DNA of 64,000 bases, taken from assembly GCF_022965805.1 (NCBI RefSeq), contig NW_027331298.1:36001-100000 (forward strand). Reading direction: 5' to 3'. The notes beneath the pieces are model-generated. The model worked only from the letters and a program-made list of their open reading frames with translations. It did not search any database and had not been told where the DNA came from. This stretch comes from Primulina eburnea. Its lineage: Eukaryota > Streptophyta > Magnoliopsida > Lamiales > Gesneriaceae. Made by a program: the position numbers and the translations under genes. Below, piece by piece: positions 1 to 64,000 of the stretch (position 1 is the stretch's first letter; the number at the start of each line of letters is the position of its first letter).

Positions 1-883
1 CGAAAGCGGAATTCAATCACATAAACAACGGTGTCAAGTCATCGTATCAACAGAGCTACGTCATTCTCTAGAATGGGAATTTAGTTCATCACGAAATCTA
101 AATAAACACAATGCATGTTTGAAGACTCAGACATTGAGTTACACGAAAATATAAAAACGAAAGATAAAAGACAAATCCGAAGTGTCGTCTCTGTGTCCAG
201 ATCCGTCGTTCTTCGTATCTGCGATCGATCTTCGCGTTTCGGATCTTCGTCTCTTGATTTCTCCAGCCCTCCGAGGTGTTTTCTCTACCAAAACGGCTGC
301 CCCCAATTCTGACCTAAGAATCGCGCATTTATACTCAATCTGGACGCGGTGTGCGCGCGGTGGCGCGTGAAATGGCGCTATTGCGCGTATGTTGCTGCTC
401 GTCTGCCGTGTGTTGGCTCGCGCAGGTGCGCGTGATGTCGCGCGGTCGCGTGCTCTTCTCGGGTGTGTGCGCGCGGTAGCGCGTGAAATGGCGCGATCGC
501 GCGCGAGCTGATATGTATGGTCGTGCATGTGTACGCGCGGTTGCGCGTAATCTCGCGCGCCCACGCGCAAGCTTCTGTGCATTCGCTTCTTCTGTGCGCG
601 CGCGGGTGCGCGTGATGTGGCGCGATGGCGCGTGACTCACTGGTCTTGCATTTGTATGGGTGTGCGCGCGCCTGCGCGTGAAGTGGCGCGGCCGCGCGCA
701 CACATCTGTCCGGTGATGTGCTCGTGGTCGTGCGCTTCTTGGTCCACTTGGCCTCGTGTTCGCTATTTTCTCCATTCCTGAAATGACAACAAAAACAAAC
801 CAAAAAATGCATAATCATGTTCGAAACACGCATAATTCATAATGGATTCTAATGTAAATTAAGTGCAAAAATTGCACTTATCA
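1..883 (-). repeat. 3' LTR of A1, partial
   Basis: This is the left copy of the A1 LTR; its other end is outside the window. It ends in CA (plus-strand reading) directly before the polypurine tract. Against 10595-11527 the first roughly 350 bp are identical apart from single-base indels. About 14 substitutions follow, nearly all in the CG-rich block. The copy lacks a roughly 50-bp duplication present in the right LTR. Arginine-rich open frames on the minus strand here are a by-product of the CG-rich repeats. Confidence 0.93.
330..725. repeat. GC-rich self-complementary cassettes in the A1 LTR
   Basis: About six loose repeats of the pattern GCGCG-NNN-GCGCG, then tgaNgt, then GCGC-NNNN-GCGCGC, are each followed by a short pyrimidine-rich spacer ending near ctgt. 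The CGCG blocks can pair with one another within and between cassettes. The same pattern recurs in the right LTR (about 10940-11370) and inside the element between pol and the env-position ORF (about 4125-4370). Confidence 0.75.
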
Positions 884-899
884 AACCTCCCAAACTTGA
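884..899 (-). other. Polypurine tract of A1
   Basis: Read on the minus strand this is AAGTTTGGGAGGTT directly followed by the LTR start TGATAAGTGC. It is the expected plus-strand priming site immediately upstream of the 3' LTR. Confidence 0.85.
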
Positions 900-2455
900 A
901 TTTTTGGTACTCCCGAGCAAAATAAAATAAAACTAATAAACAAGAAGGAAATGCAACTACTACAGTCATGGATATGCGAAAAGTGATATTGGCCTCCGAC
1001 TTGTCTGATAAAATGTAGTTCATGATTTCCCAAGAGTCACGTGTGTGTGTGATATGTCAATGTTCGTTTACCCCATCGAATACTCAAATAGAGTTGTTAT
1101 ACCCATCCGCCTTACAGACTCAAGAGATCATCAACTCAGTGCAACTCACAATTCATTAAAATATAATTTCACATTCATAGGTCACAAAGGACTTTATCGG
1201 TGATTAATTTGCTCAAAAGATATTCAACAAACATGTAAACCAAAGAGGAAATCACACATTGAGATGCCCGCATGCAAGTTACTAAAATTTAACTTGATGA
1301 CAATGTTTTTCAGGTATCCATAGGCTTGACTTGAGCAGCTTTTCTCCACTAGTATATTGGGTAAATGTGACAAGTTTAATAGGTCTTGTAAGCTTGTAAC
1401 GTTAGGCTACGGCTCATGGCTACAATAAAGGAATGAAATTCAAAATTTGAGAGAAGTAATCATTCTCATATCATTTCATTCACCATCTCTTTATTGTTTT
1501 CCTCTCAATCATATCACTCATGTTCTACATTTTTTTCTTTTTCTTTTTCACCACTTGATTGATTCTTTTCATTGTTTTTCATTCTCTTTTCTTCGCCAAC
1601 TCCTTTTTGCACATTTCAACTTTTCTTTTTCTTTTCAGGGAGTATTCGAATCATTACAACACCGATGAATTTATTTCTCTCAAAATCAGGTAGGAAAATA
1701 AGTGTATAAGCTTCATTTGGTAGTTGTTGTGGGATTGCAGAATAGATACAAGTAGGGGCTATTGTGTGTCATTGACACACACCACTTGATTTTTAGCAAG
1801 CTCAAAATGGGTCACTAGTGATATTTCATGTTCATTTGGTAGGCTCGAAGGCTCAACGGTTCCAAAGATCGCCTAAATCATTCCTATGTCACATATTATC
1901 CGTATTTCGCCTCGAAAAGTGCTCAACCAAGTTCTAGATTACCGTCAATCCATTAATCATCTCATATAAACTAATCATATGCATTTGTTCAAAAATGATA
2001 TACGAGGTAAGTACAAAAGGAATTTTTAAACATCTCAATTTCTTCGAAGCTCAACGGGCTACAATTGACAGTAACAAAGAACACAGGCCCAAAGATGTTG
2101 TGAAGAAATGCCTAGATCGTTTCTATGTCTGCAAAAGTGTCAATCAATGTCATGCAAGATTACCAAGATTCAGATCTCCATCGTCTATTTGGCATCAAAG
2201 GCATACAACTTGTCTCTAAGCAACAATAGTATCAACGAACACGACAGTGCAAAAAAACAATTTGTGACTCTCAAGGCATTATGAACACATATATATTTAA
2301 GGACCGCAATTCAATTTTCATCATCGGCCACACATTTTACTTATCCATGACTTTTCCTAACAAAACTAGCATGCAGAATTGAACTTAAAGCTAAAGAAAC
2401 AAATCAAAACTTAACTACTGAGCAAAAATAAAACAAAAACTAACAAGCAGAAAAT
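900..2455 (-). other. 3' untranslated region of A1
   Basis: No coding region is supported in these 1.5 kb. The stretch 1441-1650 is strongly pyrimidine-rich on the plus strand (CTTTT-rich runs). Long noncoding sequence between the last ORF and the 3' LTR is usual in Athila elements, and W shows a similar T-rich block at 17140-17420. Confidence 0.7.
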
Positions 2456-2500
2456 TCACCCCTCCCAAACTTAAGATATGCATTGTCCTCAATGTATAGA
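2456..2500 (-). promoter_or_regulatory. Internal polypurine-like motif after the last ORF of A1
   Basis: On the minus strand a short CATTGAGGACAATG palindrome-like box is followed by AAGTTTGGGAGGGG. The second part nearly repeats the true polypurine tract at 884-899. A related arrangement occurs in W at about 17850-17895. It is likely an internal polypurine tract or RNA-structure element; the role is inferred. Confidence 0.55.
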
Positions 2501-2538
2501 AATAAAGAATATGACAACACATACCTCGCGCCCGAGTG

Positions 2539-3702
2539 TCAGAACTCGGGGCTCGAATCATCATTCCCAGATCCTTCATCATCATCGTCCATCGGCTGTG
2601 GGTACTGTGGTGGCCAGGCTGGTTGTGGTGGGTAAGGAACATCCTCGGGGCCAGGTGGGAACCGCTGGGCAAGTGCCGATGTGAAATCCATCATGTAGGA
2701 CATGAAAGTACTAGTAGTCTGTCGGTGTTCGGCCTGCTGTCGGCGCTCAGCCCGCGACTCTTGTTCCAGTCGGAACATCCTATCTCGCAAACTAGAACGA
2801 GGAATCGATGGTGGTGGTGGTGGCTGACGTTCTCTGGCCCTCTGATTATAAGCTGCCCTAGCCTGTTGCCGTTCTATTTCGTCTCCAAAGCGCGAACGCT
2901 CTACTTCAAATACTGTGATTGGGCTCTTGGATTTCAAGACCTGTTCATCGGCGCCCCATTGCACACTGGCATGAAGACAAAGGGCAGTGATAGTATGTGC
3001 GCAGGGAAGGCTGACGGTCATGAGTCCCGTGCCAGCACGCATAATATAGCTATGAATAAGCTTCCCAAGATCGACGGTCCTCCCAGTCATGATGGCGTAA
3101 ATCAACGCCACTTTGTCTTTTGTAATTTCAGTCTGATGGGAGGAGGGCATGATCCGTGATAGAATAAAAGATGCCCAGCAACGTGGTTTATGGTGTAAAT
3201 CAGATTTCTTCAAAGTGACTGGGGAGCCCTGATTCAATCGTCACTCTACACCCTCGATGCCTAAGGTCCTGATAATCTCATCGTAGTTCACATCCCCCGT
3301 GATCAACTCAGTGTATCCGTCATTTTCTAAATCCGGCAGATTGTAGATTGCATTAATAGTGGCCGAATCAAAATAGACGAGTTGCCCTCGCACCAAAACT
3401 CCGTATTCTTCATGTTTGATTCTCAGATTCGCATAAAATTCACGGACTACGGATATCACAGCGTCTGGCGGAGACTGGGCTATATCCATCCACCCTCGTC
3501 GCCCGACCTCTCTAATGAATGCACAATCGGGGTATGTCATATCTAGCCCTCTTTCTGGAATAATCGACCTACACATGGTGCTCTCATATACCCGAAAGGC
3601 TTCCTCGTTCCAAAATTTGTGAGCATCGTAGGAACGAGACGAGGAAGCCCCATCTTTTGATCTTTTTCTCGGCGGCATAATGATCAAAACTATCCCCACC
3701 AA
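2539..3702 (-). pseudogene. A1 third ORF, env-position protein, one in-frame TGA
   Basis: Two open segments (3702-3241 and 3237-2539, minus) lie in the same frame, separated only by TGA at 3241-3243, giving roughly 388 codons. The N-terminal half begins MPPRKRSKDG and has a folded-looking region with motifs such as YPDCAFIREVGRRGWMD and REFYANLR. This resembles the plant-transposon domain found downstream of pol in Athila-like elements. The C-terminal half is proline-rich (about residues 285-300) and ends acidic (DDDDEGSGNDD). I see no signal peptide or convincing membrane span, so an envelope function is not supported; the call rests on position after pol. Confidence 0.7.
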
Positions 3703-4594
3703 TAATCAACAAATAACAAGCACAATGCCTCCCCACCAAGCTTTATTTCTCCGATTAAGCCCAAACAATAATAAGGTAAATGAAGTGGTACCCTTTAGCC
3801 AAAAATAGAAGATGACACCGGCGGTAGGAGAGAAAGGCGGCGGCGGCGGCTGCTAGGACGGCGCGGCGGCGGTGCTAGGACGGCGCGGTGGCTGCTAGGT
3901 GGTGTTGGATGATCTGTTGTGAGAGACGGTGGTGTGGAGCTTGGTGGAGGGATGATTTGATTTTCGTGGAGGAGAGGATGGTTTGATTGTGAGGGAGAGG
4001 TGAAGATTTTATGGAGGAGAGGGGTTTTGGAGAGGGAAATTTTTGAGAGGCGACGGCTGCTAGGTGGTAATGTGTGTTGTGTGTGAAAAAATTCGGGGGT
4101 AGGGTTTTTTAAAAAAAAATTCTGGTACGCTGCGCGCGGTCGCGCGAGAAGTCGCGCTACCGCGCGCGAGCCTCTGTAATTCGTTGATAGAGGAATACGC
4201 GCGGTCGCACTAGAAGTCGCGCTATCGCGCGTGACCTACTGTCTCGTCGAAATTTGCTGTGCGCGAAATCGCGCGTAAAGTGGCGCTGGGGCGCGCGAGC
4301 TTCTGTAAATCCGAGTGGTCCTGAGCGCGCTGCCGCGCGAGATGTTGCGCATGGGCGCGCTTGCGTCTGTCTTTCTTTATCTTTTTTTTAAAAAAAAATA
4401 AATTACCTGCAAAAGAATAACAAAATGCAAATTAATACTTAAATATAGAAGATTAAAAAAAATAAAAATAAAATATTAACTATGAAATTGAAATGAAATA
4501 ATGAGGCAGAGCGAATGCGAAAATAAATAAATGCGGGTTGCCTCCCACACAGCGCTTGGTTTAACGTCATCAGCCCGACTGTACCCCTGTCTGA
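3703..4594 (-). other. Spacer between pol and third ORF of A1, with GC-rich cassettes
   Basis: No gene is seen. The segment 3830-4090 is G-rich with GGCGGC and GGTGG runs. Positions 4125-4370 hold about four cassettes of the CGCGCGGTCGCGCG type that closely resemble those in the LTR, including the trailing cTCTGT spacer. From 4380 to 4540 it is A-rich. The internal copies suggest that LTR sequence was copied inward, or that the cassette spreads independently. Confidence 0.65.
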
Positions 4595-7360
4595 TCAGAT
4601 CAACTTGTAACTGTCGATATTCCTAACTTCAGTTCCATAGTAGGGCTTAACCCGCTGTCCATTCACTTTGAAGGTTCTTCCATCATTGCACTTTAGCTCG
4701 ACAGCTCCATAGGGTGACACCGTTTCCAAAACAAATGGCCCCGACCATCGCGACTTTAGCTTACCAGGGAACAACTTCAGACGAGAGTTGTACAGCAGTA
4801 CCTGTTGTCCTGGTTTGAGCTCCCTTCGAACTATGATTTTGTCATGCCACATCTTAGTCTGTTCTTTGTAGATCTTGGCATTCTCATATGCATCATTTCG
4901 GAATTCGTCCATCTCGCTCAATTGTAGTTTTCTAACTTCGCCAGACGCTTTCAAATCAAAGTTCAACTTCTTCACAACCCAAAATGCCCTATGCTCCAAC
5001 TCCAATGGTAGATGGCATGCTTTTCCAAATACCAGCCGATAGGGAGACATCCCAATAGGCGTCTTGAATGCAGTCCGATAAGCCCATAGCGCATCATCCA
5101 ACTTCATAGCCCAATCCCTCCGGTTTGTGTTGACAGTCTTTTCCAGTATCTGCTTAATTTCCCGGTTGGATACTTCAGCTTGTCCATTCGACTGCGGATG
5201 ATATGCTAGTGCCACCTTGTGCTTCACATTATATTTGGCCAATAGTGAGTTGAAAATTCTATTGCAAAAATGCGTACCTTCGTCACTTATGATGGCTCTC
5301 GGTGTTCCAAACCTGGTGAAAATGTTTTTCTGTACGAATTTCGCTACAACATGAGAGTCATTAGTACTGGTGGCGATTGCTTCCACCCATTTCGACACAT
5401 AATCAACAGCTAACAGAATATAAGAGTAACCCGAGGAAGGGGGAAAAGGTCCCATGAAATCTATGCCCCAAACGTCAAAAAGTTCCACTTCCAAAATATT
5501 TGTCAGTGGTAATTCGTGACGCCTAGAGATGTTTCCTAACCTTTGGCATCTATCACATGATTTTACTAAGGTATAGCTGTCCTTAAACAAACTAGGCCAA
5601 TAAAAACCGGATTGCAATACCTTAGCCGCTGTTCGTGACGCTCCAAAGTGTCCACCATATGGTGAAGAATGACACTTCTCCAAAATTTGTTGCGCTTCAA
5701 GACCTTCCACGCACCTCCTAATCACTTGGTCAGCACACCTCTTATACACGAACGGATCGTCCCAATAGAAGAACTTTATATCATGGACGAATTTCTTCTT
5801 CTGATGGTAGCTCATATCTGGGGGAAGGGTTCCACAAGACAAAAAATTCGCAATATCAGCAAACCAAGGAAGTACAGAGTTTACCTCAAAAAGCTGCTCA
5901 TCTGGAAATGTCTCCTGTATGGCTCCCTCTTCTTCCTTCTCTTCTAGCTCAAGTCTTGACAAGTGGTCAGCCACTTGATTTTCGCATCCCTTCCTATCAT
6001 TTACTTCAAAATCAAACTCTTGGAGCAACAAGATCCACCTTATCAAGCGTGGCTTTGCGTCCTTCTTGGCAAATAAGTATCGGATAGCTGCATGATCAGT
6101 GAAAACGATTACCTTTGTACCTACCAAGTAGGGTCTGAACTTGTCAAAGGCGAATACTACTGCAAGCATCTCCTTTTCGGTAGTTGTATAGTTTTGCTGT
6201 GCCGCATCCATGGTACGACTTGCGTAGTAGATTGATCTAAAGAATTTATCACGCCTCTGGCCCAACACTACACCTACTGCATAGTCACTTGCATCGCACA
6301 TCAGCTCAAAGGGCTGCTCCCAGTCCGGCACTATCATAATTGGTGCAGTCACCAATGCCATTTTTATCTTCTCGAATGCCTGCAAACAATTATCATCAAA
6401 TATAAAAGTCGACTCCTTTTCAAGTAAATTGCACAGGGGTTTAGTGATCTTAGAAAAATCTTTAATGAATCTACGATAAAACCCTGCGTGTCCAAGGAAG
6501 CTCCTTATTCCCTTGATGTTCCTTGGTGGAGGAAGTTTTTCAATGACAACCACCTTGGCTCTGTCCACTTCTAATCCCCGAGACGACACTTTATGTCCAA
6601 GGACTATGCCCTCTTGGACCATAAAGTGGCATTTCTCCCAGTTAAGAACCAAGTTCTTTTCTTGGCATCTCTGCAAAACAAGGGATAAGTTATGTAAGCA
6701 ATGATCAAATGACGAGCCAAATACCGAGAAGTCGTCCATGAAGACTTCCATTATCTCCTCCACCATGTCTGCAAATATGGCCATCATACACCTCTGAAAA
6801 GTGGCAGGTGCATTACATAGCCCAAAAGGCATCCTCCTAAAGGCAAACGTGCCGTAGGGGCATGTAAATGTTGTTTTCTCCTGATCTTCCGGAGCTATCG
6901 CAATTTGGTTATAACCTGAATAACCATCTAAGAAACAGTAGTGACCATAACCTGCAAGTCTATCAAGCATCTGATCAATAAAAGGCAATTGAAAATGATC
7001 TTTTCGTGTGGCATTGTTCAACTTTCTATAATCAATACATACTCGTCAACCAGTTACGGTACGAGTAGATATTAGTTCATCATTTTCATTTTTTACCACT
7101 GTCATTCCACCCTTTTTTGGTACTACTTGTACAGGAGATACCCAGCTACTATCAGAAATAGCATAAATTACACCAGCATTTAATAATTTCAGTACCTCAT
7201 TCTTCACAACCTCTTTCATTGCTGGGTTCAACCTCCTCTGGTGATCCACATAAGGAGTATACGACTCCTCCATCAAAATTTTATGCATGCATATAGTGGG
7301 GCTAATTCCCCTAATATCAGATATCGACCATCCTAAAGCAGTTTTGTATTCGCTCAGCAC
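4595..7360 (-). pseudogene. pol: A1 reverse transcriptase, RNase H and integrase, one in-frame TGA
   Basis: The RT begins within the upstream ORF (around PYVDHQRRLNPAMKE, about 7250) and continues through TGA at 7046-7048 into an 808-codon frame. That frame carries the RT active site as FMDDFSVFG, RNase H with [10 protein letters not shown], and an integrase with a zinc-binding N-terminus. The integrase core keeps its acidic residues in [20 protein letters not shown] and [10 protein letters not shown]. The C-terminus ends [13 protein letters not shown]. The TGA sits just before [10 protein letters not shown] where the family normally has tryptophan, so it is a single G-to-A nonsense change on the coding strand. 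Apart from that stop the polymerase domains look complete. Confidence 0.93.
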
Positions 7361-8776
7361 TCTTAATAATTTATCTTTTTCATCACACGAAAGGGAGGAA
7401 GATATAATTACCGGATACGTCGACTTCTCACCTAAAAAAGCATAACACAGGTGGCTTGGCAACTCTTTCAACTCAGGGGAAGGTGGTATTACCTCTAGTT
7501 TCTCATTTACATCCAACTCCTCGTGCGGTGTATCTTTTCTCTTTTCTTTTTGTAGTGCTTCAAGAGCCACCAATTGCTCTTTCACTTCCCAATAATCTTC
7601 ATCAACAGTTCCCGCCGCACCTATCAGACAGCTCTCCAAGGGATCCCTCATTCCTGCACAATCAAGAGACATACATGAGTCTATAACATTAATGCTTTTA
7701 CAAGTGCTTACCTCATTTGATCCCTTCATGGCGTGATAGATGTTAAACATAACTTCTTCTCCACCAACTCTCAAGGTGAGTTCACCCTTTTGAACATCAA
7801 TCAATGCCCTTCCAGTCGCCAAGAATGGTCTCCCAAAGATCAATGGAGCATCATGATCTTCTTCCATATCTAAAATCACAAAGTCAGCAGGAAAAATAAA
7901 CTTATCCACTTTTACCAGTACATCCTCGACGACCCCACGCGGATACGTGAGACTTCTGTCTGCAAGCTGTAGGGTGATAGTTGTTGGTTTAACTTCTCCA
8001 AGCTCCAATTTCCTGAAAATAGAAAATGGCATCAAATTAATACTTGCTCCTAAATCACATAAAGCTTTACTACAATGAGAACCACCAATAAAACAAGGAA
8101 TAGTAAAACTCCCTGGATCTTTCAATTTTTGTGGTAATTTCTTTTGTAGGATGGCACTGCACTCCTCAGTAAGCTTCACTGTCTCAAACTCTTGCAGCTT
8201 CCTTTTTTTAGACATCACATGTTTAATAAACTTTGCATAATTCGGCATTTGCTCCAAAGCATCAGCAAATGGTATGTTGATGTGTATCTTCTTGAAAATT
8301 TCCAAGAACTTTGCAAACTGATCATCTAAATTCTTCTTCTTGAATCTCTGAGGATAGGGTAGAGTCGGCTTATACACTGGAGGTGGTTCAACTTTGATTT
8401 CAGCCGTGGATCCCTCCGATTCACTTTCTTCAACTATCTTCTCACTGTCCACTCTCTCTTTGGGACTGTGTACCTCTAAGTCCTTCCCACTCCTCAGAGT
8501 GACTGCCTTGCACTGCTCTTTTCGGTTCACCTCTGTGTTACTGGGAAATTGCCCCTTGTTCTGATCTTTTAGAGTGTTGGCCAACTGTCCGATTTGCGTT
8601 TCCAAAGATTTCATTGTGGCACCCATGTTTCCCATGTGAGTCTCCATATTGTCAAGACGAGATTTAGTTCTCGCCATCCTTTTTCCAGACTCAGCAACAA
8701 ATGTACCTATCAAATCTTTCAATGAAGGCTTTCCCTCCCCCTTTGATGTATTGAACCCCGGTGGAGGATTCAACAC
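7361..8776 (-). pseudogene. A1 gag C-terminus and aspartic protease
   Basis: This open frame (7046-8776, 576 codons) starts with the C-terminal part of gag (LNPPPGF, then KAVTLRSGK, a common Athila gag signature). It continues into an aspartic protease with ALCDLGASINLMP near residue 245 and the second protease strand VILDMEEDHDAPLIFGRPFL. In this lineage the usual DTG/DSG triad appears as DLG. RT sequence follows in frame. It is out of frame with the preceding gag ORF because of the lesion near 8908-8925. Confidence 0.9.
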
Positions 8777-8814
8777 ATTTTTATTGTTTGCATAAGAAAA
8801 GTTTTCGTGATTTC

Positions 8815-9843
8815 TTAATCCAGGATGATAAGTGTTAGGGGGAGGGTTACCTCTATATCCTCCATATCCACCCTGATTTCTGTTATTGATATACTGTGCT
8901 TCTTCAGGGTGGATAGTTCCTCAGTAACCATCGATGGACCCTCGATGTCAGATGTACTCACTTTGTTCATCGCGGCTATTTGAGTGGTCAATGCAGATAC
9001 CTGCGCAGTGAGTGACGTAATAGGATCCACCGCATAAACTCCAGCTGTCCTTTTTACTCCTGCCCTTTCCGACGGCCACTGGTAGCTGTTTATCGTCATC
9101 TGTTCGAGCAAGTCATAAGCTTGCTCAGGAGATTTGGCAAAGATCGTGCCACCAGCTGCAGCATCCACTGTTCCTCTTGTTTGCCCATTTAGACCGTTGT
9201 AGAATAACTCAATCTGCACCCAGTCTTCGAATCCATGATTTGGGCATTTTCTCAACAGCTCCTTGTATCTTTCCCATGCCTCATACAGTTGTTCGAATTC
9301 AGTCTGCCTAAACGTGCTGATCTCAATCTTGAACTGGGCAGATTTTGCAGGGGGAAAGTATTTCGCTAAGAATTTCGTGGCTAGCTCATGCCATGTCGTG
9401 ATGCTTCCCAAGGGAAGCGATTGTAGCCATCCTCGTGCTTGATCCCTGAGAGAAAACGGAAACAAACGCAGTCTGATAATATCATCAGAAACATTATTAA
9501 TCTTTACCGTGTCCGTTATCTCCAAGAAAGTTCTCAGGTGAACATGAGGATCAGATGTGGCTGTTCCAGCAAACTGGTTTTGCTGAACCATATTGATTAG
9601 AGCGGGCTTCAATTCGAAATTATTGGCGTTGATTGTTCCTCTTGCAATCCCAGAGTAATGATTGCCGATCACTGGTCGGAAGTGATCTCTTATAGGAATC
9701 GCCTCTGGTTGGTCGCGTCTGTCATTTTCTCTGTTCTCAGCCATTGCTTGAATCTCCTCTCTTCTTGCTTTTCTTAATCTTCTCGCAGTCCTTTCGATCT
9801 TCGGATCAAAAATAAGCAAGTCTGAGTTTTGCGATCTTAGCAT
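8815..9843 (-). pseudogene. gag: A1 gag capsid region, frameshifted near its end
   Basis: The frame begins at ATG 9841-9843, 123 bp from the primer site. The central region (DPHVHLRTFLEITD, RLRLFPFSLRDQARGWL, KFLAKYFPP, YEAWERYKELLRKCP, LFYNGLNGQTRGTVDAAAGG) matches the retrotransposon gag capsid family of Athila elements. After VTEELSTL the frame becomes meaningless. The expected C-terminal sequence, rich in N, G, Y and P, continues in another frame from about 8908 into the protease ORF, so a small indel near 8908-8925 breaks gag from pro-pol. Confidence 0.92.
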
Positions 9844-9964
9844 ACACTGTCAAACAGGAAGAAAAATAAAACGCTTAATCAATATAAGATAAAAGAAAGA
9901 TAAAAGCTCTAAATTAAATCCAGACTAATTGGTAACAATACTGATATAAATTCAAATTTGACAC

Positions 9965-9982
9965 TCCCCGGCAACGGTGCCA
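9965..9982 (-). promoter_or_regulatory. Primer binding site of A1 (tRNA-Asp)
   Basis: The plus strand reads TCCCCGGCAACGGTGCCA, matching the 3' end of plant tRNA-Asp (including CCA) with one mismatch (T for C in GGCGCCA). It lies six bases inside the right LTR. A tRNA-Asp primer is typical of Athila/Tat elements. Confidence 0.9.
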
Positions 9983-9988
9983 AAAACT

Positions 9989-11527
9989 TGTTGAGCGTTT
10001 TCCTACCGCAAGTGTACGGTGTCAAGTTTTAGTACTGGTTAGAGTACAGATATCGATCCCACGAGGAGTGTGTGTAAAATTGTATATCAATTCTTGTAAT
10101 TAAAATAGTCTCAACTTTATTTAGAGAAATTGAATAAACGGTTGGTTTGGTTGAATGAATTAACTGAAAACAATGAAGTAATTAAGTCACCGAATCGAGA
10201 GATAATAATGAGAGAAAGTATCTAGAGAAATGATTTCACAAAGTTTCCACGATAACTATTCACAGTTTAATTTATATTCCTAAATTCCAATCAATTAATG
10301 GCCAAGAACCCTTAGATTGTTTTATTCCCCCTTTCCCAAGTGACGAATAAAGTGTATCTATCAACTTCGATTCAATTATTCCTAATTCGAATCTACGTTT
10401 CATAGATAATTGCAAACAATGTTCTTACCAAGCCTCGCTAAAGTTATACGCCTTCCGAACGCTATAAACATTTAACGATGTGTCTCTAATGATCTATAAT
10501 CTTAGTCCTTCTCCCGAGTTATAAGATTAATCAAACAACAAACAATTTATGGCCAGTAAATTGCAGTGCAGTAAACGCAGAGAACACAATTAAACGAAAG
10601 CGGAATTCAATCACATAAACAACGGTGTCAAGTCATCGTATCAACAGAGCTACGTCATTCTCTAGAATGGGAATTTAGTTCATCACGAAATCTAAATAAA
10701 CACAATGCATGTTTGAAGACTCAGACATTGAGTTACACGAAAATATAAAAACGAAAGATAAAAGACAAATCCGAAGTGTCGTCTCTGTGTCCAGATCCGT
10801 CGTTCTTCGTATCTGCGATCGATCTTCGCGTTTCGGATCTTCGTCTCTTGATTTCTCCAGCCCTCCGAGGTGTTTTCTCTACCAAAACGGCTGCCCCAAT
10901 TCTGACCTAAGAATCGCGCATTTATACTCAATCTGGACGCGGTGGTGCGCGCGGTGGCGCGTGAAATGGCGCTATTGCGCGTATGTTGCTGCTCGTCTGC
11001 CGTGTGTTGGCTCGCGCAGGTGCGCGTGATGTCGCGCGGTCGCGTGCTCTTCTCGGGTGTGTGCGCGGCGGTAGCGCGTGATGTCGCGCGGTCGCGTGCT
11101 CTCTCGGGTGTGTGCGCGCGGTAGCGCGGGAAATGGCGCGATCGCGCGCGAGCTGCTGTGTCTGGTCGTGCATGTGTACGCACGGTTGCGCGTAATCTCG
11201 CGCGCCCGCGCGCAAGCTACTGTGCATTCGCTTCTTCTGTGCGCGCGCGGGTGCGCGTGATGTGGCGCGATGGCGCGCGACTCACTGGTCTTGCATTTGT
11301 ATGGGTGTGCACGCGCCTGCGCGTGAAGTGGCGCGGCCGCGCGCACATATCTGTCCGGTGATGTGCTCGTGGTCGTGCGCTTCTTGGTCCACTTGGCCTC
11401 GTGTTCGCTATTTCTCTATTCCTGAAATGACAACAAAAACAAACCAAAAAACGCATAATCCTGTTCGAAACTCGCATAATTCATAATGGATTCTAATGTA
11501 AATTAAGTGCAAAAATTGCACTTATCA
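9989..11527 (-). repeat. 5' LTR of A1, complete
   Basis: The LTR is 1539 bp, bounded by TG at 9989 and CA at 11526-11527 (plus strand); on the element strand it runs TGATAAGTGC to GCTCAACA. It contains the CG-rich cassettes at about 10940-11370. A tandem duplication of about 50 bp (11022-11073 and 11074-11123) makes it longer than the left LTR. It ends exactly inside the integrase frame of G. Confidence 0.93.
11022..11123. repeat. Tandem duplication of one CG-rich cassette in the right A1 LTR
   Basis: Two adjacent copies (52 and about 50 bp) begin GCGCGTGATGTCGCGCGGTC. The left LTR has a single copy at the corresponding site (about 428-478). The duplication therefore arose after insertion, or the left LTR lost a copy. 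Confidence 0.85.
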
Positions 11528-12854
11528 ATAGGCACGATCTCCTATCTTCTCGAGAATCTCATAAGGCCCGATGTATCGTGGAGACAGTTTCCCTTTCTTG
11601 CCAAATCTGACAACTCCTCTGAAAGGTGAAATCTTCAAAAATACTCGGTCTCCAACCTCAAATACCAACGGTCTACGTCGAACATTGGCATATTTGGCCT
11701 GTCTGTCTTGTGCTGCCTTCATTTTATTTCGAATTAGCTTCACTTTTTCTGTCATATCTCTGATCATATCTGGTCCAATCTCAGGTACTTCAGAGATATC
11801 ATCCCAATAGAGAGGGGATCTGCACTTCTTTCCCTATAACGCTTCAAATGGTGCCATCTCAATACTCGTCTGATAGCTGTGTTGTACGAAAATTCACAAA
11901 GAGGCAATGCATCTTGCCAATTAGTGCTAAAATCTAGCACTACTGCCCTTAGCATATCCTCCAGTTTCTGGATAGTCCGCTCTGACTGTCCGTCGGTCTG
12001 TGGATGATATGCAGTACTCAGATGTAACTTCGTACCGAGAGCCTGCTGCAAACTCTGCCAGAAGTGCGAAGTAAACCGAGGATCACGGTCTGATACAATA
12101 GACTTCGGTACTCCATGTAATCTGACCACTTCTCTGACATAGATCTCAGCCATCTGGTCAAATCTGTACGTTATCCTGTACGGAATAAAACATGCGGATT
12201 TGGTCAATCTGTCAATCACGACCCAAATCGCATCACAACCTCGGGAGGAACGTGGCAACTGTGTCACAAAATCCATGGAAACGTGATCCCATTTCCATTC
12301 AGGAATGGACAAACTCTGTAATAATCCTCCTGGTTTCTTTCTTTCTGCCTTCACCTGCTGGCAATTCAGACATTTGGAAACAAATTTGGCAATATCAGTC
12401 TTCATTTGTTTCCACCAGAACTGTCTTTTCAAATCATTGTACATCTTTCTGCCACCAGGATGAATACTGAATCGACTGTGGTGCGCTTCAGACAATATCT
12501 GTCGTCTCCAATCTGAAACATTCGGCACAACCAGACGATTATTCAAATACAAGACGTTGTCACGTACCTGATATTCTGATCGATGTCTTATTCTAACCAT
12601 TGATACTGATTTCTGTACATTCTGATCAACTTTCTGAGCTGCCTTAATTCTTAAGATCAACTCTGGTTCTATTTGTACCGTATAAAGTCTCAATAGTCTA
12701 TAATATTTGTCAAATGCTAATCCAGACAAACAGCAGTCTTCTATCAAATTTGAAACACCGATCGTCGACAAAGATAAAGAACATACCTTTCGACTCAGTG
12801 CATCGGCTGCTGCATTAGACTTTCCTGGATAGTATTTGATTTCATAATCAAATC
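11528..12854 (-). pseudogene. G integrase, frameshifted and cut by A1
   Basis: The frame 12771-11764 holds the zinc-binding region ([15 protein letters not shown] to CLNCQQ) and the DDE core with [25 protein letters not shown] and DGQSERTIQ. It loses its frame after CEFSYN, and the continuing C-terminus is in another frame (11767-11528) with [24 protein letters not shown] cut off after GDRAY. At least one further stop lies between the two segments. The missing end, probably a chromodomain, would be left of A1. Confidence 0.88.
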
Positions 12855-13301
12855 TTTAAGCAAATCAAGCCATCTTCGTTGTCTCATATTCAATTCGGAT
12901 TGTGAAAACAGATATTTCAAACTCTTATGATCAGAATATATCTCAAACTTTTCACCATAAAGATAGTGTCGCCATATCTTTAATGCAAAGACAATGGCTG
13001 CCAATTCTAGATCATGAATTGGATAACGAGTCTCATGTGGTTTAAGCTGTCTTGAAGCATAAGCGATAACATGCCCTCGTTGCATCAGCACACATCCCAA
13101 CCCTTTGTGAGAAGCGTCGCAATAAACCACAAAATCACCAGTACCGGATGGAATAGTCAACACCGGTGCACTGGTCAACCTCTTCTTCAATTCCAGAAAA
13201 CTGGTCTCACATTCTTCAGACCAAACAAATGGAGCATTCTTCTGAGTCAGCTGAGTGTATGGTTTAGCTATACTCGAGAAATCTTTAATGAAACGACGGT
13301 A
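12795..13301 (-). pseudogene. G RNase H domain, frameshifted at its end
   Basis: In frame with the RT but beyond a nonsense codon, this carries [39 protein letters not shown] and [12 protein letters not shown], the RNase H of Ty3/gypsy elements. A one-base deletion near 12855 moves the rest of the linker into another frame. Confidence 0.87.
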
Positions 13302-14039
13302 CTATCCTGCTAAACCCATGAAACTGCGAATTTCGGGTACTGATGTCGGTCTTGGCCAAGAAATCACGGCTTCCACTTTACTGGGATCAACTGATATACC
13401 ATCTCTAGATATAATATGACCCAGAAATACTACATGTCTTAGCCAAAACTCACATTTCGACAGTTTAGCATATAACTTCTCAGCCCTTAGAATTCGCAAC
13501 ACAGTTCTTAGATGCTCAGCATGCTCACTCATATTCTTTGAATAAATCAAAATATCATCGATGAAAATAATCACAAAATCATCGAGATATTTCTGGAATA
13601 TACGGTTCATCAATCCAATAAATATAGCTGGAGCATTCGTCAGACCAAACGGCATGACAATAAATTCATAGTGTCCATACCTGGTTCTGAATGCCGTCTT
13701 TGAGATATCAGAATCTCTGACTCTCAGCTGATGATATCCCGATCTTAAATCGATCTTGGAATACACTGAAGAACCCTGCAACTGATCGAATAAATCATCT
13801 ATACGAGGCAAAGGATATTTATTCTTTATCGTTGCCTTGTTCAGTTGCCGATAGTCGATGCAGAGTCTCATCGAACCATCTTTCTTTCTTACGAATAGTA
13901 CTGGAGCACCCCAAGGAGAAACACTCGGTCTGATGTACCCCTTGGCCAGTAAGTCTTCAAGCTGGTCTTTCAATTCTTTCAGTTCAACTGGTGCCATTCT
14001 GTACGGAGCTCTAGAGATCGGTACTGTACCTGGCATCAG
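13302..14039 (-). pseudogene. G reverse transcriptase
   Basis: The open frame carries the RT motifs [40 protein letters not shown] and the catalytic [10 protein letters not shown]. It begins after a TAA at 14040-14042 and ends at a TAG at 13302-13304, both in the same frame as neighbouring protease and RNase H. The lesions are therefore point nonsense changes rather than frameshifts. Confidence 0.9.
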
Positions 14040-14837
14040 TTAAATGCTGAAGTCTATCTCCCTAACTGGAGGTAATCCCGGGATCTCGTCTGGGAAGACG
14101 TCAGCAAATTCACGTACCACTGGCAGATCTGCCAATGCTGGACTCGACTTCAGTAAATCTACTGAATATACAAGGAATCCTTCTGCTCCTTTCTGTAACA
14201 ATCGAGTCATAGATAATACGGATATTAAAGGAATTCTCGGTCTAGAACCCTTACCGTAAAATTTCCACTCGTCAGCCATATCTGGTCTGAATCTCACTAT
14301 CTTGTGGAAACAATCAACAGTCTCTCTGTACTTGGTTAGCATGTCAATACCGACAATACAATCAAAATCTGACAACCCAAGTACGATGCAATCTAATTCA
14401 ATCTCATGCCTGTCATACTGTAGTACACAATGCTTAACAGAATTTACAGATATCAAACCTATCCCCAAAGGCGAAGATATCGATACTACAGTAGCTAAAT
14501 ACTCTACAGGCAATGCATGACTCAATGCAAATGGTTCAGAAATAAATGTGTGTGAAGCACCGGTATCAATTAATACGTAAGCAGAGTAACAACATAAAGA
14601 ACAGTTACCTGCCACCACGTCATCTGGTGCTTCCTGAGCCTGCTCCTCGGTCAAAGCGAAGACTCTGGCCTGCTGTCTAGGAGGCTGACCAACTGTCTGG
14701 CTTCCTCCTGGCCTCTGCTGTGACTGAGCTGGCGCTGGCTGAAATGTGTGAACAGCAGCTGATCGTCTCTCAGTCTGTTCTGCTGATCCTGATGACTCGG
14801 CCCCCTGAGTTCTCTGCGAACCTCTCTGTGGACACAC
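14040..14837 (-). pseudogene. G aspartic protease and flanking linker
   Basis: The frame contains [14 protein letters not shown] with the DTG active site, [16 protein letters not shown] as the second hallmark, and the linker up to GLPPVREIDFSI where RT would begin. It is separated from upstream gag by a one-base insertion in the zinc knuckle and from RT by TAA. Confidence 0.88.
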
Positions 14838-15186
14838 TTTAGCAAAGTGTCCCGGCTGGTTTACAGAAATTGCAACTACCAGTCACTCCCTGGCATTGCT
14901 CAGTTGCATGTCTTCCTCCGCAAGTCTTGCAATAAACTCCAGTGTAACTCTGGCTCTGTCTGGAACCACCGGAGCTGGAAGAACTACTGCCAGATTTCTT
15001 GAATTGCTTTCTCCTGGCTTTCAAAAATTCTTTCTTTCCTCCACTACTGCTGCCACCCTCAAATCTGGGAGGTGGTTGCTGTGGTCTCGGTGCTGGAGGC
15101 ACAAATGAAGCCCCTTTCTGTCTCATCAGACCGGCTTCTGCTCCCTTGGCTCTGTTCAGGGCATCAGTGAATGTTGCGACTTTGAT
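14838..15186 (-). pseudogene. G gag C-terminal fragment with broken zinc knuckle
   Basis: The segment reads [16 protein letters not shown], then a basic serine-rich linker ([15 protein letters not shown]) and [13 protein letters not shown], then the CCHC knuckle. The knuckle is disrupted near 14862 by an extra base. The N-terminal capsid part lies beyond W. Z keeps the same region intact. Confidence 0.82.
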
Positions 15187-16741
15187 TGTTGCACTCCCAA
15201 GAGCAGGTTGTCCACAAGTAGTATAATTCGGTGAGTCCGAATATCGTATCCACAGGGAAGCTAAGGTAATTACAAGTCCACTACAATGTCTTTTTGTTTT
15301 TGTTTTTGTTTCTTTTTAATTTTAATTGAATCTTTAATGGGTAAATTTTAATTGTTCAAATTTAAATTTAAGTAGTTGAGATTAAAGGATCCACTCTTGG
15401 TATTTTAATAAAGTTAACATTAACGAACAATATTGAAATCCACTTAATAAAATGGTTCCAATATATTAAATAATCATATTTATATTATGTTATAAATTAT
15501 AATCTTATAAGTACATAATATATACCAAAACTTATAAATGTGGTCAAGTATTTATTGTGCTATATATATTTGTAAACACTAAATCAAGGTTCCCACTTTA
15601 AATGGTTGGTAAAACCAAACAAACATTTAAATGGTACCAATAAATTAATACTATAATATATTCATATATAATAAATCAAGGAATCCAAGTTAAATGGTTG
15701 GTAAAAACCAAACTAACATTTAAATGGTTCCAAGAATTTAATATTATAATATATTTATATATAATAACTCAAGGCATCCATTTTAATGGTTGGTAATACC
15801 AAACTAACATTTAAATGGTTCCAAGAATTTAGTGTAACATATAGCAACAATAAATCAAAACTCCCACTTATAAGTAGGGTATAAAAATGCTTAAAGAAAT
15901 AAATATAACATAAACAATAAATAATGATTAAATAATATAAAACATAGATTCTTACCTTATAATAACCTTATTATCATGCCAAGAGCTTCACCTTATCATC
16001 TCAACTTTAGGAAGTTAGCTATTCATTATTCAAAGTGTAAAACTTTGAATATGAAATTAACATGCTAATTATATTTAAATGAAGAAATAAAAGAAAAATA
16101 TAGAGAGAAATATTATGAACTCAAAGATTTGTTCATAGAATGAGGGATATCTCAATACATTACAATGCACCCCTATTTATAGCCAAATTTGGGGAGACAA
16201 CCACAAATAAAATATTATTTTTTACACATAAGTCTTCATTGGTGTTCCAAGAAATTAATATTATATTGCACATCACTTTTGACAAGCATCTTCTCCGAAT
16301 TTTCTTCTTCACATAAAATGAAACATGTGGATAATTGAGTTGTCTAGTTGTGGTATTTTTTTCAGAATATTTGACCAAGTAGTTTGAGAGATATGGTCAA
16401 AATACTAGAGCATGGTAAAACTGCCACTCCTTCGGTAACTTTAATTGTTGCTTAATTTGATCCCAATTGTGAGAGGATTTTTATCTCATGCTTGCCACCA
16501 ATATTGTAGATATTAACATCAACTTTCTACAGGTCCAAGAATCATCTTAATCCCATTTGCAACGCCAAGGTTATTCTTGTTTTATCGAACCTGTAAAAAT
16601 AGTAAAAACTTATAATTACACAACAACTTATATTTTATACAATTTATTATAAAACATATAATATTTAAAAATTTAATAAAACAAAAACTATATATTTATA
16701 TTATAAAACATTTAATTAATGTACAATTTTTATGTTTATCA
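15187..16741 (-). repeat. Candidate 3' LTR of W
   Basis: The segment starts TGTTGCACTCCC, ends TTTATCA on the plus strand, and is followed by a polypurine tract on the minus strand. Its left edge interrupts the gag of G; the 5 bp before it are TTGAT. It is AT-rich and holds about three roughly 92-bp tandem repeats. There is no second copy in the window to confirm the borders. Confidence 0.68.
15584..15853. repeat. Three roughly 92-bp tandem repeats in the W LTR
   Basis: Units at 15584-15675, 15676-15768 and 15769-15853 each begin TCAAGG. Each contains AATGGTTGGTAA, ACATTTAAATGGT and an AT-rich tail (AATATATT). A more diverged partial copy may lie just upstream near 15440-15500. Confidence 0.8.
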
Positions 16742-16756
16742 CACCTCCCAACCAGC
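16742..16756 (-). other. Polypurine tract of W
   Basis: Read on the minus strand: TGGTTGGGAGGTG followed by the LTR start TGATAAAC. This is the expected junction of interior and 3' LTR. Confidence 0.75.
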
Positions 16757-17994
16757 TTATTGCTAGTCCCTAGCAATTTAAGCGTTAATAGCAATACAAA
16801 ACATATTGATTAATTTAAATAGAAATGTAATCAGAACTATCTAAGTGTTTAAATAAAATTTGAAAACTGTCAAAGTTATATCAAGATCATCATAATTATA
16901 ATTTATGAAATAATTGAGATGATTAATTCAAAGCTTATTTTAGGTAGTTAAATGTACACGGCCTTCAGAAATTCCTAGTAAGAGTCTCAACTCCATATCC
17001 TCACAGGTTAATAAATGTTTCAATTTATGGCAACGATTTCTCTCATGGAGTTGGAATACAGATAAATGCTCAGAAAAATGGTTTACAGAATGCAGACAGA
17101 CAAACGAGCCAAACTAATCAAAGATAGAAAATCAATTGATTTAAAATCCAGTTGTTCTATTATATTTTTTTTTCCTGATTTTTTTTTTTTTTTTTTACAT
17201 CATGGAATCAGACTAAGTTTATGCTTTTTGACCACATATTTATTTAATTTGTACAATGTATTTCTCTCTTTCTTTTTTTTATTTTTTTTATTTTTTTTAT
17301 TCTTATGAGAGAAAAATGGGTCGCAGCATATAACTTAAAAATTACATAGATCTTCAACATCTTTCTTTTTGTATTTTTCTTTTTTTTTCTTTTTTTTTTT
17401 CAGGAAATATATATTTTTTTTTTCAAAATAAGAACTCAAGATCTAAACAATAGATAGTCTCTCTCATGATCAATAAAGGCTCGAAAGCTGTTTTTCTCAG
17501 TCCTCTCCACTCACTCACAAAATATGTGTGAGTTCAAAAATTTTAGGCACTCTTATAAGGTATATCTTGGGCCATATACTTTACTACCTAATTTTATCAC
17601 AATGGTTAATCACTCAAAAAGATTTCATAAATCATATTTTTATATTGATCAGAATATTAAAAATGACCTTTTTTCAAATAAAATTTAAACATTCTTAAAT
17701 AGATTAATGCATGTTCTAATTTAAATCTTTCAATATGTAATGTATGACATTTTTGCAAAAAATTACTAAGGTACAAACAATAAACATGGTTTTATTTTAA
17801 AATAATATTTAATTTTTTTTTAAATTTGTTTTTTTTTTTTTTTTTATATGTGTTCTCCCCCCAATCAGAATATGACATTGTCCCTAATGTCAAAATAGCT
17901 ATTAATAAAGAGTACATAATGAAAGAGATATCACCTGGAACTTTATTGAAGATAACAAACTGAAACAAACGCAAACCAATCCACGACTTTTGAA
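16757..17994 (-). other. 3' untranslated region of W
   Basis: No coding region is supported. The plus strand has long T runs (17155-17200, 17270-17310, 17370-17425, 17810-17845). Near 17850-17895 the minus strand reads GGGACAATG then GATTGGGGGGAGA, matching in layout the internal polypurine-like motif of A1 at 2456-2500. That fixes the end of the coding part of the element just upstream. Confidence 0.6.
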
Positions 17995-18630
17995 TCAATG
18001 ATCCAACTTCCTTTTCTTACTGCTTGATTGCGACCAATTGATCTTTGTTATCATCGGATCAGGCTTATGAACAAAAGCTTCCAAATCATCAATTAATTGA
18101 TCGGCAGTCGAAGCACAGATGAGCATCCGTCGTGAATTTTCTGAAATGAAATTCTGTTCCACAGCTTTATCAAGAAATGTCAACAAACTGTCATAATAAT
18201 TATTGATATTCAACAAGCCCACGGGTTTATTATGGATATTAAGTTGTGCCCAAGAAACAGTGTGAAAAATTTCTTCTAATGTACCAAAACCACCTGGTAG
18301 TGCGATAAAGCATCAGAATTTTCAATCATTTGAGTGATTCTTTCATACATAGAAGAACTTTTAATTCCTCCCCAATCGTAACACCTGTAATATTTCCTTC
18401 AGCTAAAGCTATAGGAATAATACCCAATACCTGACTACCTCCAAGATGAGCAGATGTTGAAACAGATCCCATTAACCCAATATTACCTCCCCCATATACA
18501 AGTGAATTTTTCTCTCAGCCAATATCTTTCCAAGATTATTCGCTGCTTCTACAAACACTTCATTTTTTCCAGGACTCGACCCACAAAATACACAAATATT
18601 TTTCAATGTTTGTGCAGAGGATCCAGTCAT
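17995..18630 (-). pseudogene. LOG: Intronless LOG-like gene copy inside W (cytokinin riboside 5'-monophosphate phosphoribohydrolase), frameshifted
   Basis: From ATG (18628-18630) to TGA (17995-17997) the minus strand encodes an essentially full-length LONELY GUY-type protein of about 210 residues, spread over frames by about three single-base deletions (near 18490-18506, 18355-18362, 18303-18310). Recognisable parts are NICVFCGSSPGKN near the N-terminus, GGGNIGLMG, the family signature PGGFGTLEE, WAQLNIHNKPVGLLN and a basic C-terminus SSKKRKLDH. LOG enzymes release active cytokinin bases from their nucleotide monophosphates. Plant LOG genes normally have several introns; none is seen, so this is probably a processed copy. 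It lies in the sense direction of W, between pol and the 3' noncoding region. The deletions fall in or near short homopolymers, so sequencing error cannot be excluded. Confidence 0.85.
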
Positions 18631-18784
18631 GTTTTTACTTTCCTTTTTTTTTTCTGCGAAAGTAGAAAGAAAGATGAGAGATTTTATAGGGGTAATATGT
18701 TATCATGACAAACTATGGGTCACAGCTTTAAACAGAATAAATAGTAAAAAATAATGACACACATGCTTATAAACAGTAGTGTGA
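18631..18784 (-). other. Spacer upstream of the LOG-like copy
   Basis: A short AT-rich stretch with an A-rich run on the minus strand (18640-18675). No coding region or clear promoter is recognised. Confidence 0.4.
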
Positions 18785-19345
18785 TTGTGGCTCACAATTT
18801 TCCTCTGGTTTTACGTCCAGAAACGGCTTCAACGCCTTCTATGAGTCGAGGATATGCTTCCCATCCAATTTTCTTATAAATTGGCAAACAGGGTCTTTTT
18901 TAGTCAGATTCCCAAGACTATGACGCTCATCTTGAAATTGTTTCCATAAACGGAGAAGTTCAATATGCACATGTCCACTAGAATGCGTCTCAAGAGTCAA
19001 TAAGATGTTATCTAAAGACTCCTTACTCAGCCCATTCTTAATGAAATCAATTTATCTTCTCTGTTATTGGAAACACATCCCAAAGATCTGCATCGTTTGT
19101 CACAAGTCCATCTTGCACACTTATGACAACCCCTAAACTTTTGGCCCTTCGTTTTTTCGCATAAGTGCTTTTTCCTAATCCAGGCAAATACCGAATAAGC
19201 AACGATTGTTGAACTTCTCCTCCTAATCGGACCTTAGCTTCTATTACAAGACGAATATCTTCTGGCATTCCTTTTGTGCATTAGTAATCTCAATCTTTCA
19301 CACTTCCTGCATAAATTTTCTTAAGAACTTTTAGAAAGAAAACAG
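18785..19345 (-). pseudogene. Unidentified coding segment in W, frameshifted
   Basis: A coherent protein-like reading of about 175 residues runs over three frame segments. The first starts near KVLKKIYAG and passes PEDIRLVIEAKVRLGGE to LWDVFPITEKI. It continues from about 19045 as KNGLSKESLDNILLTLE and WKQFQDERHSLGNL, and ends near 18800 as WEAYPRLIEGVEAVSGRKTR followed by GKL and a stop. The amino-acid composition looks like a real, mostly soluble protein. I do not recognise the family. Like the LOG-like copy it is in the sense direction of W and in the region after pol, so it may be a second captured host sequence or a diverged element-specific ORF. Confidence 0.5.
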
Positions 19346-19639
19346 AGGGAAAATATTTACAAATTTTTGAGAGAATTCTTCATCCATTTGTAAAAGAAAG
19401 AAGATTATTTTTTTTTTTTAAATTTTTGTATCACAATTGTGGGGAAGCTGATGGTTTAACCGACTAGAGAAGTTCCCGGGAAGTACCGTTATCCGCCATT
19501 TAAACCGGAAAGAAAATTAAAAGATGATGAAACCTGAAATAAAAACAACAATAATCAAATGCAACAACACAAAAAAAATATAATGATCAGAAAGGGAATA
19601 ACTCTTCTTGAAAGATTTACCTTTTCCAAAAATGCGTTT
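19346..19639 (-). other. Spacer between pol remnant and unidentified segment of W
   Basis: No gene is seen. The plus strand has a poly-T run (19410-19422) and CCCGGGAAGTACCGTTATCC near 19475-19495. It corresponds in position to the pol-to-third-ORF spacer of A1 (3703-4594). Confidence 0.45.
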
Positions 19640-20441
19640 AAGCCTTGTCCAATTCAATTTAAAAAAAAAAATCACCATTTTTCGATTTTCAATAGTCCAC
19701 AGCTCCATAAGGGGATCACTGTCTTTGAACACACTGGGCATGTCCACTGCTTGAATCGAATTTCCTGGGAATAGTGTAGTCGAGAATTATAAAGCACACT
19801 TTTACAACTCTTCAAAAGATTTCTAAGAAGGGAGTTTTATCTGAAAGTGATTTTGATTTTTGCTTTAGAAATCCTTGAATTCTCATACGCATAGTTCTGA
19901 GTTCATCAACTGTTTCAGTTAAGTTGCAATTTCGCAATTTGTTGCATCATCCAGTGCTTGAATTTAAAGTTTTATCGCCCAAATAACTTTATGTTCCAAT
20001 TCACAGGGCAAATGACAAGTGTTCCATAAACCAACTATAGGGAGACATATAATGATGTAGTTAAAAAATCTGTCGATATGCCCACAGTGCATCTTAAGTC
20101 GCAGAGGACAGTTTTCTATTTGAGTTACCAGTGTTTTTCCAAATTGCTTATCTCCCTATTTAGGCTATTCAACTTGGCCATTTTTTTGAGGATGATAAGG
20201 GAGTTGTTACTTGTGAGTAATACCATATTTTTTCATTAATTGAGCAATGGTTTATAACAAAGGAGTTCCCCCACCACTTATCATAGCCAGGAATTCCGAA
20301 TCTACCTAAAAATATTTTCTTTAAAAATTGATGACGATTTTATGATCATTTGTTCGACAGGGAATTGCATCTATCCATTTGGAAACATAATCAACTGCAA
20401 ACGTAAAATATACACGTACCAAACGGACGGTTGTTGGAAAA
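19640..20441 (-). pseudogene. W integrase remnant
   Basis: Across shifting frames the minus strand reads [19 protein letters not shown], then GRFGIP with the IISDQGTHF region corrupted, then KKYGITHK, PYHPQ, NGQVE, CHLPCELEHKVIWAIK and a C-terminus FKLNWTRLKRIFGKG. These match the integrase order of Athila/Tat elements. There are many stops and indels; it is much older than A1. The segment is cut at the right by the N gap. Confidence 0.8.
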
Positions 20442-20466
20442 NNNNNNNNNNNNNNNNNNNNNNNNN
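20442..20466. other. Assembly gap (25 N)
   Basis: Sequence left of the gap is W integrase; right of it is copia leader sequence. Any true distance may be hidden here, including the rest of W and of a second copia element. Confidence 0.99.
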
Positions 20467-20599
20467 TGCTGCCCAAAAATCTCCCCAATCCGGCCTTGAA
20501 TCGTTGCAAATTTTCATCTCAATCGATTAGAAATCGCCCTCAATATAATATCTTGTATATGCTATCCAAAAACTAGTACCCTTAGCTCATGATACCACT
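20467..20599 (-). other. Leader fragment of a second copia copy, with primer site
   Basis: Homologous to 27664-27796, including the conserved stretch CAATATAATATCTTGTAT. The primer-site copy at 20585-20597 reads GCTCATGATACCA, with one extra base relative to the normal initiator-Met complement. The rest of this copy would continue to the left, into the gap. Confidence 0.8.
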
Positions 20600-22773
20600 T
20601 GAAAGGGATCGAATAAGGTGACCGAAAAAACACAACGGAAGCTACAAAAATTTCGAAAATCACATTTTCTTGCAAGGAAATTTTCGGCCACCATGTACTA
20701 GTGTAGCATATACAAAAATCTCAACTTTCATGCATAGGGTGTTGAGAAAATTACCTATCAATCTTTAAAAGATTGATTGTGGCTCCAACTTTGTTGTTAA
20801 ACAACAAAGCTCTTGAATGGAAGATAAATCTACAAGCTCTCCTCCTTTCTTCTTGAATCTTTCCTTCAAATTAAGCCCACCACCAACTAGGTAGATCCCC
20901 TCTTAATTTGAACTAGAAAATTAAGAGGATTTTTCAAAGAGAAGAAGTAATATTCTCCAACAATTGAAGAACAAGAAAATTAAGAAAAATTGAGAGAAAA
21001 ACTTGGAGAAAAATGTGAATAGTAACTCGGTCACTATTCATGCTAGGAGAGAAGGAGAGACATTTTTTTGGTTGTGGGAAAAGTTGTTCCAAAAAGTTGC
21101 ATGCCATGCCTTGAAAACACAAAAAGTAGTCTCCCAACCTTTCACCTCCCATGCATGCATATTATATGGTTTTTAATCAAATTAAAACCTTGGACTAAAT
21201 TTTAATTATCTCAAACATATTTGAGACTAATTAAACATTACTTGAATTTACCCAAGTCCCACTAGTTAAATAATTATTTTAATTGAGCTCTTCAAGACTC
21301 AATATAATTTAATTAATTCAACACTTGAATTAATTTAATTATTTGGACTCTACTAGGCCCACTAGTGTTTAATTAATTCAACACATGAATTAATTTAATT
21401 TAGTCCATAATAATGTTTATGAAAATCACAATTTTCAATTACATTATTCACTTGGCCAATTTTAATTTAGGAACACTTCCTTAAATTAAAATTTACATTT
21501 CTCTCATAGAAGTCATACTTCTATTTTTCTTTACACTTATAAACTCATTTATAAGTCGTTCAACACATTGAACTAATTTCTCCTTTATAGAAGTCATACT
21601 TCTAATTTTCCTCACGCTTATAAACTCCTTTATAAGCCGTTCAACACATTGAACTATTTTTACTTCTCAACGGGATCTAGAAAGCTAGTACTTGTGTGGC
21701 CCTCAATGGTTCATTGATACAACTAGCCGTGGGTTCACATCTCCATGTGATTCGGACTAACATGTCCTTAAATGAGCATACCCCAATTGCTCCATTCTTA
21801 CTTATCAACTCCTTGATAATAAGAACGTCAGAACTCAAGTCTGATAGTACCCAACCAATCATGTTAAACGCCTAGCAGCATCGCTTACATGATTCCCTAG
21901 GTATCAAATGATAGTGCCTGCAAGAACCATTCTATTATGGTTAGCGTACTGTACGGTCCCTTCAACTCATATATCCCGACCGATTCGACAACCATTGGTT
22001 TATCGAGAGTTGTCAATGAATCGATACTATGTGTCATGTCGTAGTTGCATCAATGGTGTAATATATGAAACCCCTTTCATAATTACCACCATACTCTGAT
22101 CAGAGATTTCAACCTACATACACATGATAACACATAGGATATCCATACCCGAAGGTAAGCGGTGAATCCCCGACTACAATGCATCGACTCCTACGTGTTT
22201 CGACAGAACACCCAACCTTGCCACCTGATGACCCCATGAGAGTCGGTAAACAAGTCAAAGTGTAATTCTAGCACATAGAGTCTCAATGTTGTCCCGGGTC
22301 ATAAGGACTAATGGTGTACAACCATAAACCAGGACGTTTCCACTCGATAAGTGAGAACCACTTGGAAAGTCCTTTAATGGAGGGTTGTTCAGTGCACTCT
22401 ACTAGGAGCACCTATCTGCATGCTCGGACATCACAATGTCCCCTACCAATGAAACATGGTACTCACATCGCAGATACTAGTCTCTAACTCGAGCGGCCTA
22501 TATCCTTCTTAGTGGCGGCTGAATCGACTAGGAACGGTTTAGAATATACAGTATTCCAAATATGAGTTTCATGATACTCATCATATGAGCATCTCATATT
22601 CTTTCTACTATTTGTATATTCAAGGGCTTTATCTATGCAACCAGCATGGGTATACAGATAAAGATTTGCCAAAATAATAATTTCAAATATTATTAAAATA
22701 AAGATTGCTTATACATAGAGTTTCATTGTGAACACTCGGCCAACACTTGGCTCGACGGGCACCTACTCTAACA
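20600..22773 (-). repeat. LTR A of V (2174 bp)
   Basis: TG at 20600 and CA at 22772-22773. From about 21180 to the right end it differs from LTR B by only about 1-2 percent. From 20600 to about 21100 (the U5 side) it differs strongly, with many substitutions and indels. A polypurine tract follows on the right and a primer site lies on the left, so it has both a 3'-LTR and a 5'-LTR context. Confidence 0.9.
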
Positions 22774-22790
22774 ATCTCCCACTTGCACTA
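22774..22790 (-). other. Polypurine tract of V
   Basis: On the minus strand, GTGCAAGTGGGAGAT directly precedes the LTR start TGTTAGAGTAGG. Confidence 0.85.
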
Positions 22791-22829
22791 GAGCCAACTA
22801 CCCATATGCTTTAAAACCCATTGATTCGC

Positions 22830-23275
22830 GATGCTTGTCGAATAATGGTCCAGGTAAAGGCTTAGCTAGTGGATCAACAACATTATCTGCGAAGCCGACT
22901 ATGTCAAAAGACACTTCTTCCTCTTTCCACAATCTCTCCGAGGATGTGGTACTTACTCAATACATGTTTGGACTTCTGATGAGACCTTGGCTCCTTTGCT
23001 TGAGCTAAAGCTCCCGTGTTGTCACCCAACACCGGGACAGGAGCAACTACATTAGGAATGACGTCCAACTCTTAGACGAAATTCCTTATCCAAACAGCCT
23101 CCCTTGCTGCATCTGATGCAGCAATGTATTCAGCCTCTGTGCTGGAATCCGTAATATTGTCTTGCTTGGAACTCTTCCAAGAGACAGCAGCACCGTTGAG
23201 CATGAATACAAAACCAGAGGTTGACTTCGAGTCATCGATATCGCTTTGGAAGCTAGAGTCGGTATAGCCTTCCAA
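22830..23275 (-). pseudogene. V RNase H domain, with in-frame stops
   Basis: [32 protein letters not shown] and [17 protein letters not shown] are the classic Ty1/copia RNase H blocks. The frame stops at 23072, then continues recognisably (DNTGALAQAKEPRSHQKSKH) to about 22830 with further stops. This is the C-terminal end of the copia polyprotein. Confidence 0.9.
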
Positions 23276-23280
23276 TTTTA

Positions 23281-24176
23281 GTTCTCCACCCCATAGACCA
23301 AGAACAATTTATTGGTCCTTCTCAACTACTTGAGTATGTCTTTCACAGCTTTTCAATGTGGAAGACCGGGGTCCGATTGATATCTACTCACTAGACTTAG
23401 TGCGAAAGCCACGTCAGGACGTGTAGATATCATCCCATACATGATGCTACCAATTGCCGAAGCATACGGAATGTGTGTCATCGCCACTATCTCTACATCA
23501 GTCTTGGGAGACAGACTTGGATAGGGACACGCCATGACACATTGGTAGATGTCCTCTCATGGACTCACCCATCGAGAACCGCTTCACGATGGTATCAATG
23601 TATGTGGACTGGGTGAGATCAAGCAATCTTTTCGATCTATCTCTATAGATCTGTATCACAATACAAAAGATGCTTCACCCAAGTCCTGCATCGAGAACTT
23701 ACTCGCTAACCATATCTTAGTTGATTGCAACATTCCTACATCATTCCCAATGATTAGAATGTCATCAACATAAAGCACCAGGAATGTCACAACACTCCCA
23801 CTGACCTTCTTATACACACAGGGTTCCTCAGGATTCTTAGTAAATCAAACTCTTTGATTGTACTCTCGAATTTAAGGTTCCAACTCCCAGATGCCTTCTT
23901 TAGACCATAAATAGATCTCTGAAGTTTGCATGCCATATGCTCATTTCCGACAGATGTAAACCCTTCAGGTTGAGACATGTAAATCTCTTCCTTAATATCC
24001 CCATTAAGAAAGGATGTCTTGACATCCATCTGCCATATCTCATAGTCATACCATGCAGCTATGGCTAGCAAAATCCTTATGGACTTGAGCATTGCAACTG
24101 GTGAAAAGGTTTCCTCAAAGTCAACTCCTTGTCTTTGAGTGTATACTTTTGCCACCAATCGCGCCTTGAAGGTCAA
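23281..24176 (-). pseudogene. V reverse transcriptase, frameshifted
   Basis: The N-terminal part (24176-23787) has KARLVAKVYTQRQGVDFEETF, MDVKTSFLNGDI and SIYGLKKASGSWN. The catalytic YVDD is readable near 23757-23780. The C-terminal part has YASAIGSIMYGMISTRPDVAFA. At least two frame changes separate the pieces. The order is that of a Ty1/copia RT. Confidence 0.9.
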
Positions 24177-24767
24177 TACCTTCCCATCCGCCCCAAGTCC
24201 CTATGGGAACCGTTCCCTCAGGTGGATCTATAAGATCCCACACTTGGTTTGAATGCATGGAATTCAACTCAGATTCCATAGCTTCAAGCCATTTGGATGA
24301 ATCGGCATCAGATAACGCTTCCTTGAAGGTCCTTGTATCACATCCATGGTTAGGCTCATCATGGCCCTCTTCAAGAAGCAGACATACCTCATTGGTGGTC
24401 TCGAGACTCTCTCGGATCTTCTAGGAGCTTGTATCTCCTCTCTTGGCTCTTCGGGTGTGGGTTCTTCAATTGTGGGTGTTTCTCGAACCTCTTCGAGTTC
24501 TATCATCTCCCCTTTTCTATCCAATAGAAATTCCTTTTCCAAAAAGGTTGCATTCCTAGAAACAAACACCTTTGTTTCTTGGGGATGATAGAAGTAGTAT
24601 CCAATCGAATTCATTGGATATCCCACAAAGTAGCATAAAATGGATCGACTATCCAATTTATCTCCCACTACCTGCTTCATAAGCAGGGCACCCCATATTC
24701 TATGATAAGAATACTTAGGAGGCTTACCCATCCATATCTCATATGGTGTATGCCTTTGAATGGACAT
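24177..24767 (-). pseudogene. V integrase C-terminal region and linker to RT
   Basis: The frame begins SIQRHTPYEIWMGKPPKYSYHRIWG, the segment after the copia integrase core. It runs through SMNSIGYYFYHPQETKVFVSRN and an acidic, proline-rich linker (TIEEPTPEEPREEI) to RRSERVSRPPMRY. The catalytic core that should precede it is absent. Confidence 0.85.
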
Positions 24768-25220
24768 TTAGTAGAATATCTTTTAATTTTAAGTTATAGA
24801 GATCGTTTTCAAGTTCTCAAGTACCAATAAAACATTCATTCATGTAAATGTTGCAAACACCTTTGCAAAATAAACAAGAATATCCATTTTTATCACAATA
24901 GAAATGGAAACAATGTTTTTTTTTTCACCAAAATGGTACAAACAAAACATCTCTTAAAAATAACTTAAAATCATTGTTCAACAATAAGTAAACATTTCTT
25001 AAGGTCTTGGCAGCAACTCTTGCTCCATAGCCATTCTCAAGAAGGTCACACCTTCCTTAAGCATTCTACTTCTTCCCATCACCTGTAACCCATTACAGAG
25101 ATGTGAGTCATAACCGGTATCTAATACCAAAGAAGTAGAGTTAATTGAAATGTTTACTTCAATTTAGAACATACCGTTTCCAGAACTCTTCTGGGCCAGA
25201 TATTCCTTGCAATTTCGCCT
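24768..25220 (-). pseudogene. V protease and pre-integrase remnants; integrase core deleted
   Basis: On the minus strand, after the gag zinc knuckle, a short protease-like piece VLDTGYDSHLCNGLQ is readable. A degraded pre-integrase segment (NIVSISIVIKMDILVY) follows, then the integrase C-terminus begins. Only about 450 bp separate gag from the integrase tail, so the zinc-binding and DDE core parts are missing. Confidence 0.75.
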
Positions 25221-26030
25221 CTAATGTCCAGGCTTCTTGCAGTGATGACAAACATCACTAGTCTTGTCAGCCCTAACTGGTGTGGCTGCCACAACGAGAT
25301 TCGGAGATTGCCTCATCAAGGGCACGTTCTTCTTGGGACGTTGGAAAGAACTATTCTTTCCCTTCCAATGTGGATCAATCTTCGTACCAGATGAAGAACC
25401 CACATAAAGAACCAACTTCTCTTTCTTGATGGTTGATTCAAACGTAACAAGCATATTCACCAACTCCTCAAGGGTCGGTTCAATCTTGTTCATGTTGAAG
25501 TTCACCACAAAAGGATCAAATGAGCTAGGCAATGATAAGAGCAACACGTCGGTGGTCAACTCCGAAGGCAATATCAGATCCATGCCAACGAGCTTGTCCA
25601 CGAGCCCGATCACCTTTAGGCCATGCTCATGGACCGAGGTCCCATCTTGCATGCGCAGAGTGATCAGCTCTTTGACGGTAGCATGCCTAAGAGGACGTGT
25701 TTGCTCACCAAAGAGCTCCTTGAGGTGCAAATGAATGTCAGCAGCACTCTTTGCACCCTCGAAACGCCTCTGCAGCTCATCATTCATAGAAGTTAGCATA
25801 TAACACCTGGCTATCAAGTCATGGTCACACCATTCCTTGTAAGCCTGCAATTCCTCAGGATTGTAGTCAGTCGGAGCCTCAACAGGGGGCGACTCAGTCA
25901 GTGTATATGCTACCCTTCCCAAATTCAAGACGATTTTCAGGTTTCTTAGCCAAGTGAGGTAAATAGGTCCAGTTAATATGTGTTTGTCGAGTATTACGGA
26001 TATCGGATTGCGAATCGAAGACATTGTCAA
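25221..26030 (-). pseudogene. gag: V gag, stop inside the zinc knuckle
   Basis: The 269-codon frame starts at ATG near 26030 (MTMSSIRNPISVILDKHILTG). It has the copia gag core: TWLRNLKIVLN, LIARCYMLTSMNDELQRRF, LHLKELFGEQTRPLRHATVKEL, LPSSFDPFVVNFNMNKIEPTLEELVNML. It ends in the CCHC knuckle CHHCKKPGH followed by TAG where tryptophan is expected, then RRNC in frame. That is a single G-to-A change on the coding strand. Otherwise the gag is full length. Confidence 0.92.
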
Positions 26031-27782
26031 TTTGTACTGAAAAGTAAAAACAGATAAATGTTGGTGACTATTTTAAAATATTTAGTAAGATATGAAGTTT
26101 GGACTTTTAATTCATAAATATTTGCTCCCACTGTTTTGACATCTTTCACTACCCTCTAGTGAAAACGGGAAACTCCTTTCCTCAGTAGGTACGTAAGGTC
26201 CAATTAGCGAATTATGATCCCGAATAATATCAGCCAATCACAATTCCTAAAAGGTAGTTTCCAATTGCATCACAATGCAACCCTCTACGTAAACTTTTGT
26301 CTCACGTTTGATTAGGACCCAATAATATGACGTCGTTCATCTTCACGTGTCAAGCCTTACCCATCGATGTTGAACCTTAATGGACGGTCGCCATGAGTTC
26401 CCCCAATAATATGAGCCGAAATCATGGGAGTTCCACGTAGTTCACATCACCATGTCAATGGATGTCACAGCTTTCCGGCACCCAAAGCTCCCCCAATAAT
26501 ATGAGCCGAGCCCCGTGTACGGGTAGCGTTCATCATGCACCCATTGTCGATGGAAGACAAGGAAATTATAAACAAATTTATAATTCCCCTTTTCGGGCTT
26601 GATATTAATTTTGAATTTTATTCAAAATGAGGGTTTTTAATTTCGAAAGGTCTCATCATTAATTTTATTTTAAAAGCTCGCCATGTTTGATCATATGTTT
26701 GCCGGATTCATGCAACTTTGTTATTATCATAATAATAACGCACATACTCATTATTTATAACATATCATGCATATATTATAAACAGTAAACAAACAAGGAT
26801 GATCAATCGCCACAATACTAACGGACCGTGTGAGCTAAACACGGGCCTAGGTCCAATCCTAGGGAAATGCACGGGATGCAAATGCAACTATTACATAAGC
26901 TTCCAATATTTACATGTCTTCGATCTTCATAATCATCATGGCCACCATCTTCCAATCTTGATCATCCACTATACTAATATTTACAAATAAATATCCATGG
27001 CAAATAGGGATACATCTCATGGGGTGGGAACGGGCCATAAACCAAGCCCACTTTAAATTGATAATTATTACAATCATTCAACACAAAATATCCTAGCATA
27101 CACCTAGCAAATTGGGCTTGGGCTTTTGATCATCCTTCATGCATAATATCACATATCATACACCATCAATTAATTATCACAATAATTAATTGATCCAATG
27201 ATATATATCTTGATCCAATCACTAACCGCCACGATTATAAACTAAATTAACAAAGTATACAAACACCTTTGTCTACTTTCCAATTAATTTATTTATAACC
27301 GAATTTCTTATAAATCACAATTTACTATAAATAATTAAAGTCCAAATTCAATTATTTATTTTATGAGGAAAAATTTGCAACTTTTGTAATTTTAAACTTA
27401 AGGGCCCAAAACTTATTTTTCGCCCATTTAAAATTCACAAATATGTTAGCCATCCAATGGCCCAACAACTCAAGGCCCATGACACTTTGATATTTCAAAA
27501 CACCTTTTGAAAACCCTAGCCGTCATCGCCGTCGCCGGAGCTCCGTCGCCGGATTCCGGCCAACTTACAAAATTTTTTTTTTTTTTTATTAAATTGATGG
27601 GGCTGTTCGGGCAGCCCCTCGGGCTGCCCTAGCTGCCCGAAACGGGCAGCCCCTCGGGCAGCCCGAGCTGCCCGAAATCCCCATTGTAATGCCTTGATTT
27701 TTCTTGCAAATTTCATTCTCATGCGGTTAGAAATCAATCTCAATATAATATCTTGTATTTGCTACACAAAATCGTAACCATA
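26031..27782 (-). other. Long leader of V
   Basis: About 1.75 kb without a supported gene between gag and the primer site, unusually long for a copia leader. It contains four copies of a CCCaATAATATgAgcc-like block near 26220, 26318, 26402 and 26492, spaced 84-98 bp, suggesting a diverged roughly 90-bp tandem repeat. Near the primer site it has a GC-rich palindromic block (27595-27680) and a poly-T tract (27573-27587). Confidence 0.65.
27595..27680. repeat. GC-rich palindromic repeats in the V leader
   Basis: Alternating CGGGCAGCCCCTCGGGC and its reverse complement GGGCTGCCC / AGCTGCCCG occur several times, so the segment can fold into strong hairpins. A shortened version is visible just after the N gap at 20467. 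Confidence 0.8.
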
Positions 27783-27794
27783 GCTCTGATACCA
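27783..27794 (-). promoter_or_regulatory. Primer binding site of V (initiator tRNA-Met)
   Basis: The plus strand reads GCTCTGATACCA, the complement of TGGTATCAGAGC used by many plant elements. It is two bases inside LTR B. Confidence 0.9.
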
Positions 27795-27796
27795 CT

Positions 27797-29963
27797 TGAA
27801 AGGGGATCGGTTACGGTGACCGGAAGCGCAACGGAAGTCAAAAATTTCGATTTTTGTTCAAAAAATTTCGGCCACCTCAATGATTTGTGCAACAAATACA
27901 ATAAAACACAAAATGACATTCATAGGGTGTTTTAAGAAAATATACCTATCAATCTCAAAGATTGATGCAATGGCTCCAACCTTGTTGTCAAACAACAAAG
28001 CTCTTCAAAGGAAGACAAATCTACAAGCCTCCAAGCCTCCTTCTTTCCTTCAAAATCAAGCCCACCACCAACTAGGTAGATCCCCTCTTAATTTGCACTA
28101 GAAAATTAAGAGGATTTTTCAAAGAGAAGAGAGTGTTTTTCTCCAACAATTGAAGAACACAAAAGAGAGAAAAAAAAAATTTTTTTGGGAGAGAATGAGA
28201 GTGAGTTTCGGCCATCATGCTTGGAGGGAGAGGGAGAATGAGTTAATTGCATGTCTTGGTGTTGCAAAAAGCAAAAGTGAAAAAGTTGCATGCCATGCAA
28301 TTTTTTATTCAAAAGTAATCTCCACCTCTTCACCTCCCAAGCATGTATATTATATGGTTTTTATCAAAATAAAAACCATGGACTAAATTTAATTATCTCA
28401 AACATATTTGAGACTAATTAAACATTACTTGAATTTACCCAAGTCCCACTAGTTAAATAATTAATTTAAATTGAGCTCTACAAGACTCAATATAATTTAA
28501 TTAATTCAACACTTGAATTAATTTAATTATTTGGACTCTACTAGGTCCACTAGTGTTTAATTAATTCAACACTTGAATTAATTTAATTTAGTCCATAATA
28601 ATGTTTATGAAAATCACAATTTTCAAATACATTATTCACTTGGCCAAATTTTAATTTAGGAACACTTCCATAAATTAAAATTTACATTTCTCTCATAGAA
28701 GTCATACTTCTATTTTTCTTTACACTTATAAACTCATTTATAAGTCGTTAAACACATTGAACTATTTTCTCCTTTATAGAAGTCATACTTCTAATTTTCC
28801 TCACGCTTATAAACTCCTTTATAAGCCGTTCAACACATTGAACTATTTTTACTTCTCAACGGGATCTAGAAAGCTAGTACTTGTGTGGCCCTCAATGGTT
28901 CATTGATACAACTAGCCGTGGGTTCACATCTCCATGTGATTCGGACTAAACATGTCCTTATATGAGCATACCCCAATTGCTCCATTCTTACTTATCAACT
29001 CCTTGATAATAAGAACGTCAGAACTCAAGTCTGATAGTACCCAACCAATCATGTTAAACGCCTAGCAGCATCGGTTACATGATTCCCTAGGTATCAAATG
29101 ATAGTGCCTGCAAGAACCATTATATTATGGTTAGCGTACAGTACGGTCCCTTCAACTCATATATCCCGACCGATTCGACAACCATTGGTTTATCGAGAGT
29201 TGTCAATGAATCGATACTATGTGTCATGTCGTAGTTGCATCAATGGTGTAATCTATGAAACCCCTTTCATAATTACCAACATACTCTGATCAGAGATTTC
29301 AACCTACATACACATGATAACACATAGGATATCCATACCCGAAGGTAAGCGGTGAATCCCCGACTACAATGCATCGACTCCTACGTGTTTCGACAGAACA
29401 CCCAACCTTGCCACCTGATGACCCCATGAGAGTCGGTAAACAAGTCAAAGTGTAATTCTAGCACATAGAGTCTCAATGTTGTCCCGGGTCATAAGGACTA
29501 ATGGTGTACAACCATAAACCAGGACGTTTCCACTCGATAAGTGAGAACCACTTGGAAAGTCCTTTAATGGAGGGTTGTTCAGTGCACTCTACTAGGAGCA
29601 CCTATCTGCATGCTCGGACATCACAATGTCCCCTACCAATGAAACATGGTACTCACATCGCAGATACTAGTCTCTAACTCGAGCGGCCTATATCCTCCTT
29701 AGTGGCGGCTGAATCGACTAAGAACGGTTTAGAATATACAGTATTCCAAATATGAGTTTCATGATACTCATCATATGAGCATCTCATATTCTTTCTACTA
29801 TTTGTATATTCAAGGGCTTTATCTATGCAACTAGCATGGGTATACAGATAAAGATTTGCCAAAATAATAATTTCAAATATTATTAAAATAAAGATTGCTT
29901 ATACATAGAGTTTCATTGTGAACACTCGGCCAACACTTGGCTCGACGGGCACCTACTCCAACA
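27797..29963 (-). repeat. LTR B of V, 5' LTR (2167 bp)
   Basis: TG at 27797 and CA at 29962-29963. The right flank begins ATACT inside the gag of S. Its U3 side nearly matches LTR A; its U5 side instead resembles that of solo LTR C (end sequence CCGTTGCGCTTCCGG when read on the element strand). Small open frames conserved between A, B and C are explained by LTR homology. Confidence 0.92.
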
Positions 29964-30383
29964 ATACTAACTTATCCCACCAAGTCGTAGCATAGTCGGT
30001 AAACTCACTGCAAGCTCGTCTTACCTTCATTACTTCAGTATAATCATCCCGGCTCTCAAATACACACTCCATTCTCTCTTCCCACTCAAGGTACACCTTT
30101 GGATCAGCTTCCCCACTGAAAAATGGAATTGTCATCTTCATACCACTCTGTCTATACCCTTCCCGGCTTCTATACCCCTTATCCTCATCAAATCTCCTAT
30201 AACGATCCATGTTCAACAACGTATCTCCTCCAACTCTACTACCTCGCCTATTCTCATCAATATGCATATCATACATCTCCTCTTCTTCACACCTCCGATA
30301 TTTTTTTCGTTGAGGCTAAACTCCTTCTCCCACCTTCTATCCAACCCTCCTAACATCGTTTTAAATTGACGTCCGTCAATCAT
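29964..30383 (-). pseudogene. gag: S gag N-terminal part, frameshifted and truncated by V
   Basis: The likely start is ATG at 30381-30383 (MIDGRQFKTMLGGLD). The frame changes in an A-rich run near 30300 and continues as EEEEMYDMHIDENRRG to the capsid block FFSGEADPKVYLEWEERMECVF and EFTDYATTWWDKL, where V is inserted. About 130 codons remain. The ATG lies just inside a predicted 3' splice site. Confidence 0.8.
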
Positions 30384-31317
30384 TATACCTGCAAGAAAAA
30401 GGTTAGTATAAAAAAATAAAGAATAAAGTTTCATCACCACAAATTCTCACTAGTCACTCCAATGCAAATTCACTCGCACTCGTCTTTTTCCCTCACCACA
30501 AAACCTCACAAATCACTCCAATGAAAATTCACTCCACTCAAATATTTTCACTCAAGTGAGAATTCTCGAGGGGCGCTTAAGTATCGTGGCTTCCACGTAT
30601 CAAACTTATGAGATCAATCCTGTGACGCTTGAAATTCGACTCACTTAGACCACACAAGAATAAGCAACTTTGGAAATTGACTAGAATGCGACTAAATGAC
30701 AAGGACAAACTTAACGCTGCAATATAAGCGCTAAAATTCAAACAAACACCCGATTCAAAAAAAAAATTTTTTTTCTTCTTTTTTTTTTCGGGTGAACAGT
30801 ACGCTACAGTACCGTGAACAGTAACTCCGTCGAATGAACAGTAACTCCTAACTCCGGAAAGAACAGTACTCGCGATGAACAGTAATCGCGAAATCCGACG
30901 ATGAATAGTATTCACAAATCCGACGATGAACAGTAAAATCGTCTATGAATAGTGATCCCGGCAACGAACAGTAATTCCGGCTTGTGAACATTAATTTCGA
31001 TACGTGAACAGTAACTCAGATTGTGAACAGTAACTTTTATGAACAGTACTTCCGATGAACAGTAATTACGCCGCGATGAATAGTAATCGCGGTGAACAGT
31101 AACTCCGGTATGAACAGTGTTTCCGCTGCGATGAACAGTAAGTCCGTCGATTTGAATAGTAATTCCGGCAATGAACAGTGTCGGCGTTGAACAGTAACCT
31201 CGAATTTTTTATTTTTTTTTTGTAGATTCAACAACAACGTAGAAATCGCTACACGAAAATCGGTATTGAAATCCTACGAAGAATTGAATGGATACGCTTA
31301 CTTGAATCAAAAACCTT
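30384..31317 (-). other. Leader of S with a predicted intron
   Basis: On the minus strand a TACTAAC branch-point box (30402-30408) and pyrimidine-rich CTTTTTCTTGCAG end at 30389, six bases before the gag ATG. A GTAAGCG donor-like site lies at 31301-31295, just after the primer site. These would define a leader intron of about 913 nt containing the whole GAACAGTAA repeat block. Splicing is inferred from sequence only. Confidence 0.5.
30794..31200. repeat. About 21 GAACAGTAA-like boxes in the S leader
   Basis: By eye I count 21 copies of GAACAGTAA or one- to two-base variants (GAATAGTAA, GAACAGTGT, GAACATTAA) in about 400 bp. They are on average about 20 bp apart, separated by variable CG-containing spacers such as TCCGTCGA or TCCGGC. 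All copies have the same orientation, TTACTGTTC on the element strand. Confidence 0.88.
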
Positions 31318-31331
31318 GAGCTCTGATACCA
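31318..31331 (-). promoter_or_regulatory. Primer binding site of S (initiator tRNA-Met)
   Basis: The plus strand reads GAGCTCTGATACCA, the complement of TGGTATCAGAGCTC, two bases inside the LTR start at 31334. Confidence 0.9.
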
Positions 31332-31333
31332 AA

Positions 31334-32123
31334 TGATGTGAATCTTGATACGAATAAATAGCAAACACGATTAAAAGTGAATCGCACCCTCTATTCAATT
31401 ACAATAACAAGACGCGTGTGTTTTCCCGATCTTTTGATTCAAGTATTGTGTGATATTCACCTCTAAACTAGCAAGAGTTTAGCAACAAATAAACACGAGA
31501 GAAACAATCGCGTTTCGAGAGAACCTCCAAAGAACCCGCCCTTGGCAACCCTCGTGATACTCGATTGAAAAACGCCACAAAAGATAAATCTTTTGATATG
31601 TTTGATTTGATACAACGCAAAAGTTATAACGAAACTTAAGCTTGTGTTGAGAGAATTCTCAATATCATAAAAGATGAATAATAATCAATGTTGTGTTTAC
31701 AATCAATAAAATTCGTCTATATATTGACTACAAATAAAAAAGATATGAAATCTAGTTACCAAAATAAATAAAACTCTTATTTAGGAAAATAACTCTCCGT
31801 CCAAACTAAAGGGCACGGACCCCGTGTAGGCCTCCGGGTGAGAGTCCGTGTAGGCTCTGTAAAATTACTCTCCGGAAAACAATGGACACGGACCCAGTGC
31901 ACAGGTCCGTGCTCGGGTCCATGTAGACTCGGGTTTCTCTTCCTCAAATGTAATGGACACGGACCCCGTGTACTGGTCCGTGCTCGGGTCCGTGCAGCCT
32001 CGGTTCCTCAAAATAATGCTTGAATAATGTTCCTTCGGCTTTCCAACGTGCTCCCATGCATCACGAGCCCTTCTCCCTTGCTTATCAATAATTTGAACAC
32101 CATGCCCGGCCAGATTCACATCA
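31334..32123 (-). repeat. 5' LTR of S (790 bp)
   Basis: The ends form a perfect 10-bp inverted repeat, TGATGTGAAT at 31334 and ATTCACATCA ending at 32123. The LTR contains GC-rich self-complementary repeats at about 31808-32010. It is inserted in the integrase frame of T immediately before ATAGTG. Confidence 0.9.
31808..32010. repeat. GC-rich self-complementary repeats in the S LTR
   Basis: CACGGACCC and its complement GGGTCCGTG or GGTCCGTG recur. Two longer near-identical units lie at about 31880-31935 and 31960-32012, each reading GGACACGGACCC, then GGTCCGTGCTCGGGTCC. The pieces can pair with each other. Confidence 0.8.
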
Positions 32124-33029
32124 ATAGTGAAACTGCATGGAGTACCGGCAAGTATATTGTCTGATAGAGATCTAAGATTCGTTTCAAGATTTTGGAAAAG
32201 TTTTCAAAAGGCCATAGGAACCAAAGTTACGCTCAGCACGGCCTATCATCCTCAGACTGATGGCCAAACTGAGAGGACAATTCAGACCCTTGAAGACATG
32301 TTGAGAGCATGTGCATTAGATTTTTCTGGAAATTGGAGCGAACAGTTACCTCTGATTGAATTTGCCTATAACAACAGTTATCACAGTAGGATTGAGATGG
32401 CCCCATATGAGGCCCTATATGGTCGGAAGTGTAGATCGCCCTTATACTGGGATGAAGTCGGAGAAAAAGCTATCACCGGGCCAGAGCTCATTCAAATAAC
32501 TGTCGATAAAGTAGCCATAATCAAAGAAAGACTCAAGGCAGCTCAGGACAGACAAAAGAGTTGGTCTGATTTGAAAAGAAGGCCTTTGGAACTAGAGATC
32601 GGAGAAAAAGCTTACGTCAAAGTCTCTCCCATGAAAGGAGTAGTTCGGTTCAGCAAATCCGGCAAGTTGAACCCAAGATATGTGGGATCGTTCGAAATAC
32701 TGGATAAGGTGGGAACTTTAGCTTATCGACTGGCTTTACCGCCTGAGATGTCCAGAATACATAATGTTTTCCACATCTCACAACTACGAAAATATGTCCC
32801 GGACCCGAACCATGTACTTAAAGTTACACCTCTAATGATCGAAGGTAATCTGAACGAGGAACTCAAATATGAACAAGTCCCTATCCGAATAGTGGACACT
32901 AAAGACCAAGTGTTGAGACACCGGACCATCCCATATGTCAAAGTACAGTGGTCAAACCATACTGAAAGAGAGGCAACTTGGGAACTCGAAGAAAAGATGC
33001 GGTCGCAATACCCTCACCTATTTGAATAA
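32124..33029 (+). pseudogene. T integrase, C-terminal half, truncated by S
   Basis: The open frame starts at the S border with [19 protein letters not shown]. It contains the last two acidic residues of the catalytic core (SDRD and GQTERTIQ), [20 protein letters not shown], the SH3-like region [17 protein letters not shown] and [15 protein letters not shown]. The chromodomain-like end is [19 protein letters not shown]. It stops normally at TAA. The sequence is uninterrupted from the break to the stop, so T was still intact here when S inserted, or has decayed little since. Confidence 0.92.
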
Positions 33030-33079
33030 TCAAGTTAATGCAAGTTTCGAGGACGAAACTTTCAATAAGGAGGGAGGGA
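33030..33079 (+). other. Short 3' untranslated region and polypurine tract of T
   Basis: TTTCGAGGACGAAAC, common at this place in chromovirus-type elements, is followed by AAGGAGGGAGGGA (33067-33079), the polypurine tract next to the LTR start TGTGAGAACCC. Confidence 0.85.
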
Positions 33080-34753
33080 TGTGAGAACCCGAAAATTTCG
33101 ACCGAAGCAAATCAAGTAAGTAATATAAAAATTATTTAAAATGATTCAGTAATTTTTGTTTCAGTTAAACTACTTGAATAATAACTTAAATCTCATCAAA
33201 GTTAACTCGAGAAAGTAGATTCTAAGCTCGGGGATTAGCTCAACAGGAGGCCAAGCTACAAGTAACCGTATCCATTGAAGTGTTGCCAAGGGAGGAGTAA
33301 AACCCCAGCTCAAAGACGCAATCTTTCAGCTCAAGGAAGCTCAACCATGTTTGTCCTAAAATGAGAGCTAAAGGATTGGACAAGCTAATGGTGCAAGAAA
33401 TGATCTTTGAGGAAATCCATAGAAGAGCTAAGGGATGAGCTAGGAGATCAAGACACAATAATGATGCAAGAAATGGCTTTTGATGCTTGGTATGGAGCTT
33501 GAGAATTTACTAGTCTTTGACCACCTTAATGACCACATTTACACTCATGATTGGGCTCCAAGAAATCGGCCATTGGTGGCTAGATGAAGACACCATGCCA
33601 TGCAAAACCTTACAATCACCAAGCCAAAGGTTCGGCCATTTCCTCTCCAAAAATTTCGGTCCTCTTCCCTTCTCTCTAGCCCTCGGCCGAACTCAAGAAG
33701 AAAGAAGGAGGAAGTGTTGTGCAGTCCAGTGTCGCCATTCTGTGTCAAGGAGCTGCTCGACCGAAGATTTTAATTGTCTAAGTTGCGCCGAAGTGCTGCC
33801 GAAATTTCAAAAAAAGAATTTCGTGTAAAAAATTCAAGTAAGTGGGCTTTTGTTATATAATTCATTTCTATTTTTTAACTTTGATATGAAATAACGTGAC
33901 ATGCATGCTAGTATGTCATTTTCGAAAATAACTGTGTTTTATTTTAAAATTTCGATCGATTATGTGTTCTCTTTGTGCATCGAAATTCTTGGTTCCGCTG
34001 TGTCAGTACGAATAACTCTGAAATCTGAATATCTGAAAAGTTCTGTCTGAATTCTGTTTGCACTGTTACGACTCAAATTGAAATGAGACGAGAATTGTAG
34101 TTCTGTCTGGCCCCCATTGGTGGGTATAAAACCATGTTCTGTCTGGCCCCCATTGGTGGGTATAAAACCATGTTCTGGCCTCAACCCTTAGAGGACTAAC
34201 ATATTGGGGACAATTTGACCATGGAAATGAGATGAGTAACAGTGTTCTGTTTGTTCTGATATGTTCTGTTCCGAATTGAAATGATCTGTATTGCTTCTGT
34301 TTTGTTCTGAATCGTTTGATAAGTTCTGTCTCTTATTCGATTCGTTTCCGTTGTGCCAAGTTAAGAATATTAGTTTTGAAAGTATGTTAAAGAATTGTTT
34401 TAAGGAATTAAGTTCTATATGTATCTTTGGAATCGATCGACCCCCACTTGCTGAGTGTTTCCCAAAACACTCACCCCTTACAAATTTCAGATAAGAATGA
34501 GGAGCAACTGAATGAGGAAGAGCAAGATGCTTTCTGGGGTTGGTGAATCAGAGATCAAGATCAGAATTCAACATTTTACTTTTCTTTCGTTTCCGCTATT
34601 AGAAACTGTGATGTATTTTATTCCTTTGTCATTGTAAGACAATATTTCATTTATGAAAAAGACTGGTTTGATTTGATACGAGGCTTTATTGTTTTCAATT
34701 TAATTGTTAAACAATGCCGGATGTCACCGATGCTTCGGACTCGGGGCGTGACA
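33080..34753 (+). repeat. 3' LTR of T (1674 bp)
   Basis: Runs from TGTGAGAACCC to GGGGCGTGACA. Directly after it the integrase satellite begins with ATAGAAATG. A 36-bp tandem duplication carrying a TATA box is at 34100-34171. The other LTR is not in the window. Confidence 0.87.
34100..34171 (+). promoter_or_regulatory. Duplicated 36-bp TATA-box unit in the T LTR
   Basis: Two identical copies (34100-34135, 34136-34171) each contain CCCCCATTGG, a CCAAT-like box in reverse, and TATAAAA (34125-34131 and 34161-34167) in the direction of the element. They look like a doubled core promoter. Confidence 0.7.
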
Positions 34754-37700
34754 ATAGAAATGTTAATCCAAGTTTTTTTTAAGAATAGCACGCAAAAGTG
34801 CTCCCAAAGTTCTATTGACAACTTCAGTTTGTCCATCTGTTTGAGGATGACAAGTAGTAGAAAACAACAATTTTGTGCCAAGTTTTGCCCATAAAGTCTT
34901 CCAAAAGTAACTCAAGAATTTAACATCGCGACCAGAAACAATAGTCCTAGGCATGCCATGCAACCTAGCGACTTCTCTAAAGAACAAATCCGCCATGTTT
35001 GAAGCATCATCGGTTTTATGACAAGCTATAAAATGTGCCATCTTAGAGAATCTATCCACAACAACAAAAATAGAATCCCTCCCCTTCTTAGTCCTAGGCA
35101 ACCCCAAAATAAAGTCCATAGAAATGTCAATCCAAGTTCTTTTTAAGAATAGCACGCAAAAGTGTTCCCAAAGTTCTATTGACAACTTCAGTTTGTCCAT
35201 CCGTTTGAGGATGACAAGTAGTAGAAAACAACAATTTTGTGCCAAGTTTAGCCCATAAAGTCTTCCAAAAGTAACTCAAGAATTTAACATCGCGACTAGA
35301 AACAATAGTCCTAGGCATGCCATGCAACCTAGCGACTTCTCTAAAGAACAAATCCGCCATGTTTGAAGCATCATCGGTTTTATGACAAGCTATAAAATGT
35401 GCCATCTTAGAGAATCTATCCACAACAACAAAAATAGAATCCCTCCCCTTCTTAGTCCTAGGCAACCCCAAAATAAAGTCCATAGAAATGTCAATCCAAG
35501 TTCTTTTTAAGAATAGCACGCAAAAGTGTTCCCAAAGTTCTATTGACAACTTCAGTTTGTCCATCCGTTTGAGGATGACAAGTAATAGAAAACAACAATT
35601 TTGTGTCAAGTTTAGCCCATAAAGTCTTCCAAAAGTAACTCAAGAATTTAACATCGCGACCAGAAACAATAGTCCTAGGCATGCCATGCAACCTAGCGAC
35701 TTCTCTAAAGAACAAATCTGCCATGTTTGAAGCATCATCGGTTTTATGACAAGCTATAAAATGTGCCATCTTAGAGAATCTATCCACAACAACAAAAATA
35801 GAATCCCTCCCCTTCTTAGTCCTAGGCAACCCCAAAATAAAGTCCATAGAAATGTCAATCCAAGTTCTTTCTAAGAATAGCACGCAAAAGTGTTCCCAAA
35901 GTTCTATTGACAACTTCAGTTTGTCCATCCGTTTAAGGATGACAAGTAGTAGAAAAAAACAATTTTGTGCCAAGTTTATAGCCTATAAAGTCTTCCAAAA
36001 GTAACTCAAGAATTTAACATCGCGACCAGAAACAATAGTCCTAGGCATGCCATGCAACCTAGCGACTTCTCTAAAGAACAAATCCGCCATGTTTGAAGCA
36101 TCATCGGTTTTATGACAAGCTATAAAATGTGCCATCTTAGAGAATCTATCCACAACAACAAAAATAGAATCCCTCCCCTTCTTAGTCCTAGGCAACCCCA
36201 AAATAAAGTCCATAAAAATGTCAATCCAAGTTCTTTTTAAGAATAGTACGCAAAAGTTTTCCCAAAGTTCTATTGACAACTTCAGTTTGTCCATCCGTTT
36301 GAGGATGACAAGTAGTAGAAAACAACAATTTTGTGTCAAGTTTAGCCCATAAAGTCTTCCAAAAGTAACTCAAGAATTTAACATCGCGACCAGAAACAAT
36401 AGTCCTAGGCATGCCATGCAACCTAACGACTTCTCTAAAGAACAAATCAGCAAAGTTTGAAGCATCATCGGTTTTATGACAAGCTAAAAATGTGCCATCT
36501 TAGAGAATCTATCCACAACAACAAAAATAGAATCCCTCCCCTTCTTAGTCCTAGGCAACCCCAAAATAAAGTCCATAGAAATGTCAATCCAAGTTCTTTC
36601 TAAGAATAGCACGCAAAAGTGTTCCCAAAGTTCTATTGACAACTTCAGTTTGTCCATCCGTTTGAGGATGACAAGTAGTAGAAAAAAACAATTTTGTGCC
36701 AAGTTTATAGCCCATAAAGTCTTCCAAAAGTAACTCAAGAATTTAACATCGTGACCAGAAACAATAGTCCTGGGCACGCCATGCAACCTAGCAACTTCTC
36801 TAAAGAACAAATCCGCCATGTTTGAAGCATCATCGGTTTTAGGACAAGCTATAAAATGTGCCATCTTAGAGAATCTATCCACAACAATAAAAATAGAATC
36901 CCTCCCCTTCTTAGTCCTAGGCAACCCCAAAATAAATTCGTAGAAATGTCATTCCAAGTTCTTTTTAAGAATAGCACGCAAAAGTGTTCCCAAAGTTCTA
37001 TTGACAACTTCAGTTTGTCCATCTGTTTGAGGATGACAAGTAGTAGAAAACAACAATTTTGTGCCAAGTTTAACCCATAAAGCATTCAAAAAGTAACTCA
37101 AGAATTTAACATCGCGACCAGAAACAATAGTCCTAGGCATGCCATGCAACCTAGCGACTTAAGAACAAATCCGCCATGTTTGAAGCATCATCGGTTTTAT
37201 GACAAGCTATAAAATGTGCCATCTTAGAGAATCTATCCAGAACAATAAAAATAGAATCCCTCCCATTCTTAGTCCTAGGCAACCCCAAAATAAATTCGTA
37301 GAAATGTCAATCCAAGTTCTTTTTAAGAATAGCACGCAAAAGTGTTCCCAAAGTTCTATTGACAACTTCAGTTTGTCCATCAGTTTGAGGATGACAAGTA
37401 GTAGAAAACAATTTTGTGCCAAGTTTAGCCCATAAAGTCTTCCAAAAGTAACTCAAGAATTTAACATCGCGACCAGAAACAATAGTCCTAGGCATGCCAT
37501 GCAACCTAGCGACTTCTCTAAAGAACAAATCTGCCATGTTTGAAGCATCATCGGTTTTATGACAAGCTATAAAATGTGCCATCTTAGAGAATCTATCCAC
37601 AACAACAAAAATAGAATCCCTCTCCTTCTTAGCCCTAGGCAACCCCAAAATAAAGTCCATAGAAATGTCAATCCAAGTTCTTTTTAAGAATAGCACGCAA

Positions 37701-38290
37701 AAGTGTTCCCAAAGTTCTATTGACAACTTCAGTTTGTCCATCCGTTTGAGGATGACAAGTAGTAGAAAACAATTTTGTGCCAAGTTTAGCCCATAAAGTA
37801 TTCCAAAAGTAACTCAAGAATTTAACATCGCGACCAGAAACAATATTCCTAGGCATGCCATGCAACCTAGCGACTTCTCTAAAGAACAAATCCGCCATGT
37901 TTGAAGCATCATCGGTTTTATGACAAGCTATAAAATGTGCCATCTTAGAGAATCTATCCACAACAATAAAAATAGAATCCCTCCCCTTCTTAGTCCTAGG
38001 CAACCCCAAAATAAATTCGTAGAAATGTCATTCCAAGTTCTTTTTAAGAATAGCACGCAAAAGTGTTCCCAAAGTTCTATTGACAACTTCAGTTTGTCCA
38101 TCTGTTTGAGGATGACAAGTAGTAGAAAACAACAATTTTGTGCCGAGTTTAACCCATAAAGCATTCCAAAAGTAACTCAAGAATTTAACATCGCGACCAG
38201 AAACAATAATCCTAGGCATGCTATGCAACCTACAGACTTCTCTAAAGAACAAATCCGCAATGTTTGAAGCATCATCGGTTTTATGACAAG

Positions 38291-39592
38291 CTAAAAATGT
38301 GCCATCTTAGAGAATCTATCCACAACAACAAAAATAGAATCCCTCCCCTTCTTAGTCCTAGGCAACCCCAAAATAAAGTCCATAAAAATGTCAATCCAAG
38401 TTCTTTTTAAGAATAGCAAGCAAAAGTGTTCCCAAAGTTCTATTGACAACTTCAGTTTGTCCATCCGTTTGAGGATGACAAGTAGTAGAAAACAACAATT
38501 TTGTGCCAAGTTATCCCATAAAGTATTCCAAAAGTAACTCAAGAATTTAACATCGCGACCAGAAACAATAGTCCTAGGCATGCCATGCAACCTAGCGACT
38601 TCTCTAAAGAACAAATCTGCCATGTTTGAAGCATCATCGGTTTTATGACAAGCTATAAAATGTGCCATCTTAGAGAATCTATCCACAACAACAAAAATAG
38701 AATCCCTCTCCTTCTTAGCCCTAGGCAACCCCAAAATAAAGTCCATAGAAATGTCAATCCAAGTTCTTTTTAAGAATAGCACGCAAAAGTGTTCCCAAAG
38801 TTCTATTGACAACTTCAGTTTGTCCATCCGTTTGAGGATGACAAGTAGTAGAAAACAATTTTGTGCCAAGTTATCCCATAAAGTATTCCAAAAGTAACTC
38901 AAGAATTTAACATCGCGACCAGAAACAATAGTCCTAGGCATGCCATGCAACCTAGCGACTTCTCTAAAGAACAAATCTGCCATGTTTGAAGCATCATCGG
39001 TTTTATGACAAGCTATAAAATGTGCCATCTTAGAGAATCTATCCACAACAACAAAAATAGAATCTCTCCCCTTCTTAGTCCTAGGCAACCCCAAAATAAA
39101 GTCCATAAAAATGTCAATCCAAGTTCTTTTTAAGAATAGCAAGCAAAAGTGTTCCCAAAGTTCTATTGACAACTTCAGTTTGTCCATCCGTTTGAGGATG
39201 ACAAGTAGTAGAAAACTACAATTTTGTGCCAAGTTATCCCATAAAGTATTCCAAAAGTAACTCAAGAATTTAACATCGCGACCAGAAACAATAGTCCTAG
39301 GCATGCCATGCAACCTAGCGACTTCTCTAAAGAACAAATCTGCCATGTTTGAAGCATCATCGGTTTTATGACAAGCTATAAAATGTGCCATCTTAGAGAA
39401 TCTATCCACAACAACAAAAATAGAATCCCTCTCCTTCTTAGCCCTAGGCAACCCCAAAATAAAGTCCATAGAAATGTCAATCCAAGTTCTTTTTAAGAAT
39501 AGCACGCAAAAGTGTTCCCAAAGTTCTATTGACAACTTCAGTTTGTCCATCAGTTTGAGGATGACAAGTAGTAGAAAACAATTTTGTGCCAA
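38291..39592 (-). other. 433-codon open frame across several satellite units
   Basis: Here several units are 363 or 360 bp, multiples of three, because of small deletions (for example GTTATCCC in place of GTTTAGCCC). The frame therefore stays open through about 3.6 units. A similar 313-codon frame is at 44713-45654. There is no sign of a start context or regulation; probably a by-product of unit length. Confidence 0.6.
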
Positions 39593-40939
39593 GTTTAGCC
39601 CATAAAGTATTCCAAAAGTAACTCAAGAATTTAACATCGCGACCAGAAACAATAGTCCTAGGCATGCCATGCAACCTAGCGACTTCTCTAAAGAACAAAT
39701 CTGCCATGTTTGAAGCATCATCGGTTTTATGACAAGCTATAAAATGTGCCATCTTAGAGAATCTATCCACAACAACAAAAATAGAATCCCTCCCCTTCTT
39801 AGTCCTAGGCAACCCCAAAATAAAGTCCATAGAAATGTCAATCCAAGTTCTTTTTAAGAATAGCACGCAAAAGTGTTCCCAAAGTTCTATTGACAACTTC
39901 AGTTTGTCGATCCGTTTGAGGATGACAAGTAGTAGAAAACAACAATTTTGTGTCAAGTTTAGCCCATAAAGTCTTCCAAAAGTAACTCAAGAATTTAACA
40001 TCGCGACCAGAAACAATAGTCCTAGGCATGCCATGCAACCTAGCGACTTCTCTAAAGAACAAATCTGCCATGTTTGAAGCATCATCGGTTTTATGACAAG
40101 CTATAAAATGTGCCATCTTAGAGAATCTATCCACAACAACAAAAATAGAATCCCTCCCCTTCTTAGTCCTAGGCAACCCCAAAATAAAGTCCATAGAAAT
40201 GTCAATCCAAGTTCTTTCTAAGAATAGCACGCAAAAGTGTTCCCAAAGTTCTATTGACAACTTCAGTTTGTCCATCCGTTTGAGGATGACAAGTAGTAGA
40301 AAAAAACAATTTTGTGCCAAGTTTATAGCCTATAAAGTCTTCCAAAAGTAACTCAAGAATTTAACATCGCGACCAGAAACAATAGTCCTAGGCATGCCAT
40401 GCAACCTAGCGACTTCTCTAAAGAACAAATCCGCCATGTTTGAAGCATCATCGGTTTTATGACAAGCTATAAAATGTGCCATCTTAGAGAATCTATCCAC
40501 AACAACAAAAATAGAATCCCTCCCCTTCTTAGTCCTAGGCAACCCCAAAATAAAGTCCATAAAAATGTCAATCCAAGTTCTTTTTAAGAATAGTGCGCAA
40601 AAGTGTTCCCAAAGTTCTATTGGCAACTTCAGTTTGTCCATCCGTTTGAGAATGACAAGTAGTAGAAAACAACAATTTTGTGTCAAGTTTAGCCCATAAA
40701 GTCTTCCAAAAGTAACTCAAGAATTTAACATCGCGACCAGAAACAATAGTCCTAGGCATGCCATGCAACCTAACGACTTCTCTAAAGAACAAATCAGCAA
40801 ACTTTGAAGAATCATCGGTTTAATGACAAGCTAAAAATGTGCCATCTTAGAGAATCTATCCACAACAACGAAAATAGAATCCCTCCCCTTCTTAGTCCTA
40901 GGCAACCCCAAAATAAAGTCCATAGAAATGTCAATCAAA

Positions 40940-40944
40940 GTTCT
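40940..40944 (+). other. Left copy of 5-bp target duplication GTTCT
   Basis: GTTCT directly before the solo LTR, identical to 43007-43011. It belongs to the satellite unit (aaGTTCTTtt). Confidence 0.93.
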
Positions 40945-43006
40945 TGTTAGAGTAGGTGCACGTCGAGCCAAGTGTTGGCCGAGTGTTCACAATGAAACTC
41001 TATGTATAAACGATCTTTATTTTAATAATATTTGAATTTATTAATTTGGCGCATCTTTATCTTTATACCCATGCTAGTTGCATAGATAAAGTCCTTGAAT
41101 ATACAAATAATAGAAAGAATATGAGATGCTCATAAGATGAGTATCATGAAACTCATATTTGGAATACTGTATATTCTAAACGGTTCCTAGTCGATTCAGC
41201 CGCCATTAAGAAGGATATAGGCCGCTCGAGTTAGAGACTAGTATCTGCGATGTGAGTACCATGTTTCATTGGTCGGGGACATTGTGATGTCCGAACATGC
41301 AGATAGGTGCTCCTTGTAGAGTGCACTGAACAACCCTCTATAAAGGACTTTCCAAGTGGTTCTCACTTATCGAGTGGAAACGTCCTAGTTTATGGTTGTA
41401 CACCATTAGTCCTTATGACCCGGGACAACATTGAGACTCTATGTGCTAGCGTTTCACTTTGACTTGTTTACCGACTCCTATGGGGTCATCAGGTGGCAAG
41501 GTTGGGTGTTACGGCGAAACGTATAGGAGTCGATGCATTGTAGTCGGGGATTCACCGCTTACCTACGGGTATGGATATCCTATGTGTTTTTCATGTATGT
41601 GTGGATTGAAATCTCTGATCAGAGTATTGTGGTAATTATGAAAGGGGTTTCATAGATTACACCATCGATGCAACCACGACATGACACATAGTATCGATTC
41701 ATTGACAACTCTCGATAGACCAATAGTTGTCGAATCGGTCGGGATATATGAGTTGAAGGGACCGTACTGTACGCTAACCATAATTGAATGGTTCTTGCAG
41801 GCACTATCATGTGATACCTAGGGAATCACGTAAGCGATGCTGCTAGGCGTTTAACGTGATTGGTTGGGTACTATCAGACTTGAGTTCTGACGTTCTTACT
41901 ATCAAGGAGTTGATAAGTAAGAATGGAGCAATTGGGGTATGCTCGAATAAGGACATGTTTAGTCCGAATCACATTGAGATGTGAACCCACGGCTAGTTGT
42001 ATCAATGAACCATTGAGGGCCACACAAGTACTGGCTTTGTAAATCCCGATGAGAAATAAAATAGTTCAATGTGTTGAACGGCTTATAAATGTGTTTATAA
42101 GCGTTAAGAAAAATAGAAGTATGACTTCTAAGAGAGAAATATAAATTTTAATTTATGGAAGTGTTCCTAAGATTAAAATTTGGCCAAGTAAATAATGTAG
42201 TTGAAAATTGTGATTTTCATAAACATTGTTGTGGACTAAATTAAATTAATTCAAGTGTTGAATTAATTAAACACTAGTGGACCTAGTAGAGTCTAAATAA
42301 TTAAATTAATTCAAGTGTTGAATTAATTATATAATATTGAGTCTTGTAGAGCTCAATTAAAATAATTATTTAACTAGTGGGACTTGAATAAATTCAAGTA
42401 GTATTTAATTAATCTAAAAAATGTTTGAGATAATTAAAATTTAGTCTATGGTTTTTAATGTGTTAAAAACCATAATATATATGAGAGACATGCTAGGGTT
42501 TGCATGCTTGGGAGATCAAGAGTCTTGAATACTTTTTAATAAAATAATGCATGGCATGTGGATTACTTTTTGGACTACCAAGACTCATCTTCCCTCCTCA
42601 TTCAACTTGACTTGGCCGAAAATTCCTTGAGTTTTTCTCTCTCATTTTTCAAGTTTAGTTCTTCAATTTTTGGAGAGCAAAAATCATTCTCATTGAAAAA
42701 TCCTTGAGTTTTTCTAGTGCAAAACTTGAGGGGATTTACCTTGTTAAGTGGTGGGCCTTATTTCTTGAAGGAAAGGAGTTGGAGGCTTGTAGATCTTCAA
42801 CCAAGAAGAGCTAAAGTATTTATACTTTAGTTGGTGCCATTACATCAACCTCAAGAGGTTGATAGGTAAATCTTTCTTAAACATCCTATGTATGGTGTTT
42901 GTTTTGTAAATATTGCATAAAAATCTTGGTGGCCGAAAATCTTGCTTGAAAAATAAAATTTTTGACTTCCGTTGCGCTTCCGGCCACCGTAACCGGTCCG
43001 CTTTCA
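40945..43006 (+). mobile_element. Solo LTR C of the V copia family (2062 bp)
   Basis: Starts TGTTAGAGTAGG and ends CCGCTTTCA, the reverse orientation of LTRs A and B, with clear homology along its length. It is flanked by perfect GTTCT duplications and by satellite on both sides, with no interior. This is the product of LTR-LTR recombination after insertion into the satellite. Confidence 0.95.
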
Positions 43007-46000
43007 GTTCTTTCTAAGAATAGCACGCAAAAGTGTTCCCAAAGTTCTATTGACAACTTCAGTTTGTCCATCCGTTTGAGGATGACAAGTAGTAGAAAAA
43101 AACAATTTTGTGCCAAGTTTATAGCCCATAAAGTCTTCCAAAAGTAACTCAAGAATTTAACATCGTGACAAGAAACAATAGTCCTGGGCACGCCATGCAA
43201 CCTAGCGACTTCTCTAAAGAACAAATCCGCCATGTTTGAAGCATCATCGGTTTTATGACAAGCTATAAAATGTGTCATCTTAGAGAATCTATCCACAACA
43301 ATAAAAATAGAATCCCTCCCCTTCTTAGTCCTAGGCAACCCCAAAATAAGTTCGTAGAAATGTCATTCCAAGTTCTTTTTAAGAATAGCACGCAAAAGTG
43401 TTCCCAAAGTTCTATTGACAACTTCAGTTTGTCCATCTGTTTGAGGATGACAAGTAGTAGAAAACAACAATTTTGTGCCAAGTTTAACCCATAAAGCATT
43501 CAAAAAGTAACTCAAGAATTTAACATCGCGACCAGAAACAATAGTCCTAGGCATGCCATGCAACCTAGCGACTTCTCTAAAGAACAAATCCGCCATGTTT
43601 GAAGCATCATCGGTTTTATGACAAGCTATAAAATGTGCCATCTTAGAGAATCTATCCACAACAATAAAAATAGAATCCCTCCCCTTCTTAGTCCTAGGCA
43701 ACCCCAAAATAAATTCGTAGAAATGTCATTCCAATTCTTTTTAAGAATAGCACGCAAAAGTGTTCCCAAAGTTCTATTGACAACTTCAGTTTGTCCTTTT
43801 GTTTGAGGATGACAAGTAGTAGAAAACAACAATTTTGTGCCAAGTTTAACCCATAAAGCATTCCAAAAGTAACTCAAGAATTTAACATCGCGACCAGAAA
43901 CAATAATCCTAGGCATGCATTGCAACCTAACGACTTCTCTAAAGAACAAATCCACAATGTTTGAAGCATCATCGGTTTTATGACAAGCTATAAAATGTGC
44001 CATCTTAGAGAATCTATCCAAACAATAAAAATAGAATCCCTCCCCTTCTTAGTCCTAGGCAACCCCAAAATAAATTCGTAGAAATGTCATTCCAAGTTCT
44101 TTTTAAGAATAGCACGCAAAAGTGTTCCCAAAGTTCTATTGACAACTTCAGTTTGTCCATCTGTTTGAGGATGACAAGTAGTAGAAAACAACAATTTTGT
44201 GCCAAGTTTAACCCATAAAGCATTCCAAAAGTAACTCAAGAATTTAACATCACGACCAGAAACAATAATCCTAGGCATGCTATGCAACCTAACGACTTCT
44301 CTAAAGAACAAATCCGCAATGTTTGAAGCATCATCGGTTTTATGACAAGCTAAAAATGTGCCATCTTAGAGAATCTATCCACAACAAAAAAAATAGAATC
44401 CCTCCCCTTCTTAGTCCTAGGCAACCCCAAAATAAAGTTCATAGAAATGTCAATCCAAGTTCTTTTTAAGAATAGCACGCAAAAGTGTTCCCAAAGTTCT
44501 ATTGACAACTTCAGTTTGTCCATCCGTTTGAGGATGACAAGTAGTAGAAAACAACAATTTTGTGTCAAGTTTAGCCCATAAAGTCTTCCAAAAGTAACTC
44601 AATAATTTAACATCGCGACCAGAAACAATAGTCCTAGGCATGCCATGCAACCTAACGACTTCTCTAAAGAACAAATCTGCCATGTTTGAAGCATCATCGG
44701 TTTTATGACAAACTAAAAATGTGCCATCTTAGAGAATCTATCCACAACAACAAAAATAGAATCCCTCCCCTTCTTAGTCCTAGGCAACCCCAAAATAAAG
44801 TCCATAAAAATGTCAATCCAAGTTCTTTTTAAGAATAGCAAGCAAAAGTGTTCCCAAAGTTCTATTGACAACTTCAGTTTGTCCATCCGTTTGAAGATGA
44901 CTAGTAGTAGAAAACAACAATTTTGTGCCAAGTTATCCCATAAAGTATTCCAAAAGTAACTCAAGAATTTAACATCGCGACCAGAAACAATAGTCCTAGG
45001 CATGCCATGCAACCTAGCGACTTCTCTAAAGAACAAATCTGCCATGTTTGAAGCATCATCGGTTTTATGACAAGCTATAAAATGTGCCATCTTAGAGAAT
45101 CTATCCACAACAACAAAAATAGAATCCCTCCCCTTCTTAGTCCTAGGCAACCCCAAAATAAAGTCCATAAAAATGTCAATCCAAGTTCTTTTTAAGAATA
45201 GCAAGCAAAAGTGTTCCCAAAGTTCTATTGACAACTTCAGTTTGTCCATCCGTTTGAGGATGACAAGTAGTAGAAAACAACAATTTTGTGCCAAGTTATC
45301 CCATAAAGTATTCCAAAAGTAACTCAAGAATTTAACATCGCGACCAGAAACAATAGTCCTAGGCATGCCATGCAACCTAGCGACTTCTCTAAAGAACAAA
45401 TCTGCCATGTTTGAAGCATCATCGGTTTTATGACAAGCTATAAAATGTGCCATCTTAGAGAATCTATCCACAACAACAAAAATAGAATCCCTCTCCTTCT
45501 TAGCCCTAGGCAACCCCAAAATAAAGTCCATAGAAATGTCAATCCAAGTTCTTTTTAAGAATAGCACGCAAAAGTGTTCCCAAAGTTCTATTGACAACTT
45601 CAGTTTGTCCATCCGTTTGAGGATGACAAGTAGTAGAAAACAATTTTGTGCCAAGTTTAGCCCATAAAGTATTCCAAAAGTAACTCAAGAATTTAACATC
45701 GCGACCAGAAACAATATTCCTAGGCATGCCATGCAACCTAGCGACTTCTCTAAAGAACAAATCCGCCATGTTTGAAGCATCATCGGTTTTATGACAAGCT
45801 ATAAAATGTGCCATCTTAGAGAATCTATCCACAACAATAAAAATAGAATCCCTCCCCTTCTTAGTCCTAGGCAACCCCAAAATAAATTCGTAGAAATGTC
45901 ATTCCAAGTTCTTTTTAAGAATAGCACGCAAAAGTGTTCCCAAAGTTCTATTGACAACTTCAGTTTGTCCATCTGTTTGAGGATGACAAGTAGTAGAAAA

Positions 46001-47673
46001 CAACAATTTTGTGCCGAGTTTAACCCATAAAGCATTCCAAAAGTAACTCAAGAATTTAACATCGCGACCAGAAACAATAATCCTAGGCATGCTATGCAAC
46101 CTACAGACTTCTCTAAAGAGCAAATCCGCAATGTTTGAAGCATCATCGGTTTTATGACAAGCTAAAAATGTGCCATCTTAGAGAATCTATCCACAACAAC
46201 AAAAATAGAATCCCTCCCCTTCTTAGTCCTAGGCAACCCCAAAATAAAGTTAATAGAAATGTCAATCCAAGTTCTTTTTAAAAATAGCACGCAAAAGTGT
46301 TCCCAAAGTTCTATTGACTACTTCAGTTTGTCCATCCATTTGAGGATGACAAGTAGTAGAAAACAACAATTTTGTGCCAAGTTTAGCCCATAAAGTATTC
46401 CAAAAGTAACTCAAGAATTTAACATCGCGACCAGAAACAATAGTCCTAGGCATGCCATGCAACCTAGCGACTTCTCTAAAGAACAAATCTGCCATGTTTG
46501 AAGCATCATTGGTTTTATGACAAGCTATAAAATGTGCCATCTTAGAGAATCTATCCACAACAACAAAAATAGAATCCCTCTCCTTCTTAGTAGTAGGCAA
46601 CCCCAAAATAAAGTCCATAGAAATGTCAATCCAAGTTCTTTTTAAGAATAGCACGCAAAAGTGTTCCCAAAGTTCTATTGACAACTTCAGTTTGTCCATC
46701 TGTTTGAGGATGACAAGTAGTAGAAAACAACAATTTTGTGCCAAGTTTTGCCCATAAAGTCTTCCAAAAGTTACTCAAGAATTTAACATCGCGACCAGAA
46801 ACAATAGTCCTAGGCATGCCATGCAACCTAGCGACTTCTCTAAAGAACAAATCCGCCATGTTTGAAGCATCATCGGTTTTATGACAAGCTATAAAATGTG
46901 CCATCTTAGAGAATCTATCCACAACAACAAAAATAGAATCCCTCCCCTTCTTAGTCCTAGGCAACCCCAAAATAAAGTCCATAGAAATGTCAATCCAAGT
47001 TCTTTTTAAGAATAGCACGCAAAAGTGTTCCCAAAGTTCTATTGACAACTTCAGTTTGTCCATCCGTTTGAGGATGACAAGTAGTAGAAAACAACAATTT
47101 TGTGCCAAGTTTAGCCCATAAAGTCTTCCAAAAGTAACTCAAGAATTTAACATCGCGACCAGAAACAATAGTCCTAGGCATGCCATGCAACCTAGCGACT
47201 TCTCTAAAGAACAAATCCGCCATGTTTGAAGCATCATCGGTTTTATGACAAGCTATAAAATGTGCCATCTTAGAGAATCTATCCACAACAACAAAAATAG
47301 AATCCCTCCCCTTCTTAGTCCTTGGCAACCCCAAAATAAAGTCCATAGAAATGTCAATCCAAGTTCTTTTTATGAATAGCACGCAAAAGTGTTCCCAAAG
47401 TTCTATTGACAACTTCAGTTTGTCCATCCGTTTGAGGATGACAAGTAGTAGAAAACAACAATTTTGTGTCAAGTTTAGCCCATAAAGTCTTCCAAAAGTA
47501 ACTCAAGAATTTAACATCGCGACCAGAAACAATAGTCCTAGGCATGCCATGCAACCTAACGACTTCTCTAAAGAACAAATCTGCCATGTTTGAAGCATCA
47601 TCGGTTTTATGACAAACTAAAAATGTGTTATCTTAGAGAATCTATCCACAACAACAAAAATAGAATCCCTCCC
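43007..47673 (-). repeat. Integrase-derived satellite array, right block (about 13 units)
   Basis: Continuation of the left block after the solo LTR, beginning with the second GTTCT (43007-43011). The units include several subtypes: [10 protein letters not shown] with a FCLEF-type altered junction, [13 protein letters not shown], and [11 protein letters not shown]. These subtypes occur in the same order as in the left block. The array ends within a unit at 47673, where X begins. Confidence 0.95.
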
Positions 47674-49811
47674 TGTGGGGACCCGGGCTCTAACTCAATT
47701 ATTTTGGGATTTATTGGATATTTGCTCGAAAATGTGGGTCAAAATTTTGCTTTTAACATGAACTCAAATGTATAATTAAAGCATAACATGTCTCTATATT
47801 AATTAAACAACATAATGTACATACAAGTCTGTCTAGTACAATCATACGCTAGTGTTTAAATACCAACTACAAATATCAGTAGTACAAGTCTAATAAGCAA
47901 ACACTAGAAATCTTCAACGCCCGAGATCTCCACGCTATCCTCAACCTCTCATCTAGCTCGAGACCCAGATCCTGCCCCACCTGTTGCCATGCACAAATAT
48001 AGACACGACAACAGCCGGATAACTCCGGTGAGAACAAATCCCAGTATAAAACATGGTAAGCATGTATAGAAACAATCTAAATCATAAAACATGCTATCAT
48101 GAACATATTCAAAAGTAATAGATTTCATAATCTATGAAAACAAATCAAAATTAGCATGCAACCCAATTCAGATACACATGAAATTTAAATCAAATCATAT
48201 AAACATGTTGTCATGACTGAAAGCAATAAACATGGATTTCATAGTCTATGAAACCACATTCATAACCACATGCAGTTCTAGTCAACTCATGTCTAGACTC
48301 GACTCAACTATATCTCTAGGGATCCCGGGGTGAATAAGACGTCACTGTCTGTCACCTACCCTCCCAATCGGGGTGACGTACGTCTTATTCCTAGACTTCG
48401 GTCATATCTGTATCGAATAATCTACAATAGGAGGGTGTCTGCTCCTATGTAACGATACACCGAACGTCTAGAAGTCTGACTATCTGTCAAACTTTCCTAC
48501 CTCAAATGCAATGTATAACAATCTGTAAACAAAGCATGTTCATTTCAAAGGATTTGAATATAAAGTCTATAAACAAATCACAATTATATCAAAAGATAAA
48601 CAATAATCAAGTATGTGATTTTATTGGGAAACTCAAATGAGATCTGATTTGAGTTATATCTTCCCAGATATCACATGAATTATACCTTTGTCGTCCTTGT
48701 CTGACGAAGACGAAGTCTCGAAGTCCAATCTGTCCATATCAAGTCTGAGATGACAATATCAAATACACTGTATCAATGTGTAACTCAATTCACGATCTGT
48801 TCTGATCAATACTCAACTCAGTATATAATCTGATCAATCTAAATTCACTGATGTTTCAACGGCATACTAACACAGTCTTGTAACTCCGTAAATCACAACA
48901 TCACTGATATCATATCTAATTCATAACACAGACATATGGTATAATTTCCTCAGTCTGATTCCACAAATATACCGAATAATCTATTCAGAACATATGAGAA
49001 TAATCATTTCTCCATTCTTGAATCAAGAACAATACCAATCTAGTGTTCAATCTAAATCAATATCTTCAGAAAATCATAACAATTGTATAAACAGTCTATT
49101 CGTAAATCTGACTTCGATTATACAATACCTACGGTAGCAAACACACCATATCTGAACCATATACAGTTCTAACAACATCATATTTCCAAAACATCTCAAA
49201 ACGTAATAAAACTTACGTCCTTGTGTAGCTCGAGTCGAGAGGAGTACGGTACTACGTTCAAATTCGAATTCTGATGAACGGTCCTTCCACAATCGCCAAT
49301 CAAAAAGGCGTAAGGATTTTCTATCAAAATGTCGACCTCCTTTTCTGAAATTCTGAGGGAAAACGTGTCATTCCTCTATATATATACTGCATGCATTTCA
49401 TGAAACGTGGCATCATTTTTCATGCAACACGCATGACCGTGGGTGCGGTGAGTGTAAGGAGCGCGGGTGCGCTCAAGCGGTGATCCTAGCCATTCTCTCG
49501 GCAGCTCATACCGCGGGTGCGCTTCTTGCAAGACCGCGGGTGCGGTGTCATCAGCGCGGGTGCGCTCCGTCTAATACCGCAGGTGCGGTGTGTCTACGGG
49601 ATTTGTACTTCATTTTCTGCACATGCACCGCGGGTGCGGTCGTGCTAGCACCGCGGGTGCGGTCGTGCAAACTTCTAAATTCTAGCTTTCTGATCATGCA
49701 ACACCTGGTTTCTCAAATCTTTCTTCCCTCATTGCATGTCATGCATTCTCATATCTTTCGAGTCTTACATTAACGAATTGGTTATCAATTCTATAATTCT
49801 TGGGCATTACA
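47674..49811 (-). repeat. 3' LTR of X (2138 bp)
   Basis: On the plus strand it starts TGTGGGGACCCGGGC and ends GGCATTACA. The left flank in the satellite is CTCCC. It carries eight copies of the ACCGCGGGTGCGGT-type repeat near 49440-49672. No coding sequence is supported in its 2.1 kb. Confidence 0.87.
49436..49672. repeat. Eight ACCGCGGGTGCGGT-like repeats in the X LTR
   Basis: Variants of the 14-bp box (ACCGCGGGTGCGGT, AGCGCGGGTGCGCT, ACCGCAGGTGCGGT) recur with short spacers. They are the reverse complement of the boxes in the Y and Z LTRs. The outer ACCGC/GCGGT halves are self-complementary. Confidence 0.88.
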
Positions 49812-49886
49812 TTTCTCCCCCTCTTAGATCTGAGTTCGTCCTCGAACTCTCAAGTAATCAATTCAGCTATACGAGAAGAAATGTAT
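49812..49886 (-). other. Polypurine tract and 3' interior end of X
   Basis: The minus strand reads TAAGAGGGGGAGAAA next to the LTR. Upstream is CGAGGACGAACTC, the usual end motif of this group. The interior is cut at TGTAT (49882-49886), the left flank of Y. Confidence 0.8.
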
Positions 49887-51501
49887 TGTAATAGCCGAGC
49901 CCGGTGTACGGTACGGTTTAAGCTTTATTGTGTTAATTGGGTTATGTGATTAGATGATTATAGTTGTGTTTTGGGCTATAGTATTATTGGTTATTATTTA
50001 TTTGAGGTGTTAGTTGGTGTTGATTGTTCGTTTCAGCGTTTCGAATCGATTTTAGTTGTTTTGTTACTGTTCATTGCCGTGAGTAGAGTGCACCCGCGCT
50101 CTTAGATGAGTGCCCCCGCGGTGTACTATTCATGATTTTGGATTTGGAGGGCCGTGGCATCACCGCACCCGCGGCAGTGCAAGGACCGCACCCGCGGTGA
50201 GACCGCACCCGCGGTATTTGTAGCACCGCACCCGCGGTGATCGTGCATGGGATTTATTTTGGTTGCCGTGAGCTTAGCGCACCCGCGGTGCTTGTGTGAC
50301 CGCACCCGCGGTGTAAGTATGGGCGAGATATTTAGTACCTTTTTGATTGAGTTGACTTCATTCCATACCTTATCTTATCTTCTTTTCGAGATTTTCTCTC
50401 CTTTTGGCAAGGGTTTTCTCCATTTCTTTTGCTTCCTATCTTTGTTTCTTGGAGTTATTTGGATTTTCGACTTGAGATCATCGTTCTCCGTGGTATAAGG
50501 AAGCTTAGGTAAGTTTTTGGTGCGATTCTAATGAGGTTTCGAGTTAAGGGTTATTTTGGATTTGATGTTTTGATGGTTCTATGGATTATTTAGCATGGAC
50601 TCTTGGATTTAGTCTTGATATTGGTGTTATTTATGGATTATTGTTGTAGGTGGTGTACCAAGAGTATAGTTGGAGGTGTTCTATTGGTTTGTAAGTGGAA
50701 TTTCCTCCCTTGTGCTCACATGATATTATATGTATTGTGTTTTAAAGGTTTCAAAGTGTTATTCCCTTCCATTGATCCATTGTTATGTATTGATTTCATT
50801 GATTATCTATTGGAGGCATTGATGTCTCACTATTGTTAAAAAGGGAATACAAGAGATATTATGAGATTGCGAAACGACGGCCTTAAATGCTATTGAGAAT
50901 TCAAATGTTTTATTGGATTGATTAATCATAGCCATAGCATTGCATGCAATTAGATGATCATCGACCATAGGCTTTTATCCCCTCACAGTTATCGATTTAT
51001 ATCGATGGGATATTGGCAACCACAGTCACAGATACTATTGATATCAATCCAACCAGAGAAAAGAGAATACCATCGTATTGCTATCTATTGCTATTGCTAT
51101 TGCTACAGTTATTGCTACGTTATTCATGTTTCAGAGTCGATGGTATTTATGATTTAAAAGCCATGTTTTACAGAGTATACTATGTATCATTGCTATGTAA
51201 GAGTTCCACTTGCTGAGATTTATTCTCATTTCAGTTATTTCATGTGATGCAGATAAGAGCGACGGACCGGGACGTTGACTGTGGATGGGGGTCATATGCA
51301 TACGAAGATTGGAAGGATGATTATTTTGTACCATTTTGTAACATGATCACACTAATGATATTTTGTATTTTGTTATGTCATTGGAATGATCATGTTGTTA
51401 TTTTGTAAACACTTTTATAAAATGTATTTTTAAACTCCTTCCGTTTGAAAGAAAATTTTAAATTCCGCTGTATTTTAATTGTAACGGGTCAGGGTGTCAC
51501 A
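49887..51501 (+). repeat. 5' LTR of Y (1615 bp)
   Basis: Runs from TGTAATAGCCGAGCCC to GGTCAGGGTGTCACA. It carries eight ACCGCACCCGCGGT-type boxes (50088-50314). Comparison with 56095-57551 shows about four substitutions and a 5-bp difference near 50920. No gene is supported within it. Confidence 0.95.
50088..50316. repeat. Eight ACCGCACCCGCGGT-like boxes in the Y LTR
   Basis: Includes four exact or near-exact ACCGCACCCGCGGT boxes between 50160 and 50240 and degenerate ones (GTGCACCCGCGCTC, GTGCCCCCGCGGTG, GCGCACCCGCGGTG). The 3' LTR repeats the set at 56296-56524, with one C-to-A change in the last box. Confidence 0.9.
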
Positions 51502-51506
51502 TTTAG

Positions 51507-51518
51507 TGGTATCAGAGC
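51507..51518 (+). promoter_or_regulatory. Primer binding site of Y (initiator tRNA-Met)
   Basis: TGGTATCAGAGC, five bases after the LTR end. Confidence 0.93.
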
Positions 51519-51635
51519 ACCGGTTCTTCGGACCAATGCATATGACTTCGTCTACTTTCAACTGTCCGGGTATGTTTTCTTGCATCTATCCATTGTTATA
51601 TATATTGATTGGTGTCTTGTGAGCAATTGTAGAGT

Positions 51636-54600
51636 ATGCCTCCTAAGCGTAAGGCAGCAGAGGGTGAGGATAGTTCTTCCTCGAGAGTTGTCGACGAGTT
51701 CGGCAAGTTGCTTAAGGAGCAGGCTAAGGTGCATAGCGATCAGATTCAACAGTTGCTCCGATTGCAAGGAGCAGGACAGGGTCGAGGCCAAGTGAGAGGT
51801 CCAGTTGCTCAGGCTGTTGGCACTGATGCCGTCTTTTCTTCTTTTAAGAGAATGGATCCACCGGAATTCGCAGGTAGCACCGATCCTCTAGTTGCTGTCG
51901 AGTGGGTCAAGGCGCTTGAAGCTATCTTCGATCATCTCCAGTATGAGGACAAAGACAGGATTAGCTGTGCAGTGTTTTTGCTGGTTAAGGCTGCCCGCAT
52001 TTGGTGGAATGCTACGAAAGTTGGAGTTGATGTTGCGACACTGAAGTGGTCAGAGTTCACTGACTTGTTCTACGACAAGTATTTCCCCGACGCACTTCGA
52101 GCGAGGAAGGTTACGGAGTTCTTGGAACTTCGACAGGGGAGCTTGGATGTTGGCCAGTATATCCTGAAGTTTGAGGAGGGTTGCCTATTTGCTCCGTATA
52201 TTGCTTCGAACGACAAGGACAAGGGCGCTCATTTCATTCGAGGCCTTAGAGCGGAGATTCGTCGTGATATCAACATGTCTAAAGCTGTTACTTTCAAGGA
52301 GATTGTGTCCAAAGCATTGTTGGCCGAGCAAGATGAGAAGGACATCACCAGGGAGAGGCAGGAGAGACACCAGGCCATTGCTCAGAGAGGCCAGGGTTCG
52401 AATCAGAGGGGCAGGGATCGTTTCAAGGGCAAGGGCAAGATGGAGCCGAGTTCTAGACCACCGCCAGTTCCATTTGATCCCGAGAAGCCACTGTGTCCAA
52501 AGTGTGGTAAGCATCATCGAGGAGAGTGCAGATTGGGCACTCATACTTGTTTTCGTTGTGGCGCGGCGGGCCACGTTGCTAGGAATTGCCCGAGGGGAGA
52601 TAGCCAAGGGAAGGTGCAGGGTCGTATCTTTGCGATGACCAAGGAAGGTATTAATCGTGATTCTTCATTGATCTCTAGTACTATTTTGATTTCAGGCAGA
52701 GTAGCTACTACTTTGATTGATACTGGTGCTACTCATTCTTTTATGTCTGAATTATTTTTGAGATCTTTGGGTATAGTTCCTTCTGTTCTTCCCCTCCAGC
52801 TTAATGTTGTTTTACCTTCGGGGGATGTCTTGTGCCCGACATCAATTGTCTTTGCGTGCCCTGTTCGTATTGAGGAGCGAGTTGTATTCGCTGATTTGAT
52901 TGTTATCCCTATGGTTGCCTTCGATGTTATTCTTGGCATGGATTGGCTTTCGACTTACCGTGCAGTTATCGATTGTGTTGCTAAGAAGGTGACTTTTGCA
53001 GATGATGGCCAGGGAGGAGCGCTCGCCAGCACAGGTACTTCGCTGGTCCTTCCTTTTATTTCTTGCTTTGAGGCTGAGAGATTGTTGTGTAGAGGTTGCG
53101 ATGGGTTTCTTGCTTCTATTGTGGATGTTGATAGATTGATTAAGTTGAATGTAGATGATATTGATGTGGTGAGGGAGTTTGCTGATGTGTTTGAGGATGA
53201 TGTTCCGGGTTTGCCGCCGGATAGAGATGTTGAGTTTGTGGTTGATTTAGCTCCAGGTACGGTTCCTATTTCTAAGGCTCCGTACCGGATGGCCCCTACC
53301 GAGATGAAGGAGTTGAAGACTCAGTTGCAGGATCTTTTAGACAAGGGCTTTATTCGTCCGAGTTCTTCGCCTTGGGGAGCTCCGGTTCTATTTGTCAAGA
53401 AGAAGGATGGTTCTATGCGACTGTGTATCGACTACAGGGAGCTTAACAAAGTAACTGTCAAGAACAAGTATCCGTTGCCTCGGATAGATGATTTGTTTGA
53501 TCAGCTCCATGGTGCTACTATGTTCTCGAAGATTGATCTTCGGTCTGGCTACTATCAGTTTAAGGTTAGGGAGTCTGATATCCCTAAGACAGCTTTCCGG
53601 ACCAGGTACGGTCACTATGAGTTTCTTGTCATGTCTTTTGGTTTGACCAATGCCCCTTCAGTCTTCATGGATCTGATGAACCGTGTGTTCAAGCCTTATC
53701 TGGATAGCTTCGTTATTGTTTTCATCGACGATATCTTGATCTATTCCAAATCCAGAGAGCTTCATGCAGAGCATCTCAGAGTTGTTCTTCAGTTGTTGCG
53801 AGAGAAGAGATTGTTTGCCAAGCTGAAGAAGTGTGAGTTTTGGCTGGATCAGATTTCTTTTCTAGGCCATGTGGTTTCGAGAGATGGCATTGCTGTTGAT
53901 CCGTTGAAGATTGAGGCGATTCAGAATTGGCCTATTCCTACCACCGTTTCTGAGGTACGCAGTTTCCTCGGTTTGGCGGGTTACTATCATCGTTTCATTT
54001 CAGGTTTCTCCAAGATTGCCCTGCCATTGTCCAATCTGACGAGGAAGACTGTGAAGTTCGAGTGGTCTATCTATTGCCAGAGTGCATTTCAGGAGTTGAA
54101 GGACAGATTGACGACAGCTCCTGTTCTTTCTTTGCCCAGTGGTTCAGAGGATTTTGTGGTCTATACCGATGCGTCGAAGAGAGGCCTTGGTGCAGTGTTG
54201 ATGCAGCGAGGTAAGGTTATTGCCTATGCTTCTCGCCAGTTGAAGGATTATGAGAAGAATTATCCGACGCACGATTTGGAGCTTGCAGCTGTGGTTTTCG
54301 CCCTTAAGATTTGGAGACATTATCTGTATGGCGAAAAGTGTGAGATCTTCACAGACCACAAGAGTTTGAAGTATCTGTTCTCGCAGAAAGAGCTCAATAT
54401 GCGACAGAGGAGGTGGTTAGAGCTTGTCAAGGATTACGATGTGACGATCAGTTATCACCCAGGGAAGGCGAATGTTGTGGCTGATGCTTTGAGCCGCAAG
54501 TCGAGTGCTTCATTGAGTTCTTTGATTCAGAGACCATTGTTGATGGATTTGCAGAGAGAGGAGATTGATCTGGTGATTCCAGGGACCATTGCTCGCTTTT

Positions 54601-56054
54601 CAGCGTTGGTCATTCGATCTACATTGACGGACAGGATCCGTAGAGAGCAGTCGACTGATGTTCAGTTGGCAGAGTTGAGAGCTAGAGCCGAGGCTAGAGG
54701 GAATTCAGAGTTTAGTCTGAATGGTGATGATTTGGTAACTTTCAGAGGCCGCATTTGTGTTCCTTCTGGCGACGATATTCGTAGAGATGTCTTGACAGAG
54801 GCTCATACCGCACCTTATTCGATTCATCCAGGCAGTACGAAGATGTATCAGGATCTTCGTCGACTCTACTGGTGGCCAGGTATGAAGAGAGATATTGCTT
54901 TGTTCATTTCTCAGTGCCTTACTTGTCAGTAGGTAAAGATTGAGCACCAGAGACCTGCTGGGACATTGCTTTCTTTGCCAATTCCTCAGTGGAAGTGGGA
55001 GCATATCACTATGGATTTCGTGACTGGTTTACCCAGGACGCAGAAGGGTTTCAATTCCATTTGGGTTATTGTTGATAGATTGACCAAGTCAGCGCACTTT
55101 CTCCCAGTCAAGACGACGTATTCGATGTCTCAGTATGCCGAGGATTACATTGCAGAGATTGTTAGACTTCATGGGGTTCCTGTGTCGATCGTGTCTGATC
55201 GTGACCCCAGGTTTACCTCAGAGTTTTGGAAGAGTTTGCACAGAGCTATGGGTTCTCGATTAGCTTTCAGTACAGCTTATCATCCTCAGAGCGACGGTCA
55301 GTCAGAGAGAGTCATTCAGATTCTGGAGGATATGCTCAGAGCTTGTACTATTGACTATTCTGGTAGCTGGGATTCCAAGTTGCCTCTTGTGGAGTTCACG
55401 TACAACAATAGCTACCAGGCGACGATTGGCATGGCACCGTATGAGGCACTTTATGGCAGGAAGTGCAGATCTCCTTTGTTTTGGGATGAGGTTGGAGAGA
55501 GGAAGATGTTGGGTCCCGAGTTGGTCCAACAGACTGCCGATGTTGTTGCAGTTATCAGAGAGAGGATGAAGACTGCTCAGTCCAGACAGAAGAGCTATGC
55601 AGACGTTCGTCGTAGACCTTTGCAGTTCGAGGTTGGCGATCATGTTTTTCTGAAGATAGCACCTCTCAAGGGTGTGATGCGATTTGGCAAGAAGGGAAAG
55701 TTGAGCCCTAGATTCATTGGTCCATTCGAGATATTGGACAGAGTGGGTGACCGAGCCTACAGATTAGCCCTACCGCCCGATCTTGACAGAGTCCATAATG
55801 TGTTTCACGTATCGATGCTCAGGAAGTATATTGCAGATCCTTCCCATGTTCTTCGCCATGAGCCATTGGACTTGACGCCGAGTCTGACTTACCATGAGAT
55901 TCCGATTCAGATTCTGGATCGCACAGTTAGAGTTCTGAGGAACAAAGAGATCGGCATCGTTAAAGTCCTTTGGAGGAACCATTTGATTGAGGAGGCTACG
56001 TGGGAACCAGAGACTGAGATGAGAGAGAGGTATCCTGAGTTGTTCGTGCCGTGA
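51636..56054 (+). pseudogene. gag-pol: Y gag-pol polyprotein, single in-frame TAG
   Basis: ATG at 51636 opens a 1098-codon frame. TAG at 54930-54932 follows CLTCQ in the integrase zinc-binding region, and the same frame then stays open to TGA at 56052-56054, about 1472 codons in all. Domains in order: capsid ([20 protein letters not shown]), CCHC knuckle [14 protein letters not shown] near residue 305, protease [10 protein letters not shown] (D362), RT catalytic FIDDI near residues 696-700, RNase [12 protein letters not shown] near 845. Integrase core acids are in VDRLTKSAHF, IVSDRDPRF and GQSERVIQ, and a chromodomain-like end follows (VKVLWRNHLIEEATWEPE). The stop is a C-to-T change at a glutamine codon; all other parts look functional. 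Confidence 0.95.
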
Positions 56055-56094
56055 CGTCAATTTCGAGGACGAAATTCCTCTAAGGAGGGGAGAT
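56055..56094 (+). other. 3' untranslated end and polypurine tract of Y
   Basis: TTTCGAGGACGAAATTCC precedes the tract AAGGAGGGGAGAT (56082-56094), which abuts the LTR start TGTAATAG. Confidence 0.9.
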
Positions 56095-57551
56095 TGTAAT
56101 AGCCGAGCCCGGTGTACGGTACGGTTTAAGCTTTATTGTGTTAATTGGGTTATGTGATTAGATGATTATAGTTGTGTTTTGGGCTATAGTATTATTGGTT
56201 ATTATTTATTTGAGGTGTTAGTTGGTGTTGATTGTTCGTTTCAGCGTTTCGAATCGATTTTAGTTGTTTTGTTACTGTTCATTGCCGTGAGTAGAGTGCA
56301 CCCGCGCTCTTAGATGAGTGCCCCCGCGGTGTACTATTCATGATTTTGGATTTGGAGGGCCGTGGCATCACCGCACCCGCGGCAGTGCAAGGACCGCACC
56401 CGCGGTGAGACCGCACCCGCGGTATTTGTAGCACCGCACCCGCGGTGATCGTGCATGGGATTTATTTTGGTTGCCGTGAGCTTAGCGCACCCGCGGTGCT
56501 TGTGTGACCGCACCCACGGTGTAAGTATGGGCGAGATATTTAGTACCTTTTTGATTGAGTTGACTTCATTCCATACCTTATCTTATCTTCTTTTCGAGAT
56601 TTTCTCTCCTTTTGGCAAGGGTTTTCTCCATTTCTTTTGCTTCCTATCTTTGTTTCTTGGAGTTATTTGGATTTCCGACTTGAGATCATCGTTCTCCGTG
56701 GTATAAGGAAGCTTAGGTAAGTTTTTGGTGCGATTCTAATGAGGTTTCGAGTCAAGGGTTATTTTGGATTTGATGTTTTGATGGTTCTATGGATTATTTA
56801 GCATGGACTCTTGGATTTAGTCTTGATATTGGTGTTATTTATGGATTATTGTTGTAGGTGGTGTACCAAGAGTATAGTTGGAGGTGTTCTATTGGTTTGT
56901 AAGTGGAATTTCCTCCCTTGTGCTCACATGATATTATATGTATTGTGTTTTAAAGGTTTCAAAGTGTTATTCCCTTCCATTGATCCATTGTTATGTATTG
57001 ATTTCATTGATTATCTATTGGAGGCATTGATGTCTCACTATTGTTAAAAAGGGAATACAAGAGATATTATGAGATTGCGAAACGACGGCCTTAAATGCTA
57101 TTGAGAATTCAAATGTTTTATTGGTTAATCATAGCCATAGCATTGCATGCAATTAGATGATCATCGACCATAGGCTTTTATCCCCTCACAGTTATCGATT
57201 TATATCGATGGGATATTGGCAACCACAGTCACAGATACTATTGATATCAATCCAACCAGAGAAAAGAGAATACCATCGTATTGCTATCTATTGCTATTGC
57301 TATTGCTACAGTTATTGCTACGTTATTCATGTTTCAGAGTCGATGGTATTTATGATTTAAAAGCCATGTTTTACAGAGTATACTATGTATCTTTGCTATG
57401 TAAGAGTTCCACTTGCTGAGATTTATTCTCATTTCAGTTATTTCATGTGATGCAGATAAGAGCGACGGACCGGGACGTTGACTGTGGATGGGGGTCATAT
57501 GCATACGAAGATTGGAAGGATGATTATTTTGTACCATTTTGTAACATGATC
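56095..57551 (+). repeat. 3' LTR of Y, truncated by Z
   Basis: Matches 49887-51348 and stops at ACATGATC, where Z begins. The remaining roughly 154 bp of this LTR should reappear after Z, outside the window. The 5 bp next to Z are TGATC. Confidence 0.94.
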
Positions 57552-59371
57552 TGTAAGGCTCGAGAATTGTCAATTGGCATTGATGTGAGACTTGAAACCA
57601 TGAGAATGCATGAAATATAGAGTGGAATTTTTGAAGCATGGCCGAAGCCACACCGCACCCGCGGTGTTAGAGATACAGCACCCGCGGTGCATTGAGAGGA
57701 AATTGAGGGAAATGTGCGAACAGACACCGCACCCGCGGTGCTAGCACGACCGCACCCGCGGTGTGAGACCGCACCCGCGGTCATGTAAGGACCGCACCCG
57801 CGGTCTAAGTGCTACATTTTTGGATGAACTCGCCGTGAGCATAGCGCACCCGCGCTCTTGAGACACCGCACCCGCGGTCTGCATGCGAAATTGCCACCTT
57901 CGATTTTTGTCTTGACACATGGCATGAGGTATATATATGTTATGTTGACACATCACTCCTTCATTCTTCAGAATTCAGAACCGAGAGCTCCCAAGAAATC
58001 CTTCAAGTTTCTTCATGCTAAAAAGTAGAATTATGCAAGAGTTGTTCATCCGATTTTAATTCTGAGGTAAGATTTGTGTTCCTTGCATTGAAGGCTACAA
58101 AGTGACGTAAGTTTGATATAATTCCCGTATGATTCAGATTGTGGATGTTGGGGAACTTATGATTTTGTTGCGAATATGTGTTCTTGATATGCTAAGCATC
58201 GTAGAAACGTAAACGGATTGAATTACGGATGTCGTATGCTATAGGTTCAATTTTCCAGCATGTATTATGTGAAGATTATGCAGAATTTGGTATACCTGTT
58301 TGTATTGGATGAGATTATGAGTTATTGAGATTGATTATGATATTGTTATGTTGAGATTGAGTTGGCCGGTATTGAGAAATAAGCCGTTACGCCGTTGAAT
58401 TGTATTGAAATCAGTTACAGATTTGTACATTGAGTTAGTTGAGATGCTTGTTGATAGAGTGTGTCTACACATTGCCATTTCAGATTATATTGGTTATTGT
58501 GAACTCGAGACTTCGACTGCGACATCGACGATTCGACAAGAAAGGTATAATTCATGTGGTCTTGGGATTGCACAACTCGATTCAGATTTGATACGAGTTT
58601 CCCTAAATCACATACTAGATAGTTATTACATTGATTATGTAATGTTTCGTTTATTGATTTATATTTGAGTCTTGAGATAGGAGAGATTGGCAGACTTGCC
58701 AAAACTAGACGTTTCGGTGTATCGACGCATAGAAACAGATTTGTTATATGTGTAGACCCTCGATACAGAGTTGACCGAAGTCTAAGAATAAGACGTACCG
58801 TTGCCCCGAGTGGCTGGGTAGGTGACAGACCGTCTTATTCACACCGGGATCCCTAGATTAGAAAAGAGTCGAGTCAAGATTTGAATTGTGGAATACAGAT
58901 TTGTATTCTTCTACATGTTTAGATTTATATTCATGTTACTTGTTACATATGCTATGCTTTTGTACATGATTATTACATTGCATGCATACATGTTTTATAC
59001 TGGGATATGTTCTCACCGGAGTTATCCGGCTGTTGTCGTGTCTGTATGTGTGCATGGCAACAGGTGGGGCAGGATCAGGGTCACGACGAGGATGAGAGAG
59101 TTGAGTTGATAGCGTGGTGATGCCGGGTGTAGTAGCAGATTACCAGTAGTTTCTGTTTAGATTTGAACTACTTGTATTTGAGATTCGAACACTAGTGTAT
59201 GATTGTACCAGACAGATATGTATGTACATTATGTTGTTTATTTCAGTTAACGACATGTTATGCTTTATCTATACATTTGAATTAATGTTAAAAGCAAATT
59301 TTTGACCCACATTTTCGAACAAAGATCCAATTAAATCCCAAAAGAATTGAGTTAGAGCCCGGGTCCCCACA
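57552..59371 (+). repeat. 5' LTR of Z (1820 bp)
   Basis: Runs from TGTAAGGCTCGAG to GGGTCCCCACA. The start and end are homologous to the X LTR. Eight ACCGCACCCGCGGT-type boxes lie at 57648-57882. No gene is supported; small frames near 58405-58670 have no recognisable content. Confidence 0.9.
57648..57882. repeat. Eight ACCGCACCCGCGGT-like boxes in the Z LTR
   Basis: Boxes ACCGCACCCGCGGTG/C alternate with AT-richer spacers. A variant GCGCACCCGCGCTC follows GCCGTGAGCAT, a combination also present in the Y LTR (GCCGTGAGTAGAGTGCACC, GCCGTGAGCTTAGCGCACC) although the rest of the two LTRs is unrelated by eye. Confidence 0.88.
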
Positions 59372-59376
59372 ACAGG

Positions 59377-59388
59377 TGGTATCAGAGC
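59377..59388 (+). promoter_or_regulatory. Primer binding site of Z (initiator tRNA-Met)
   Basis: TGGTATCAGAGC, five bases after the LTR end. Confidence 0.93.
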
Positions 59389-59627
59389 AGTAGGTTCTGT
59401 AGACTGAGATAGAATAGAATGAGCGGGGTAGATCGAGTCATCTTCCTTGCTTTTGAGATGCTAGCATGCTTTATTGCTTTCCCTATTATATGTTGTTGTA
59501 TTATCTGAATTGATTTACAGCATTTCAAGCCTGAATTAGAACCGATTCTCGATCAGAGGTATATGATCAGAGAAGGGCTGAGACAGATGACATTGGGTGT
59601 GTACTAATCAGTTTTATGATCAGATTT
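59389..59627 (+). other. Leader of Z
   Basis: Short untranslated leader between the primer site and the gag ATG; no repeat block or gene is seen. Confidence 0.7.
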
Positions 59628-62600
59628 ATGCCGCCTAGACGAGTGCCACAACCAGAGCAGGGTAGCACATCCGGTGCACAGATGGATGTCACCGCTACGC
59701 CGATGGAGACTTTATTGAAGAGATTCCAGTCTTTCCATCCGCCTACTCTGAAAGGCACAGAAAGTGCAGTAGAATGCGAGAGCTGGCTCGATGATATCGA
59801 GATGTTGTTTGAGTCGTTGGCCTATACTGACGAGCGACGTGTGAAGCTGATAGGGCATCAGATGCAAGAGGTTGCAAAGAGCTGGTGGTTGACTACGAAG
59901 AGAGCCTTGGAGCACCGAGGCATTGATATCACGTGGAAAGTCTTCAAAGATGAGTTCTATCAGCGCTTCTTTCCCGTTTCCTACCGGAAAGATAAGGGAG
60001 CTGAATTTGCGAATCTGAAGCAGGGACAGTGGAACATCGAGGAGTATGTTGCTAAATTTTCTGCATTGCTACGATTTGCACCGCATGTGGCCGGAAACGA
60101 CGAGGCAGTGGCCGATCAGTTCATCAACGGACTGAATCCCGATGTCTTTACTTTGGTGAACACGGGCCGTCCTAGTACTTTTTCGGAGGCACTGAACCGA
60201 GCAAAGGGAGCAGAGGCTGGCTTGATCAGGCAGCGAGGAGCTTCCTACGGTGTTCAGGGGCAGAGACCGCCACAGTCCACGACCGTGCAGTTTCCACCAC
60301 CTCCTCCTCGTTTTGACAGTGGAGCTAGTGGTAGTGGCAAGAAGGATTTTCTGAAGGCCAAGGGCAAACAGTTTAAGAAATCTGGGAGCAGTTCATCGAG
60401 TTCGAGTGGATCTCGACAGAGAGGTCAGGGGTCAGAGTATAGTGGCGCATACTGTGGTTCATGCGGAGGGCGACACGCGACGGAGCAATGTCAAGGAGTT
60501 CTGGGACGCTGCAACATCTGTAGGCAACCGAGACACTTTGCCAGAGTTTGTCCCCAGAGAGGTGCATCACGATTCCAGAGTACAGGATCATCAGCACCAG
60601 CGCCACAGATGGAGAGACAGGCATCTTCGGTACACTCCTTTCAGCCACCCTCTACACAGACCCAGCAGAGGCCAGGAGGTAGTCAGACGGTGAGTCAGCC
60701 TCCTCGACAGCAGGCACGTGTTTTTGCCCTGACAGAGGAGCAGGCGCAGGAGGCGCCAGATGACGTTATTGCAGGTAACTGTTTTCTTTGCGGTTATCCT
60801 GCATATGTGTTGATAGACACAGGGGCATCTCATACATTTATATCTGAACATTTTGCATTGAGACATTCATTGCCTGTTGAGTCGTTGTCGACAGTAGTAT
60901 CTATAGCTTCTCCGTTGGGAAGTGGTTTGATATCTGTGACTACTGTTAGACACTGTATGCTTCAGTTTGAGGGGCATGAGATTGATCTTGATTGTGTAGT
61001 ACTTGGTTTAGCTGATTTTGACTGTATAGTTGGCATAGACATGTTGACCAAGTACAGGGCCACGGTAGATTGTTTCCACAAGATTGTCAGATTCAGACCC
61101 GAGATGACAGACGAGTGGAAATTCTACGGCAAGGGCTCCAGATCTCGGATTCCCTTAGTATCTGCTCTGACTATGAGTAGATTGCTTCAGAGAGGAGCAG
61201 AGGGCTTTCTCGTATATTCAGTAGACCTACTGAAGTCGAGCCCAGCATTGGCAGATTTGCCAGTGGTTTGCGAGTTTGCAGATGTTTTTCCTGATGAGAT
61301 TCCAGGGTTGCCTCCGGTTCGAGAGGTTGATTTCAGCATAGATCTTATGCCCGGTTCTGTTCCTATTTCGAGAGCTCCGTATAGGATGGCACCGATAGAG
61401 CTGAAAGAGTTGAAAGCACAGTTGGAGGATCTTCTGTCCAAGGGATATATCAGACCCAGTGTATCTCCTTGGGGTGCTCCGGTGCTTTTTGTTAGAAAGA
61501 AAGATGGCTCGATGCGACTGTGTATTGATTACAGGCAGTTGAATAAGGCAACAGTGAAGAACAAGTATCCGTTGCCTCGCATCGACGATTTGTTTGATCA
61601 GTTACAGGGATCTTCGGTATATTCGAAGATTGATTTGAGATCAGGGTATCATCAACTTAGAGTTAGAGATGTTGATATTCCGAAGACTGCATTCCGAACC
61701 AGGTATGGACATTACGAGTTTGTTGTTATGCCTTTCGGTTTGACGAATGCACCAGCGGTGTTTATGAGTCTGATGAACCGCATTTTTCAGAGATATTTAG
61801 ATGATTTTGTGATTGTGTTTATTGACGATATTTTGGTGTATTCGAAGAGTTTGACTGAGCATGCAGATCACCTGAGAATTGCGCTGAAGACTTTGCGACA
61901 GGAGCAGTTGTATGCTAAACTGTCCAAGTGTGAATTTTGGCTGAGACAGGTTGTCTTCTTAGGGCACATTATATCTGGAGATGGTATTGCGGTAGATCCG
62001 AGTAAAGTTGAGGCTGTGATCAGTTGGCCGAGACCGACTTCTGTGCCAGAGATACGCAGTTTCATGGGTCTAGCCGGGTATTATCGACGTTTTATTCGAG
62101 ACTTCTCCAGTATAGCGAAGCCGATTACCCAGTTGACACAGAAGAACATGTCATTTGTGTGGTCAGAAGAGTGTGAGAGCAGTTTTGTTGAGCTGAAGAA
62201 GAGGCTGACTAGTGCGCCTGTCTTGACGATTCCATCAGGTACAGGTGAGTTCGTTGTATATTGTGATGCATCTCACAGAGGGCTTGGATGTGTTCTTATG
62301 CAGCGAGGGCACGTGATAGCATACGCCTCTAGACAGCTGAAGCCGCACGAGACTCGTTATCCGATTCATGATCTTGAATTGGCGGCGATTGTATTTGCTT
62401 TGAAGATCTGGCGTCATTATCTGTATGGCGAGAAATTTGAGATTTATTCCGATCATAAAAGCCTGAAATATCTCTTTTCTCAGTCAGAGTTGAATATGAG
62501 GCAGCGACGATGGCTTGATCTGCTAAAAGATTTTGATTGCGAGATCAAGTACCATCCAGGAAAGTCGAATGCAGCGGCAGACGCTTTGAGTCGAAAGGTA

Positions 62601-64000
62601 TGTGCTCTTTCCTTGTCGACTGTAGGTGTATCGAGTTTAGTAGAAGATTGTTGCTTGTCTGGATTGACATTTGATACAGAGAGTAGACCGCTGCGACTTG
62701 CTGCGATTCAGATTGAGCCAGATCTGATTTCGAGGATCAAAGAAGCACAGAGAACTGATCCGAATGTACAGAGATCGATTGATATGGTCAGAGCTGGACA
62801 TATCTCAGAATATCAGGTTAGAGATTCTGTTCTGTATGTGAATAACCGCTTAGTGGTGCCAGATGTTTCAGATTTGAGACGACAGATCATGTCAGAGGCA
62901 CACTGTAGTCGGTTCAGCATTCATCCTGGTGGCAGAAAGATGTACAATGATTTGAAGACACAATTCTGGTGGAAGCAGATGAAGACAGATATTGCAGAAT
63001 TTGTGTCTAAATGTCTGAATTGCCAACAGGTGAAGGCAGAAAGGAAGAAACCCGGAGGTCTACTTCAGAGTTTGTCTGTTCCTGAATGGAAATGGGACCA
63101 CATTTCCATGGATTTCGTGACAAAGTTACCTCGATCTTCGCGGGGCTGTGACGCGATTTGGGTTGTGATAGACAGACTGACCAAATCAGCGTGCTTTATT
63201 CCATACAGGATGACCTATCGACATGATCAGATGGCAGAGTTGTATGTCAAAGAGGTCGTCAGATTGCATGGTGTGCCGAAGTCGATCATATCAGATCGTG
63301 ATCCACGATTCACTTCTCACTTTTGGCACAGCTTGCAGCAGGCTTTGGGTACGACTTTACACCTGAGCACTGCTTATCATCCCCAGACAGACGGACAGTC
63401 AGAGCGGACTATCCAGACTTTAGAGGACATGCTGAGAGCTGTAGTACTAGATTTTGGTACTAGTTGGCAAGATTCATTGCCGTTGTGTGAGTTTTCATAC
63501 AACAACAGCTATCAGACGAGCATAGAGATGGCACCGTTCGAAGCTTTATACGGAAAGAAGTGCAGATCTTCGTTGTACTGGGATGATATTTCTGAGGTAC
63601 CAGAATTAGGGCCTGATATGATTCGTGAGATGACAGAAAAAGTGAAGATCATTCAGAAACGAATGAAAACGGCACAGGATAGGCAAGCGAAGTACGCCAA
63701 TATTAGACGTAGACCGTTAGTATTCGAACAGGGAGACAAAGTATTTTTGAAGATTTCACCTTTCAGAGGCGTTGTCAGATTTGGCAAGCGAGGAAAGTTG
63801 TCTCCTAGATACGTCGGTCCGTATGAGATCCTTGAGAAGATTGGCGATCGAGCTTACCGACTTGCTCTTCCTCCTTCACTGTCCGGTATACATGATGTTT
63901 TTCATGTATCGATGTTGCGCAGATACATGCCGGATGATTCTCATGTCATTCAACCTGAAGAAGCCGAGTTAGATCAGACTTTGAGCTATGTTGAGCGACC
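59628..64000 (+). CDS. gag-pol: Z gag-pol polyprotein, open to the window end
   Basis: I translated the frame from ATG 59628 codon by codon to 64000 and found no stop in 1457 codons; the protein continues beyond the window. Start: [15 protein letters not shown]. Capsid: [50 protein letters not shown]. Zinc knuckle [14 protein letters not shown] near residue 295, with R in place of the usual G before H. Protease [13 protein letters not shown] (D397). RT catalytic [10 protein letters not shown] (D733, D734). RNase [12 protein letters not shown]. Integrase HHCC region, then D1182, D1223 and E1259 with the family spacing of 35 residues between the last two. The SH3-like [17 protein letters not shown] is complete and the chromodomain-like end is just beginning. 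This is the only fully open polyprotein in the window. Confidence 0.95.

Follow-up and report, generated by a model that had tools for sequence, protein, structure and literature searches.

How does a genome come to carry long rows of tandem repeats, each consisting of an internal slice of a retrotransposon integrase? The question is raised by a 64,000-nucleotide stretch of Primulina eburnea DNA (C768:36001-100000, here called the window) from an assembly of 812,487,562 bases in 1,224 contigs. An initial annotation of this stretch, made from the letters alone, described about 30 head-to-tail units of 362-364 bp, some 10.9 kb in total, that held a slice of the integrase core and nothing else of the element, and called such a satellite unusual.

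The repeat array and its extent in the genome

TRF finds two neighbouring arrays in the window, one at 34754-40949 (period 364, 17.1 copies, 96% matches) and one at 43006-47673 (period 363, 12.9 copies, 96% matches). BLAST with a single 364-bp unit (35118-35481, minus strand, the query throughout) divides the first part (34754-40955, minus strand) into 17 full units plus a partial one at 40922-40955, and the second (43006-47673, minus strand) into 11 full units with a partial unit at each end. Together these are 28 full and 3 partial units, head-to-tail in a single orientation and covering about 10.87 kb after subtraction of the insert, in agreement with the length first given. The full units are 95.3-100% identical to the query, which has zero matches outside the array within the 64-kb window. 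The modal unit length is 364 bp (184 of the 408 units sampled below), and window units run from 359 to 366 bp (ten of 363, eight of 364, four of 361, three of 366, and one each of 359, 360 and 362). The integrase sense of the array is the minus strand, and one unit matches the Pfam profile PF00665 (rve) at 34.7 bits (cut-off 32.6) over profile positions 10-102 of 102; an Rfam scan of the whole window returned nothing at the gathering threshold.

The same repeat is abundant elsewhere. A search with 801 bases of the array gave 114 matches on many contigs, with 40 of 5,027 candidates scored, and all 20 stretches that were fetched (L009-L028) contain the same units; with the window they provide a sample of 408 full units from 21 stretches. 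Across these sampled arrays the repeat unit is a 364-bp piece of integrase core with the same junction. A 32-mer spanning that junction, with up to 3 mismatches allowed, occurs at 73,050 sites genome-wide (34,213 + 38,837), and a reversed-pattern control occurs at 0 sites genome-wide. At 364 bp per junction this amounts to about 26.6 Mb (3.3% of the assembly), a copy number derived from an assembly with many unplaced contigs. The initial annotation had not recognised that the repeat is spread over the genome, with many loci at high copy. Arrays lie in the chromosome-size contigs C1, C3, C5, C6 and C13 and in many small contigs. The first 100 matches listed are clustered (for example C1 31.6-32.7 Mb, C3 41.8-43.7 Mb, C5 29.1-31.0 Mb and C13 12.5-12.8 Mb), and among them several chromosomes have one or two clustered stretches, as judged by assembly positions only. 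We consider it highly improbable that the array is an assembly artefact in which reads from one locus were collapsed or duplicated. The array region is repetitive, and the lengths of C768 (exactly 100,000 bases) and C1107 (exactly 300,000) suggest cut or scaffolded contigs; however, the distribution over five chromosome-size and many small contigs, the roughly 3% divergence of units with higher-order patterns specific to each locus, and the presence of different inserts at different loci all argue against such an origin.

Mean divergence of units is 2.96% within a stretch and 3.57% between stretches, and the nearest neighbour of a unit lies in its own stretch in 306 of 408 cases (27 of 28 in the window). 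The best lag differs from locus to locus, being 12 in the window, 11 in L022, 10 in L025, 9 in L020 and L028, 8 in L015 and L024, 7 in L010, 5 in L013 and L017, and 4 in L021; L018, L019, L026 and L027 are nearly uniform, at about 1%. Locus-specific lags together with same-stretch neighbours are what unequal exchange and the duplication of segments produce, and these higher-order repeats indicate that the arrays are homogenised as in an ordinary satellite. The repeat thus shows three properties of satellite DNA: long arrays in which monomers of constant size follow each other head-to-tail, many loci at high copy, and local homogenisation with higher-order repeats.

Parental Ty3/gypsy copies and the breakpoint

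We searched for the slice outside of arrays with a degenerate pattern that is unable to match the normal junction, which found 249 places, 100 of them listed and ten fetched. Eight of the ten (L042, L043, L044, L046, L047, L049, L050 and L051) have a single copy of the slice, embedded in further integrase sequence; L045 and L048 both proved to be array and were rejected as parents. In L050 (C14:10665150-10667150) the slice is uninterrupted over 364 of 364 columns and 98.1% identical to a window unit, and the other seven stand at 87-96%. The parental search suggested by the initial annotation has thus found parental copies, and its worry that units elsewhere might carry complete element sequence is not borne out in the sample, the inspected parents holding the slice only once. 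The L050 slice is surrounded by RNase H, H2C2 zinc finger, rve and SH3_Tf2-1 domains, and this arrangement of pol, from RNase H through H2C2 and rve to an SH3 C-terminus in the L050 pieces, is that of a Ty3/gypsy element. As to a possible place of the parent in the centromeric CRM clade, no Pfam chromodomain was found in two parental C-terminal pieces, L050's included (E up to 0.1). Stops interrupt the reading frame of the slice in four of the eight (L044, L046, L047 and L051), so these "parents" are mostly dead copies. L050 is the nearest of the eight compared parents for 407 of the 408 sampled units, and the satellite majority differs from it at four columns, at two of which all eight parents agree with L050; a tree of units and parents puts all eight parents outside the units' most recent common ancestor, but with support of 0.0 this placement carries no weight. 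The true donor may be a copy other than L050, which by sequence comparison is just the closest of eight slices taken from a family with at least 168 flank sites.

These flank counts bear on how the slice was amplified. Immediately upstream of the slice the parental sequence has 168 sites (91 + 77; control 0) and immediately downstream it has 484 (241 + 243; control 0), dispersed over chromosomes among the matches listed. With 73,050 junctions, the slice is about 150 to 430 times as frequent as its own flanks. The repeat has been amplified independently of the remaining element, and homology to one transposable element family of the same genome extends along the entire unit, as is expected of a satellite derived from a transposable element. 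That parents in the same assembly hold the slice uninterrupted, while a single junction recurs throughout the arrays, also bears out the initial reading of the units as integrase-core slice only.

The parents allow the ends of the slice to be read directly. Parental sequence at the slice start is ...GAGCCT|TGGATTGAC and at the slice end ...AAGAACT|TAAAGAATTGG, or |TGAAGAATTGG in L043, and the satellite junction reads ...AAGAACTTGGATTGAC... The two parental slice ends, 364 bp apart, have CTT or CTTG in common (3-4 bp of microhomology), and the junction is the parental end-of-slice joined to the start-of-slice across this shared CTT or CTTG. The strict junction form is present in 282 of 408 units and point variants of it in 12 (294 of 408 regular-expression matches); the other 114 have no strict match and, from the list of their junction sequences, appear to be small variants of the same junction. 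A single microhomology event accounts for the unit length, for the change of frame between successive 364-bp units and for the absence of other element parts. We are confident that this P. eburnea satellite originated from a single internal piece of a Ty3/gypsy pol gene. Since ordinary copies of the element are still present in the same assembly, its birth is traceable to one breakpoint. We infer that the first dimer was made by microhomology-mediated tandem duplication (the founding dimer is not among the copies found), or that a 364-bp piece was circularised, copied by rolling circle and reinserted. The repeat would then have reached about 73,000 copies through unequal exchange, duplication of segments and movement from one chromosome to another, and some between-chromosome step is necessary because many chromosomes carry arrays with one and the same junction. 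Unequal exchange and rolling-circle spread are equally compatible with our data.

The same family gave rise to a second tandem repeat. L052 (C14:11.88 Mb) is a 688-bp tandem repeat made of L050 positions 1-255, positions ~670-913 and other DNA, and L053, nearby, is a rearranged relative; the inspected sequence of these two loci has no satellite junction. The parental family has thus seeded tandem repeats more than once. The interval C14 10.7-11.9 Mb contains both the 688-bp repeat and L050, the closest parental copy.

Coding ancestry of the units and the catalytic codon

If arrays of integrase cores had been retained for a function as a repeat protein, their substitutions should be distributed as in a gene. 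Substitutions in the units relative to the column majority fall on codon positions 1:2:3 as 774:878:900, with no third-position excess, whereas differences among the eight parents fall as 158:209:630. The units diverge without codon constraint, and the initial annotation's opinion that they are not selected as a repeat protein is upheld. Its argument was that the 364-bp period shifts frame at each junction. This holds where units are 364 bp long, but those of 363 bp can keep an open frame through the junction, which makes the comparison of codon positions the stronger evidence. Open frames of 443 amino acids (38291-39622, minus strand) and 323 amino acids (44713-45684, minus strand) do cross several units of 363 bp, which would favour a repeat protein, but they read half of every unit out of frame, and we regard them as by-products and not genes. 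Nor does every unit encode the slice, as had been thought: the minus strand does read it, but at exact length and free of stops in just 8 of the 28 window units and in merely 91 of 408 sampled units, indels being present in 20 of 28 and 224 of 408, and stops in 0 of 28 and 93 of 408, respectively. With the second catalytic aspartate codon also lost in most units (below), selection for tandem integrase-core domains is barely credible.

The second aspartate codon of the D-D-35-E triad is absent in 384 of the 408 units; over all 408 the states are GAT in 24, GGT in 352 and others in 32. Units of exact length have the catalytic residues D,G,E in 147 cases and D,D,E in 9, the second aspartate being mostly glycine. 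This codon is GAT or GAC in all eight parents, and the residue is present in 15 of 15 aligned relatives. It is one of the two columns at which the parents unanimously side with L050; G occupies it in 370 of 408 units (about 91%), and the change at the other diagnostic column is found in 399 of 408. Because the latter is nearly fixed and the codon change is not, the catalytic codon probably changed while the satellite was still young, judging by these frequencies, and loss of the aspartate codon would then have spread to about 94% of the sampled units. An analysis of deamination context did not point to CG sites in particular. The 24 units with the ancestral codon were considered as markers of the oldest arrays, and this was rejected, as they stand at 3.3% from L050, against 2.8%, and are not closer to it; retention and back-mutation are thus indistinguishable for them. 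Fifteen of these 24 group together in a single clade spanning L013-L015 (support 0.866).

Borders, later insertions and known satellites

The two parts of the window array are separated by a solo LTR of 2062 bp (40945-43006, TG...CA) with the target duplication GTTCT at 40940-40944 and 43007-43011. It belongs to the family of the LTRs at 20504-22775 and 27704-29965, which are the ends of a complete-looking element (20504-29965), and it also matches the 4.1-kb insert of array L014. The left border of the array is, by eye, an LTR-like element end (34714-34753, ...GGGGCGTGACA), and the right border is an LTR-like element start (47674-48064, TGTGGGGACCCGGGC...) that has an inverted relative at 58981-59371. 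Since on both outer sides the array abuts what look like termini of further LTR elements, its real edge cannot be seen in the window.

LTR-like borders could also mean that the array is carried within LTR retrotransposons of the Ogre/Retand type and spreads with them. Element-borne arrays are common in plants and have seeded satellites in Lathyrus, according to the available text of PMC7004042, and the borders of our satellite are mostly LTR-like ends. The 15 array edges inspected differ from one another, however, with about 11 LTR-like by eye, which belong to at least two families and face either way, and the repeat is mid-pol coding sequence and not an array in a 3' untranslated region. Satellite array resumes beyond all nine inserts that lie within arrays, and five LTR inserts have clean 5-bp target duplications by eye (GTTCT in the window, AGAGA in L009, TAGAT in L010, TTACA in L017 and AAAAT in L025). 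Another insert is the 0.78-kb element of L012, which has inverted ends and is 95.4% similar to window positions 31334-32123; the remaining three of the nine were not assigned to a type. An LTR family with the ends TGTGGGGACC...CTTACA is found repeatedly, both inside arrays and at their borders. Among these 15 edges and nine inserts the array never occupies a fixed position inside an element. Target duplications and resumption of the array indicate that elements entered the arrays and not the reverse, which makes carriage by an element very unlikely; LTR elements interrupted the arrays after these had formed.

Similar histories have been proposed elsewhere. In the accessible part of PMC3648361, illegitimate recombination is likewise the proposed first step for CRM1TR and CRM4TR of maize, followed by local homogenisation and later LTR insertions; those repeats, however, derive from LTR and untranslated region, with units of ~700-1370 bp at few loci, and the Primulina satellite is integrase core only, 364 bp long and present in tens of thousands of copies. 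The Lathyrus sativus satellites, as far as the consulted portion of PMC7004042 describes them, are likewise retrotransposon-derived arrays expanded from short precursors, but begin from Ogre 3' tandem repeats downstream of gag-pol, whereas here the source is coding sequence and no tandem precursor is seen inside the element. Coding parts of transposable elements have become tandem repeats before, as here: in the portion of a review available to us (PMC9659126) these are the cereba gag-derived repeat of Aegilops speltoides, the LINE-1 ORF2-derived Pvc 20 of seal and the CR1 ORF2-derived HinfI repeat of chicken. The sources there are gag or LINE ORF2, and that portion does not name the integrase core. 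"Unusual" is therefore somewhat too strong a word, and we found no satellite from integrase core alone in the literature searched, whose coverage leaves out most subscription papers. A satellite derived from a transposable element is thus of a known kind; what is new is the integrase-core-only source, the scale, and an identifiable parent and breakpoint.

The births of satellites are usually unknowable since the source has decayed. One assembly here holds monomer, close parents, microhomology breakpoint, unrearranged flanks, higher-order repeats and later insertions, and the integrase core joins the transposable element parts able to seed a major satellite. The catalytic-codon change and the codon-position contrast cleanly separate coding ancestry from coding function, and the satellite as a whole carries a warning that gene and domain annotation will label such arrays integrase genes. 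A more speculative idea, which we think rather unlikely, is that this is a working centromeric or pericentromeric satellite whose transcripts feed small RNAs that correspond to the best-conserved region of the parental integrase and silence the parental and related gypsy families; if so, a dead, catalytically mutated piece would silence its own parent family, a satellite-type trap for transposable elements.

A protein search with one slice gave only ordinary integrase pieces among the best 120 of 7,204 relatives, 15 of which were aligned. With the 323-amino-acid array frame, searched against predicted proteins only, coverage never exceeded 65% among the best 120 of 5,366, which is a weak indication that the same satellite is not represented there in other species. 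Two Paspalum notatum proteins, P0247 and P0246 (among four sequences examined), are of a different sort, being two-copy duplications that include the integrase core.

Integrase and pol sequence in other arrangements

Two loci on contig C6, L046 (C6:5751600-5753600) and L047 (C6:7902500-7904500), each carry an 870-bp piece of the parental gypsy pol, and the 1.9-kb context around this piece is 99.4% identical between them. Because their upstream context matches window positions 31581-32054, the integrase sequence seems to have been captured by a small element family. On contig C14 there is a second tandem repeat, L052 (C14:11879700-11881700), whose unit of about 688 bp is composed of two separated pieces of the parental pol and other DNA; a rearranged relative, L053 (C14:11490000-11491800), lies 0.39 Mb apart from it. 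The integrase-core stretch is also present in two copies in each of two predicted proteins, P0247 and P0246, the latter from Paspalum notatum, and these are independent small duplications, elsewhere, of the region from which the satellite derives.

Array structure and contig ends

At C1:35003260-35017363 exact matches to the satellite junction, by position only, recur at a 2465-bp spacing, six times minus the last; to judge by this spacing, the stretch appears to be a highly uniform higher-order repeat. Contigs C768, which holds the window, and C1107 are exactly 100,000 and 300,000 bases long, round sizes that suggest cut contigs.

Mobile elements in the window and at the arrays

A 0.78-kb element with inverted ends occurs at window 31334-32123 and, 95.4% identical, at L012:2277-3055, where it has inserted into a satellite array. 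At 49885-57551 lies an LTR retrotransposon that appears to have inserted recently; its LTRs (49885-51348 and 56093-57551) are 99.4% identical, and its gag-pol frames, at 51633-56054, are long. The element at 20504-29965 has 2.3-kb LTRs that are 91.9% identical, and belongs to one family with the solo LTR in the window array and a 4.1-kb insert in the L014 array. LTRs of a family with the ends TGTGGGGACC...CTTACA are found repeatedly at satellite-array borders and within arrays (L009, L011, L012, L015, L016, L017, L024, L025, L028 and window 47674), and it is possible that this family prefers the integrase-core satellite.
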